Assembly (NCBI GenBank): GCA_031002005.1
Contig: JARYHS010008074.1
Span: 349,890,932 to 349,954,931 of the forward strand
Length of the DNA stretch: 64,000 bases
From: Vandiemenella viatica
Taxonomy: Eukaryota; Arthropoda; Insecta; Orthoptera; Morabidae
Direction: 5' to 3'
Below, one piece after another: positions 1 to 64,000 of this stretch (the first letter of the stretch is position 1; the number at the start of each line of letters is the position of its first letter). A program made the translations under genes and the position numbers. The notes under the pieces were generated by a model that searched no databases, was not told the origin of the DNA, and saw only the letters and a program-made list of their open reading frames with translations.

Positions 1-192
1 GTGATTTACTTGATGCCACTAAATACCCAAGTATGTACTACATTTTTTCATTTAAATAATTGGAGGAAAATGATATAACAAATAGACGTGAGATTTTTAT
101 TGCCCCTCCCCCCCTCCCTTTAATTGAGATCTGGTGAGATTTTATTGGAGCCCACCCGCTATCTTGATTTCACGTAATTGATGGACGTCCCC
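1..192. mobile_element. MITE, right part (copy A)
   Basis: Right half of the element that is complete at 6840-7182. It ends in GGACGTCCCC followed by TTA. The left half lies outside the window. Confidence 0.6.
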
Positions 193-693
193 TTAATCGT
201 TGTTTGTGGTGTTAAGTGCCGAAAGTTTTAGAAATCCAGAAAAACTGCATGTACTTTCAAATTATCATGCTTCAGAGCTCTACTACCAACAGATTTTCGA
301 GAGTTTGATCGGTGATTAATGAGGTCACTTCGATCTCCACTCTTGAAAACTAGTGTGTTCCAGATCGAAAGGTTATTGTTCTCCTTAAAATTTATGATTT
401 ACAAAATATGTATCAGTGACGACGGATTCGATTTCAGTCACACACTTTGGGAATACTCTTGCTTTCTCTCACTTGATAAGTTTCAGTTGCTTTACGGTAC
501 CTGCAGGGTCTATTTGCATGGCATACATCTCAAAATCCACACAACGTGGAAAGTTTTCTTTAGTGAGCTAATTTTTAAAATCTGTTTTTTGTTCTGAATT
601 CTTTGGCAGAAGGTTTTCTAATTTATCAGCCAGAAGTCGAATGTGTGTACTGATTCTTAGGTAATTTATATTAACAACCTCTATATACCATAC
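193..693. other. No recognised gene (copy A)
   Basis: A 92-codon open frame starts at 319 and is identical in copy B (7309), but it resembles no family I know and has no supporting context. It probably belongs to the flank of the LINE fragment that follows. Confidence 0.4.
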
Positions 694-1459
694 CTCGCTT
701 TTGCAGATGATTTCTAGCATAAGATGAAGAGAGTGCCATCAAACAAACAGCTTGAAACAATCAAAGAAAGTGCAGAAAAAGTTGGATTACAAATCTCATT
801 CGAGAAAACTGAATTCATATGTTCAATGACAGAAATAGCAAGTTTGAGAACAAAATACGGTAAAATCAACAGGGTCCCATACTTTAAATACCTCGGAGAA
901 TTCATCGAACCGACAGGCCTTGAGAAAATCTCACAGCAAAATCGCCTCCAAAAAGTAAAAAAAGCATTAGGGTTAGTCCAAAATCTCTACAACAAAAAAT
1001 CTACGTCAAGACAGACGAAAATTCAGCATTACAACACAGTCATAAAACCAACAGCCTTCTATGCAAGTGAAACATTAACACTTAACAGGAAACATGACCT
1101 TGAAGAAATTAAAAAAGTAGAGAGAAAAATCATTAGAATAATTCTAGGATCAAGACTCACTAAAGATGGTTACAGACTACATTCAATCAAAACAACAGAA
1201 AAGTTTTCAAACATCGAAATTGACATCAGGAAAAGGTCACCTTAAGAGATTACCAGAAAGTCGATTGACAAAAAATATAATAGATTATGTAAGTTCACTT
1301 AAAAATCCAACACCTTGCCTGAATGAAATTCGGAAGGATCTTAAAAGTGCAAGCATAGGAGTATCAGGCACATGTAATTTGGGACACCGTAGTGAGGACA
1401 ACACAAGACACACACAACACTTAATTAAAACCTTCTACGCCCTAGGCCGGTTTCCCTGA
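694..1459 (+). pseudogene. Non-LTR retrotransposon reverse transcriptase fragment, copy A
   Basis: The C-terminal part of a LINE reverse transcriptase, which copies element RNA into DNA at a nicked target. The frame opens with LAFADDF, the catalytic YADD-type box, at 694-714, followed at once by a TAG stop at 715-717. It then runs on through a typical post-catalytic segment (EKVGLQISFEKTEFI) and the ASETLTL region to about 1242. There an extra G relative to copy B shifts the frame, and the second part (GHLKRLPESRLT onward) continues to 1459. Everything upstream of the FADD box is missing. The clade is not certain. It is clearly dead: 5' truncated, one nonsense codon and one frameshift. Confidence 0.8.
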
Positions 1460-1670
1460 GCTACCACATCACTCTGAATTGCTTATAACTATTACTAAAT
1501 ATTGACAGCCTCTTCCGATGGAATTCCTGGCCGGTTTCGTAACTGTCGTACCGTGTCAGTTTGGCTCACCCTACTCCGCCACGGCAGTTTGTTCTGGACG
1601 AATTCCTGCTGTATTGTATCAGATGCGCCTACTTAATTCCAAAACAGCAATGCGCTGAATAGAATTGCTT

Positions 1671-1789
1671 TACGTGAGGTGTTTTTCCGGAATTCCGGAC
1701 CCCCCCTTTTCTGGTGAGATCTGGTCGGACCCCCTCTCCTCTAAAATGAGGTGAGATTTCACCTCACGTAATTAATGGACGCCCCCTTA
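1671..1789. mobile_element. Short MITE fragment (copy A)
   Basis: It shares the terminal motif with the element at 6840-7182: the right end reads TCACGTAATTAATGGACGCCCCC and is followed by TTA. The left end keeps only TACGTGAGG and lacks the outer bases. The interior is rich in runs of C and in GGTGAGAT repeats. Confidence 0.55.
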
Positions 1790-2479
1790 TAAGTTCGGTC
1801 TTAAGGCGGTTAAGATTAAAGCAAAGGAGAGAGTGTCTTCGTGTTGTTGATACTACAGACCTGATCTTCCGATACTCTTTTCATCAAAATATGTAAGTCT
1901 CAACCAAACTAAAACTTGGGTAAAAGCTCCGTGAAAGTCAACCATGGCGATCTTGTGGCAGAATCCGGGAATCAAATTTCTATTTTTCCAGTATGCATCA
2001 GTCCCAATAGCGTAGGGTCTAGAGGCCTGACGACACGTACCGACGGTCACCGGTTTGTGTCCGGCGAAGGCGTACGGGATTTTAATTGAGTGTTGCGTTC
2101 GTCATGTGTCGTTACTGCTACGCAGTACATTAATACAAATAGTAGGTGCAGTTGTTGAGAGACCATGTACAGTTATTGAATAGTGTTGTACTCTATCTTT
2201 TCCAATTTCTTTTTACAAATGATGTGTGGTGATTCAGAAATTTGTCAAGATTTAGATGCGACAAATAGCGATTTATTTTCATTTTTTTTTGGGATGCATG
2301 TGGAGGAAAATCGCTGAAGAACAACGGATCAAAAATGTTCTATACAATCTACTGCATATTTGTTAAGAACTCCATATGCCACAACAATTCAGTAACGAAC
2401 AACAATCATGCACAATAATATCTCACAGCCACAGACAGGCTCCAAAATCAAACACAGCTACAGCCAATACACAGCGACA
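1790..2479. other. No recognised gene (copy A)
   Basis: About 690 bases with only short open frames and no recognisable domain. The same sequence is present in copy B at about 8800-9489. Confidence 0.4.
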
Positions 2480-3062
2480 TTCTACATCTACATATATACT
2501 GTGCTATTCACAAATATTGTGGGTGGCAGAGAATGCTAAGCACCAATCCTGATTCTGTGCATTCCGATCCCGAACAGAACGAGGAAAGGAAGAATACATG
2601 AAAGTATCAATACGGCATCTTATTTCTCTAATCTTATCCCTACTGTCATTAGAACCTAAATAAGTTGGCGGGAGAATTGTTTAACTGCACTCATAAATTA
2701 AAGAATTTCGCAGATTCCCCAATAAATTCAAACGAAAACGACGTCGTCTGTCTACCAAACAATCCCAGCCCAATCTATGTATCAATTCTGTAACACTTTC
2801 GTAAGGATTGTAACTAGCAGTCACGAGGCGAGCGGCTCTCTTCTGTACTTTCTCTAACGTTTCAAACAATCTCTTGCGATACGGATCCCAAACTCCACAA
2901 CAGTAATCCAACTGCGGTCGTACTAGAGTTTTGTACGCTATTTCCTTTGTATGAGCATTACAACTTCTCAACATATTACCTATGAATCGTAATCTAGAAT
3001 AAGGTTTGCCTACGACGGAAGTTATGTGCAAATCCATTTCATGTTGCATTACGCCCGATACT
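2480..3062 (-). pseudogene. CR1/jockey-type LINE 3' end, copy A
   Basis: Read on the minus strand, this is the last part of a LINE reverse transcriptase protein followed by its 3' untranslated tail. Recognisable blocks in order are SRLRFIGNMLRSC, AYKTLVRPQLDYCCGVWDPY, KVQKRAARLVT and HRLGWDCLVDRR, ending near 2681. The tail reaches a GTAGATGTAG-type simple repeat at about 2480-2500, the usual 3' terminus of this family. The related plus-strand copy at 36760-37325 ends with the same microsatellite. The reverse transcriptase core is absent, so the copy is 5' truncated. The clade is assigned from the conserved C-terminal blocks only. Confidence 0.75.
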
Positions 3063-3679
3063 CCAGGACAGTGGTTTGATGCTGGGGAAGGCTGCGAATC
3101 TTTTACCCCTGCGGTCAAAGTCTCGATGGGAAGAGTCTTACCGATTTCTTTTTTGCCCCCTATAATTCCGTCTAAAAATAGTATTTTTGGCAGCTGCTTT
3201 CACTGTAGGCCTCCTTCCTTTGTTTTCCGTCATCAACTACTTAAAATAATAAACAAACAAAAAGGAAAACAGAAACAAAAGGAAACACATGCTACCTGCA
3301 AGAAAAGATCTATACAAATAAGTATTTTTAAATGTGTGTTTTATGAAATTTCAGGTACATTTGTCAATGACAAATTCATGAGAGGAATATCGAACTTTTA
3401 TGTGACTTCATTTGGTAAATTACATACTTACATAAAAGAAATTAACACCACGAAGAAGTGGGGAGGTGACGGGAGAGATGGAGCCATGGACTTGGTGAGG
3501 ACGTTTTTCAGGTAGGGCTGAAGACAAGCAACCAGCGGCATAAAGCGGAAGGCAGACCCAAACGGAGACGAATTCTTGTAGCGGCCCGAGATGCTTTGGG
3601 CCTGATGGCGTAAATGAAAATGATGAATGACATAAATGAATGTTCTCCTTTTCATCTAATAATGGACGTTTTGCTTACC
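3063..3679. other. No recognised gene between CR1 and hAT fragments (copy A)
   Basis: About 600 bases without a recognisable product. It should contain the 3' end of the minus-strand hAT element, but I could not find a convincing terminal inverted repeat with a matching 8-bp TSD. Confidence 0.35.
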
Positions 3680-4219
3680 TTAATTAATTTGCTTATAAAT
3701 GAAATCAGCTCGTCTCCCCTTCTGCGCTGCGAAATGGTCTATGACCATTTCATTGAAATTTGGTCGATTCAGACGTTCTTTTTCAAGAGAACACATCGCA
3801 AGCGCACGAAGTCTGTCCTCGTTCATAGTATTTCGCACGAATGTTTTCACTCGTTTCAGTGTAGAGAAGCATCGTTCTGCCTCTCCAGTCGTCATTGGGA
3901 ATGTTACTATTATCTGCAGAAGTTTAACGCTCTCAGGGAACGCTTGTGCCAAGTTGTTTTCATAAAGAAAGTTCAATAAGGTCAAAGCACCTGTTGCTTT
4001 CATGAAATCTTTTCGGCTGTACAAGACATTTAGTTCACAACGTAACTCTGGAGATTTTAATTTAAACAAATTAACAGCTGTTTTTAGTTCTTGTTCTGGG
4101 AAAACAATGTGGTGTTTAGAAAACAATGACGGTTCAAACAACCGTGCAACTGACAAGTGTTCACTAAATCGGAATCTGTCACTGACCTGCGTTATGATAC
4201 GATCACAGACGTCTAGTGC
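3680..4219 (-). pseudogene. hAT transposase C-terminal part, truncated (copy A)
   Basis: The minus-strand frame encodes the hAT C-terminal dimerisation domain, with the conserved blocks LLQIIVTFPMTTGEAERCFS, LKRVKTFVRNTMNEDRL and EKERLNRPNFNEMVIDHFA near the end. hAT transposases use this region for multimerisation and it carries the last catalytic Glu. Similarity is to the DUF4371/TTF-zinc-finger group of hAT-like proteins (ZMYM1-like). In copy A this stretch is one unbroken frame from about 4156 to 3680, whereas copy B has a one-base insertion here. The N-terminal two thirds are missing because the duplicated block stops at 4219. Confidence 0.85.
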
Positions 4220-4631
4220 ACACTAGGGTGTCCCGTCGATGTATGATAAAAAAAAAATTTCAAGCTACACTATCGCAAGAGGTATCAAAATTTTCGTAAT
4301 TTAACACAGATTACGAAAAAGGTTAAAAAACTAGAAATGCGTGTCATCTTGAGGGCTCTACCACTCTTTGAAGTTTTGTAAATTTTATGTTTTTACAGAC
4401 TTAAACCGTATGTATAAAATAATACAAAAATCAAGTTTAAATGGTATTTTATTATTGAAATTAATGAAACAAAACACAAGAAAACAAAATAAATAAAATA
4501 GAGCTCATAATTAATGACAAAAACTTAGAATTTTTATTTTTATGTCCAAAATTTGGCATTTCTGCTTGAGATTGCATCTCTTGAAGTAGCGTCAGTTATA
4601 CTTTGTGAGGCCTCTGCCACTAGTTTCACAC
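4220..4631. other. Unidentified AT-rich sequence abutting the gap
   Basis: This sequence replaces the hAT gene at the copy A breakpoint and runs into the N gap. It begins CACTAGGGTGTCCCG, and with the preceding bases forms the palindrome CTAGTGCACACTAG at 4213-4226. No coding similarity is recognised. Confidence 0.5.
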
Positions 4632-5631
4632 NNNNNNNNNNNNNNNNNNNNNNNNNNNNNNNNNNNNNNNNNNNNNNNNNNNNNNNNNNNNNNNNNNNNN
4701 NNNNNNNNNNNNNNNNNNNNNNNNNNNNNNNNNNNNNNNNNNNNNNNNNNNNNNNNNNNNNNNNNNNNNNNNNNNNNNNNNNNNNNNNNNNNNNNNNNNN
4801 NNNNNNNNNNNNNNNNNNNNNNNNNNNNNNNNNNNNNNNNNNNNNNNNNNNNNNNNNNNNNNNNNNNNNNNNNNNNNNNNNNNNNNNNNNNNNNNNNNNN
4901 NNNNNNNNNNNNNNNNNNNNNNNNNNNNNNNNNNNNNNNNNNNNNNNNNNNNNNNNNNNNNNNNNNNNNNNNNNNNNNNNNNNNNNNNNNNNNNNNNNNN
5001 NNNNNNNNNNNNNNNNNNNNNNNNNNNNNNNNNNNNNNNNNNNNNNNNNNNNNNNNNNNNNNNNNNNNNNNNNNNNNNNNNNNNNNNNNNNNNNNNNNNN
5101 NNNNNNNNNNNNNNNNNNNNNNNNNNNNNNNNNNNNNNNNNNNNNNNNNNNNNNNNNNNNNNNNNNNNNNNNNNNNNNNNNNNNNNNNNNNNNNNNNNNN
5201 NNNNNNNNNNNNNNNNNNNNNNNNNNNNNNNNNNNNNNNNNNNNNNNNNNNNNNNNNNNNNNNNNNNNNNNNNNNNNNNNNNNNNNNNNNNNNNNNNNNN
5301 NNNNNNNNNNNNNNNNNNNNNNNNNNNNNNNNNNNNNNNNNNNNNNNNNNNNNNNNNNNNNNNNNNNNNNNNNNNNNNNNNNNNNNNNNNNNNNNNNNNN
5401 NNNNNNNNNNNNNNNNNNNNNNNNNNNNNNNNNNNNNNNNNNNNNNNNNNNNNNNNNNNNNNNNNNNNNNNNNNNNNNNNNNNNNNNNNNNNNNNNNNNN
5501 NNNNNNNNNNNNNNNNNNNNNNNNNNNNNNNNNNNNNNNNNNNNNNNNNNNNNNNNNNNNNNNNNNNNNNNNNNNNNNNNNNNNNNNNNNNNNNNNNNNN
5601 NNNNNNNNNNNNNNNNNNNNNNNNNNNNNNN
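4632..5631. other. Assembly gap (exactly 1000 N)
   Basis: A run of exactly 1000 N, which is a placeholder length rather than a measured one. Any open frames across it are artefacts. Confidence 0.99.
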
Positions 5632-5977
5632 TTATCGGATGAATCCTTCTCAAAATAATAGAAAACGGGGAACCAGGCAGTGAGATCATAACCGGGAGAG
5701 GCTTTACACGGCCAGTTTTCAGTGCAGAGTAGTGGGGCCCCACTTCCCCCCCTCCCCCTTTGCCCTAAATCTGATGGAATTTCCACCCGACCACCCTGCC
5801 TGATTTCGCGACAAAAACGTGTCAAGGAGCTCAATTTAGACAACCCGTTTTCAGGGCCGAAGGGGCGTGGCCACGATTTAGGGAAACCAGGTCGGGTCGT
5901 CTAAATGGGCCTTTAGGCGAACAATACAAAACAAGTGGCGGGGAAAATCTAAGCTCAAAAGTTTTTTTTTTTTCCTT
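5632..5977. other. No recognised gene
   Basis: Relatively GC-rich sequence with runs of C near 5740-5760 and a T run near 5961-5972. No domain is recognised. Confidence 0.4.
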
Positions 5978-6123
5978 CCACGACAATGTACGTCCACACA
6001 CGGCTAATCGTACCCGACGGCTCTTGGATGGTTCTTCTCCTCGATGGGTTTGGATGGGAGATGATTGATCACTCACTGTACAATCCGGATCTGGTGCCGA
6101 GAGAATACCTCCTCTTTCCAGCG
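5978..6123 (+). pseudogene. mariner transposase fragment (second and third Asp region)
   Basis: Two overlapping frames read as the catalytic core of a mariner (DD34D) transposase: DNVRPHTANRTRRLLD around the second Asp, then after a frameshift GFGWEMIDHSLYNPDLVPRE, which matches the PYSPDL block holding the third Asp. The rest of the element is missing. The fragment runs directly into a SINE 3' part at about 6124. Confidence 0.75.
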
Positions 6124-6290
6124 ATAAATTTTCCATGTTTTCCTCAAATCACTCCAGGTGAATGCCGGGATGCTTCCTTCAAAAATGCCATGGCCGAATT
6201 CCTTCCCGTTCCTTGTCCCCAGTCCCATCCCGCCTCTAACGACCTTAGCCGTTGACGAGGCGTAAAGCAATAAGTAAAAAAATAAAAAAG
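6124..6290 (+). mobile_element. tRNA-derived SINE, 3' part
   Basis: Contains the family body (CAAATCACTCCAGGTGAATG, GGATGCTTCCTTCAAAAA, GCCATGGCCGAATTCCTTCC) and the 3' tail stem CGCCTC...GAGGCG, then an A-rich end. The tRNA-like head with boxes A and B is missing. Confidence 0.85.
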
Positions 6291-6590
6291 ATAAACACCT
6301 GGCCCGCAACACAGCGCTTTGACAGTGAAGCAGAACTTATGCCGGTGCAAACCAGTGGTTGAAATCTAACGTAAACTGGGAATAAGGCTTGAAAGGATTG
6401 AATGTTGTTTGCGTCGTCTGCCTGACTGGACTAGTAAGCGGTCACAAATCGTGCGTCTCTCTCTGTAGTTTCTCGACTGGATCCTATTCAGCACAATAAT
6501 ACTCTATATGTAATATGAATGCACACGAGAATGTTTTTGCTATCTCCTATGTAGGGAGTGCACTCCTATGTACATTTCCGTTTATCGCAT

Positions 6591-6745
6591 TGAATTTTTA
6601 ACAACCTGCAGAATTCTTTACTTCCCTACAAATTTCTGCATCATCAGCAAACAATCTCAGACTGTTATTAATGTTCCCTCGCAGAGCGTTTATAAATCTG
6701 AGAAAAGAAATTGCCCTATTACGCTTTCTTGCATGACATCCGTTG
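6591..6745 (-). pseudogene. CR1-type reverse transcriptase fragment
   Basis: Read on the minus strand it gives a short stretch containing SLRLFADDAEICREVK, the catalytic FADD box and its downstream neighbours. It is related to the larger fragment at 13589-13905. No more than about 50 codons remain. Confidence 0.6.
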
Positions 6746-6839
6746 TAACATTAATAGGCGCTTCGGCATCAGCGACGAAATTTTGCAACATACTATAAGT
6801 AAATCACGTATTCACCGTGCGCTTGAATCTTCTTCGTTA

Positions 6840-7182
6840 GGGATGTCCATTATTACGTGAGGGTTTTTTTCTTCTTAAATTTGCACCCCTCCACCTTCGT
6901 GAGATTTGGTAAGATGCGGTAGAGCCTCCTCACGTGAGATTTATCGTATATTTTTGATTTAAATAATTAAATTTAATTTGGTGTGTTCATGTGATTTACT
7001 TGATGCCACTAAATACCCAAGTATGTACTACATTTTTTCATTTAAATAATTGGAGGAAAATGATATAACAAATAGACGTGAGATTTTTATTGCCCCTCCC
7101 CCCCTCCCTTTAATTGAGATCTGGTGAGATTTTATTGGAGCCCACCCGCTATCTTGATTTCACGTAATTGATGGACGTCCCC
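6840..7182. mobile_element. MITE with PIF/Harbinger-like ends
   Basis: A 343-bp element. The left end reads GGGATGTCCATTATTACGTG and the right end, reverse complemented, GGGGACGTCCATCAATTACG. Both sides are flanked by TTA (6837-6839 and 7183-7185), the TSD typical of PIF/Harbinger. There is no coding capacity. Class assignment is inferred from the TSD. The right half is also present at 1-192. Confidence 0.6.
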
Positions 7183-7705
7183 TTAATCGTTGTTTGTGGT
7201 GTTAAGTGCCGAAAGTTTTAGAAATCCAGAAAAACTGCATGTACTTTCAAATTATCATGCTTCAGAGCTCTACTACCAACAGATTTTCGAGAGTTTGATC
7301 GGTGATTAATGAGGTCACTTCGATCTCCACTCTTGAAAACTAGTGTGTTCCAGATCGAAAGGTTATTGTTCTCCTTAAAATTTATGATTTACAAAATATG
7401 TATCAGTGACGACGGATTCGATTTCAGTCACACACTTTGGGAATACTCTTGCTTTCTCTCACTTGATAAGTTTCAGTTGCTTTACGGTACCTGCAGGGTC
7501 TATTTGCATGGCATACATCTCAAAATCCACACAACGTGGAAAGTTTTCTTTAGTGAGCTAATTTTTAAAATCTGTTTTTTGTTCTGAATTCTTTGGCAGA
7601 AGGTTTTCTAATTTATCAGCCAGAAGTCGAATGTGTGTACTGATTCTTAGGTAATTTATATTAAAAGTAATAATAATAAATAAAAACAACCTCTATATAC
7701 CATAC
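7183..7705. other. No recognised gene (copy B)
   Basis: Same sequence as 193-693, with a roughly 20-bp AT-rich insertion near 7664-7685. Confidence 0.4.
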
Positions 7706-8469
7706 CTCGCTTTTGCAGATGATTTCTAGCATAAGATGAAGAGAGTGCCATCAAACAAACAGCTTGAAACAATCAAAGAAAGTGCAGAAAAAGTTGGATT
7801 ACAAATCTCATTCGAGAAAACTGAATTCATATGTTCAATGACAGAAATAGCAAGTTTGAGAACAAAATACGGTAAAATCAACAGGGTCCCATACTTTAAA
7901 TACCTCGGAGAATTCATCGAACCGACAGGCCTTGAGAAAATCTCACAGCAAAATCGCCTCCAAAAAGTAAAAAAAGCATTAGGGTTAGTCCAAAATCTCT
8001 ACAACAAAAAATCTACGTCAAGACAGACGAAAATTCAGCATTACAACACAGTCATAAAACCAACAGCCTTCTATGCAAGTGAAACATTAACACTTAACAG
8101 GAAACATGACCTTGAAGAAATTAAAAAATAGAGAGAAAAATCATTAGAATAATTCTAGGATCAAGACTCACTAAAGATGGTTACAGACTACATTCAATCA
8201 AAACAACAGAAAAGTTTTCAAACATCGAAATTGACATCAGAAAAGGTCACCTTAAGAGATTACCAGAAAGTCGATTGACAAAAAATATAATAGATTATGT
8301 AAGTTCACTTAAAAATCCAACACCTTGCCTGAATGAAATTCGGAAGGATCTTAAAAGTGCAAGCATAGGAGTATCAGGCACATGTAATTTGGGACACCGT
8401 AGTGAGGACAACACAAGACACACACAACACTTAATTAAAACCTTCTACGCCCTAGGCCGGTTTCCCTGA
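7706..8469 (+). pseudogene. Non-LTR retrotransposon reverse transcriptase fragment, copy B
   Basis: Counterpart of 694-1459. The LAFADDF box is at 7706-7726 and is followed by the same TAG stop (7727-7729). A lost G creates another stop at 8129-8131, in a codon run that is open in copy A. Conversely, the frameshift of copy A at about 1237 is absent here, so GHLKRLPESR continues in frame. Each copy therefore carries one break the other lacks. Confidence 0.8.
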
Positions 8470-9489
8470 GCTACCACATCACTCTGAATTGCTTATAACT
8501 ATTACTAAAATATTGACAGCCTCTTCCGATGGAATTCCTGGCCGGTTTCGTAACTGTCGTACCGTGTCAGTTTGGCTCACCCTACTCCGCCACGGCAGTT
8601 TGTTCTGGACGAATTCCTGCTGTATTGTATCAGATGCGCCTACTTAATTCCAAAACAGCAATGCGCTGAATAGAATTGCTTACGTGAGGTGTTTTTCCGG
8701 AATTCCGGACCCCCCCTTTTCTGGTGAGATCTGGTCGGACCCCCTCTCCTCTAAAATGAGGTGAGATTTCACCTCACGTAATTAATGGACGCCCCCTTAT
8801 AAGTTCGGTCTTAAGGCGGTTAAGATTAAAGCAAAGGAGAGAGTGTCTTCGTGTTGTTGATACTACAGACCTGATCTTCCGATACTCTTTTCATCAAAAT
8901 ATGTAAGTCTCAACCAAACTAAAACTTGGGTAAAAGCTCCGTGAAAGTCAACCATGCGATCTTGTGGCAGAATCCGGGAATCAAATTTCTATTTTTCCAG
9001 TATGCATCAGTCCCAATAGCGTAGGGTCTAGAGGCCTGACGACACGTACCGACGGTCACCGGTTTGTGTCCGGCGAAGGCGTACGGTGATTTTAATTGAG
9101 TGTTGCGTTCGTCATGTGTCGTTACTGCTACGCAGTACATTAATACAAATAGTAGGTGCAGTTGTTGAGAGACCATGTACAGTTATTGAATAGTGTTGTA
9201 CTCTATCTTTTCCAATTTCTTTTTACAAATGATGTGTGGTGATTCAGAAATTTGTCAAGATTTAGATGCGACAAATAGCGATTTATTTTCATTTTTTTTT
9301 GGGATGCATGTGGAGGAAAATCGCTGAAGAACAACGGATCAAAAATGTTCTATACAATCTACTGCATATTTGTTAAGAACTCCATATGCCACAACAATTC
9401 AGTAACGAACAACAATCATGCACAATAATATCTCACAGCCACAGACAGGCTCCAAAATCAAACACAGCTACAGCCAATACACAGCGACA
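8470..9489. other. No recognised gene (copy B), with short MITE fragment
   Basis: Contains the copy B version of the MITE fragment at 8681-8799, ending at TTA. Otherwise nothing is recognised. Confidence 0.4.
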
Positions 9490-10072
9490 TTCTACATCTA
9501 CATATATACTGTGCTATTCACAAATATTGTGGGTGGCAGAGAATGCTAAGCACCAATCCTGATTCTGTGCATTCCGATCCCGAACAGAACGAGGAAAGGA
9601 AGAATACATGAAAGTATCAATACGGCATCTTATTTCTCTAATCTTATCCCTACTGTCATTAGAACCTAAATAAGTTGGCGGGAGAATTGTTTAACTGCAC
9701 TCATAAATTAAAGAATTTCGCAGATTCCCCAATAAATTCAAACGAAAACGACGTCGTCTGTCTACCAAACAATCCCAGCCCAATCTATGTATCAATTCTG
9801 TAACACTTTCGTAAGGATTGTAACTAGCAGTCACGAGGCGAGCGGCTCTCTTCTGTACTTTCTCTAACGTTTCAAACAATCTCTTGCGATACGGATCCCA
9901 AACTCCACAACAGTAATCCAACTGCGGTCGTACTAGAGTTTTGTACGCTATTTCCTTTGTATGAGCATTACAACTTCTCAACATATTACCTATGAATCGT
10001 AATCTAGAATAAGGTTTGCCTACGACGGAAGTTATGTGCAAATCCATTTCATGTTGCATTACGCCCGATACT
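9490..10072 (-). pseudogene. CR1/jockey-type LINE 3' end, copy B
   Basis: Same as 2480-3062: minus-strand blocks SRLRFIGNMLRSC, VRPQLDYCCGVWDPY and RAARLVTASYNPYESV, then the 3' tail with GTAGATGTAG. One extra T near 10087 relative to copy A breaks the upstream frame. Confidence 0.75.
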
Positions 10073-10681
10073 CCAGGACAGTGGTTTTGATGCTGGGGAA
10101 GGCTGCGAATCTTTTACCCCTGCGGTCAAAGTCTCGATGGGAAGAGTCTTACCGATTTTTTTTTGCCCCCTATAATTCCGTCTAAAAATAGTATTTTTGG
10201 CAGCTGCTTTCACTGTAGGCCTCCTTCCTTTGTTTTCCGTCATCAACTACTTAAAATAATAAACAAACAAAAAGGAAAACAGAAACAAAAGGAAACACAT
10301 GCTACCTGCAAGAAAAGATCTATACAAATAAGTATTTTTAAATGTGTGTTTTATGAAATTTCAGGTACATTTGTCAATGACAAATTCATGAGAGGAATAT
10401 CGAACTTTTATGTGACTTCATTTGGTAAATTACATAAAAGAAATTAACACCACGAAGAAGTGGGGAGGTGACGGGAGAGATGGAGCCATGGACTTGGTGA
10501 GGACGTTTTTCAGGTAGGGCTGAAGACAAGCAACCAGCGGCATAAAGCGGAAGGCAGACCCAAACGGAGACGAATTCTTGTAGCGGCCCGAGATGCTTTG
10601 GGCCTGATGGCGTAAATGAAAATGATGAATGACATAAATGAATTTTCTCCTTTTCATCTAATAATGGACGTTTTGCTTACC
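10073..10681. other. No recognised gene (copy B)
   Basis: Counterpart of 3063-3679 with an 8-bp deletion near 10435. It probably includes the 3' flank of the hAT element; no terminal repeat was identified. Confidence 0.35.
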
Positions 10682-12847
10682 TTAATTAATTTGCTTATAA
10701 ATGAAATCAGCTCGTCTCCCCTTCTGCGCTGCGAAATGGTCTATGACCATTTCATTGAAATTTGGTCGATTCAGACGTTCTTTTTCAAGAGAACACATCG
10801 CAAGCGCACAAAGTCTGTCCTCGTTCATAGTATTTCGCACGAATGTTTTCACTCGTTTCAGTGTAGAGAAGCATCGTTCTGCCTCTCCAGTCGTCATTGG
10901 GAATGTTACTATTATCTGCAGAAGTTTAAACGCTCTCAGGGAACGCTTGTGCCAAGTTGTTTTCATAAAGAAAGTTCAATAAGGTCAAAGCACCTGTTGC
11001 TTTCATGAAATCTTTTCGGCTGTACAAGACATTTAGTTCACAACGTAACTCTGGAGATTTTAATTTAAACAAATTAACAGCTGTTTTTAGTTCTTGTTCT
11101 GGGAAAACAATGTGGTGTTTAGAAAACAATGACGGTTCAAACAACCGTGCAACTGACAAGTGTTCACTAAATCGGAATCTGTCACTGACCTGCGTTATGA
11201 TACGATCACAGACGTCTAGTGCTTAGTTGCACACACCTTCCGTGATTCCGTGAAACGTCCACGTTTTGCAGCTGGTTCTTCCTGCTCCCAGTGGTTGTCA
11301 AGTTCAAGTGAGGCCCTAATACGTTGAACAGCTGCTGCAAAGTGAGACACATATTCCATTGTCTTCACTGCATCAATATTCCTTTGCTGGAGTTCATTGA
11401 ATAGAATGACACAATGAGGCATGACTTTGTTAAAAAAACTGTAACCAAAAGAGGAAGTCATCGTCTTGCAGGAAACCCTTCAGTCCCAAAGCTCTGTTTA
11501 TTGTCCTGTAATCATTACCATCTTCGTCAATAATTTTTTCCATACACTCAAGAATTTCATTTCTGTATTTATATACAGTGGTTACGCACCGCGATTTGAA
11601 ATTCCATCTGATGGACTGAGGACAGGTAGGAATACGTTTCTTCATTATCTCGTCAAGAAACGCTGTGCGTTTAGGAGACTGAGAAAAAGAAGTAGAAATT
11701 CCTTCCAAGTTGCTAAAAAAGATCCGCACTTGTTTATTGCCTGTTACACAACGTTCGACAATTAAATTTAACTAATGTGCATAGCAGTGAATAAAGTGAG
11801 CATTCTTATACACCTCTTTGATTTTAACTTGAACCCCACCCTTGTTGCCGCTCATGACAGGAGCACCGTCGTAACACTGAGCTGTTAATTTTTCGGGTGT
11901 CTCATTTACTTTCATTTTCTGTAGTTCGCCGAGAATGACATCACTTACACCAGCTGCACAGCGACTCTTTGGTTGTATGAAGGAAATAAATCTTTCATTT
12001 ATTTTACCGAGTAACTCATATCGAATTATCAGAACCAGTTGTGACAAATTTGAACAGTCAGTGGTTTCATCAACTTCGATTGCTAGGTAATTTGTCTTTG
12101 ACAGTTCACTCTTGATAAGATTGAGACATACCTCATAAATCGATTCCAGCAATTCATTCTGAATTGTTTTGGACAGGCCCATGAAAACACGATTTTCTGA
12201 TTTCTCAATGTGCTGCTTCAAGATGCTGTCCAGTTCTGACATTAGATCAACTAATCCTCGAAAAATCCCTGGATTCTTGGAATTATCCGTTTCGTTATGT
12301 CCCCTCAAAGCAAGCTCGAATTTGCCACAAAATTTTATGCAGTCAACCAGTTTACTCAGTATGTATCGATTTTTTGATACATTTTCATTGTATATCTTTA
12401 GGCTAAGGCGGTAGGCACTATCTAGCTGGCACATAATGTCAACTTTCCCTAACAAAGAAAACTCAATGATTCCATTCAAATGTTTTTTCACTGGAATTAT
12501 GTTTTTTTCACTTTCGCGTGAAAATTCGTCAAGTTTGTAATTCCATTTTCTGTCCATGCGTTGTCATTACAATTCGTAACAAGACATGAGAAACAGAAAA
12601 ATGCATTCTTCACTTCACAACCACACAACCACTCAGCAGCATCATACATTGCTCTGCTAAAATTGCGAACATACCCTTTCCTGGATTTGCAATGTTTTTG
12701 TTCTTGACTGATGTTAAGATCAGGTTTCGGCGCACCAAGATTCTTCGCTTTTACCCTAACCTCGTGTTCCAAATTTTTTCCCAGTAAATTGCAAACCGAA
12801 TTCATTATTGCACTTTCAGAACGCCAGAAAGCTGCAACTATTCTCAA
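10682..12847 (-). pseudogene. hAT-like transposase (TTF zinc finger, DUF4371, hAT dimerisation), full but broken
   Basis: Transposase of a hAT-superfamily element, which cuts and pastes DNA and leaves 8-bp TSDs. Domains in minus-strand order: a TTF-type zinc finger (WLCGCEVKNAFFCFSC, about 12500-12640); a DUF4371/RNase-H-like core with YLAIEVDETTDCSNLSQLVL and AQCYDGAPVMSGNKGGV (about 11775-12550); a middle segment IRWNFKSRCVTTVYKYRNE (about 11590); and the C-terminal dimerisation block GEAERCFSTLKRVK near 10860. Breaks: a frame change at about 12500-12557, an in-frame TAG at 11772-11774 just after FIHCYAH, an extra T in the T run near 11430, a frame change near 11223, and a one-base insertion near 10928 that copy A lacks. 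About 720 codons in all, normal for this group. No intact protein can be made. Confidence 0.88.
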
Positions 12848-13588
12848 AAACGAAAATATAACTCACAAGAGTTCAGGCTCCACAGCACAACACACAAAAA
12901 CAAACTTCCAAATAACACTTCCTCGTGCAAATTATTTAGCAACTTAGACAATGAAACGTTTGTGCGCCCTATTGCACTAATTGTTCAAAAAATTCTCGCT
13001 AGGTGGTGAAAGTTATGCTACTGTATCTTGGTGCACTCTGGCGGAACCTTTGCAAACTTAGTGTAGTTGTACTAATGTTGACAGTGTAGCCAAAGCCCGA
13101 GAAATTAATTTTTCCTTTATATTGTCAAAACACTAATATTTAACGTCGCTTAGTCAAGGATGAAGGCATAAACTGGAGATACAGACACAGGGACTCGAGA
13201 GTAGAAGTTCAACCACACTGCAGACTTCCCTACGCTGTAACTAACGTTTCAAGAAAATAATGGTTGTGTTGGTACCGCACCCTTAGGCTACGCTCTGAGA
13301 GCCTAAAATGAGACCATAAGAGCAATCCTCCGTAAAAGCCACGCCCAGAATCCTCTGCGACGTACAGTCTTATGAGATTCCGAAGTGGAGCCTCAAAAAT
13401 ACTACCCATTTGAGAAACATTCATTTATATTAACAGTCCTAAAAATATTGACTCTCACTGCTTTTAACGTGTGTCTAAAATTCTGGAAATACTTCCTGTT
13501 GTTTTAAATTCTGTATTACTTTATTTAAAAACATATTTTAATATATCTCTTAGGGCGGCTCCGCTTCAGAGCCTTTAAGGACGAGCCA
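12848..13588. other. No recognised gene; possible 5' end of the hAT element
   Basis: On the minus strand, CAGTAGCATAACTTTCACC ending at 13024 resembles a hAT terminus of the CAGTGGCGTAACT type. No matching TSD was found, so the boundary is unproven. The rest is unassigned. Confidence 0.3.
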
Positions 13589-13905
13589 CTACTGCTCCAG
13601 GGAATCAACTCTATAAATAAGTGAATTGTTAACTTTGTACTTGTGAACAAGTGGTGTATTTTTATTACTTATTTGCATAGCCTTGCACTTTTCGCAGTTA
13701 AGTGTCAGCTGCCATTTATGGCACCATTCCGAAATAACATCCAGATAGCGCTGAATTCCTAAACAATCGTCAGAGCACCTTATTTCCCTACAGATAAGTG
13801 CATCACCAGCAAACGATCGCAACCTGAAATTAACGTTGCCACCGAGATCATTTATAAAAATTAGGAAAATAAGTGGTCCTTGAGGAACGCCCAAAGTAAC
13901 ATCTA
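13589..13905 (-). pseudogene. CR1-type reverse transcriptase core fragment
   Basis: The minus-strand frame starts GVPQGPLIFLIFINDL, the conserved GxPQG and FINDL blocks before the active site, followed by LRSFAGDALICREIR, then WCHKWQLTLNCEKCKAMQIS. The catalytic FADD box reads FAGD, so one catalytic Asp is replaced by Gly. The frame ends at 13589. About 100 codons remain of a protein normally several hundred residues longer. Confidence 0.8.
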
Positions 13906-14387
13906 GCTTAGAAGAGGCTTAATTAATATGCATCAAGCATAGCAACACGAACACGACACAGACGTCATCACTCACACGGACACTTCAAGCTCTCACTGAA
14001 GGAACTGCACGTCATATATTTGTAATCAAGCTGAATATTCCCTGATTGAGAGGAAGAAACTAACTCCTGTATTGTGTGTCACACTAAGACGCGACTATAA
14101 TCGGTGGCAAATTTTTCAATCTCTAAATATTGTGAATTAGTATAAATGTTTTGTAGTTTTATTAAAGGGCATATTTTTTGTAAAAATCATGAAAATTGGC
14201 AAAAATCGTGAAATTCATGAAATCATGGATATTGACGTTGTGTTTCGAATTTCTTAAAACCCAGCTAACATTGAACACTTTTGTATGCTTGCCGGAATGA
14301 CACTGCCTCTAACAAGACGAGAAAAAGCAGCAACGACCAAATGAATGAAGGAGTCCCTAAATGTTAGATCTGTTTTAACAAATACTA
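13906..14387. other. No recognised gene
   Basis: AT-rich sequence that becomes the left flank of the RTE insertion. Confidence 0.4.
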
Positions 14388-14859
14388 CCTATCAATGGGT
14401 TTAGGAGAGGTTATACTAGCCTTTTCCAACCAAATGTCAACCAAATGTCAACCTCTCCTTCACGTGGTGCACCCTGTTTGCACGGATGAGGCTCTGGCGA
14501 CTGAAAGATTCCTGGTATAAGGAGTCACCCACTGCTTGCCAACGGGCTCTGAAAGTAGAGCGGAAGAGCGGGGAGCGGTTCAGGGCACCCTCTTGTCCTT
14601 GGGGTTTGAAACGGCCCCTAAAGGCGGATGAATCAGAAATGATCAACGGCATGGGGATGCAGAAGGCAACGGTAAACCACTGCATTAAAGACCAAAAGGG
14701 TATCCCGAGGACATGTAATCCTCTCAAATTACATATATCATGATGGCTTCTTCCTGGGTAAAATATTCCGGAGGTAAAATAGTCCCCCAATCGGAACTCC
14801 GGGTGGGGACTGCTCAGGGAGGAGTCATCAGAATGAATAGAAACATTCTACGAGACGGA

Positions 14860-16581
14860 GCGTGAAATGTTAGAAGTCTGAATTGGGCAGGTAGGTTAGA
14901 GAACTTAAGAAGCGAGATGGAAAAACTTTAGTTAGATGTTGTTGGGATTAATGAGATTAAATGGAAGGACGCACAGGATTTCTAGCATGGGGAACACAGG
15001 ATAATTAGCACACAAGCTGTCAATGGAGTCACTGGTGTAGGATTTGTAATGAATAAGAAAGTAGGGAAACGGGTGAGTTATTATGAATAGTTTAGTGTCA
15101 GGATTATTTTTATGAGATTAGAAACTAAGCCCGTCACAACCACATTAGTACAAGTATATATGCCAGCGTCACAGGAAGATGACGAAGAAATGGAAAAAAT
15201 ATACGCTGAAATTGAAGAATTAATCCAATATGTGAAAGGGGAGGAAAATCTAATAATCATGGGTGATTGGAATGCAATAGTGGGAGACGGAAACGAGGGG
15301 AATACTGTAGGAAGTTTTGGTCTAGGAGAAAGAAATGAGAGAGGTAGCAGGTTGCTAGAATTTTGTGAAAGATATAAGCTAGTAGTGGCAAACACACTGT
15401 TTAAGAACCATGCAAGAAGAATATTCACCTGGAAACGTCCTGGTGATACAGGCAGATATCAGATAGATTATATCATGGTCAAACAGATATTCAGGAATCA
15501 ACTTCTATATTGTAAAGCGTACCCAGGAGCAGACATAGACTCGGTCCATAATTTGATAGTAATGAAGTGCAGGCTGAAATTCAAGCGAATAAGGAAGCAG
15601 CATAAGCAGAACAGACTGGAAGTGAATAAACTGAAACAATCTAGCATAAGAGAAAAATTTGCAGAGATGGTAGACTTAGGTCTAAGAAGTAACTGTGAAA
15701 GGAGCTCAACCGAGGACGAATGGAGTACATTAAAGACCGAAATAATGAAAGCTGGTAAAGAAACAATAGGCTTTAGGGAACAATCTGCCCGAAAACCTTG
15801 GATCACAGAAGAAATTTTGGAGCTGATTGATCAGAGAAGAAGGTACAAAAATGCTCAGGATGAAGCAGGAAGAGAGCAGTACAGGCAATTTAGAAATCAA
15901 ATAATAGGAAATTCAAAATAGCAAAAGAAAAATGGCTACAAGAAAAGTGTGAAGAAGTAGGAAAGGAAATGGTCGTAGGTAAAGCAGATGTTTCCTACAG
16001 AAAGATCAAACAGAATTTTGGAGAAATGAAGAAAAGAGGTATGAACATTAAAGCTGCCGATGGGAAACCTCTTTTAAGCTCAGAAGATAGAGCTAACCGA
16101 TGGAAGAAATACATTGAGAAACTGTATGTTGGGGACGACGTGAACAATAGTGTATTGGAAAAGGAAGGCAATGTCGACATTGATGACTTAGGAGATTCTG
16201 TTTTGAGAACAGAATTTAATAAAGCTCTGAATGACTTGAAAGCAAATAAGGCAGTTGGAATTGATGAGATCTCTGCAGAACTTCTTAAATCCCTAGGAGA
16301 GGAAGGAATCGAAAGATTATTCAAGTTGATATCAGAAAGTTATGAAACAGGAGAAATTCCAACTGATTTTAATAAAAATATCATGTTCACACTTCCAAAG
16401 AAAGCACAAGCCGACAAATGTGAGAATTATCGCACCATTAGTCTAACATCACATGCCTCATAATTACTGACCAGAATAATATACAGAAGGATGGAAAGGG
16501 TAGTAGAAGAGATAGTAGGTGAAGATCAGTTTGGGTTTAGGAAAAATGGCGGTACAAAGGAAGCAATTCTGTCTTTAAGAT
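14860..16581 (+). pseudogene. RTE endonuclease and N-terminal reverse transcriptase
   Basis: The exonuclease-endonuclease-phosphatase domain nicks target DNA. It begins about 14862 (NVRSLNWAGRLE), with stops before the long frame opens at ATG 15112. Motifs seen are QVYMPASQEDDEE, IIMGDWNAIVGDG, FTWKRPGDTGRYQIDYIMV and GADIDSVHNLIVMK. The last normally reads SDHN; here Asp is replaced by Val, which should kill the nuclease. A frameshift at about 15915-15922 leads into the linker (KEKWLQEKCEEVG) and the reverse transcriptase N-terminus (KANKAVGIDEISAELLK, ENYRTISLTSHAS), closed by a TAA at 16462-16464. Coding similarity resumes (RRMERVVEEIVGEDQFGFRK) up to the insertion at 16582. Confidence 0.88.
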
Positions 16582-17573
16582 TGTAATGTTCCGGATGAAA
16601 CCCATGTGTGCGTGTTTCTTTTCTCGTCGTGAGTGAGTCGGTCCCAGGGGAGGTTCTGCTAGTGTTTGAGGACGCCAGCCCTTGAGTGTTGTTATTAGAT
16701 GTGACGGATGGCAGAAAACAGTCCCGTGACAGGACCACTGCTAAAGAGCAGCCTGGACTGTTTCGGTAAACAAATAAAATAAAAAGTAAATCCGTATCCA
16801 AGAACTAAGGGTGAAGGGAAGCCTGGGAGTACAACCGATAGGAAAAACTTGTATTTTTATTATAAAAAAAGAGGTGGTTTTGTTGCATGTCCCGAGCCAA
16901 CCAGAAAGAAGGGCTTCCCTCCAACTACAGGCATTGGCTGACGTCATGAAGAGGGGGCGGAAAACGACGCTTCTTGGAGGCAGCGCATGAAGAGAAGAGG
17001 GACTTGTTGGCTACCGACCGAGAGGTGTAGATCGGCAGCGCAGCTGACCACGGAAGACACACCAGTGAGGCAGCCGGCCGTGATGGAGAGCTGGTCAACC
17101 CACCGACTGCACAACTTAGATTCGCCTGCACGGTAATCATCATTCAGAAAAAGGAACTTTTGCATCATCGTCGTTTTCACCCTAGTCAGCCCTGAGACAA
17201 ACTCTCTTGCTCCACCGAGAAAGTTATGTACCCTTGTGCTGCAAAAAGAAAATTAATCTTTGTAAAATCTTGTCAAGTAAACAATTAAAATACATAAGTA
17301 AATCGTAAAGTCAGATTGTGAACCTTGTTTTCAATAGATCCCATCCAATCATGTAATGTGTCATTTGACTTTATTAATAATTCTAGTTCTCCAATAATTC
17401 ATGTTTAAATAACAATACTTTGAGATCTGGATATCGCTTCCCTCAGAATAGGGTACACTCCAATCTCTGGCGCCCACATGAATTTATTTATACTTAATAT
17501 TATTTGGAAATTAATAACTGGTAGTGAACGACCACAGTAAGATCGAGAAGTCGCTTTCCTAACATAGGGAACA
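16582..17573. mobile_element. 992-bp insertion with 9-bp TSD inside the LINE (solo LTR candidate)
   Basis: The sequence CTTTAAGAT occurs at 16573-16581 and again at 17574-17582. Removing the insert and one copy rejoins the LINE reading frame perfectly (LSLRL to ILEGRVKKNKD). The insert starts TGTAATGTTCC and ends GGGAACA, i.e. TG...CA with short inverted ends, like a long terminal repeat. It has no coding potential. Against a standard LTR: the 9-bp TSD is longer than the usual 4-6. Near its right end two diverged copies of a roughly 35-bp motif (about 17423-17460 and 17540-17574) occur. Confidence 0.75.
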
Positions 17574-17582
17574 CTTTAAGAT

Positions 17583-18696
17583 TAATACTTGAAGGACGGG
17601 TCAAGAAAAACAAAGATACTTTTATGGCATTTGTTGATTTAGAAAAAGCTTTTGATAATGTTAGGTGGGACAAGAAGTTCAAAATTTTAAAGAAGTCAGG
17701 TCTAAGGTATCGAGATAGAAGAATACTCTATAAACTACATAAGAATCAAGGGCTGTAATAAAAGTAGAGAATCACGAGAGACATGCATCAGTTAAAAAGG
17801 GCGTGAGACAAGGTTGTAGTCTATCCCCGTTAATATTCAACTTGTATGTAGAAGAAGCAATGAAGAAAGTCAAAGAAAAATTTCCATGTGGCATAAGTTT
17901 TCAGGGAGAAAAAATCAGTAAGCTACGATTTGCTGATGACATTGTCTTGTTAGCAGAGAGGGCTGAGGATATTGAGAAGTTATTGAATGGCATGAACAAA
18001 ATACTGAAGGAAGATTTTGGACTGAATAAAACTCAAAGTAAGACAAAAGTGATGAAATTTAGCAGAAATGATACCAATACTAGCAGATTAAATATAAAAA
18101 TAGGATCGGATGCAATAGGAGAAGTAAGTGAGTTCTGTTACTTGGGAAGCAAAATTACAACCGATGGCCGAAGCAGGAGTGATGTTAAAAGCAGAATACC
18201 ACTAGCAAAAAGAGCCTTCATGAAAAAGAGAAACCTTTTAGTTTCAAATATTGATCTAGGAATTAGAGAGAACTTTTTAAAACTCTATGTGTGGAGCACA
18301 GCACTTTACAGTAGCGAAACATGGACTTTAGGAATACCGGAAAGAAAGAAACTTGAAGCATTTGAAATGTGGTGCTACAGAATAATGCTTAAAATTTGGT
18401 GGACAGACAAAGTAAGAAATGAACGAGTTTTGGAAATGATGGGCGTGAAAAGAAGTTTATGGAAGAAGCTTACAGAAAGAAGAGATAGGCTGGTAGGTCA
18501 TATTTTGAGACATGCTGGATTGGTTAATTTGTTAGTGGAGGGAACAGTCGAAGGTAAGAACGGTAGAGGAAGACAGAGATTAAAATATATGAAGCAGATA
18601 ATTGAGGACGTGGGTTGTAAGGGGTATGTAGAAATGAAGAGGTTAGCACAGGATAGGAAGGGATGGAGGATTGCATCAAACCAGTCTAAAGACTGA
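17583..18696 (+). pseudogene. RTE reverse transcriptase, C-terminal part
   Basis: Continuation of the LINE protein. It resumes with TFMAFVDLEKAFDNVRWD (the first catalytic Asp block), hits a frameshift near 17750, and then runs without a stop from about 17757 to 18696. Motifs: GVRQGCSLSPLIFNLYVEE, LRFADDIVLLAE (the catalytic FADD box, intact), FCYLGSKITTDG, YSSETWTLG, RRDRLVGHILRHAG and the end WRIASNQS, which is typical of RTE proteins. The start of the open stretch is not a true initiation site but the resumption after the break. Confidence 0.9.
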
Positions 18697-18698
18697 CG

Positions 18699-18703
<5 letters not shown>

Positions 18704-18736
<33 letters not shown>
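18704..18736 (+). repeat. Poly-A tail of the RTE LINE
   Basis: An uninterrupted A tract between the LINE 3' end (CTGACGACAGC) and the downstream TSD copy. Confidence 0.9.
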
Positions 18737-18739
<3 letters not shown>

Positions 18740-18747
18740 ATCAATGG

Positions 18748-19688
18748 CGACTTCTGTCAAGGAAAACTTTTACCTCAAAAATCTGCTCACAACCTCTGTT
18801 GTGGCAGAGAGAAAATAAGTAAACGAAAATGCTGCTCCAATAATGGAATTCAAAATAATAATTTCCTGCTTGGTCGCAACTGGGAATTTTAAAAGGGAGT
18901 TCAATGTCACATTAGAAGATGCAGGGGCGTCATTTTTAAATGGGAGTACTGTAGGAACAATGTTCGCTTACGTGGAAAATCACTAAGTGCTATGTAAATT
19001 TCTCGCAATTCTGCTCTATCCAAGATGTAAGTGACCTGCGGCGCTAATGACCCCGTCGTCGACGCGCCCTTAAGCACCAACAACAACAACAACAAGTGAC
19101 CTGCAACCTAAATTCGAAATTATTTTGTCTCTCCACGTATACAGATACTAAAATTGCTGACGTTGATAAAGCAATCCAAATATTATAAAAGAAACTGCAA
19201 TGGAAACAGCAACTGAAGAACGAACTTTAAAGTAATTACGATTTAAATTCGTCACCTATTACGATCAGGTTGTAATTTCCTGGATTCAGATCAACAGCAA
19301 AAACACTCAATAGAGCCAACGACTCTATTACTTCCAAAAGTAATACGATAAATAATATTACAAAGTAGGTACAGTAGTGCAGGTGATTGCTGAACATAGT
19401 CATGTTATGAAGGTTTTGAATATTGGAGACTTGTCAACACTGATGTCATTAAGCACTGAAGTTATTACCACAGAACAATGGAAAAGAAAACTGCAGTGGC
19501 CTACAGAGAATGTATATGATTAACAATATCACATTTATGGGCATCGAAGAATAACGTAAAATTATTTGATCGGAACTGATGTATAATATATTATCTAAGC
19601 TCAGTGTTTGTAGAGTAGAACTTGAATTTCACGCAAACAAGAAATAACAAATGTGCATGAGATATTAAATACGAGTGCAGACGTAAGC
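18748..19688. other. No recognised gene
   Basis: AT-rich sequence with a short (CAA)n-like tract at about 19077-19095. The LINE split this region from 13906-14387, so the two form one ancestral segment. Confidence 0.45.
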
Positions 19689-19690
19689 TA

Positions 19691-21110
19691 CACTCCTGGA
19701 AATTGAAATAAGAACACATTGACGCCGGTGTGTAAGATCCACCATACTTGCTCCGGACACTACGAGAGGGCTGTACAAGCAATGATCAAACGCACGGCAC
19801 AGCGGACACAACAGGAACAGCAGTGTTGGCCGTCGAAGGGCGCTAGCTGCGCAGCGGTTGGGCACCGCCGCAGTCAGTGTCAGCCAGTTTGCCGTGGCAT
19901 ACGGAGCTCCATCTCAGTCTTTAACACTGGTAGCATGCCGCGACAGCGTGTACGTGACCGTATGTGCAGTTGACAGACTTTGAGCGAGGGCGTATAGTGG
20001 GTATGCGGGAGGCCGGGTGGACGTACCGCCGAATTGCTCAACATGTGGGGCGCGAGGTCTCCACAGTACATCGATGTTGTCGCCAGTGGTCGGCGGAAGG
20101 TGCGCGTGCCCGTCGACCTGGGTCCGGACAGCAGCGACGCACGGACGCACGCCAAGACCGTCGCATCCTACGCAGTGCCGTAGGGGACCGCACCCCCACT
20201 CCCGGCTAATTAGGGACACTGTTGCTCCTGGGGTATCAGAGAGGACCATTCGCAACCGTCTCCATGAAGCTGGGCTACGGTCCCGCGCACCGTTAGGTCG
20301 TCTTCCGCTAACGCCCCAACATCGTGCAGCCCGCCTCCAGTGGTGTCGCGACAGGCGTGTATGGAGGGACGAATGGAGACGTGTCGTCTTCAGTGATGAG
20401 AGTCGCTTCTGCCTTGGTGCCAATGATGGTCGTATGCGTGTTTGGCGCCGTGCAGGTGAGCGCCACAATCAGGACTGCATACGACCGAGGCACACAGGGC
20501 CAACACCCGGCATCATGGTGTGGGGAGCTATCTCTTACACTGGCCGTACCCCTCTGGTGATCGTCGAGGGGACACTGAACAGTGCACGGTACATTCAAAC
20601 CATCATCGAACCCATCGTTCTACCATTCCTAGACCCGCAAGGGAACATGCTGTTCCAACAGGACAATGCACGTCCACATGTATCCCGTGCCACCCAACGT
20701 GCTCTAGAAGGTGTAAGTCAACTACCCTGGCCAGCGAGATCTCCGGATCTGTCCCCCATTGAGCATGTTTGGGACTGGATGAAACGTCGTCTCACGCGGT
20801 CTGCACGTCCAGCACGAACACTGGTCCAGCTGAGGCGCCAGGTGGAAATGGCTTGGCATGCCGTTCCACAGGACTACATCCAGCACCTCTACGATCGTCT
20901 CCATGGGAGAATTGCAGTCTGCATTGCTGCGAAAGGAGGATATACACGGTACTAGTGCCGACATTGTGCATGCTCTGTTGCCTGTGTCTATGTGCCTATG
21001 GTTCTGTCTGTGTGATCATGTGTTGTTTCTGACCCCAGGAATGTGTATATAAAGTTTCCCATTCCTGGGACAATGAATTCACGGTGTTCTTATTTCAATT
21101 TCCAGGAGTG
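19691..21110 (+). mobile_element. Complete Tc1-type transposon
   Basis: Both ends carry the inverted repeat CACTCCTGGAAATTGAAATA (first 20 bases of about 28 matching), and both are flanked by TA (19689-19690 and 21111-21112), the TSD of Tc1/mariner. Length is 1420 bp. It contains one broken transposase gene on the plus strand. GC content is higher than in the surroundings, which suggests a relatively recent arrival. Confidence 0.95.
19936..20955 (+). pseudogene. Tc1 transposase with frameshifts
   Basis: DDE transposase that excises and integrates the element. The likely start is ATG 19936 (MPRQRVRDRM), after which a 2-base shift near 19963 leads to QLTDFERGRIVGMREAGWTY, the N-terminal helix-turn-helix that binds the terminal repeats. 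A one-base shift near 20195-20210 moves to the frame that stays open to 20955. Catalytic residues: Asp in VVFSDESRF, Asp in LFQQDNARPHVS, Glu in SPIEHVWDWMKRR. I count 32 residues between the second Asp and the Glu; Tc1 normally has 34. Total length of about 335 codons is normal. Two frameshifts make this copy inactive. Confidence 0.92.
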
Positions 21111-21112
21111 TA

Positions 21113-22330
21113 TTGCCCGCTCTGTTCGAAGCAGATGTCCACTTATCTGTACATCACGCTCCCTAAGGGTGGATAAGAGGATGAGGTTCTATCAACGCGT
21201 GGACACCGCTGTCAACAGACATGTGCTGCACATAAGCGTTAGCTGCGTGAAATCCCATAGCAAACACGGAAAGAATGGTTTTCCACCTACTTTGTGACAT
21301 TTCATAGATGCAAAATTTGCGTCGTAATGCTGCAAGTGTCATGGGCTCTAGTGGGCACTCACAATGATAGTTCACTGTAGGGAAATTGGGAACAGTTCAA
21401 AAGACATAATAAAAACGGGGAGAGGAATGAAGGAAAGCACTGCAGTAGGGAGGTGAGGAGATCGATTAAACTGGCAACAATAAGAAATCATCAAGGAAGA
21501 AGGTAATACATGAAGAAGTCAACGGACTTATGACTGAAAGATGAAAACCAAAAATTATTCAGTGAAGAATATTATTGCTGGATTGGAATACAGTGAACTA
21601 AGTAACTAGAAATTTCTAGGATTGTGTTAGGATTATTAAGAGGAGGGAGAAGTCAGACAATTGTCGATAAAGATGAAGAATTTACCGAAATGTGAAAAAA
21701 ATACTGACTTATTAGTCAACTGGTATGATGAGACCGTTCGGGACTGTCACGCAAGAATATGGGAAATAATGGCGCATGAGTTTTCCATGTAAGTAGAAAA
21801 GAGAAATTAGACTAAGAAATTAAAAACAGATTTCGAGAATATTATGAGGGAGTGGTAGGCTATATGTTTAAAAAATAATAATGGGCTAGTATCGATGATA
21901 TTAAAAAGAAATTTGTTTAAGTTAAGTGCAAGTGTCATCTTACCATAACTGCAACTATTATTTAGGTTGAGATGACAATGCGCACTTCATATGAGACATA
22001 AGGATGCGCGAATGTTTTCATTTACAGGTAGGAGGTTAGAGACCGCAATAAGTGATTGAGGGAAGTACTACGCAATTTTCCTCAAACAGTGAAAAAATTT
22101 GAAGTAAGTGTACGCTTAACGCAGACATAGACGTGTAGGTATATAGCCACTGGAACATTAGCTCTATCACACTATTAATACTAATATTCATTAGTACAGT
22201 CGCTACTCTAAACAAATATTAATTAATGTTCGTATCACGGAAGATAAAGTATTTGATTAAAGGTTTGACTGTATTTATTACGTTATGAATCCCTTGAAAA
22301 TTGCAGTTTTTCAGTACAGATTTTATTTAT
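21113..22330. other. No recognised gene
   Basis: Continues the sequence interrupted by the Tc1 element. Only short open frames are present and no domain, repeat or RNA gene was recognised. Confidence 0.45.
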
Positions 22331-22484
22331 GAAAATGAGTTTCTCTTTTGTACGACAGGTATTGTTTCTACGAGTATACAGGAACGATTATGACATTCTC
22401 GGGAAGCGAAGTTGAAAACCTGCATTTCGATGCTGACACTTGCCAGTAGGTCCGCGGTTGTTTGGTTGATTGCGGTACACCTCC

Positions 22485-22625
22485 GACAGAAGATTAGCAG
22501 TCGGCGCGGCGGGGGCGGCTGGCCGTATTGACGGATGCGCGCGCACTTTGCCTGCCCTTTGGTCGTGGTCGTGGCGAGTGGAGAGGCGCCAGTCCCAGGC
22601 GCCGGCGCTTCCTTCCGGATACCAC
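22485..22625. promoter_or_regulatory. CpG-rich patch, possible promoter or first exon
   Basis: About 18 CpG dinucleotides in roughly 130 bases, including GCGCGGCGGGGGCGG and GGATGCGCGCGCAC, in otherwise AT-rich DNA. A splice-donor-like GTGAGTA follows at about 22629. Open frames overlap on both strands (the minus one spans 22327-22866), but none has a recognisable domain. It could be the start of a host gene or simply a young GC-rich insertion. Confidence 0.3.
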
Positions 22626-22629
22626 ACTG

Positions 22630-24245
22630 TGAGTACCACATGGACAGTAGCCAAGCCGTGTTAGGCTTACAATTAGACAATTTCTTGTACAGCGCATTGT
22701 TTAAGCGGGAGACGTGTTGTTTGTCAATACACTGCACCAGCATCAAAACACTCTCCCCCATAACATATGGTTCACACTTCCACAAGGTACTACACTTACA
22801 AGTTTCCTGACTACCCCGAATTATTGTTTTATTTGTACCGGTAGAATGAATCGATGAGCATGGCATTTGTTTCCACAGCTTTAGGCAGAAATCTCACGTC
22901 GAAGAGAACTTACTGCTGCTTGGTTTCATTGCAAATGAAACCAAAAAAATCACACTTTCTAGTATGTACGATTTATTGATGACCTACAACATAACCTGAA
23001 CATTGCTGCCACTGAAGTCAGTTTCCTTTCGTGTGACAAACATGTGATTAGCTCAGCTGGAAGTGACTACAGTATTATTACTACTCCGTGATTCATTAGA
23101 AATGGGTGATGGACGGTGTATTGCATCTGTCCTAATGTTTAATTGTTTACGCATCGGAAGGGATATACAGGACATGGCAGGAGGCGCCAATGGGCTAGTT
23201 TGAGGAAACATACCCGACATTGCCTGGAGCGATCTGGAAAAATCGTGGAAGAGACAGATCCGGATAACTGGCGCGGTTTCTCGAGACCTACTCTTGTTTT
23301 CTCTCTTGATCAATCCTTCCTATTCCATTCCCTAATCGCTCGTGGAAAAAATAAGTATAGAAAAGAATCGGTTATGGCTCTGGTTTTTCTTATTTCCTCT
23401 GTCATACCTAGATATGAATGTTTCTATCATTGAAATTAGTTTTTCAACCAAATCATCAATATTTTCCAAGTGAGAATTTTTTATGATTGCAACTTATTTT
23501 CATTCCTCCTTTTTCAATATATGCTTTCCTTTTTCTTCGACTTTAAATAATATGTTTCCTATGAAATCTAATTTGCTTCAGCACTCTACCCGAAATCCTT
23601 GATACCAGTGATGAGAAAGTAAAGCTGGGGCTTAACGACCTGATAACGCCACATCTTCGTAAGCCAGCATGGTGCAATACTCACAGATGGGTCACACAAC
23701 CGGCTAGTCCACTCCCTTACTTAACTCAACACTTGAATTTAAATAAAAATAAAAAAAAACAACAACAACCAGGGACGCTCAGTTGTCCGGATGACGGCAT
23801 CAGCCGGAAATTAAGAATAAATTTCTGTAGCTTCTAAGGTCACCAATGAAAATTAGCACCATTAAAGTTTACACTAAAAAGGTCGAACGATGATTGCTCA
23901 TATTAATGAGGAAATCCGTATTCTGGCAATAATTTTCTTGGTCGCCCATAGAGACTTTAAAGTCAGTAGAAGTAATAACTATGAGGTCTCTAGTTTAGAA
24001 AATACGTTATAACTACTGAATTAACAAGTGTGGAGAAGCTTGCATAGCTGTAAAATGAAAATATAAAGATGTTGAATAATATAATAAACTTGAAACAATC
24101 AAGTAATTTAAAGTAAACATGCTTGTAACACATAAGTAGATCTTCACGGAAATTATCACCGGACACAAGTTATGTTTTTTTTATTTATACGAATTAAGTT
24201 ATAAATTTCATCGGAGACTGGAAAGCTGAAAATAAAGTTTATACT
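22630..24245. other. No recognised gene; possible degraded SINE
   Basis: At about 23150-23285 (minus strand) weak traces of the SINE body occur (ATTGCCTGGAGCGATCTGG, then AATCGTGGA). Elsewhere nothing is recognised. Confidence 0.35.
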
Positions 24246-24501
24246 GAGCGTGGTGGGTGAGCGTTTAACGTTCTGGCCTCACATTCGGGAGGACTCGGGT
24301 TTGAATCCCCGCCCGGGAGTCCAGATTTGGATTTTCCACAAGCCACGGTTTCCCCAATTCACTCCAGGCAAATTCCGGGATGCTTCCTTCAAAAGGCCCT
24401 GGTCGAATTCATTCCCGTTCCTTATCCCCAATCCCATCCCGCCTCTCATAACCTCGACGTCGACAAGGTGTATAGCCATAAGCAAAAAAAAAAAAAAAAA
24501 A
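24246..24501 (+). mobile_element. tRNA-derived SINE, near full length
   Basis: Begins with a tRNA-like head: box A region GCGTGGTGGGTGAGCG and box B GGGTTTGAATCCC, the internal RNA polymerase III promoter. The family body (GGTTTCCCCAATTCACTCCA, GGATGCTTCCTTCAAAAGG) follows, then the CCTCGACGTCGACAAGG tail and a poly-A tract at 24484-24501. This is the best plus-strand copy of the family that recurs throughout the window. Confidence 0.9.
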
Positions 24502-24582
24502 TTATTCTTGAACGCGAATTTGAATACAAGAATTGCCATTAACAGTAAAACGAAGTTTCGAACATATGGCATCCAGTATTAG

Positions 24583-25280
24583 GTTAAAGTACCTGGGTGA
24601 CCGATCTTCGCTCGGCATCTTTCGATTTCTGCACAGTTAACTAACATCAGTAGGCTTTCTGGTACCTGAAGCTTCTACTTAATGAGGTTAGAGCCGTTTT
24701 CAAGAAACCAAATACAAAAATTGCTCCTTTAAAAATAAAAAAATAAAAAAAATAAAAATCTCGTTAATCCATTTGTGAGACCGCCTCATAACTTGCTTTC
24801 AAAGAAAAATGCTATTATTAGGGATTAATTAATGGTGCGAGATTTGTGGTAATTCAAGGGATTCTACGATAACCCTTGATGATAGATTCTTATGTAACTC
24901 GACGAGAAAAATTGAAAGTAAAATATTTTTTTTTTTATATCTCGCTTAGATCTCGAGATATCGTATCTCAAAATTTGACGTGGTTGGTTGAAATGCGATC
25001 TGAACCAGAAAATAAATTTCGCCATATGAAACTTGTCGAGACAAATCAAAAATAGAATTTATTTTTCTGATATATCGCTTAGTTCTCGAGATATTATAGA
25101 TCTCAAAAAAAGCGAAGAGGTTAGGATTAGATTCGGCCTGGACCAAAAAAAAAATCCACTATAACCACTATGTCTATATAGTGGAAATGTACTTTCAATG
25201 TTTTATTTTGTTCCTAATGGTTGTTGTTAGGTTGAAATACGGCTTGGACCAGAAGAAACGTCGCCAAAAGCACAAGAAAC
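24583..25280. repeat. Diverged tandem-like repeat
   Basis: Motif units of the type ATATCGCTTAGTTCTCGAGA followed by a (G)ACCAGAA(G)AAA block recur near 24950, 25075 and 25240, spaced roughly 120-160 bp. The same units appear at 48950-49760. The left edge (AGTACCTGGGTGACCGATC...CTCGGCATCTTTC) is shared with about 52938-52980. Confidence 0.5.
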
Positions 25281-26944
25281 TGTACCTATAACTGATTTAA
25301 GAACATTTATTCTTTATTTTAGATATCGATGATTACTTTATAACTGGTACCGGTAATATTATTTTCAAAGAAGTTTCTGTAAAGTATCACCTCTGACAAA
25401 ACCAATGATAAATCTTTAATTATCTTCCTTTTTAAATGTTTTACAATTAAAGTTGCAGTCCTAATATTTCCACAGGTCATCCAGTATACAAGAACTGTTC
25501 GTTTAAATATTCTTTGAAATCAAAGATAATGTATTTGTAAGCTTTCTGGTACATGAATTGTCTACGATATGGCACTAGTGCCGTTTTCGAGGTACCGAGT
25601 GAGAAAATTGTTCCTATTTTGTAAACTCGCTTTTTTGTAGGGAAGACAACTATTTAGGTAATCTTACAAGTCAAAACGTTATCTAAATATCAAATTCCAT
25701 CCAAATCGTCACAGCCGTTTCCGAGATCCGAAATATATATATACATCAATTGCTCGTTTAAAGATATAAGAAAGATAAGTAACAGGAAAAGTATTAAAAA
25801 AATGTATACGACACTATCCCAAGAATTTTATTTTAGTTGGATTTAAGTGCGCCGACATCAATTTATTACACGAGACAGAAGAACGTTTGGGACATAAAAA
25901 AAAAAAAATAAATAAAATATGGATTTTGAAAGGATTTGTATTGCAACACGGTAGTTGCGATATTTTCATCTTCACAGCAGTTCTAACAAGCGATGGTGAG
26001 AATTTTTATCAATTACAAATATTTTTCTCATCTAAACTGAAAATATTAACTGAAGTTATTAATTTTAAAAAATATGATATTTCGGATAGTCTTATTAAAA
26101 GTATTAGCTTTTTATTTTGAAATTTTGCCAAGACAACACGCGACGGCTGAATAAAAATAATCAATTAGTTATTTAATCATCATTTTTGATTACGTATTAG
26201 TTCGATGCATTGGCACGTGACAACTATGTTTGATTGATTCAGAACTTTAAAATTCACGGCTTTTTTTGCCTCTTTGTAACATTATTATCACACTGAGTTA
26301 AATATAGATAACATCTGTTTCTAGTATTTTTAGCCAGCAATCGTTTCGTTAGCATCATGTTCCAGCCAACGAACAGTACAGGTAAAATAGAGCAACGATC
26401 TGCAGACCGTGTACCGTTTCCCTCACAGCCCAGCAGTCCTGTCACTGGACCTTGGCGAGAGTCGGTCTTTTTATCTGACCGCAGCCCCGTCAGGTGTGCG
26501 GAGGTCACAGAAAGCAGCCACCTCCAACAAGGTCGTAACGTGATTCGTTCGGGCTTCCCGGATTTCGCTGTTGAAGGCACAGGTGTGTTGAGTCTTAAGC
26601 TGGTTTGACGCAGCTTTCGCCATTTACTGCAGTTCAGCCACGAAACAAAAACAATTAAGGAATTACTTCTCGTTTCCAATCCCCCTGAAAATTTTTTATC
26701 TTAAGAAAACAAGAGCATTACTTATTTGGTTTATAAGAAATACTGCACAAGATATGATAAATATGACATACTCAGAAACCATACGTTGGCTTTAGAACAT
26801 AATTTGTCTCATAAGTAACACGGGACTGTACTTGTTATTGGATGTGCTTGGAGAAAAGGTCTATGCGTGCAGCTCCTTCACGTTTTTTATTTCAAATCAT
26901 TCATTTACTTCCAATATTCAATGCTGGACTCCTTAACCATATAC
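25281..26944. other. No recognised gene
   Basis: Includes a GC-richer stretch at 26350-26620 with a 141-codon minus-strand open frame (26254-26679) of no recognisable family. Low-complexity A/T tracts occur near 25740 and 25898-25915. Confidence 0.4.
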
Positions 26945-27600
26945 ACTGAGGTGCCATCAAACATGGGATACCTCTTAATACCGTGTGGAACCCCCTCCTG
27001 CAACCCAACCTGACATTGACTCAACAAGTCGTCGGAAGTTCCTGTCAGCCATGCTTAGTGTACATAATTGTGAAGTTTTGCCGCTGCAGGACATTCTGCT
27101 CGAACCGATCTTTCAATCTTGTCCCATATATGTTCGATTGGATTCATATCTGGCGATCCGGGTAGTCAAATAAGTCGCTGGAATTCTCCAGAATGTTCTT
27201 CAACCCAATCACGAATGATTTTGTGGCCGGTGACATGGTGCATTGTCGTTCTGGAACAGTCCATAGTTTTTTTTCTGAAGTTGAAGACCATACAGTTAAA
27301 CATAACCATTTTCAGTCAATGGTCGGTTCTCTTTGGCCAGAGGTCCCATGCCAGTATGGAGCCACCACCAGCTTGCACAATACATTTCTGAAAACCTCGC
27401 ATCATTGTCTCTTGGGGTCTGCACCACATTTGAACATTACGATCAGTTCTTACTGATTGTGATCGTGACTCATCTGACAGCCTTTTTCCCGCCGATCCAA
27501 CCGTTTTGTTAACGAGCCCAAGAGAGGAGCTGCAGCCGAAAGCGTTTTGTTAGTAGAGACACTCGCGCTGCTGCCATATCCCATGAACGTCAAAGGATCT
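26945..27600 (-). mobile_element. Tc1-type transposon remnant
   Basis: The left end reads TA then CACTGAGGTGCCATCAAACA, a Tc1-type terminal repeat. The minus strand carries broken pieces of the transposase: QNDNAPCH (second Asp), LPGSPDMNPIEHIWDKIE region (catalytic Glu, with a stop before it) and downstream residues. A weaker inverted match (CATATCCCATGAACGTCAA) near 27571-27590 may be the other terminus, in which case the element is internally deleted. Confidence 0.7.
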
Positions 27601-28469
27601 AGCGGAATAAGACAGTGAAAAGTGACCCTGGCCCATCCCGTTCATGGGGCATACCAGTTCATAGATCTTGGTTAGCATAGCCTTCGTACCGATTTTTATT
27701 TCAATGCCGCCACTCTAGGGGGCGCCACGAGGGTGAATGTGCCATTGGCGCCTTAATGCATAACTCGTGAAATCAATGTGCGAAAATTCTGAAAAAAATC
27801 AACGAGGTGCACATTGCTACAGGAAACATCTAGTATTTTTGTGGAATTTTTTTGGCGCATTCTACAAATTAACAATTTATCACAATTTGTTTATATTTGT
27901 TTTGAAATCAATTCACCTCAGTGAAAGTATTTACATTGAAACTTCGTGTAGCGCAAAAGTAATTGTGGAGGGAAATAGGTTACTGAGAATATGCTCCAAT
28001 ATGCTTAATAAATAATAATAACCTCGAAACAATCAGCCCACCTAGACTTAAATAATCTCTGTTCTGCCTGCCTCTTCCAATGTTCAAACATTCCACGATG
28101 CTAAGGCAGAATCTCTTTGTCTATTTTCTGTTCATATCTATCTCCTTACTCCTAAGAAGTCGTCATTCAGAAATATACTAGCAGGTGCCCGCGACTTAGT
28201 TAAGAATTTTGAACGTTTTTATGTTTTTGCACGGAACATTGTTTCCAGGGTAAAAAATAAGCCTACGCCAGATCAGCAACCCTCTACTAGAATCCTGTCA
28301 ATATGAGTTCACACACTAAACATGTTGCATATAAATGATTTATATTTGTTAATAGCTGAAAAACCTGAAAAATTTGTCGTATTCTAGATGATTTTTTCAT
28401 AACATTTTAGTAAATTCAGGAACATTCTATTAAATTGTAGAAGATTCAAAAGATTTTTAAAACATTTCG
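27601..28469. other. No recognised gene
   Basis: AT-rich. Contains ATATACTAGCAGGTGCCCGC at 28174-28193, a motif similar to the one just after the satellite at 29724. Confidence 0.4.
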
Positions 28470-29712
28470 GTTGAAATATGAAATTTCCCGAGGTAGACCA
28501 CTTTTCAACCACCATATCTGCCACATCCCAACGGTTACCGATATGTAACCACTTTTGTGCACGATGGGAGACTCGAAACTACTACCACACGCAAACATCG
28601 TGGTATGCGCTATATAGTTGTGGCAGCAAGGTAAAATATAGGGACACACATTTTTTGGGTTCAAAATGAAAATGCCCTAGGTCGATGACTTTCAACTACC
28701 ATATCTCCGACACCTCCACAGCTAGCGACATGCAACCACCATGGTGCACGATGAGAGACTGGAGACTACTACCACACACAAATACCAGTGGTCTGCGATA
28801 AGTAATTGTCACACGTCTTTGGTCGCAATATGAAAATGCCCTAGGTTGAACACTTTCAACCACCATATATCCCACATGCTATTGATATGTAAACACCATA
28901 GTGCACGATTGGAGACTCGGGGCTACAACTACACACAAATACCAGTGGTCTGCGCTAAGTAGTTGTGGCTGTAAGGTGAAATATAGGACACACATAACTT
29001 TTGTCAAAATATTAAAAAAACCTAGATTTACTACTTTCAACCACTACATACCCCACACCGCAACAGCTAGCGGAAAACAACCACCGTAGTGTACGATGGG
29101 AGAGTTGAGGTTATTGTCACATACAAACATAAGTGGTCTGCGGTAGATAGTTGTGGCTGCAAGATGAAATATAGGGATAGACGCGTCTTTTTTCAAAATA
29201 TTCAAATGCCCTAGGCCAGTGGTTCCCAATTAGTGGTAAGCGTACCCCCAGGGGTACGTGAGGTTTCTTCAGGGGGTACGCGCGGTAGTCTCTTGGCTAA
29301 GGTGATCACTAAAATAATTGAAAAAAAAACACTTTTATCGGCCAAAAGAAACATTACTATCACCGAAATATATTTTAAGATAAACTGTGTTTGTGTCAAT
29401 TATATTATTGTAATCCTGTGGTTGTGAGAAGCACTCTACTGGGATGAACGAATTTATTTATTTATCATTTCAGCTGTAAGGGGTACGCGTGGTTGAGCTC
29501 CTTCTTGCAGTGGTACTCGGGAAAAAATAATTGGGAACCACTGCCCTAGGCTGAACACTTTCAACCACCATACATCCCAGACCCTCACAGCTACCCACAT
29601 GCAACAACCATAGTGCACTATGGGAGACTTGAGGCTACTACCGCACACACATATCAGTGCTCTGCGCTAGGTAGTTGTGGCTGCAGAGTGAAATATAGGG
29701 ACACATACTTTT
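28470..29712. repeat. 188-bp satellite, five monomers, one interrupted
   Basis: Using the anchor TAGTTGTGGC, monomers occur at 28615, 28803, 28960, 29148 and 29672. Spacings are 188, 157, 188 and 524; subtracting the 327-bp insertion and its 8-bp TSD from 524 gives 189. The 157-bp spacing reflects a deletion of about 31 bp. Monomers are clearly diverged from each other, so the array is old. Confidence 0.9.
29217..29543. mobile_element. hAT MITE inside the satellite
   Basis: 327 bp with terminal inverted repeats CAGTGGTTCCCAATTA and an 8-bp TSD, CCCTAGGC, at 29209-29216 and 29544-29551. There is no coding capacity. Ends and TSD length identify the hAT superfamily. Confidence 0.95.
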
Positions 29713-30529
29713 ATTTTTGTATATATACTAGAAGAGTTCCCGGCGTTGTCCGCTGTGATCTAGGTTGATTTGCCCACACAGTAAACATTAAAGTTTTCTG
29801 CATTTAGAAGCAAATTCGTCAATCGCTCCATTTTATATACTTATTAGAACGACTAACCCTCGGTGTAGCAGAGATGGGGCTGGGGTTGATTTATTCCAGC
29901 AATATTTTTAGCCGCCCTATCAGAAACATGTGTACCAAGATTCATCGAAATAACCACAGCGATTCGTGCAGCAGTAGTAACAATGAATTTTTCAGGAAAT
30001 GTGGAAATAAATTAAAAATACCGGAACTAAATGTTTTAAACAGTTCCCTTTCAGATATGCATTATTTACTATTAACAGCGAATACAATTTCACTTCCCAA
30101 CATCAGAGATTGTAGCTATGCGGCCTAAGATCGTAGCTTCTATAAGCAAAGAAGATCTCGAAAGATTTTTCCATTATATTATTAAAATTAAGTATCGTAT
30201 TATCCACTTTATGTAGTTTACTCTTAGCTTTCAATACGGCCATCTATTGGGTTTAAAGACTAAAAACCAAAATTTAAGGAAGGAAAACTTACATGCGATA
30301 ATATGACTATTATTTTTTACCAAGTATGACGTGTGCATCTAGTTGGTATTTCATCTTTTGTGTTTCATACTATACTTCAGATGTTCACTTACTGCTCCAG
30401 CGTTATGTTACATTGAAGCATAAGATATACCAAATAATTCTATTCAGATTCTAATCTTTAGAACAGGGAAACCCCAATCGAAAACTGCGCAGTAGTTTTT
30501 AAGTTTTTCTGAAACCAGTATACACTGTT

Positions 30530-30572
<43 letters not shown>

Positions 30573-31149
30573 GAGGAATTATTTTACATTCTAAATCTTT
30601 TACCCATTACATGGTAGATCATTTCCAGTTTTAAACGATTATGTTTTCCCATAATTGTTCGGCATGAACGAAAAGTTTACCTTTACCTCCTGCTTAGCAA
30701 GTCCGTTGATCTATTCTGAATCATGACTACTTACAGACTTTCCCAACCTTAGAGAAAAAGGGTGCATTGGACAACTATCTAGTCCTTATCTCTCTAATCT
30801 ACTGCTATTTACAGAAAATCACTTAGTCTTTAAGGTATCCAGAGGTAAAGGAATTATTAGAGCCACAAATGATTTATCGTTATTTTTTTTTTCAGTTAAT
30901 TTGTCAAAAAAAAAAGGAGGGGGAGAAGGATTTTATCGATTTCATGGAATTTAGCCGTTTCAGAGTTCGTAGTAAACAGACTGATTCTGGTATTTCAGGC
31001 GATATACTTAAAACAAGTCAGTGTCGGTACACACTATATGTCGCAAGAGATTTCTGAAATGCCAGTATCCGTAAGTTTAGGATACTTGTTGCGTTAAAGG
31101 TAAGCACACTGACTGCTCCTTGAAGCTGTTTCCCAAATAAAGGAAATGT
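29713..31149. other. No recognised gene; (TA)n microsatellite
   Basis: A (TA)n tract lies at about 30536-30567. The rest is AT-rich with short open frames and no recognisable similarity. Confidence 0.45.
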
Positions 31150-31300
31150 TAGAAGGCATGCATGTCACCCACCAAATTAATGGTTAAATAAAGTAATAAT
31201 GACTAGCATGAAACCAAGCTTCATCTACAAACAATGTAATGTTCGTCACCAAGTTCTGAAACCATTCGAAATGGACCTTTCTTCCCTGTCCATCCAACGA
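31150..31300 (-). pseudogene. Possible Tc3-like transposase fragment
   Basis: The minus-strand reading gives VHFEWFQNLVTNITLFVDEA then WFHAS, reminiscent of the region around the first catalytic Asp in Tc3-like transposases (normally FTDEAWFH). A stop follows within ten codons. It is only a short match, so the assignment is tentative. Confidence 0.4.
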
Positions 31301-33905
31301 CTTAAATTCGCGTGCGGTGATTTTGCCTTAAGCCTTCTTGCCACCGCCTATTAAGTTCAATAGGACACCGATAGTCATAGAAACTAGAAAGTATCGGCAA
31401 TGATTTCTTTTAGATATCTTTTCCCAGGCAAACCATTTCGTCCGTCGTTGGTGGTTTGCCGCTTCCATGGGCATACAGATCACTTTCATTCCTTTGTAGC
31501 ATTTTCCTCTAATAAGTGATTGTTTGCTTTCGGATTTTTTCCACAAATGAAGTTTAATATTGCTTTAGTGAAAGTGGCGGTATATGTGAACTGTAACCAT
31601 TCCTTCATTGATTAAAAAAACTGTCAACTATGACCATATCTATCGACCATACTCTAGGCGATAAAAACTGGCAACAAGTGAGAAAATAAGTGTATGCATA
31701 TTCAGAATTCATTTAAATACCCCCATTCTTTGTTATCACTATTTCAATAACTATTGTGACACCTGGAAGTAAAAATTTTGGAGTATTTCATAAAAATGGT
31801 ATGGATGTAAATTGTTATTTTCAATGTTTCTTAAAGGCTGCGAGAGATAAAAAAATTTGGAAAAAAATCGTATAATACAAATTTCGTGTTTACAACTGGA
31901 ATCACAGGGCTTGAGGTGTTTTATTCTATTGGAGTATGAGGTTTTTGTTACTATTTATTACTTTGATTTACTTTGTGACAGTGCCAGCAATTTAAATTTA
32001 TATAGTTCTTCAAAATCAAGTTTAAAGAGACTTCGACATTGGTAAACCACCTCTTAATTTTTCTTCTGATGTGTCGGAGCCCAAACAATAATAATAAACA
32101 TTTTACTTTTCTTCTGATGGCGATTATTATTGTTAAATGCGATGGAGCTCAAGCACAGGCAGCTGTTTCCTCAAACACCTAGATTCGCACTTTACGAATT
32201 TTTACTTTATTTCTTCACTGTTTCGGTAAATTCATCATCTCTTTCCTCTATAAGTTAACTAAAATTCTTAACTAGCTTAACTACAAATACTTTCCAATTT
32301 CCTTAAGCTTGAAATCAAGTGTTAAATTTCAATCGTAACCATCTCTATCATTCCACATTCTGCTCCTAATCTTTCACCCAACATCTGTCTCCGATAAATG
32401 CCTTATACACAGGTGTCTCCTGTTTTTTAGTATTTCCTAACCTCCTTTATCATATCAGTTACTTATTACGATCTGTAGCGATTTCCGCAAAGAAAACTAG
32501 CCGTCCTCCGTTGTAGACCCCACAAATACTCGTGTATTATTTGACTTACTGAATGTGGGTCCCATACTGTCACAACAAACTATCTCTTGGGCGGTAATGT
32601 TATAGTTTACTATTAAGTTGCGTCTCATCACAAGTTAGCGACTGTATTCACTTTGGCCTTTATGTCTGCCAAAAGATACTGATAAAACATTCGTAAGGAT
32701 AGAGTCAAAACGCAGATATTGTTGTCTTGTGGGATTTCTATAATACTATAGGATTTAATACAGAATTATCTAAAAAAAAATTTTTAAAAAAAAATACTAC
32801 CAACCAAATTACCAAATAACATACAAGGATGAATTTTATGCGGTCACGAAAAAACATAGTGGTATTTAGTAAGTGATCGGTATTGCAGGATAATTATTTG
32901 AAAATTGCCAAATATCATCCACTAGCTATGTCACAAAATTATTATGATATGTTTAGTTGTTGCTAGTCGCTTACTGCGGCGATTGCTGTCGATAACAACC
33001 CAACTCCTACATGAACATCAGCAGTATGAACAGGATCACGGCAGCAACTTCGAGCCATGACAAAACCAGCAGATACAGCAGTCTGAAATATTTTGGTGAT
33101 GTAGGACGAAGTCACGAAGGTGTCAAGCGCCAGTATTCGACATCCTTGAATGCCACACATTCTCTTGGTTCTTCATTGTAAAACTATACCCAACATTTGA
33201 ATGACATATACTCTCTCATTTTTCGAGTTTGCTTCCCACAATAGAGATAGTGGCAGAACGAACACAGCAAGTAATTTAATCCACTAATGCTCGGGGCCGA
33301 CCTCGAAGCGCGGAGTGTCAGGGTCTAGGTTATAAGTTATTTGGTTCGAGTACCAGTAACAGTAACTTGGCGATTACTTGTGGAAAAATAAAGCTACTAG
33401 CACTTTCATCTTTACTAACTCTGGCGTTGAAGGTAAGTTCGGCGGAATTCCCTCACTGCTGGCATATGCTTCTTTGGGACGCATGCAGTAACTAACTGTC
33501 ACGTTTAATGCGGATACTTTATAGGCGTCATCTGTGTGTAAACCGCGTAGTCTATTTTCGACCGGGTGGTAAGAGTAGTCGGACCCGAGGTTTCCAACCT
33601 GAGCATGTTGTATCTCTTCGAGTCCAATACAGCTATAAACAACGAAACTATAGCTTCCTAAAAATGTCCATGTTGTATTTTCAGTCCTTTCTTTCTTTGT
33701 ATAATGGTGCAGTAGTATAATAATCCTGCAAATCTCGATTACAGCATTAAATGTTTTTTCAGGTTAAACGGTCATTGGAAGTGGTTTAACACCTTTCAAC
33801 TTCTCAATTACTTTTTCTGCCTGAGATGTTTGACACTACCGTACGTGCTTCACACATTATAGTAAATATGCTACTAATACTGGTGACATATTACATTTTT
33901 ACAGC
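31301..33905. other. No recognised gene
   Basis: About 2.6 kb with only short open frames. A small direct repeat (TTTTCTTCTGATG) occurs near 32057 and 32107. Nothing else stands out. Confidence 0.45.
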
Positions 33906-34157
33906 TTTTTTTATTTAATTTTTTAATTTTTTATCTGCTTAACGTCTCTTAACAGCGAGGTCTTTAGAGATGGGAAAGGATTGGGACAAGGAATGTGAAG
34001 GAATTCGGCCATGGCCTTTTGAAGGAAGCATCGCGGAATTTGCCTGGAGTGATTTGGGAAACCATGGAAAACCCAAATCTGGATGCCCGGACGGGGATTC
34101 GAACCGCCGTCCTCCCGAATGCGAGGACAGAACGCTAACCGTTACACCACCACCCTC

Positions 34158-34159
<2 letters not shown>
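33906..34159 (-). mobile_element. tRNA-derived SINE, full length
   Basis: On the minus strand: tRNA-like head with box B GGTTCGAATCCCCG, body, 3' tail AAGACCTCGCTGTTAAGAGA and an A-rich end. It belongs to the tail subtype with the TCTCT...AGAGA stem. Its head abuts a (TA)n tract. Confidence 0.9.

Positions 34160-34201
<42 letters not shown>
34160..34201. repeat. (TA)n microsatellite
   Basis: About 20 TA units between two SINEs of opposite orientation. Confidence 0.95.
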
Positions 34202-34203
<2 letters not shown>

Positions 34204-34240
34204 ACAGCTGTTTGTTTGTATTTTCTATGACCTTTTTTTT

Positions 34241-34437
34241 ATTCGGGAGGACGGTTGTTCGAATCCCCGTCCAGGCATCCTGATTTGGGTTTTCCATGGT
34301 TTCCCAAATCACTCAAGGCACAAGCCGGGATGCTTCCTTCAAAAGGCCATGGCCGAATTCCTTCGCATCCCTTGACCCCCATCCTTTCCCGTCTCTAAAG
34401 ACCTCGCTATTAAGAGACGTTAAGCAGTTTTAAAAAA
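34241..34437 (+). mobile_element. tRNA-derived SINE, lacking first part of head
   Basis: Starts at ATTCGGGAGGACGG, keeps box B (GTTCGAATCCCCG), body and the CGTCTCT...AGAGACG tail. It shares subfamily-specific features with the inverted neighbour at 33906-34159. Confidence 0.9.
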
Positions 34438-34805
34438 TGGCTTTTTAATATATGTATATAATTCTGCTCATTAGTTTTGTCGATAGCTGGAGAAGACCTA
34501 TTCCGAAAGGACCATTTTGTATCTTAGTGGCAGGTTTAACGAATGAATGTATGTGCTGCTATCTGCACTTGAGTATTAAAATCTTTGTATAATATGAAGT
34601 GTCTGAGGCGGGAATCCAGAAGCATCACTCAACATGTTTCCGGAAAGTTGTTTAAAAACCATTGTCAGAACTGTCGGAATGCCAGACCCGGCGCTGGAAC
34701 ATTGGAATGTTGTACCTGGACGAGTACAATTTAGCAGGACTTTAACGTGCATGACCAAACTTTCTAAAGAAAAAATGTATTAACAATCAAATTAAATATA
34801 GCGTG
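34438..34805. other. No recognised gene
   Basis: Short spacer with no recognisable similarity. Confidence 0.4.
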
Positions 34806-34813
34806 CCGTAAAG

Positions 34814-35596
34814 CAGTGTTTTTCAACCCGCGACACGCGGGCAACTAATGGTCCGCGAGGATGGTACAGGTAATCCGCAGACAGAGTATTAAAAAAGTAA
34901 ATAACATAATCGTACTGTATAAGGCTATAAACGAGTATAAGCTATAAGCACAATTATTCAAAAGCCGTGAATATTTTTAACTACCAGACAAAAATTTGTC
35001 ATTTCCAGGCTATCTGGATAAGACAGCGTTATTCCTGCAATAGTCTATTGACTAAGTACGTTCCCAGCCGAAATAAAAAAAAAGCTCCGTTCGTTTAAGC
35101 ATTATGTTAATGAGTGTTTTCTGAGGGTCTTGTAGTACATGGACCGCGGAACATGGGACGGTTGGTAACATAAGAGTGGAGAAGTAAACAACAATAGAAG
35201 ATGTCAGGTCTCGTTTATTTTATTTTATTTTGTGCATGTAGGTCGGTGTTATATGTAGCATTCAGCCTACAACAACATTATTATTCGTATGGTTATTAAA
35301 TATTAAATACCTCCTCTAATGACCTCGATGTCGACGAGGCGTAAAGCCATATGCAAAAACAAATTAAGTCTGGTCAATATGTTATTAACTTCAAATAGTT
35401 CACTTCCATTTTCATAACTGTGTTTTGGTAGGAATTCAAAACATGTTTTTACATTTATTGTATAAGAGATATAATATGTCCCAAATATTAATAATACACA
35501 GTTGGGTAAAAAAATTAGGTCCACATTCGTTATTGGTCTGCAGCATTATTTTGTAAAATTAGTGATCCTAGGATTGGAGATGGTTGAGAAACGCTG
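34814..35596. mobile_element. Non-autonomous hAT element, 783 bp
   Basis: The left end is CAGTGTTTTTCAACC and the right end, reverse complemented, CAGCGTTTCTCAACC. Both are flanked by the 8-bp TSD CCGTAAAG (34806-34813 and 35597-35604). It has no transposase and contains a SINE 3' fragment. Confidence 0.93.
35308..35358 (+). mobile_element. SINE 3' fragment within the hAT element
   Basis: CCTCTAATGACCTCGATGTC followed by GACGAGGCGTAAAGCC matches the SINE tail only. Confidence 0.75.
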
Positions 35597-35604
35597 CCGT
35601 AAAG

Positions 35605-36759
35605 GACACACAATTTTGGACTATGCTTTCGGACGATTCGAACAAGGAAATTTTATTTTGAAATCATTGAAGCGATGATGTTCAATTTCTCTCGATCGAT
35701 TATGTTTTTGTTCTAATATACCCACTTCAAGTCATAGTGTTTAGCCAACCTTCTTCATACACCTTTTTTTTTTTTTTTAACGGCATTCCACTACAAAGGC
35801 CATACAGCGAGCTCGATTATTATGACGCTTCCAGTGCATCAGTTTCTCCAGTGTACTGTTGTTACTAACACGACATTCACACACACAACACCCATGCCCT
35901 CGGTCTGACTGGAACTTCAGCACGCGGAGCTAGTTAGTACTCTAGTGCGACAGGTTTATATGGGAAAAGCACTTCTTATAATCCAATTTTCCAACATGAC
36001 TTTAATAATGAGATTGATATGTAACTTTGTATTTAGCCTTTTAAAAATGGACTTGGTTGTAGTACTGTCTGTAAAGGTAATATAAGTTCAATTAAATTCA
36101 CTGAGATTTTTTTAATAACTAAATTTCATATGACTTCAGGTCAGTGTGAAGTTGCCACTAATGGAAAGTTCTCGATACTGCGTTGCGTTTCCCTACAATG
36201 ACTCTAAACCGGTCTACGAATGTTCTCAGGCAGCATGGAGCTCAGGGACAATATTACTAGAAATTACTTTATACTGCTAAATTAATATACACTCTTCACT
36301 ATGATTTTATTTTTCCTCTGTAGTAATTCAGTCACACTGTGCTGTAATAAACACAGCAAAACTTATCGTATACGTAAGCCTTCTCGCTAGATCCGCCTTA
36401 TTTCTCTAGTTACGACATTCATAAACAATCATCACTGCTATGGTATACGTTAAGAAATAACCGCAGCGTATGGCGGGTGTTGCCTGGTTAAGTTGCTGCA
36501 GAACTCTATAGAAGACGACTGGCGTCGAGTTTGAGATCATAGTAAAATTATGATTAACGGTGGAAGTAATTAAAACAAGTCATACAACCTCATCAGCATC
36601 ATAAGTGCCTACGTTACGTTGCGTTAATGGTTCTAGCACCATCTTGAAGCAAGAAAACTGTGGACTGCCCGATGAGAGCGGCAACTGTTTTATCGTTGGA
36701 GCTTGAATAAATTCCATCACCAACGTACCGGCCATACTTATATTGATTTTGATCACATA
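35605..36759. other. No recognised gene
   Basis: A T tract lies at 35765-35779. No domain or RNA gene is recognised. Confidence 0.45.
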
Positions 36760-37325
36760 CACATTAATTCGTTAGTAGGTAGAGTAAATTTTAGGCTGCG
36801 ATTCATAGGTCGAATCTTGAAAAATTGTAATGAACAAACAAAGGAGATAGCGTACAAATCTCTTGTGCGTCCACATTTGGACTATTGTTGTGCCATTTGG
36901 GATCCTTTTCGTAAGGGGTTGGTCGAAAGTACAGAGAAAGTACAGAGAAGAGCCGCTCGATTCGTTACCGCTTGCTACAGTCCTTTTGAAAGCGTCACAG
37001 AACTGATTAGTAGACTAGGTTGGGAGTCTCTGGTAGATAGACGACACACGTTTCGTTTAAACTTATTGGTAAACATGCGTACTCCCACTTTCACTTTTGA
37101 GTGTAGTGAAATACTTCTTCCACCAACCTATTTGAGTCGGAAGGACAGGAAAGATAAAATTAGAGAAATAAGGTGACGGACTGATTCTTATATGAATTCT
37201 TTTTTCCTTCGTACCATTAGGGATTGGAATGCACAGCAAAGAGATTAGCTTTGGTGCTGAGCACCCTCTGCCACCCACAATTTTGTGAATTGCAGAGTAT
37301 ATATGTAGATGTAGATGTAGATTTC
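36760..37325 (+). pseudogene. CR1/jockey-type LINE 3' end
   Basis: C-terminal part of the LINE protein: NFRLRFIGRILKNC, AYKSLVRPHLDYCCAIWDPF, KVQRRAARFVTACYSPFESV and SRLGWESLVDRRHTFRLNLL, ending about 37176, then an untranslated tail ending in a GTAGATG repeat at about 37303-37320. It is homologous to the minus-strand fragments at 2480-3062 and 9490-10072. The frame is open across this part, but the upstream polymerase core is missing. Confidence 0.82.
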
Positions 37326-38736
37326 CATAATCACTAAGTGTTAGATACATCCCATTTTCCGCCTCAAAACGAAACGTTACACAAATAGAATTATGTATTA
37401 CATGTTAGCACCCAGATGACATTTACCTGTATATAACCTTTTAATAACACTAGTTCCTTTTTATAACGAAAAAAGCCCCTGCATTCCGGTGGTTTGTTAG
37501 TATCTTAACAAATTTCAATTTAGACATTTTTCTCACCTACAGCTATATGTTTTGAAAACTGGCTCTACATGACAGCGGTTTTGCAAGTGAGCGTAACCTC
37601 CTTAGAAAATTGTATCCATGAGAGAATAACACGTGCTCAGTTAATCTGGATTGTACGTAGACTGATTCCGTGTGTACGGTTTGTAAATTACGGATGAAGC
37701 CATATGCACGGGGAACGCCACTGGTCGCTGGCTCTCAGAAAGGGAGGGTGCTATTTCAGTCTGATTTTGTCGGAACACTCTTCAATCCTCTCTCGCAGTG
37801 TTTTAATCCTACATATCGACGGTAAGTACCTTCTCCGGTACGCTGCTTCCAAATCTTGAGAAAATAGTACCTATAGTGCATAAAGTTACAGCAGGGCAGC
37901 AGTGTGATTTGTTGAACATCCAATCTGTAGAAGATGTAATCAATGATTACAGTGTTTTATATCTTGTATTAATTAAGTGCATACATTTCGCCTACCGTGG
38001 TGACTATCAGCGATCTTATTATGCATAATGGAAGCACCGATAAGATGTTCGTGACAGCTAGGACTAGAATATTTCGTATAATTAACACAGAATCATGTCA
38101 TCCACTATTCTGCTGACTCAAAGATTAAGGTATTTGAGTGGATATTGAGAGGACCTCAGTTCTGATAGTTCTCTGGGAAGTGTGTGTTGACGAGGTCATA
38201 ATCTGGCTTTTCGCCTCTAACAATGTTTGTGTACGAAGTTCGCCACAACCTTTTCACTTCCCAGACTGCATGTAGAACTGTATATACCTGGCTTTGATTT
38301 GGTTCCCACTACAGAGGCGGACTGCGTGGCCAATTGGAAGTATATAACTTCGACGACCGAACCGGTATTGTAATTCTCGCGGTCCCTAGCGACATACACA
38401 TTTACCTTTCAACCTATTCTCTGTCTTGTAACTTCTGTGCTACTATATTTGAGGTGTTTTAATAAAGAACTGCCAGTCACTGAACAATAACCTAGCGAAT
38501 AATGAGCGGGAGCGGCGAGGGGGAGCTGGCTGTCGGAGTGGTTTATCATGTCACCCTGGCAGTGGCTTGGACCCGAGCCAGGAGCCTGCTGGCTAGGCAG
38601 ACCAGTTGAGCACACCATTAACGTGACACTAAAAGCTTAACGTCTGCATAGTAAAAGACTCTGCGTGCAGTCCCGAAGAGAATAGCATCGTGCAAAGTTT
38701 ATAGTGAGAATCGAACGGCGTCGCAATGTTTACATC

Positions 38737-38775
<39 letters not shown>

Positions 38776-39493
38776 AATCGAAAACATTCGCAACGGACCC
38801 CATGTAGTTCTGAAGAACAAAAATATTAACACGAGTACCGAAGGTTAAATCAGCAGCATAAATACGTCAATAACAAACACGAAGTAGCGACTGTTTGATA
38901 TGATCTGGAGTTACCTCGCAGAATATGATAATGTGATGGTTCTTCTTTCATAAGATAGAAGGTTTTCCGCCTGTTATCAAAGCTGCAATTGTATTCTAGC
39001 AACGGGAGATAAATCGTCCATAGCCTAAATGAACCTACCATCCCTGCACTCACCTGGTATGGTATCTGGAAACTGAAATCCGCCGGTCCTGGCAGTATAG
39101 AGGCCTCTCATTATAGAGTCAGCCTGTAAGAGCCCGGCCTCACTCATTGGTCGTGTTAACAAAGTCCTGTGTAATTTTCACTTAGTTGAATCAATATACT
39201 ATCGATATTTAATCACTTGCTAGTTTGGGAAATCACAGTACCTAAGCCTAGAGCCACGTACCATCTTCACATAATAATGCAAAGTTTAAATCCCGATTTC
39301 CGGACCGATAGTCGAAGGACCACTCTCCCGACCGTTCAGCATCCAGGGTCAGTGAAGCGATTAACGCTCAGTGGCAGAGGCATGGTTGATCGAGAATGAA
39401 TTCCTATCACACATATGACACAAGTGGTGAGAGGCACATCCATTACTTCCATTCACCATAGTTGTTCTCAGGTTCAACACAAGCTGGGTGGAT
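37326..39493. other. No recognised gene; poly-A tract
   Basis: An A tract of about 32 at 38739-38770 may mark an old retroposon end. A moderately GC-rich patch occurs at 38500-38600. No coding similarity. Confidence 0.4.
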
Positions 39494-40359
39494 GTACAGT
39501 CGGGGACACAATTCGCGAGACCACTCGCCTTTCGATTATGCTTCGATCTACACAGGAATACCGCATTGGACAGCATAACTGGTAGGTGGTACACTAAATT
39601 CATAAAAAATAGACCTCTCATACTCAGCACTTTACCCAAGACTAAAAAAAAGAGCCCGCGCAGCAAGAAACCCGCAGACGCTCAGAGTCAAAGTTAAGAG
39701 TTCTACAATTAAAATAACCATTAATATCATCATTTAGGTCATAATAATTATTGAAATAACCAAATCGATTAATTATAGATGAATGATAACATTTTTTTCG
39801 TAATTTTGATAACCATTGCATATTCCCCCCCCCCCCTCGAATAAACAGTTGACAATTCGCTAGAAAACTCAATTGTATGAAGAATACCGAAAAGAATCAC
39901 TAAATTACGGACGGAAAACCAATAAGAGAGAGTTAATGGACGTAGTTACACTTTCTAGCGCTGCAGCGTTCTAGAACAAATACACACAAAGGTTGAGGGT
40001 AAGCAGATAGAACATTTACGAAAGAACTCTAATGGTAAACTAAGTCAAGAAATATAAATAAACTATTTCTAGAAATTTAAATGGTACGGAATATTTACAC
40101 CTTAATTTTGTTTCAACTGTATCATATTTAGAAGGTAAGCTTAACTTGATCGCAGTAGCGACAGTTTTAGTGATAATAATAATAATTAAGAACAGTAAAT
40201 AAATAAATAAATCCGTCTGCAATGTGAATTAGCGGTTCCCATTTTAAATCTGGAATATGGAAGTAGGAAAACATTCATATATCTCTTTGTTTCTAACTAA
40301 CACTGATACTTCTATAAAATTTTCTGTCAAGCATTACTTCCTGCCTTCCAAGTCCGATC

Positions 40360-40530
40360 GGTTATAGGTAACACTGTTACCTGACATTCGGGAGGACGTG
40401 AATTCAAACCTCGTCGGGCATCCAATTCCAGTATTCCATGGTTTTCGTAAATCTCTCCAGTTCAACTCCAGAAATGATCCTTCAAAAAGCCATGGCTGAA
40501 ATTTTTAACCGATCCTAGTTCCCACAATAC
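40360..40530 (+). mobile_element. Degraded SINE in left arm
   Basis: TGACATTCGGGAGGACGTGA, TTCAAACCTCGTCGGGCATCC, then CATGGTTTTCGTAAATCTCTCC and TTCAAAAAGCCATGGCTGAA follow the SINE body. The mirror copy is at about 45540-45720. Confidence 0.7.
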
Positions 40531-40591
40531 TATCATGATTCATATCACATTGGCGTCGAAGAAATTAAGAAGACGAAAAAAAAAAAATGAA

Positions 40592-40800
40592 CATGGTGGG
40601 TACGTGGTAACACTCTAAGCCCACTTTCGCGAGGTCGTGGGTTCGAATCCCCATCTGGCCATCCAGGTAAGCGTTTTAGATGGTTTCCCCAAACCACTCC
40701 ATGCGGATGCCAGGATGGTTTCTTCAAAAGACCATCGCCGAATTCCTCCCCAGTCCTTTACTGCCTCTAATGACATCGATGAGATGTAAAGCTAGAAGGA
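40592..40800 (+). mobile_element. SINE in left arm
   Basis: Head with box B GGGTTCGAATCCCC, body GGTTTCCCCAAACCACTCCA and TTCTTCAAAAGACCATCGCC, and a tail ending GATGTAAAGC. The mirror copy is at about 45290-45490. Confidence 0.8.
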
Positions 40801-40889
40801 AAAAATAATTTCTCATATAAAAATAATGACATCTCTGTGGTGTGTTTTGGACCTTTTCCTTATTGGATTTATCTTATTCAACAGCCGAA

Positions 40890-41146
40890 TTTTTTTTTTT
40901 TTTTTTTTTTTTTAACAGTTTAACGTCCCTTTTTAACGACGTGGTCTTCAGAGACGGGAAAGGATGGGGGCAAGGAATGGGAAGGAATTCGGCCATGGCC
41001 TTTTGAAGGAAGCATCCCGGCATTCACCTGGAGTGATTTGGGGAAACCATGGAAAACCCAAATCTGGATGCCCGGACGGGGATTCGAACCACCGTCCTCC
41101 CGAATGCGAGGCCAGAACGCTATCCGTTACACCACCACGCTCGGTC
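40890..41146 (-). mobile_element. SINE unique to the left arm, with 11-bp TSD
   Basis: A full-length minus-strand SINE starting with a T tract (its poly-A). CAACAGCCGAA flanks it at 40879-40889 and 41147-41157. The right arm has the uninterrupted site around 45180. It is well preserved: box B GGTTCGAATCCCCG, body and tail are close to the family consensus. Confidence 0.95.
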
Positions 41147-41219
41147 CAACAGCCGAAAATGGTAGTGAATGGACTAGAGTGAAATTTCCAAATGTGGAGA
41201 GTCTCTAGTTCGGTGTTGT

Positions 41220-41465
41220 CTTAGGGCTGGTCGACGTCGAAATCATTATAGAGGAAAAAGGATTGGGGGCATGTTTTGGGAAGGAATTCAGCTATGGCCA
41301 TTTCACGGAATCATCCCGGTACTCACGGAGTGATTTCGATTAATCATGCAATATCGAAATACGGATGTATGCACGAAGATTTGACCCCCTGTCGTTCCGA
41401 ATGGGATGGCTTGGGTGTTACCGGGACTCTAGGTCACTGGTGCGATTCCGATCAGGGACATGGTT
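41220..41465 (-). mobile_element. Degraded SINE in left arm
   Basis: GGAAGGAATTCAGCTATGGCC and ACGGAGTGATTTCGATTAAT follow the minus-strand SINE body with many changes. The mirror copy is at about 44870-45110. Confidence 0.65.
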
Positions 41466-42526
41466 GTTAAAGTAGATATTGTTGTATGTCTTGTGTCATC
41501 TTTCAGTTGTATGAGCAAAAAGGATTTGGAAATACATCAGTACACAGGATAATCAAATAAGATGGCTTAGCTGGATGAATGGATATCGGGAGGAATGCCA
41601 TCAAAAATTTAAAGATATTTTTATTCAAACAAAAATATTTCACAGGTCCACCTCATCTCACAAAAAAAAAAAAAAAAAATATTCTTTGTTTGGTGCCAAC
41701 TAGTAACATGGCTGCGTTCTAAAAAGGTATTAGGATTTTAAAAAAATGGAAACTAGGTGAACTGTAGCGAAGCTCTTTAGTAATTTCAGTTGAGTGTATG
41801 GGATTTAATCTCTTTAACACTATGCGTGGTCATTTTGTATGAAGAAATTCTTCCTGCTGGCTCAAGCAAATTACACTTCAGATGCAAGGAGGTAGTAACC
41901 GATCTGACAAACGTTTCGAGGAAGTGTTTATTTACCAGTGGCTCTGAGGAAGTGAAGAACACTTGTTCAGTAGAGTTTGCTATAACAAGGTTTGTGAATA
42001 TGACCAACCGTACTCGAAATATGCCCTTTTCGAATTAAGAGCACCTACAAATACAGTGACAGCCATTTTTCGAAAGTAACAGAAACAACTTCATATAACA
42101 CATTATTAAAATTACTTGATAGTAGTTACAGGACTGATGAAAATATTGAAAAATGACATTGAACTAATACGTATTAATCATTAAAAATTTCTGAAAATTA
42201 CTTTCCGAGGATTTTGACTTCAGCATACTCCCATTGCATCTTATAACGTTCTACTTGCACTGTTTGATTAAAAAATTAATTTATCAATATTCCGAAATAA
42301 TTGCGATTTTTTAAAAAAATACTGGACGTTCACGTTATTGAAAATTGACTTGCCTCCATCTGCTGATCTAAATATTTTATGCCCTTTCGTGCCTTAGTCT
42401 GCTCCGGTTTATATTTTTCAGAGTATTGTGTCAGCCTTTACAGAGGTAATGTGGCTCACTATTGTGAAGTCAACACAAGACGAACTCTACACTCATTCTA
42501 AATCAACCATATGCGAGGACGAACTC

Positions 42527-42592
42527 GAATCGGTGACCTTTAAAACGCGATCCAGTGTTCTAGCCCCTACACCGCTAGCGCCAGCTTAAGTA
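42527..42592 (-). repeat. tRNA-like sequence in left arm
   Basis: On the minus strand, GCTGGCGCTAGCGGTGTAGG...GGTCACCGATTCGAGTTC resembles box A and box B of a tRNA-derived head. No full cloverleaf was verified. The mirror copy is at about 43792-43860. Confidence 0.45.
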
Positions 42593-42831
42593 TCTTGGTC
42601 GGGACTCTAGCGAAGCAATTTGTGAATGTGTCTGCGGTCGTGGTTTGCTTACACGGAAGACAATTCCGTAGGCCCATAGAACAAGGAAATCATCAGACAT
42701 TTCAGTCATGCGATTTTCTTTATCCTCGTTCAACTATCTTGCTTATATTGCTACCTGGGGCTCTTGTCTCACACAGTTAACAGACAAAAGAATTATACGC
42801 GAGTATAACCGTACATCCTCGAGGAACCAGG

Positions 42832-43545
42832 CGACATCTGATAGGCTACGCGAATTTGAAGCGTTGCAATAATTCTTCTCACTTTGGGATCCACCATGGC
42901 ATTTTATACAAGCAAGAATGGGCTTGGAAAAATACCGCTGTCAGTCTTACAGTTAGTGACAATGGCTAATTCCATATGCAGTGGAGCTTTTAAAATTCTT
43001 ATGCCTGCATTCTGAAAGAAAAGGATTATTGCTTTTCAAACTGGAATATGCTGCATTTGTAAAAGGAAAATGATGTTTTCTGCGAAAAAGTAATTGAAAG
43101 GTTACATATGTGGTTATAAAAGTGGATGCATTGTGGTTGACTCCGCGTTCATGAGAAACGATGTGATTAAGATCTGAAATCTTAGTTGATCAAATATTTA
43201 AGCGCCTACTACTAGGCTGCAAAGATAGATGTATTAAAAAAGATTCATGGCCGAGTCAGTCTGTGATTATTGTTCCTATATATATAAATGTTAGGTTCAA
43301 TTTAAAAAACTGAGCGTTGTGGACGAGCGATAATGTTCTGGCCTCGTATTCGAGAGGATGCAGGTTCAGATCCCCTTCCGGCCATCCAGATTTGGATTTA
43401 CTACCGTTTCTCCAAATCACTCCAGGCGAACGTCGGTATAGGTTCATCAAAAAACCCATTCCTTGCTCCCAGTCAATTCCCGTCTGCAATGACCTCGAAG
43501 TCGAGAAGTCAAGCTGGAAACCAATTTTAAAAAAGTTTAGAAAGC
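42832..43545. other. Loop of the palindrome
   Basis: 714 bp of single-copy sequence between the arms. It holds one SINE (43313-43530) and no recognised gene. Confidence 0.85.
43313..43530 (+). mobile_element. SINE in the palindrome loop
   Basis: Head GGACGAGCGATAATGTTCTG, box B region GCAGGTTCAGATCCCC, body CTCCAAATCACTCCAGGCGA, tail TGACCTCGAAGTCGAGAAG and an A-rich end. Confidence 0.8.
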
Positions 43546-43791
43546 CCTGGTTCCTCGAGGATATACGTTTATACTCGCGTATAATTCTTTCGTCAGTTAA
43601 CTGTGTGAGACAAGAGCCCCAGGTAGCAATATAAGCAAGATAGTTGAACGAGGATAAGGAAAATCGCTTGCCTGAAATGTCTGATGATTTCCTTGTTCTG
43701 TGGGCCTACGGAATTGTCTTCCGTGTTAGCAAACCACGACCGCAGACACATTCACAAATTGCTTCGCTAGAGTCCCGACCAAGATACTTAA

Positions 43792-43860
43792 GCTGGCGCT
43801 AGCGGTGTAGGGGCTAGAACACTGGATCGCGTTTTAAAGGTCACCGATTCGAGTTCGTCC
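43792..43860 (+). repeat. tRNA-like sequence in right arm
   Basis: Mirror of 42527-42592: AGCTGGCGCTAGCGGTGTAG to CACCGATTCGAGTTC. Confidence 0.45.
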
Positions 43861-44601
43861 TCGCATATGGTTGCTTTAGAATGAGTGTAGAGTTCGTCTT
43901 GTGTTGACTTCACAATAGTGAGCCACATTACCTCTGTAAAGGCTGACACAATAGTCTGAAAAATATAAACCGGAGCAGACTAAGGCACGAAAGGGCATAA
44001 AATATTTAGATCAGCAGATGGAGGCAAGTCAATTTTCAATAACGTGAACGTCCAGTATTTTTTATAAAAATCGCAATTATTTCGGAATATTGATAAATTA
44101 ATTTTTTAATCAAACAGTGCAAGTAGAACGTTATAAGATGCAATGGGAGTATGCTGAAGTCAAAATCCTCGGAAAGTAATTTTCAGAAATTTTTAATGAC
44201 TAATACATATTAGTTCAATGTCATTTTTCAATATTTTCATCAGTCCTGTAACTACTATCAAGTAATTTTAATAATACGTTATATGAAGTTGTTTCTGTTA
44301 CTTTCGAAAAATGGCTGTCACTGTATTTGTAGGTGCTCTTAATTCGAAAAGGGCATATTTCGAGTACGGATGGTCATATTCACAAACCTAGTTATAGCAA
44401 ACTCTACTGAACAAGTGTTCTTCACTTCCTCAGAGCCACTGGTAAATAAACACTTCCTCGAAACGTTCGTCAGATCGGTTACTACCTCCTTGCGTCTGAA
44501 GTGTAATTTGCTTGAGCCAGCAGGAAGAATTTCTTCTTACAAAATGACCACGCATAGTGTTGAGAACGCAGCCATGTTACTAGTTGGCACCAAACAAAGA
44601 A

Positions 44602-44654
<53 letters not shown>

Positions 44655-44869
44655 TGAGATGAGGTGGACTTGTGCAATATTTTTGAAAGCGACCAATTGC
44701 CTTTTGTTTGAATAAAAATGTCTTTAAATTTTTGATGGAATTCCTCCCGATATCCATTCATCCAGCTAAGCCATCTTATTTGATTATCCTGTGTACTGAT
44801 GTATTTCCAAATCCTTTTTGCTCATACAACTGAAAGATGACACAAGACATACAACAATATCTACTTTAA

Positions 44870-45110
44870 CAACCATGTCCCTGATCGGAATCGCACCAGT
44901 GACCTAGAGTCCCGGTAACACCCAAGCCATCCAATTCGGAACGACAGGGGGTCAAATCTTCGTGCATACATCCGTATTTCGATATTGCATGATTAATCGA
45001 AATCACTCCGTGAGTACCGGGATGATTCCGTGAAATGGCCATAGCTGAATTCCTTCCCAAAACATGCCCCCAATCCTTTTTCCTCTATAATGATTTCGAC
45101 GTCGACCAGC
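44870..45110 (+). mobile_element. Degraded SINE in right arm
   Basis: Mirror of 41220-41465. Confidence 0.65.
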
Positions 45111-45289
45111 CCTAAGACAACACCGAACTAGAGACTCTCCACATTTGGAAATTTCACTCTAGTCCATTCACTACCATTTTCGGCTGTTGAATAAGATAAA
45201 TCCAATAAGGAAAAGGTCCAAAACACACCACAGAGATGTCATTATTTTTATATGAGAAATTATTTTTTCCTTCTAGCTTTACATCTCAT

Positions 45290-45490
45290 CGATGTCATTA
45301 GAGGCAGTAAAGGACTGGGGAGGAATTCGGCGATGGTCTTTTGAAGAAACCATCCTGGCATCCGCATGGAGTGGTTTGGGGAAACCATCTAAAACGCTTA
45401 CCTGGATGGCCAGATGGGGATTCGAACCCACGACCTCGCGAAAGTGGGCTTAGAGTGTTACCACGTACCCACCATGTTCATTTTTTTTTT
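45290..45490 (-). mobile_element. SINE in right arm
   Basis: Mirror of 40592-40800. Confidence 0.8.
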
Positions 45491-45539
45491 TTCGTCTTCT
45501 TAATTTCTTCGACGCCAATGTGATATGAATCATGATAGT

Positions 45540-45720
45540 AGTGTGGGAACTAGGATCGGTTAAAAATTTCAGCCATGGCTTTTTGAAGGATCATTTCTGG
45601 AGTTGAACTGGAGAGATTTACGAAAACCATGGAATACTGGAATTGGATGCCCGACGAGGTTTGAATTCACGTCCTCCCGAATGTCAGGTAACAGTGTTAC
45701 CTATAACCGATCGGACTTGG
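45540..45720 (-). mobile_element. Degraded SINE in right arm
   Basis: Mirror of 40360-40530. Confidence 0.7.
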
Positions 45721-46591
45721 AAGGCAGGAAGTAATGCTTGACAGAAAATTTTATAGAAGTATCAGTGTTAGTTAGAAACAAAGAGACATATGTATGTTTT
45801 CCTAATTCCATATTCCAGATTTAAAATGTGGAACCGCTAATTCACATTGCAGACGGATTTATTTATTTATGTACTGTTCTTATTTTTATTATTACCACTA
45901 AAACTGTCGCTACTGCGATCAAGTTAAGCTTACCTTCTAAATGTGATACAGTTGAAACAAAATTAAGGTGTTAATATTCCGAACCATTTAAATTTCTAGA
46001 AATAGTTTATTTATATTTCTTGACTTAGTTTACCATTAGAGTTCTTTCGTAAATGTTCTATCTGCTTACCCTCAACCTTTGTGTGTATTTGTTCTAGAAC
46101 GCTGCAGCGCTAGAAAGTGTAACTACGTCCATTAACTCTCTCTTATTGGTTTTCCGTGCGTAATTTAGTGATTCTTTTCGTTATTCTTCATACAATTGAG
46201 TTTTCTAGCGAATTGTCAACTGTTTATTCGAGGGGGGGTGGGGTGGGGGAGGGGGAAATATGCATTGGTTATCAAAATTACGAAAAAAATGTTATCATTC
46301 ATCTATAATCAATCGATTTGGTTATTTCAATAATTATTATGACCTAAATGATGATATTAATGGTTATTTTAATTGTAGAACTCTTAACTTTGACTCTGAG
46401 CGTCTGCGGGTTTCTTGCTGCGCGGGCTCTTTTTTTTTAGTCTTGGGTAAAGTGCTGAGTATGAGGGGTCTATTTTTTCATGAATTTAGTGTACCACCTA
46501 CCAGTTATGCTGTCCAATGCGGTATTCCTGTGTAGATCGAAGCATAATCGAAAGGCGAGTGGTCTCGGGCGAATTGTGTCCCCGACTGTAC

Positions 46592-48829
46592 AATATATTC
46601 ATAGTCACGAGTGGTATCCAGATTAAATACGCTTATCTATACACTCTCAACTATTACAGATAACCACAACTGAATTTGTTGGGAATGTTTGTAGTATAAA
46701 TAATCCAGTAAAATAAGGTGAAAAAACAGGCAAACCTCGGAATGAAAGATAACAAGCTGTAAATTTGTATAAACCTTTGTTTTGATATTCTATAAGGTGG
46801 TTCAAAAGTCTCACAGAATATCGTGTACGCTAGTCAAGATGTTGAAAAGGTCAAAGGTCACAAAAACTTTTTTAAAAATAAATATCTCGTTTCATTTACT
46901 TTAAATATTATTTTGAGTTATAAGAAAAGTTATGGAGCATAAAATTGTCTAAAAATTACGTTTTAGACAATATTTCATAGATTTAACCCTCCTTGAGACA
47001 GAGCGTGGAGAGTGGGGAGCGCTTAGCCGCGCGGACGATAACGCTAATGTACAAAACGTTAACGGTAGAATCCCATAGCCAGTACGATTTATAAACGAAG
47101 TTATTTATTACAAATGTTCCAATTATGAATAAACTAATTATTTACTAATTAATAAATTGTATTTATGGTTATTATATTATTTATAAATCGTATGTTCGTT
47201 TAATAATATTAATAATAAGAAAAATTTTAAAAAATTGGCAAGAGTAATTTGGAGACACAAACGCATTTTATTAAAATGGTTAATCATTATTTTATGAAAA
47301 TCAGTGCGTTACTAGTTATTGCGACACATGCAAATAGAATAAAACTGCGGCAGAAGGAGACATTTGTTTCGCTAATTCGTGAAGTAGTTTGAACTTGAAA
47401 TGTACACCATTTTACGATAAACAGCATAAACGCTACACTAAAGAAGGACCTTATTACCAACATACACCAATCCTCTGTAAGGAAGCCAGGAATATTTCAG
47501 TTTCGCTAACCCACTGATTATTAACAAGTATTAAATCTATACTATTAAAAATCTGTAAGCAAGCTGCATGTGTCTCTTTATTTGAACGGGACCCGTGCAG
47601 AAACTATCTCAGAAATTTGGATGGTATTTTAGAATTTTTAGAGCTAACGTGCGGAAAAAGCTAATGACATATGTACGGAATGAAGGAGGAAATATTTAAA
47701 TGCATTTCTAGATGTGTTATTATAATATACGCATCACACTGTAGTTGAGATGTTCACTCCTTTCAGGAAAACTGACAATAACATCACAATCTCTCTCTCT
47801 TTTTGGGAGCATGTTTCGCTTCTTGACTTCAACTATTTATCTAATCTGTTATCGGAAATTTAAAGCATTATATTAACGGAATATTATCAAGCGTCATTAA
47901 TACATAATTTACTGTAAGCATAGTCGCCATGATTATTAATATCTTTGACAGTTACAGACGACACGTTTTTAAATTTCCGCTGACTGCCGTACAATATTAA
48001 TGAAAAACGCTAATGTGTAATATGGATGCAGAAATCAGTTTTTTCTCAAAGAAAGGTGCCTGCAATAAACGTTAACAGGTAACGGTACATATTTCTTACG
48101 TGCAAATATTCCGTAATAATATCGCACAATGATCGTGTGTACAAATTTTGGCTGCTGTTCAAAACACAGCTGGTAGAATAAATTCTTTTTATTAAATTAT
48201 CAACATACCCATAATTTTGTAAAGTTGTAGCTTTTATCGCCTTAAGAGTTTTAAACTGAGTTTTTGATGACAACAACGTGGAACCAATAAAATTAAAAAG
48301 TAACTACGAATTCTTAAACCTCATGCTACACCGCATAAATTATAAAACTAAATCTGTTTTATGCTTTAATAAAACGTATCTGGTGTCTTTCTGATCCAGG
48401 CTGCATTTAAACCTAACTATAAACTTCGTTAATATTTTCTATTCCAAAATTAAAGTTTCTATCACGCACGCATAAATACATTCATGGTATGGCTTACGAA
48501 TCTTGACCATCTGGGACTACTTACATGTGGTTGAAACTGTGGCATTAGTAATATGGCGTCATTGAAATGAAAGGAAATTAAAAATAATTCTTGGCTACAT
48601 TTAAAACCAACCACAAACTTCGACAATGTTTTAGTTCAAAAATCCTATGTCCATTAAAACATTAACTGTTTCGCGATCGAAACTTGATGCACTGGAACAA
48701 CTTATATGCAACTGAAATAATGAACTGTGTCACACACCTTCCTCAGGTCATAAATTTCGAGAAAAAGTGTACACGAAAGCAAAATGAAACATTGCCATGA
48801 CATTCATGAATCTCCAAGTTAATATTTGG
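46592..48829. other. No recognised gene
   Basis: Very AT-rich. CTATACTATTAAAAATCTGT near 47557 resembles the beginning of a common insect interspersed repeat, but the assignment is not secure. No domain is recognised. Confidence 0.4.
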
Positions 48830-49830
48830 TAATAGAATAAGAATTTCTAGACGTTTCTATCATAACAGTGGCGCCACAATTTGACCAAGGATTCTTATTG
48901 AACTTGACGAAACAAATCGAAATAAAAGAATAAATGTTTATTGATATCTGTCTTAGTTCACGACTGAAAAACGATGTGGTTAAGCTGATATGGAGCCCGA
49001 ACCAGAAGGGATTTGGCAGTGCTATATCTTTCAAATTTGCCACATCTGTTTTTGAGGAAATGTTTTTGTAGAAAAAAAGTATATATATACCTGAGACGTG
49101 GTGTGACAGGAAAGTTGCGATACGGCGCAGAATTAATGGTACAGAAATTTAACAATCTCTAATGGCATTACAAGTCGAAGATAGTATCTACTCTGTTACA
49201 ACGAATTTAAGAGCGCTGGCAAGTTTTCGAGATGTAAGCATGCGAATAAATTCCTCGGATGTATTTAGTAAAGCATATTCGTTGCTTAATAACAAGTATG
49301 CACCTATCCATATTTTGACTTATTTTACATGATTCATAGATATTTTGTGGTTTTAAGGTTTCTTTGACAGTTTAAGCTCACTTGATTTTTTAGCCGTAAT
49401 ACACTGGTTGTACCAGAAGAAAAATTTCCATTGGCGCCGCAATTTGATGATACATTTTTATATAATTCGATTAGACGTTTCCAAACTTCGCTTAGTTCTG
49501 GAGATATAGTAGGTGTTACATTGATTGTGTGGTTATGTCGAAATGTGGCCAGTATCAGAAGAAAAAATTCTGGGGCATCGCAATTTTACGATGTCTTCTT
49601 AAGGCGAGACATTTCGACATCTCGCTTAGTTCTAGCCATATCGTGTGTCAAAGGTTTTGGCAATTTGCTAAAATGCGACCAGGAGCATTCTTATGCAAGA
49701 ATATGAGACATTTAGTTTTAGAGATACGTTATGTCAAAGGCGATGTGATTAGGATGATGTGTGGCTTGGGAAAGAAGTGATATTTCCCTTTCTGCCATGA
49801 TTTTAGGAATATTTTGAATTAAGATATTTA
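48830..49830. repeat. Diverged tandem-like repeat, second locus
   Basis: Repeated units with CTCGCTTAGTTCT(G/A)G...GATAT...TGTCAAAGG and a (A)CCAG(AA)GAAAAA block near 48985, 49415, 49485, 49550, 49620 and 49730. They match the units at 24900-25260. No gene. Confidence 0.5.
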
Positions 49831-50564
49831 GAAACCTAGGTTAGATATCGAAAGATTTTGTTCTTTACTTCAATATTATATTTGGCGTGAGTAACATCAC
49901 TGGAGATGGTTGTTGTTCTGTACTATTAATTCTGTGCCGCACCATAAAATATCTGTCGCATCAGGTCTGAGTACGTTTCTTTTTACTTTTATATACATTT
50001 TTTCTAGAGCAGTGTGTATTAAAAAGCGGTTATGGCAAATTATAAAGCTATGGCACTTCCAATTACTCTTCTTTAAAAAACGCTGAATGGAGGAAGTAAC
50101 GCAAAAGAAAATTTCATCCAGTTTGGCCGCCAGTGAAAAGGAGTTTTTAAGCTCAACAATAAATTATTAAGTTAATCCTCCATAGAGAATGATAATAATA
50201 TAATCAGAATACATAATTTTGTAACCAGCCCTCAACCATTTTTCTTTTTCCTTTAAAAACTTTTTTTTTTGATGACGAGATTAAAAGGCCCAAGAGGTAA
50301 AGTTATCAATTAAACAGAACCACTTAAGAGACATAAAACTTTTGGGCTTTTTGCACTAACTACTGATTGTCTGGGAATTAACAAGTTTGCATTAAGGCTG
50401 TGATCCAACATGCACGTCATTTGTTATGTGTGGTTTAAACTTAGGTTTGTCAGAACGTAACGACAGTGATCAGCTCACATAGTTCATGAATTTTACGTAA
50501 ATAAGCAAGAGATAATGGGACTCTACAGAACTGGTACACCATAGCTGAGTTTGTTTAGTGACTG
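49831..50564. other. No recognised gene
   Basis: AT-rich spacer. Confidence 0.45.
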
Positions 50565-50690
50565 TCTATGAGGGAAATGCCGGGATGGTTCGTGTCCATG
50601 GCTAAATTACTTCCAATTTCTAGTCAGCCATCCGCTCCTGACTGACGACCTCGATGTCAGCGAACCGTAAAAACCGAACGAGAAAAAGAA
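50565..50690 (+). mobile_element. SINE 3' part, degraded
   Basis: GGGAAATGCCGGGATGGTTCG, CCATGGCTAAATTACTTCC and ACGACCTCGATGTCAGCGAA follow the SINE body and tail. Confidence 0.65.
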
Positions 50691-52428
50691 CATATTCTGA
50701 CAGCAGAAAGAATTTAAATAAAGATATGATGACGGCTAGTCAGAAAGAGAGTGTTTATTCTACCATTAATTCTCGATATGGTAATAAGCATCAACATTAC
50801 ATGCATAAATCAATTAATACAGTACGGTAGATAAAATGTAGTCCGGTAATATTAAAATGTGATGATAGCTTGAGGTCATGATCATAGAGTTTCACCTGTA
50901 CTATCGCAAATGATAAAATAAAAGATAGACGTCTCACTGGCGGGTATTTGAAACTAAAGAAAAAAAAAAAAAAAAAGAATCCACCGGACATATATCGCTA
51001 ACAGATTAAGTGTTTTTGCACTGGAATGAACTGGTAATTGACGTGAAAATGTCCATGCACGAATTATTCCCGTGCACTATCTGACAGAGCAGATACAAAG
51101 GACGAATTTCCGATTCACATAGCAACCACCATGGAAAAGTTGCAGAAATCGTAAGAACAATTCTGAAATTTTCCCATGTTTGCAGCGTTGTTCTGACAGT
51201 AACTTTTACCCATTTGTATCCAAAGTTTCGTGCAATACAATGGGCGTCGCAAGTAAATAGATTAATAAGTGGGTTACCTACAAGTATTTGTTTCCTACCT
51301 TGCTGACGCTGGAAACGGTATCCTGCGGCCTGGATTATTTCACCCTAGCGTCCACATTGCTTCAACTCTCGAGTTCCGTTGAGAGACACTGAACCCAGCA
51401 GACACTAGTAGTCTGTGTCGCTTGTCAACTGAAGACAGACGTCTTACACAACATCCCAGCACGTTGCAAACAATGCGTCGTTATCAGCTAAATTCTTAGT
51501 TACATACAACAGGTGGGCAAAGATAGGTACAACTTATATTGTGCTATCGATGCATTGAACATCATCATTTTGGCCATCGACACGCATAGTTTGTTTCTTT
51601 TTTTCTTTCTGGTCTTATGTTCTGTTATTTCAAAATTTTGAAGCAGAAACATAACATGTCTCAACTCTATGTCACTCAAGCTCTTTAGTATGTAATCAAT
51701 ACGTACTGTACATAATTGACGTCAAAGTAGTTAACACCCATAACGGGGGAGTGACATAACTGCATGGTCAGAGGTATTGCGAACATTAGATTCTCTACTA
51801 CATCATCCGATATTATGTCATTTCTTTGCTCTTTGTGTATTCAAATCACGAATCACTCATGTCTAGTCCGATAATTTTTTTTTACTTTATTTATAGATAC
51901 CATGTTTTAATATGCAATATTTACGTATTTTTCAACTTACAGATTTAAAGAGAATGTCTGCTGGCCTATGAGAGATTTTCCTGTTAATATTAACAGCCAA
52001 TTTCATCTGCGTGAGCCATGCGTTGAACCGGTCGCTGGTTCGTGGCCGGCCTATAGCACGGTCGCTTTTAGATAAGAGTATTGTGTTCTCTTTCTTGTGA
52101 ATACTATTTTTTTTAAAAAAATCTTAATGTTGGAAAATGAAAAAAAATCTTTATTTAGTCGTCTGTGAGTAGAATATCAAACAGATTAAATTTTGTATTT
52201 CTATTTTACAATTCTTTATTCAAATCCTTTTTTAAAAAAACTTTTGTTTCTAACTCCATTAAAAATTAACAAACATGTATGGAATTTCCCTTAATACGTA
52301 TATCTCAAAAATCAAATTTTTTAGTGATTTTAATGACGATCGTGCTAGTGAAAGTGATAACGACTAATGATATTATCTGAAGTCAATAAGTAGCGAAATG
52401 ATTGCAACTTTCATATAAGATTACCTTG
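50691..52428. other. No recognised gene
   Basis: An A tract lies at about 50958-50976. Otherwise only short open frames. Confidence 0.45.
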
Positions 52429-52640
52429 TGGCGTGGTGGGTGAGCGTTAACGCTCTGTCCTCGCATTCATGATGACATGGGTTTGGATCCCACCCAGATT
52501 TGGGTTTTACATAGTTCCTTGGAATTATTTCAGGTGAATTCCTAGATGGTTCCTTAAAAAAGGACATGGTCGAATCCCTTACCGTTCCTTGCCAGCAGTC
52601 TTTTCCCGCCTCTAATGACCTCAACAAGTCTTAAGAAATG
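52429..52640 (+). mobile_element. tRNA-derived SINE
   Basis: Head GGCGTGGTGGGTGAGCGTTA with box A, a degraded box B (GGGTTTGGATCCC), body and the tail CCCGCCTCTAATGACCTC. Confidence 0.85.
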
Positions 52641-53191
52641 CGCTATCACTACTGCAGCAATATATTTCAGCTATCTCAGAAATTAAAACTACTGCGTTGT
52701 TGTACTCCGTTTAACCGCTATAGCACAAAGTAGGTCATCGTGCGCACCATGTCGATTCATTTGAATTCATAAAAAATTAACCAGAAAATTTTATTGGTTT
52801 CTTCCAGTGAATGTTCGTTAAATTGTAAACAGTTTGTTTTGTAAAAATATTTAAGTGCATGTACTGGTATGTATGGCTCATTTTCTATTAATTTGTACGT
52901 GGCTAGTGATTAACTGAAATCTGTACGGAATGTACCAGTACCTGGATAACCGATCAACGCTCGGCATCTTTCAGTTTCTGTTCAGTATATAAAATTTAAT
53001 CGAATTTCTTGGAGAGTACACCGGCTCGCATCGTCAGAAAGTTAACCAAACTAATGACTGCCGAGTGTCGGACGACATGCGGTGTCGTTTGAACTCACTT
53101 CAATCGAGTTAGCGACAGCGATAAAAAAAAAGTGTCGGTGCGGTGACGGTGCGGGCTCGGTGCGGTGACAGTGCGTGTTCGGTGCGGCCTA
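52641..53191. other. No recognised gene
   Basis: Contains GTACCTGGATAACCGATCAA at about 52938, shared with 24590, and a GGTGCGGTGAC(A/G)GTGCG short repeat at 53137-53185. Confidence 0.4.
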
Positions 53192-53325
53192 GTGTGCCCG
53201 ACCTTTATTTGGGTTTTCGATGGTTTTCCCAAATAACTCCAGTCGAATGCCGGGATGGTTCCTTTAAAAGCCCATAGTTCTTTCCCGCCTCGAATGACCT
53301 CGATGTCGGTTTACCGTAAAAGTGA
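53192..53325 (+). mobile_element. SINE body and tail
   Basis: TTTGGGTTTTCGATGGTTTT, AATGCCGGGATGGTTCCTTT and CCCGCCTCGAATGACCTCGA match the family. The head is missing. Confidence 0.75.
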
Positions 53326-53904
53326 ATTGGGGATTGCAGCTAGGGTGACCACATGTACTTTATTATAGAGTACTGTAATTTATTTTGCGTAGGCGTACTT
53401 TATATTCTACGAAAGCAATAAAGTACGTTAAAATACTTTAGTTTGCCTGACTCCTGTTTTCATGTCACTGTTTGATAGCTTATGAAAAAATCCTAAAAAA
53501 TAAAAAAATCTTCCAAGCACCAACTACTGAAACAGATTGAAGTTAACTATTTGAATATACGAAAAATTGATGTATTCGTATGTAGAAATATAAAGCTGTT
53601 TGTTTAAGAACGTCTTGAATTACTGTTGCAGCACGTATAGGCTATGTCATATACAAAACATGAATAATACTTGAACCACTGTAAAACAGTAATGGGCTGT
53701 TTATTGCAGGAACAATTCACCCTTGATTATAGAAGTTCAGACAATAGGAATTGCAAATTTCACATCTATCCTAAACCTTAAGAAACAGAAAATGCTACAG
53801 AATCTAATGAACCAGAAATTACTGTTTTGTTTCTGAAGTATATAAAAAAAATATTGTATTCATTCGGCGGTATTTTATTTTATTTTAGTTCCATTAAAAT
53901 TTTA
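53326..53904. other. No recognised gene
   Basis: AT-rich. TACTTTAT-type short repeats occur near 53355-53445. Confidence 0.4.
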
Positions 53905-55790
53905 TTTTTTAACCGACTTCAGAAAAAGGAGGAGGTTCTCAATTCGTTCATTGATATTTTCGCCAATTTTGAACCGATTTAAATGATTTTTTTTATTTGA
54001 TTTTTTTATTGGATAGGGTGTACCTCCAAAGTGGTCCCATACGAATTTCATTGAGAGACCACCCCTTTTACCCCTGTACACTACTAAATTTTTATACAAA
54101 CCCACATTTTTTATCCGATTTCGATGGAACTTGGGACATGTATAGTCAATAATAAAGAGAAAAATACTGTCAACTTTTGGTTTGTAAAAACTGAACCCCT
54201 TTTCCCCTATCCACCCCCTTAATTTTTGTTAATATTCTTTATACAAAGGTGCAGTCGACACCATTTAATTGATTTCCATTGAAGTTGCAATTACATGTAA
54301 TTTTTCAAGGAGAAGGTTTCTGACCAAAATAAAAAACCGCCCCATCTCTCCATTTATACCCCTCAATTTTATACAAACCTACATTTGTTATATGATTTTG
54401 ATTGATCTTTGCACAAGTATACTTTAAAATAAAGAGAAAAATCCTGTCAACATTTGGCCTACCAAAGCCCAACCCCTCTCCCTCCTTCCATCCCTTAATT
54501 TTTGTCAATGTTCTTTATAAAAAGTTACAGTTGACACCGTTCGACCGATTACCATGAAAGTTGGCGCTTATATCTGTTTTTTTCACGAAGAAGGTTTCTG
54601 ACCAAAATATCCAAAATCCATTAAACCGCTTAATGTTTATACAAACCCACAGTTTTTATCCGGTTTAGATAGAACTTAGCACACTTTTATTATAAAACAA
54701 ACAGAAAAATAATGTCAACTTTTGGTTTCCAAAAACTGAATCCCTCTCCCCGTTTCCACCCCCCTCGATTTTTGTCAATTTTCTTTTTAAAAAGCTACAG
54801 TTGACACCATTTGACAGATCTTTATGAAAGTTGGCTCATATTTGTATTTTTATGGAGAAGATTTCTGATCAAAAAACCACCCTAGCTCTCCTTTTACACC
54901 CCTTAATTTTTGTACAAACCTAGATTTTAATCCGATTTCGCTGGAACTTCGCTTGCGTATACTTTAAAACAAAGAGAAAAAGAAAAATACTGTCCACATT
55001 ACTTTCACAAAAACGCATACTCTATCCCCGTTTCTACCCCTTTAATTACTGTCAATATTCTTTATATAAAGTTACATTTTCTATCTGATATTGAAGGAAG
55101 TATTCACATATCTGCTTCAAACCAAACAGAAAAATACTGTCTACATTTTGTTTAGAGAAGGCAAACCCGTCTCCCCGTCTTTCCATCCCCTTAATCTATA
55201 CAAAGCTACAGTTTCTATCCGATTCTAAAGGAAATTTGCACACGTATACTTTAAAATATACAGAACAATTGTGTTTAAATTTGGTTGCAGAAGCCATACC
55301 CCTCTTCCCTTCTTCCCCCATCCCTCCTAATTTCCAATTTTCTTTATAGGTACCCACAGTTTTTATCAGATTTCGATAGAACATTGCACATGTATACTTA
55401 AAAATAAAGAGAAACGTAGTGTCTACATTCTGTTTACAAAACCCAACCGCTCACTTCCTTACACCATTTTATTTTTGCAAATGTTCTTTACACAAAGCTA
55501 CAGTTTTTATCCGGTTTCGGTGGAACTTTGCACATGTATACTTTAAAACAAAGAGAAAAATACTGATCACACTATCTTTACAAAAACCAAACTACTCTTC
55601 GCCTCTTAATTGTTTTTTATACATACCTACAGTTTTTATTTGATATAAACAGAAATTTACACACGTATACTTTAAATCAATCAGAAAAGACACTCTACAT
55701 TTGGTATAAAAAACCCAATCCCTCTTTCCCTTTACCCCCACCCCTTTTAATTTCCAATGTTATTTACAAAACACCACAGTTATAAATCCC
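53905..55790. repeat. Two-phase tandem array
   Basis: Starts with ACCGACTTCAGAAAAAGGAG, a motif I associate with insect interspersed repeats. The anchor TTTATCCGATTTCG(A)TGGAACTT recurs near 54108, 54388, 54654 and 54928 (spacing about 266-280), then near 55079, 55211, 55363, 55504 and 55634 (spacing about 130-152). In the first part each period holds two related half units (one with CAGTTGACACCATTTGAC); in the second only one type repeats. Confidence 0.85.
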
Positions 55791-56289
55791 ATTATAATTA
55801 ATTAAGCTATTTTTATGTAATGACAGAATATTCATAAAATAAATGTGTCCTAATGTCGCAACATGTGCCTCAGATTTCAACTTGGAACCCAAGTTTTCAC
55901 GTTGTGAAAACCAATTAAAAACCTATATTTTCTGTGTGATGCCGGAACAAACAGGTATATTCCAGAGACTGATTTGTGTATGTGGTATGTTTTGATGTCC
56001 AAGTGTTACATGGTTTGATTATCGAGCTACAGCTTAAACTAATGTTATGATTATGTCGAAACACAGGCTGGACCAAAATGTAGCCTGACATTCCTTAACA
56101 CAGCATCCAATTCACCTCGTTCTGGAAGTTGTTGGGGTATATAAAGACAGGATTTTTATTATTATTATTATTTTAAAGCAAGCGCTTTAACCACTGAGCT
56201 ACCACGAAGTTCGCAAAATGAGAACTGCAGCGGCATATTTAAAATAAAAAACAATGTACTTATAATACCACTAAAAATTTAAAAATAAA
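55791..56289. other. No recognised gene; tRNA-like head fragment
   Basis: At about 56175-56210 on the minus strand, GTGGTAGCTCAGTGGTTAAA looks like a tRNA box A, probably a SINE head. An (ATT)n tract lies at 56155-56175. Confidence 0.45.
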
Positions 56290-56981
56290 ATAATTGTTTA
56301 AAAAACATAAAAACCGCCCTCAAAAAAGCACACTAAATTAATTTTATACCTTGCTTAGAAAAAATAAATCTAATTGCACAATATTTTACATTACTGTTAT
56401 TGAAACTTTTACATTGATTAGTTATTTTTGGAGTCAGTGCCAGCCAAAGAAAAAAAAAAGATAAAAACAATAATGAATAACAATAATACATAAAAATCAT
56501 GTTACTACTCACCTACAATTAATGTTAGAAACAAAACTGAAACATACAGATGATACGCCGATATTATTCTAACTGTAAAGCGATTGCTGCATGATGTAGC
56601 CTGCCAACTGACACTGTAGAGCCAGAGATATGCCTGGACGACCAACGAGGCCAAGCCACTGAGTAAAATACTGTCTAATTTATTTCCCTAAACTGTCTCC
56701 CGCAATAACAATATCTGCCTCACTACATGCTGTAAATTATTCGGAATATTTGTTCGTACTCCCCGTTTCGCCTCGAACACCAAATAAGTTCAGTAATTCG
56801 ATCTTCGCGATGTGACAGCTGGCACCGACACCAAAAATAACTATTAATGTAAAAATTTCAATAACAGAAATGTAAAATATTGTCCATTTAGATGTCTTTC
56901 TTCTAAGCAAGGTATAAAATTGTTTTAAAATTTTTAGTGTGCTTTCTTTGAAGGCGGTTTTTGTGTTTTTTAAACAATTAT
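56290..56981. mobile_element. Foldback-like element with about 160-bp inverted repeats
   Basis: 56290-56444 pairs with 56817-56981 in reverse complement (for example AATTGTTTAAAAAACATAAA against its mirror, and GTGCCAGC at the inner ends), leaving a 372-bp spacer. There is no coding capacity. The TSD is not clear. Confidence 0.75.
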
Positions 56982-58699
56982 ATCATTTCCCTTTATAAAG
57001 AAGTAAAGAGAAATTATTGTAAGCTTTGATTTTGCGATGAAACATACAAGTAAATTAAACTTGCAGACTGGTGTGATAGTGTTTTAGCGCAGAGATCACA
57101 ATGGAAAGCAGCAGTTTAAATCGGAAATAATCGATACATGCCCATAAGCGACAGGAGTCGATTCAGTACTGTAAATGGGGAGAGAGTCTAAGTGTAACTT
57201 AGAGTGTGATTTGTTCCATAACATTGAATGATAATTGTCTAGCGAGTAGATAGAATGCAGCGCAGAATGTATTTCGTCGAAGATTTACAAATCTCGTTTG
57301 TCGAATGCCGTAGCAGTGGTTGGAATACGTACAAAATCGTTGAAAATCTATTGTTTTACTTAGAACTAACAGTTGATCCTCGTATCGAAATGTCACATAC
57401 TTATAGTGATATATACCAATCGAAATGGTTTGTACTAGTTCTGGGTTAATTGCAGATTCACCTATTCGTATTCCAGTTGGCCAAATTAGTTCTCAATGAT
57501 GTGGGATAGCTGTAAATGTCTATGACCCATAAATCCCTGGAATAGAAGAGAGTGTAAGTGAGGGGAAAGATGGGCACACGCAGAAATATTCGAACATTGA
57601 CTTTCATTTTCTCAGTTTCACCTAGATAATAAATTTATTTTACCCTGTTAGAGTGATGTATATGTACATGCTGATATAATCACCATGTAGATACAAATTC
57701 AGATTTGACTATCATTATGATCTTTAATATCTTATTTTTTATATTTTTACTTATGTAACTAATACCAATAAAACTTTTAATACATAGCACTTGCGATCGG
57801 TGGGAACAGTATTAAAACATTATTAGTTTGGAAATATGCTAAGTACTCTCATCAATAAAGGAATTGTCTGGATTTCTGTCATAATATGTTGTCTAGGGAA
57901 CAACCAATAAGAAATTTCAAGGTATGCCTTCTTCTTATAAATTTATTTTTGGCTGATTTTTTCACATTTGCAGCTGTAAATACATTTGTATTGATTTCGG
58001 TTTTACGTAATTAAGTCCACCTGATGGTGCCATCTGGTAATGAGGATGTGATAAGACGGTAAAATCATCATTAGAGTTTCACGAGTGACTTATTGCGAAT
58101 AGATTGAATCTGCGATTAGACAATAATGATTTCAAAAGTGTCATCATACATTTATATACGTTATTAATGAAGCTTAATAGGAAATTTCTTATTGATTTAT
58201 TTATGATGCTGACGGTCTCGCGTGAGAGCCTGTCCGAATCTCTCCCAGAGATAACTGTCCGCTTTACGCCGACTTCACTTTCCGGTTCTGTTTTCTTCCG
58301 TTTGGTGTTCCACCAAAACCCGTTAGTAGCGGCATAAGAGGATTTCGCGGGCTGCGCGCATGCGGTCTTCAACGCACGTGAACTGAGACCAGTCGGCAGT
58401 GAGCCTCTCCGTATCTCTACCAGGAAGGATCCAACCTAAGTGTGGTATGGATCTTCGTTAGTTATCCTTCGCCGGCTCTAATGGCGAATCTGTCGGGAAG
58501 CGTTAAACCCTCCCATTCAATCTAGAAGCTACTTCTCCAAATGAGAGCCATGCAACCTTTGTAGTCGACACGTTGCCGCACATTTTGCCCTCTGTATAAA
58601 TCGATGAGCGTTCCGGAAGATTTTGGAACTTCAACCACTTCTGAGACAATTGACTAACTTCAAGAAATGATCATAAAGACCGTCCCATAACAATTCACA
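56982..58699. other. No recognised gene
   Basis: AT-rich to about 58200, then moderately GC-rich to about 58500. Open frames are short and unrecognised. Confidence 0.4.
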
Positions 58700-58990
58700 C
58701 TATCGCTTGAAAACTTTGTATAGTTTATGCAACATGTCAGTGAGTTTTAACGGAAAAACTAACCATACATCCAATCGGGGCAAAGTTTGTTCCGCGTCTA
58801 TTGACAAGTTATCAAAAGCAGCTGTGCATTGATATAAGCACCGAACTGAAAGAATTTGTTACCAACTATGAAACCTTTTGTCGACAATCATTACCGGTGA
58901 TGAAAGCTGGATCTACGGCTACGAGCTGGAAATGAAATATCAATCATCAATGTGGAACAGTCCCAAGTAGCCAAGACTAAAGATTCGATG
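58700..58990 (+). pseudogene. mariner transposase fragment (first Asp region)
   Basis: Recognisable pieces in different frames: GAKFVPRLLT, then STELKEFVTNYE, then TIITGDESWIYGYELEMKYQ followed by SSMWNSPK and a stop. TGDESW(V/I)YGYD holds the first catalytic Asp of mariner transposases. The later catalytic residues are not found downstream. Confidence 0.75.
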
Positions 58991-59542
58991 TTTTTTTGTT
59001 GTATGCCATTATTTATTCCTATCAGTTTCAATATCTTATTTTCTTAAATAACAGAAGCAGTTACCTTTTTTGGCATATAGCCACCTCGGATAAAGGAACT
59101 TTTTTGTAGAGATAATTATTTACCTCAAATAAGAGAAGCTGGTTCATATTGTTTCGTGGTAAATTACTCGCAGAAGTAGTGTTCCTGTTTTTACTTATCG
59201 AATTAAGGTTATTAATAAAGAAACAAACAGTTGTAGACTTGCCAGGAGCCAGAAATCTTTGTAGCCAAAGAAACGGAATAAAGATGAACGGCTGAACGTG
59301 TTAACTTCACCACTCTTTTACACGTGCTATAGTGAAGGATGAGTGAGACAGGTGCGATAAAAAATATAAATACTGTAGGACATATCTCGGTGTTTTTAAT
59401 GTAGGTTCTTCAGTTCTCTTCCAGAACTACGTAAACGTTTTCGGCTAATAGATGTCCTGATGTACCAGATTTGAAACTGTTCATTTCTGGAATGTGGTTT
59501 GTGGCATATCAGTGGAATATGTGGTTACTACAGATAAGCTTA
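58991..59542. other. No recognised gene
   Basis: Spacer between the mariner fragment and the hAT element. Confidence 0.45.
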
Positions 59543-59699
59543 GTTGCAGACAGGGGCGTACCAACCAGATATGGCGCCTAGGGCAAGCATCGAAGTTGCG
59601 CCCTTTTGTAAATTATCTAAATATAAAACAAACAGATACACTAAATAAAATAATCATAAATCTTACAGAATACTTTTATCTTCTGTTTTAGATCAAAAT

Positions 59700-62100
59700 T
59701 AAGGAAATTATTTAATTATCTCAAACTTGCACCTTCCTTGCCTTGTACGATGCAAATAGATTAATAACATTTTCGAAATCTGTTTCTTCGGTTTCTTCTC
59801 GATATATACTGAGCAAAACTTCTTGGCTCGTTGTATCTCTCAAATACGAAAGTATTAGTTTTAGCTTACTGAAATACAGCTCGCAACTTGCGATGCATAT
59901 TGCAATCGTAAGTATAATCTGAACTGAAATGCGCAAATCCGGAATAAAACACTCTCATCTCCGTACTGAACTATGAATTCAAGAAGCTCTTCAGATGTCT
60001 TTATGGTTACACTTTTTTGTGGATAACACTATTCGAACATCCAATATTTCTTCGTATAACTATTTAAGAACAGAAATCTAAAAAAAAAAAAATCAGTCAG
60101 TGTTGTAACATAGTTTTTTAATATCTAGGAGAAATTCAAATCTGGCGTCGTTTTCATGCAGAAGATTGAACGTTTCCTTCATTTCAAACGCAATATAATC
60201 CAGCTATCCCTTCAGAACTCGTTCTGTTCCTTCCTTAGCAGTAAACCAGCATCTTTCAACCTCTGTTTCATATGTAAAGCGAGCTAGGAGGCTTTTATAT
60301 CTAAGACAGCACCATGAAAATTCGTGCTAGGATCCTGGGTTCGCTTTTGAACACTGTGAATATGAGCGAATACATCATTCAAAAATCCTAAGTCGGAAAA
60401 TTGTAGGACCACAAACGATTATATATAGATGTCTTGCTTCACTTCTTGTTCCACTAGTTTGATTGCCATCGTCTGTCATGTCTTGGAGAACTTTCAGAAT
60501 ATCTTCAATGTATATGTTAACTGACTTAACTGCTTCCATCCCTGCACTCCAACTTTCAGACTCTGATTTTACAATCACAGGCAAGGAGTTCTTGTGATAT
60601 TTCACACCGCAGAGTGGAACAAGGAAAGACTACACAAATAGTTTAAAAAACGAGACGATTATAGTATCCTGCTTGGCTGCAAGTACACCAACCAATTTGA
60701 GTATATGAATACCGTAATTCACAAATATCGCCAGATTATTATTTTTGCTTATTCTTTTGTGCAGGGCCGGATTAAGACAGCACGAGGCCCGAGGCCCGTA
60801 GCAAATGTGAAGAAGAGGCCCCAAATGTCTGCTGTCCAAGGGAAAATTGTAGAGTAAAAAAAAAAAAAAAAAGTCGCCGGCTAGCCTAGGTGCGGGCCCC
60901 CCCCTGGGAGACGCGAGGCCCCCTAGGAGGCGCGAGGCCCGTAGCATTTGCTACCCTCCTGCTACGTGGTTAATGCGGTACTGCTTTTGTGAACTCCAGT
61001 TCAGTGACCAGCCATCACAGCATCGCTGTCATAACACAATCCTTTTTAGCCACACCGTCTGTCTCAAACTGTTTAAGGATTTCATCAACTAAGCTTCCAG
61101 CTGGATGATCCGAGAAAGGACGCTTTAAAGCGTAATCATTTCCTATCAACTTCTACGTATCTCACTACGTCTGAAATCTTCTCACGATGTAAAAGGTCAG
61201 AAGTCATTATTTTCGAATGTTTCGCAATAATCTTTGGCAAACAGTGGTTGACATCAGATAAATGAATTCATTTTGAACATGAGACGAGAAGTACTATGGG
61301 GTTATAGGCTGATTTTTAACTTAAGTAAGATGTTTATTTCATGATGGGATCAAATATGTCCAGAAGCTTTGTTCATCTAAAAAAATTACCAACGGTATGG
61401 GATCTGGATCTATCGCATGCACTCAATGACTCTCTGTGACCTCGTAATGCAAGATTTTGAATGGTAAGCAATTTGGTGCAGTGAAAGATTCTCTTTATTA
61501 CGTTACGCCATTTTTGTTTTTCTGTATCGATCTAGGTCTAAAATTCGGCGTCAATATTCCCTCTATTTGCTGCAAAATTTCTTTCAGTTTCTTCCCATTG
61601 GGTGAAGCACTCACCATGATTCTTCGCATGTTAATGGACAGTGAGCCATTCACGTATAACAGATACAAAAAGCATTTTTTTTTAGTCAGAGAATAGACTA
61701 GCCATGAGCAAGTCACTTCTCCACAGTGATTTCGTAATGTCTTCTTAAACAACTTTTGTTATACAAAGGTTGTTTGTAGGTAGGAAATGATCCTCAGTAT
61801 TTTCAAAATATTTTGAACCCATTTCAATTATTTCTGTTTTCAAACCATCTGTCAGAAATCATTTCCCGGTAATCTTATCAAAGTTCAGAAGTCCAATATA
61901 ATGCTGTATTCTTACTTCTGGTATGGCTTTTTTTAACATCTTCCTCCGTATCACCCCCTCCTCCCCCCCCACCATGTATTTCTCCTACTAAATTACAAAT
62001 GTTTTCTTCAAATTCTTCAGTAATCTTAGAACTGGTAGCCTCACTGTTATTAATTCCGTCACACTCAAAATTATCCAAAGTTACTTCCTCTTCGTCTTGT
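59700..62100 (-). pseudogene. hAT transposase remnant
   Basis: The C-terminal dimerisation domain is clear at 59721-59936: IASCELYFSKLKLILSYLRD and DFENVINLFASYKARKV. Upstream pieces include DDGNQTSGTRSEARHL (about 60375-60605) and an acidic N-terminal region with a Gly run (61878-62078). Frames change many times and a MITE interrupts the gene at 60762, so it cannot be expressed as a protein. It belongs to the same broad TTF-type hAT group as 10682-12847 but is not a copy of it. Confidence 0.75.
60762..60983. mobile_element. Nested hAT MITE, 222 bp
   Basis: The left end is CAGGGCCGGATTAAG and the right end, reverse complemented, CAGTACCGCATTAAC. The 8-bp TSD CTTTTGTG is at 60754-60761 and 60984-60991. 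The interior has repeated CGAGGCCC motifs and an A tract. It lies inside the hAT element at 59551-63403. Confidence 0.95.
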
Positions 62101-62368
62101 GCTAAATCAGTGTTGGATACCTTGGATTTTTATTGTACATGTTGAGGTAGGCAATAGCGGACTTCTTGAAGTAGGTACTTACAGAATTTTTGTGTTACTT
62201 AATCCTGCAATTTTCCTTTATTTTTTTCGTCCCTCATCGCCATTCTCTTGTTTCTTTGAAAACAGTTAGTTCATATTGTGTTGATCTTATCGTGAAATGA
62301 GTGCTGTATGTACTGTATTTTTTTCCTTTTCTTTAGCAATTTACTAGGATTCTCAACAACTTATTATT

Positions 62369-62369
<1 letters not shown>

Positions 62370-62422
<53 letters not shown>
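62370..62422. repeat. Poly-T tract (53 bases)
   Basis: An uninterrupted T run within the hAT element. It could be the tail of a minus-strand retroposon whose body is not recognised, or a replication-slippage expansion. Confidence 0.9.
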
Positions 62423-62423
<1 letters not shown>

Positions 62424-63449
62424 GGAGCGAATATTTTCTATCTTCAGTAGTTTACCCGAACCACTAGGATTCCACATCAGGTTTCCGAATGGAAAACACT
62501 ATATTGTCACCAGACTCTAGAAGATTCCAAATTTTCAGCCTAATACAATATTTAGAAGTGAGTGAAAACTGAGTTGCCAGATTTGCCTCAAAGTTACCTA
62601 GATTAACTTATAAATAACTATGTATTTACTAAGCTAGTAAAAGTGTCTTAAAAATGCTAAACAACCACACTCAAAGTCTCTGAAAGCGTCCCCTGAGCAG
62701 GTACCTGCATCGGTCCGTAAACCAAATAAAATGTGTTTTATGGTACCTACTAACTATATTTAGGTTTTAGCGTGTTGTGTACTTATGTTATTAATTATTA
62801 CGGTATTCAAATGAATTTCACTGTAAATAAACACAGTTGGATTCGAGATCATGTCACTTACGAATGTTTATATCTCGCGTATTATCTATTGTAGAAAATA
62901 GAATTTCAGTAGATTAATGTATGTGCGTCACTTATTTTTGTTCAAAGCACTGTCTTTGACTGTAATTTAACTTATTATATCGAGTAACTTGACGTTCGCT
63001 AGCGACAAATGCAATACAAATAAAATGCACAATTGCGCCACGCCAATAATATCAGCAATTAGCCAATGGAGAAAGTATGGCAGTATTATATCCCTAGATC
63101 AAAACTTGCCAGATTAGGCGCGGGGCAGGGGCCGCTACTATTGGCCCATTCAAAGACACATGAACAGAGCACGTAATATATCTTCCGTGTTCCGATTACC
63201 AAAAACTTATACGATTCGCTGTTTACTTACTCCCTGTAGCTGGTTCTCGATAGCTCACCAGCAATGCGCTGGAATATTTGAATATGTATTATATTGTTGG
63301 TTTATTTTGATTTTTAAGTTGACTAATTTGCCAATTTTTGCGCCCCCCTTTCAGCGGCGCCCAGGGCACGTGCCCTACCTGCCCCACCCTAGGTACGCCA
63401 CTGGTTGCAGAGTCACTACATGAAAGCACACTACTCTGGTTCATACCGA

Positions 63450-63625
63450 GTTTGGGGCTGAGCGGCAACACTGGTGACTGGCATTCGGCAGTACGCGGAT
63501 TCAAATCCCCGCTAGGCCATTCTGATATAGGCCATGGCGGAATTCCTTCCCCTTCCTTGTCTCCATCTTCTCCGGGCGTTAATGACATAGAAGTAGACGA
63601 GGCGTAAAGATCGAAGCAAAAAGGA
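63450..63625 (+). mobile_element. tRNA-derived SINE, internally deleted
   Basis: Head GAGTTTGGGGCTGAGCGGCA, box B GATTCAAATCCCCGC, then directly GCCATGGCGGAATTCCTTCC and a tail ending GACGAGGCGTAAAG. The middle body is missing. Confidence 0.75.
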
Positions 63626-64000
63626 TTTGGTAATTTCTTATTCATTCCAGTCCCAAGGAAGGACTGTCATTGGAATAATGCTTTGTTATAGGAGTTCACT
63701 GTCGGACAGCTAGAACTGTATTTCCTCAGATTTGCCCCGTCATTTCAGCTTGTACAAATAGTTGGCTGTCCGCTGTGGTTTTATAGTAAATGTAACTATT
63801 TCAGCGACAAATGTCCTATACGGATTAAATGAGAATAGATTAATAAAATATGCTCTTTGGAAAACAAACGTTAATGGTGATGAGGAAATCGAAAACAATG
63901 AGAGTGGAGATAAAATTGTGCCGGATATAAACTTTGCATGAGAAGAGGCCTACGTGATCAGAGAAAGGAATAAAACATCTATAGTGGTTTATTACGACGA
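63626..64000. other. No recognised gene
   Basis: Only short open frames to the window end. Confidence 0.45.

Follow-up and report, generated by a model that had tools for sequence, protein, structure and literature searches.

The DNA that we analyzed, a 64-kb stretch referred to below as the window, contains a 7.1-kb palindrome whose two arms of about 3 kb are 98.5% identical as reverse complements and enclose a 714-bp loop. The structure is truly in the sequence and looks biological, and it is a large palindrome of an already known kind. We interpret it, with moderate confidence, as a young inverted segmental duplication, probably produced by template switching. What makes this locus of interest is that a multikilobase palindrome has been kept in what is probably an insect genome, that the events that shaped it can be ordered because one arm carries a SINE and the other the corresponding empty site, and that the arms have possibly exchanged sequence by gene conversion.

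Results

The palindrome was delineated by self-BLAST and local alignment across the 64-kb window, which identify the left arm (39493-42831) and the right arm (43546-46592) as reverse complements of each other. Its parts are as follows:

39493..42831, + strand: left arm, with 98.5% identity to 43546-46592 in reverse complement (2,976 positions aligned)
42832..43545, no strand: loop of 714 bp, without counterpart in the arms (local alignment)
43546..46592, - strand: right arm (self-BLAST, local alignment)
41720..41813, + strand: 94-bp segment present only in the left arm (alignment; breakpoints inspected)

The overall geometry, a 7.1-kb palindrome with arms of about 3 kb around a 714-bp loop, is therefore as the first-pass annotation had it, including the inner ends of the arms, but both outer ends had been placed one base short of their true positions, 39493 and 46592. 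The left arm measures 3,339 bp and the right arm 3,047 bp. In the local alignment of 39493-42831 with 46592-43546, 2,932 of 2,976 positions match, which leaves 44 substitutions (18 transitions and 26 transversions), and there are 10 indels, of 268, 94, 32, 21, 13, and 2 bp plus four of 1 bp. Self-BLAST returned three main blocks on the minus strand, 39493-40889/46592-45179 (97.6% identity), 41147-41634/45189-44702 (99.4%), and 41816-42831/44561-43546 (97.8%), and, in the intervals, two small ones of 42 and 39 bp. Since E = 0 for each of the main blocks, a chance origin of the similarity is ruled out. The arms also differ in microsatellite length, and the sequences that flank the palindrome on the left and on the right are mutually dissimilar. 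All of the differences reported earlier (scattered substitutions, a SINE in one arm, an indel of roughly 94 bp, and unequal microsatellites) are thus found in the alignment. Moreover, the 44 substitutions, the 10 indels, the one-arm SINE facing an empty site, and the nonmatching flanks agree with the earlier judgment that this is not a simple assembly mirror, an explanation that we reject. As for the 94-bp segment, no target-site duplication could be seen by eye around 41720-41813, and the difference therefore probably corresponds to a deletion in the right arm.

The substitutions are not evenly spread along the arms. In two tests that were picked after inspection of the data, the longest substitution-free run, which spans 608 aligned positions and includes the SINE gap, was equaled or exceeded 28 times when 44 differences were placed uniformly in 20,000 trials, and 9 of the 44 substitutions were found to fall in the innermost 182 aligned positions (P = 0.0012). 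The pattern fits either arm-to-arm gene conversion or mutation that is itself uneven. The 18:26 ratio of transitions to transversions departs significantly neither from 1:1 (one-sided P = 0.15) nor from 1:2 (P = 0.34); an absence of transition bias has been reported in grasshopper pseudogenes (as cited in PMC5083911).

SINE-derived sequences allow the history of the arms to be read. The palindrome holds one SINE specific to the left arm, three relics common to both arms, and one relic in the loop:

40890..41146, - strand: SINE, left arm only, flanked by two copies of CAACAGCCGAA that start at 40879 and 41147
40380..40587, - strand: SINE relic common to both arms, counterpart at 45481-45688, 66.5% identical to the left-arm SINE
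40589..40758, - strand: SINE relic common to both arms, counterpart at 45310-45479, 76.6% identical to the left-arm SINE
41234..41406, + strand: SINE relic common to both arms, counterpart at 44934-45102, 72.0% identical to the left-arm SINE
43309-43534: degenerate SINE relic in the loop, 69.7% identical to the left-arm SINE

The left-arm SINE, to which the 268-bp left-only alignment gap corresponds, is bounded by an 11-bp target-site duplication, CAACAGCCGAA, while in the right arm this 11-mer is single and uninterrupted, that is, an empty SINE site. Because the target-site duplication is on the left and the empty site on the right, the insertion postdates the existence of both arms. The three shared relics occupy corresponding sites in both arms and, most simply, predate the duplication; their arrival at matching places through arm-to-arm gene conversion would be a less simple alternative. 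Furthermore, the arm sequence itself looks much older than its duplication, since the arms share 98.5% identity, whereas the relics share just 66-77% with the left-arm SINE, the latter values comparing single SINE copies rather than a copy with a family consensus. The sequence of events thus seems to run from repeat-bearing DNA to inverted duplication, then to separate mutation of the arms, and finally to SINE insertion. We call the left-arm element a SINE because it ends in poly-A, is flanked by a target-site duplication, and has further copies in the window, of which the nearest full-length one (33909-34160) is 88.7% identical to it. To our own eye the element may also possess a tRNA-like head, for which ARAGORN and Rfam gave nothing. 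A pattern derived from the SINE had no match in viral contigs. Separately, two opposed SINE copies around a (TA)n run at 33909-34437 make up another inverted repeat that, at about 0.5 kb, is smaller than the palindrome.

The inverted repeat stops at the same sequence on both sides, TA followed by CAGTCGGGGACA:

39493..39513, + strand: left outer end, TGTACAGTCGGGGACACAATT, compatible with the TA plus CAG of a TA-targeting transposon
46572..46592, - strand: right outer end, identical sequence on the other strand

A 19-base end pattern, TA followed by CAGTCGGGGACACAATT, matches the window with up to three mismatches only at the two palindrome ends (0 expected), and the pattern TACAGTCGTGGAC with two mismatches gives three matches (0.78 expected), two of which are the palindrome ends. 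The 6-mer TGTACA, which is part of the inverted repeat, is present at both ends in direct and inverted orientation. Both ends thus read TA followed by CAG, but this TA sits inside a palindromic 6-mer. Of 51,900 positions, 272 have TACAG, a motif chosen post hoc, no more than 8 bp away; when TA-flanked starts are defined more loosely, about 2.1% of points have one at that distance or closer. Sharing of a 6-mer or longer is not unusual, being seen in 655 of 4,983 pairs of 28-mers drawn at random. The outer ends show no target-site duplication of 8-10 bp, the longest direct repeat within 14 bp being the 6-bp TGTACA. Nor do the two ends of either single arm carry, within 14 bp, a direct repeat of at least 4 bp, which makes the arms unlike two separate insertions; two independent insertions of one element are accordingly rejected. 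The terminal 68 bases show no folding excess (39 and 113 of 200 shuffles fold as well). Self-BLAST and the end-pattern scan found no other copy of the palindrome within the window, and a 25-base end pattern had no match in viral contigs, a poor place to look for one.

No gene was found in the palindrome by the checks that we made, and coding content is rejected as far as these predictions reach. The longest frame encodes 149 aa (43256-43705, minus strand). A Pfam scan, at E up to 0.1, of 20 of the palindrome's stop-to-stop frames of 62 aa or more gave nothing above curated cut-offs and no transposase, and 18 of these frames had no match at all. The other two gave weak matches below the curated cut-offs, to RPOL_N and ARM_LRRK2 (44540-44821) and to EII-Sor (42544-42777, E = 0.0047), which we take as chance. 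Within the palindrome Rfam returned no match and ARAGORN no tRNA. The arms contain no detectable tandem array; the search, which arrays under ~70% identity can escape, turned up just a 23-bp unit in two copies and a stretch of T.

Discussion

The same sequence is found in two opposite arms, and no duplication of the insertion type bounds either of them. From this structure, from the arm-specific differences, and from the arrival of a SINE after the arms, all directly visible in the alignment, we infer the following route. A 3-kb stretch with its three SINE relics would have been copied inversely beside itself, most likely by template switching during replication or repair. The 714-bp spacer may be the remnant of a one-sided loss at an originally tighter center; deletion of one palindrome arm is described as lengthening the spacer and improving stability (PMC10766186). 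The arms would then have mutated separately, to about 1.5% substitutions, a SINE would have landed in the left arm after the duplication, and part of the arm sequence may have been homogenized through gene conversion between the two. By eye, no junction signature of template switching is apparent. What speaks against a duplication is that homology ends on both sides at TA followed by CAG, which is not required of a random duplication end. ODIRA-type inverted duplications likewise consist of inverted genomic copies around a unique spacer, but the model as presented in PMC10766186 involves 40-80 nt between short inverted repeats, and the 714-bp loop is far longer. An inverted triplication differs in having a direct flanking copy, and self-BLAST reveals none within the window. 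A literature search in general terms (palindromes, foldback elements, hairpin RNA) returned no paper on this locus.

The main rival interpretation, which we hold to be possible but rather unlikely, is that the palindrome is a nonautonomous DNA transposon with terminal inverted repeats of about 3 kb, inserted at a TA. Such an element would have taken in SINEs and then become palindromic through aberrant gap repair, and a TA-targeting transposase encoded elsewhere would have moved it. It would account for the 19-base pattern shared by the two ends and found nowhere else in the window, and for TGTACA in both orientations at each end, and a transposase of the appropriate class exists in the genome, as illustrated by the Tc1-like element at 19689-21112, which contains a transposase frame. 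The ends of that element are, however, unlike those of the palindrome, no second copy is present in the window, shared 6-mers and nearby TA-flanked starts are common enough by chance (see the frequencies above), shuffled sequence folds as well as the terminal 68 bases do, and the three SINE relics common to both arms demand extra steps. Elements of the Tc1/mariner class have TA at their ends and then CAG, a pattern with which both palindrome ends are compatible, though their TA belongs to a palindromic 6-mer. The repeats of the palindrome are about 3 kb long and those of the Tc1-like element in the window 29 bp. Mutator-like elements are characterized by target-site duplications of 8-10 bp. 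The foldback transposon Tetris of Drosophila virilis resembles the palindrome in that a noncoding middle lies between long inverted repeats, which in Tetris reach 1,735 bp, and differs from it in the 8-10 bp target-site duplications and the tandem arrays in the arms that are described for it (PMC4079207). If the ends were transposon ends, the palindrome would be an unusual foldback element; if not, it is a routine inverted duplication. Distinctly unlikely, in our view, is the more far-reaching notion of a TA-targeting transposon family, in a large insect genome, whose terminal inverted repeats are about 3 kb long and bear SINEs. Such a family would spread 7-kb hairpin-forming units and represent a giant type of foldback element that belongs to neither the Mutator nor the P superfamily.

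Two further explanations have much lower probability than the transposon. An assembly chimera, in which copies of a dispersed repeat from two different places were joined inversely, is improbable. The assembly is imperfect nearby, as the window includes a gap of 1,000 N (4632-5631) between the two copies of a near-identical 4.2-kb direct duplication, but this sole run of N is far from the palindrome. The two copies of that direct duplication (1-4219 and 6991-11222) differ by 2 mismatches in 4,206 positions and by 11 indels, and probably reflect a scaffold join at which sequence was falsely duplicated or both haplotypes were retained; the palindrome arms, in contrast, carry many substitutions, and neither has an insertion-type duplication of its own. 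Slightly less probable still is a candidate hairpin-RNA locus, whose transcript would form near-perfect double-stranded RNA over about 3 kb, which Dicer-2 would process into siRNAs against matching sequences, the SINE family among them. The geometry suits this, and in Drosophila the arms of one described hairpin-RNA locus derive from transposons (PMC10317233), but an inverted duplication yields the same geometry without selection. What the palindrome has in common with Drosophila loci of this type is near-perfect inverted arms and a loop. An inverted segmental duplication remains the reading that we prefer.

The stability of such a structure had been regarded as notable, a view that our analysis bears out only in part. 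The 714-bp spacer makes persistence less puzzling. In yeast, increasing the spacer between Alu inverted repeats from 12 to 200 bp cut rearrangement ~20-fold and an increase to 1.5 kb cut it 31-fold, although rearrangement with a 30-kb spacer was still above the spontaneous level, and spacer length was without effect where long single-stranded DNA was involved (all as given in PMC10164571). By analogy, cruciforms should form less readily with a spacer of 714 bp, even if the yeast figures are not directly transferable to palindrome arms that are much longer than Alu. Because of that length, folding of the palindrome DNA may still occur.

Additional Features of the Window

The Tc1-like DNA transposon at 19689-21112 has perfect 29-bp terminal inverted repeats adjoining TA and a 323-aa frame that matches DDE_3 and HTH_Tnp_Tc3_2. 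Two minus-strand frames, 3680-4222 and 11772-12563, match Dimer_Tnp_hAT and DUF4371 and are probably fragments of hAT-type transposases. A remnant of a non-LTR retrotransposon (15091-18696) comprises an RVT_1 frame and an endonuclease frame, the latter scoring 27.0 bits against a Pfam cut-off of 27.4. Among the best 120 of 507 matches of its reverse transcriptase, which include identities of up to 66% (65% for the first), the closest named one is from Schistocerca gregaria (60%); other named matches among these 120 are from Schistocerca, Diaphorina, and Cyamophila, and two labeled Klebsiella and Pseudomonas are taken as contamination. These matches make an insect the probable host. The palindrome's right flank contains weak inverted repeats, 49013-49171 and 49891-50062, which are 70-73% complementary. 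Farther along are a tandem array with a 268-bp unit and ~3.3 copies (54090-54981), in a stretch of strong GC skew, and an inverted repeat whose arms of ~170 bp are 85% identical (56283-56444/56818-56988).
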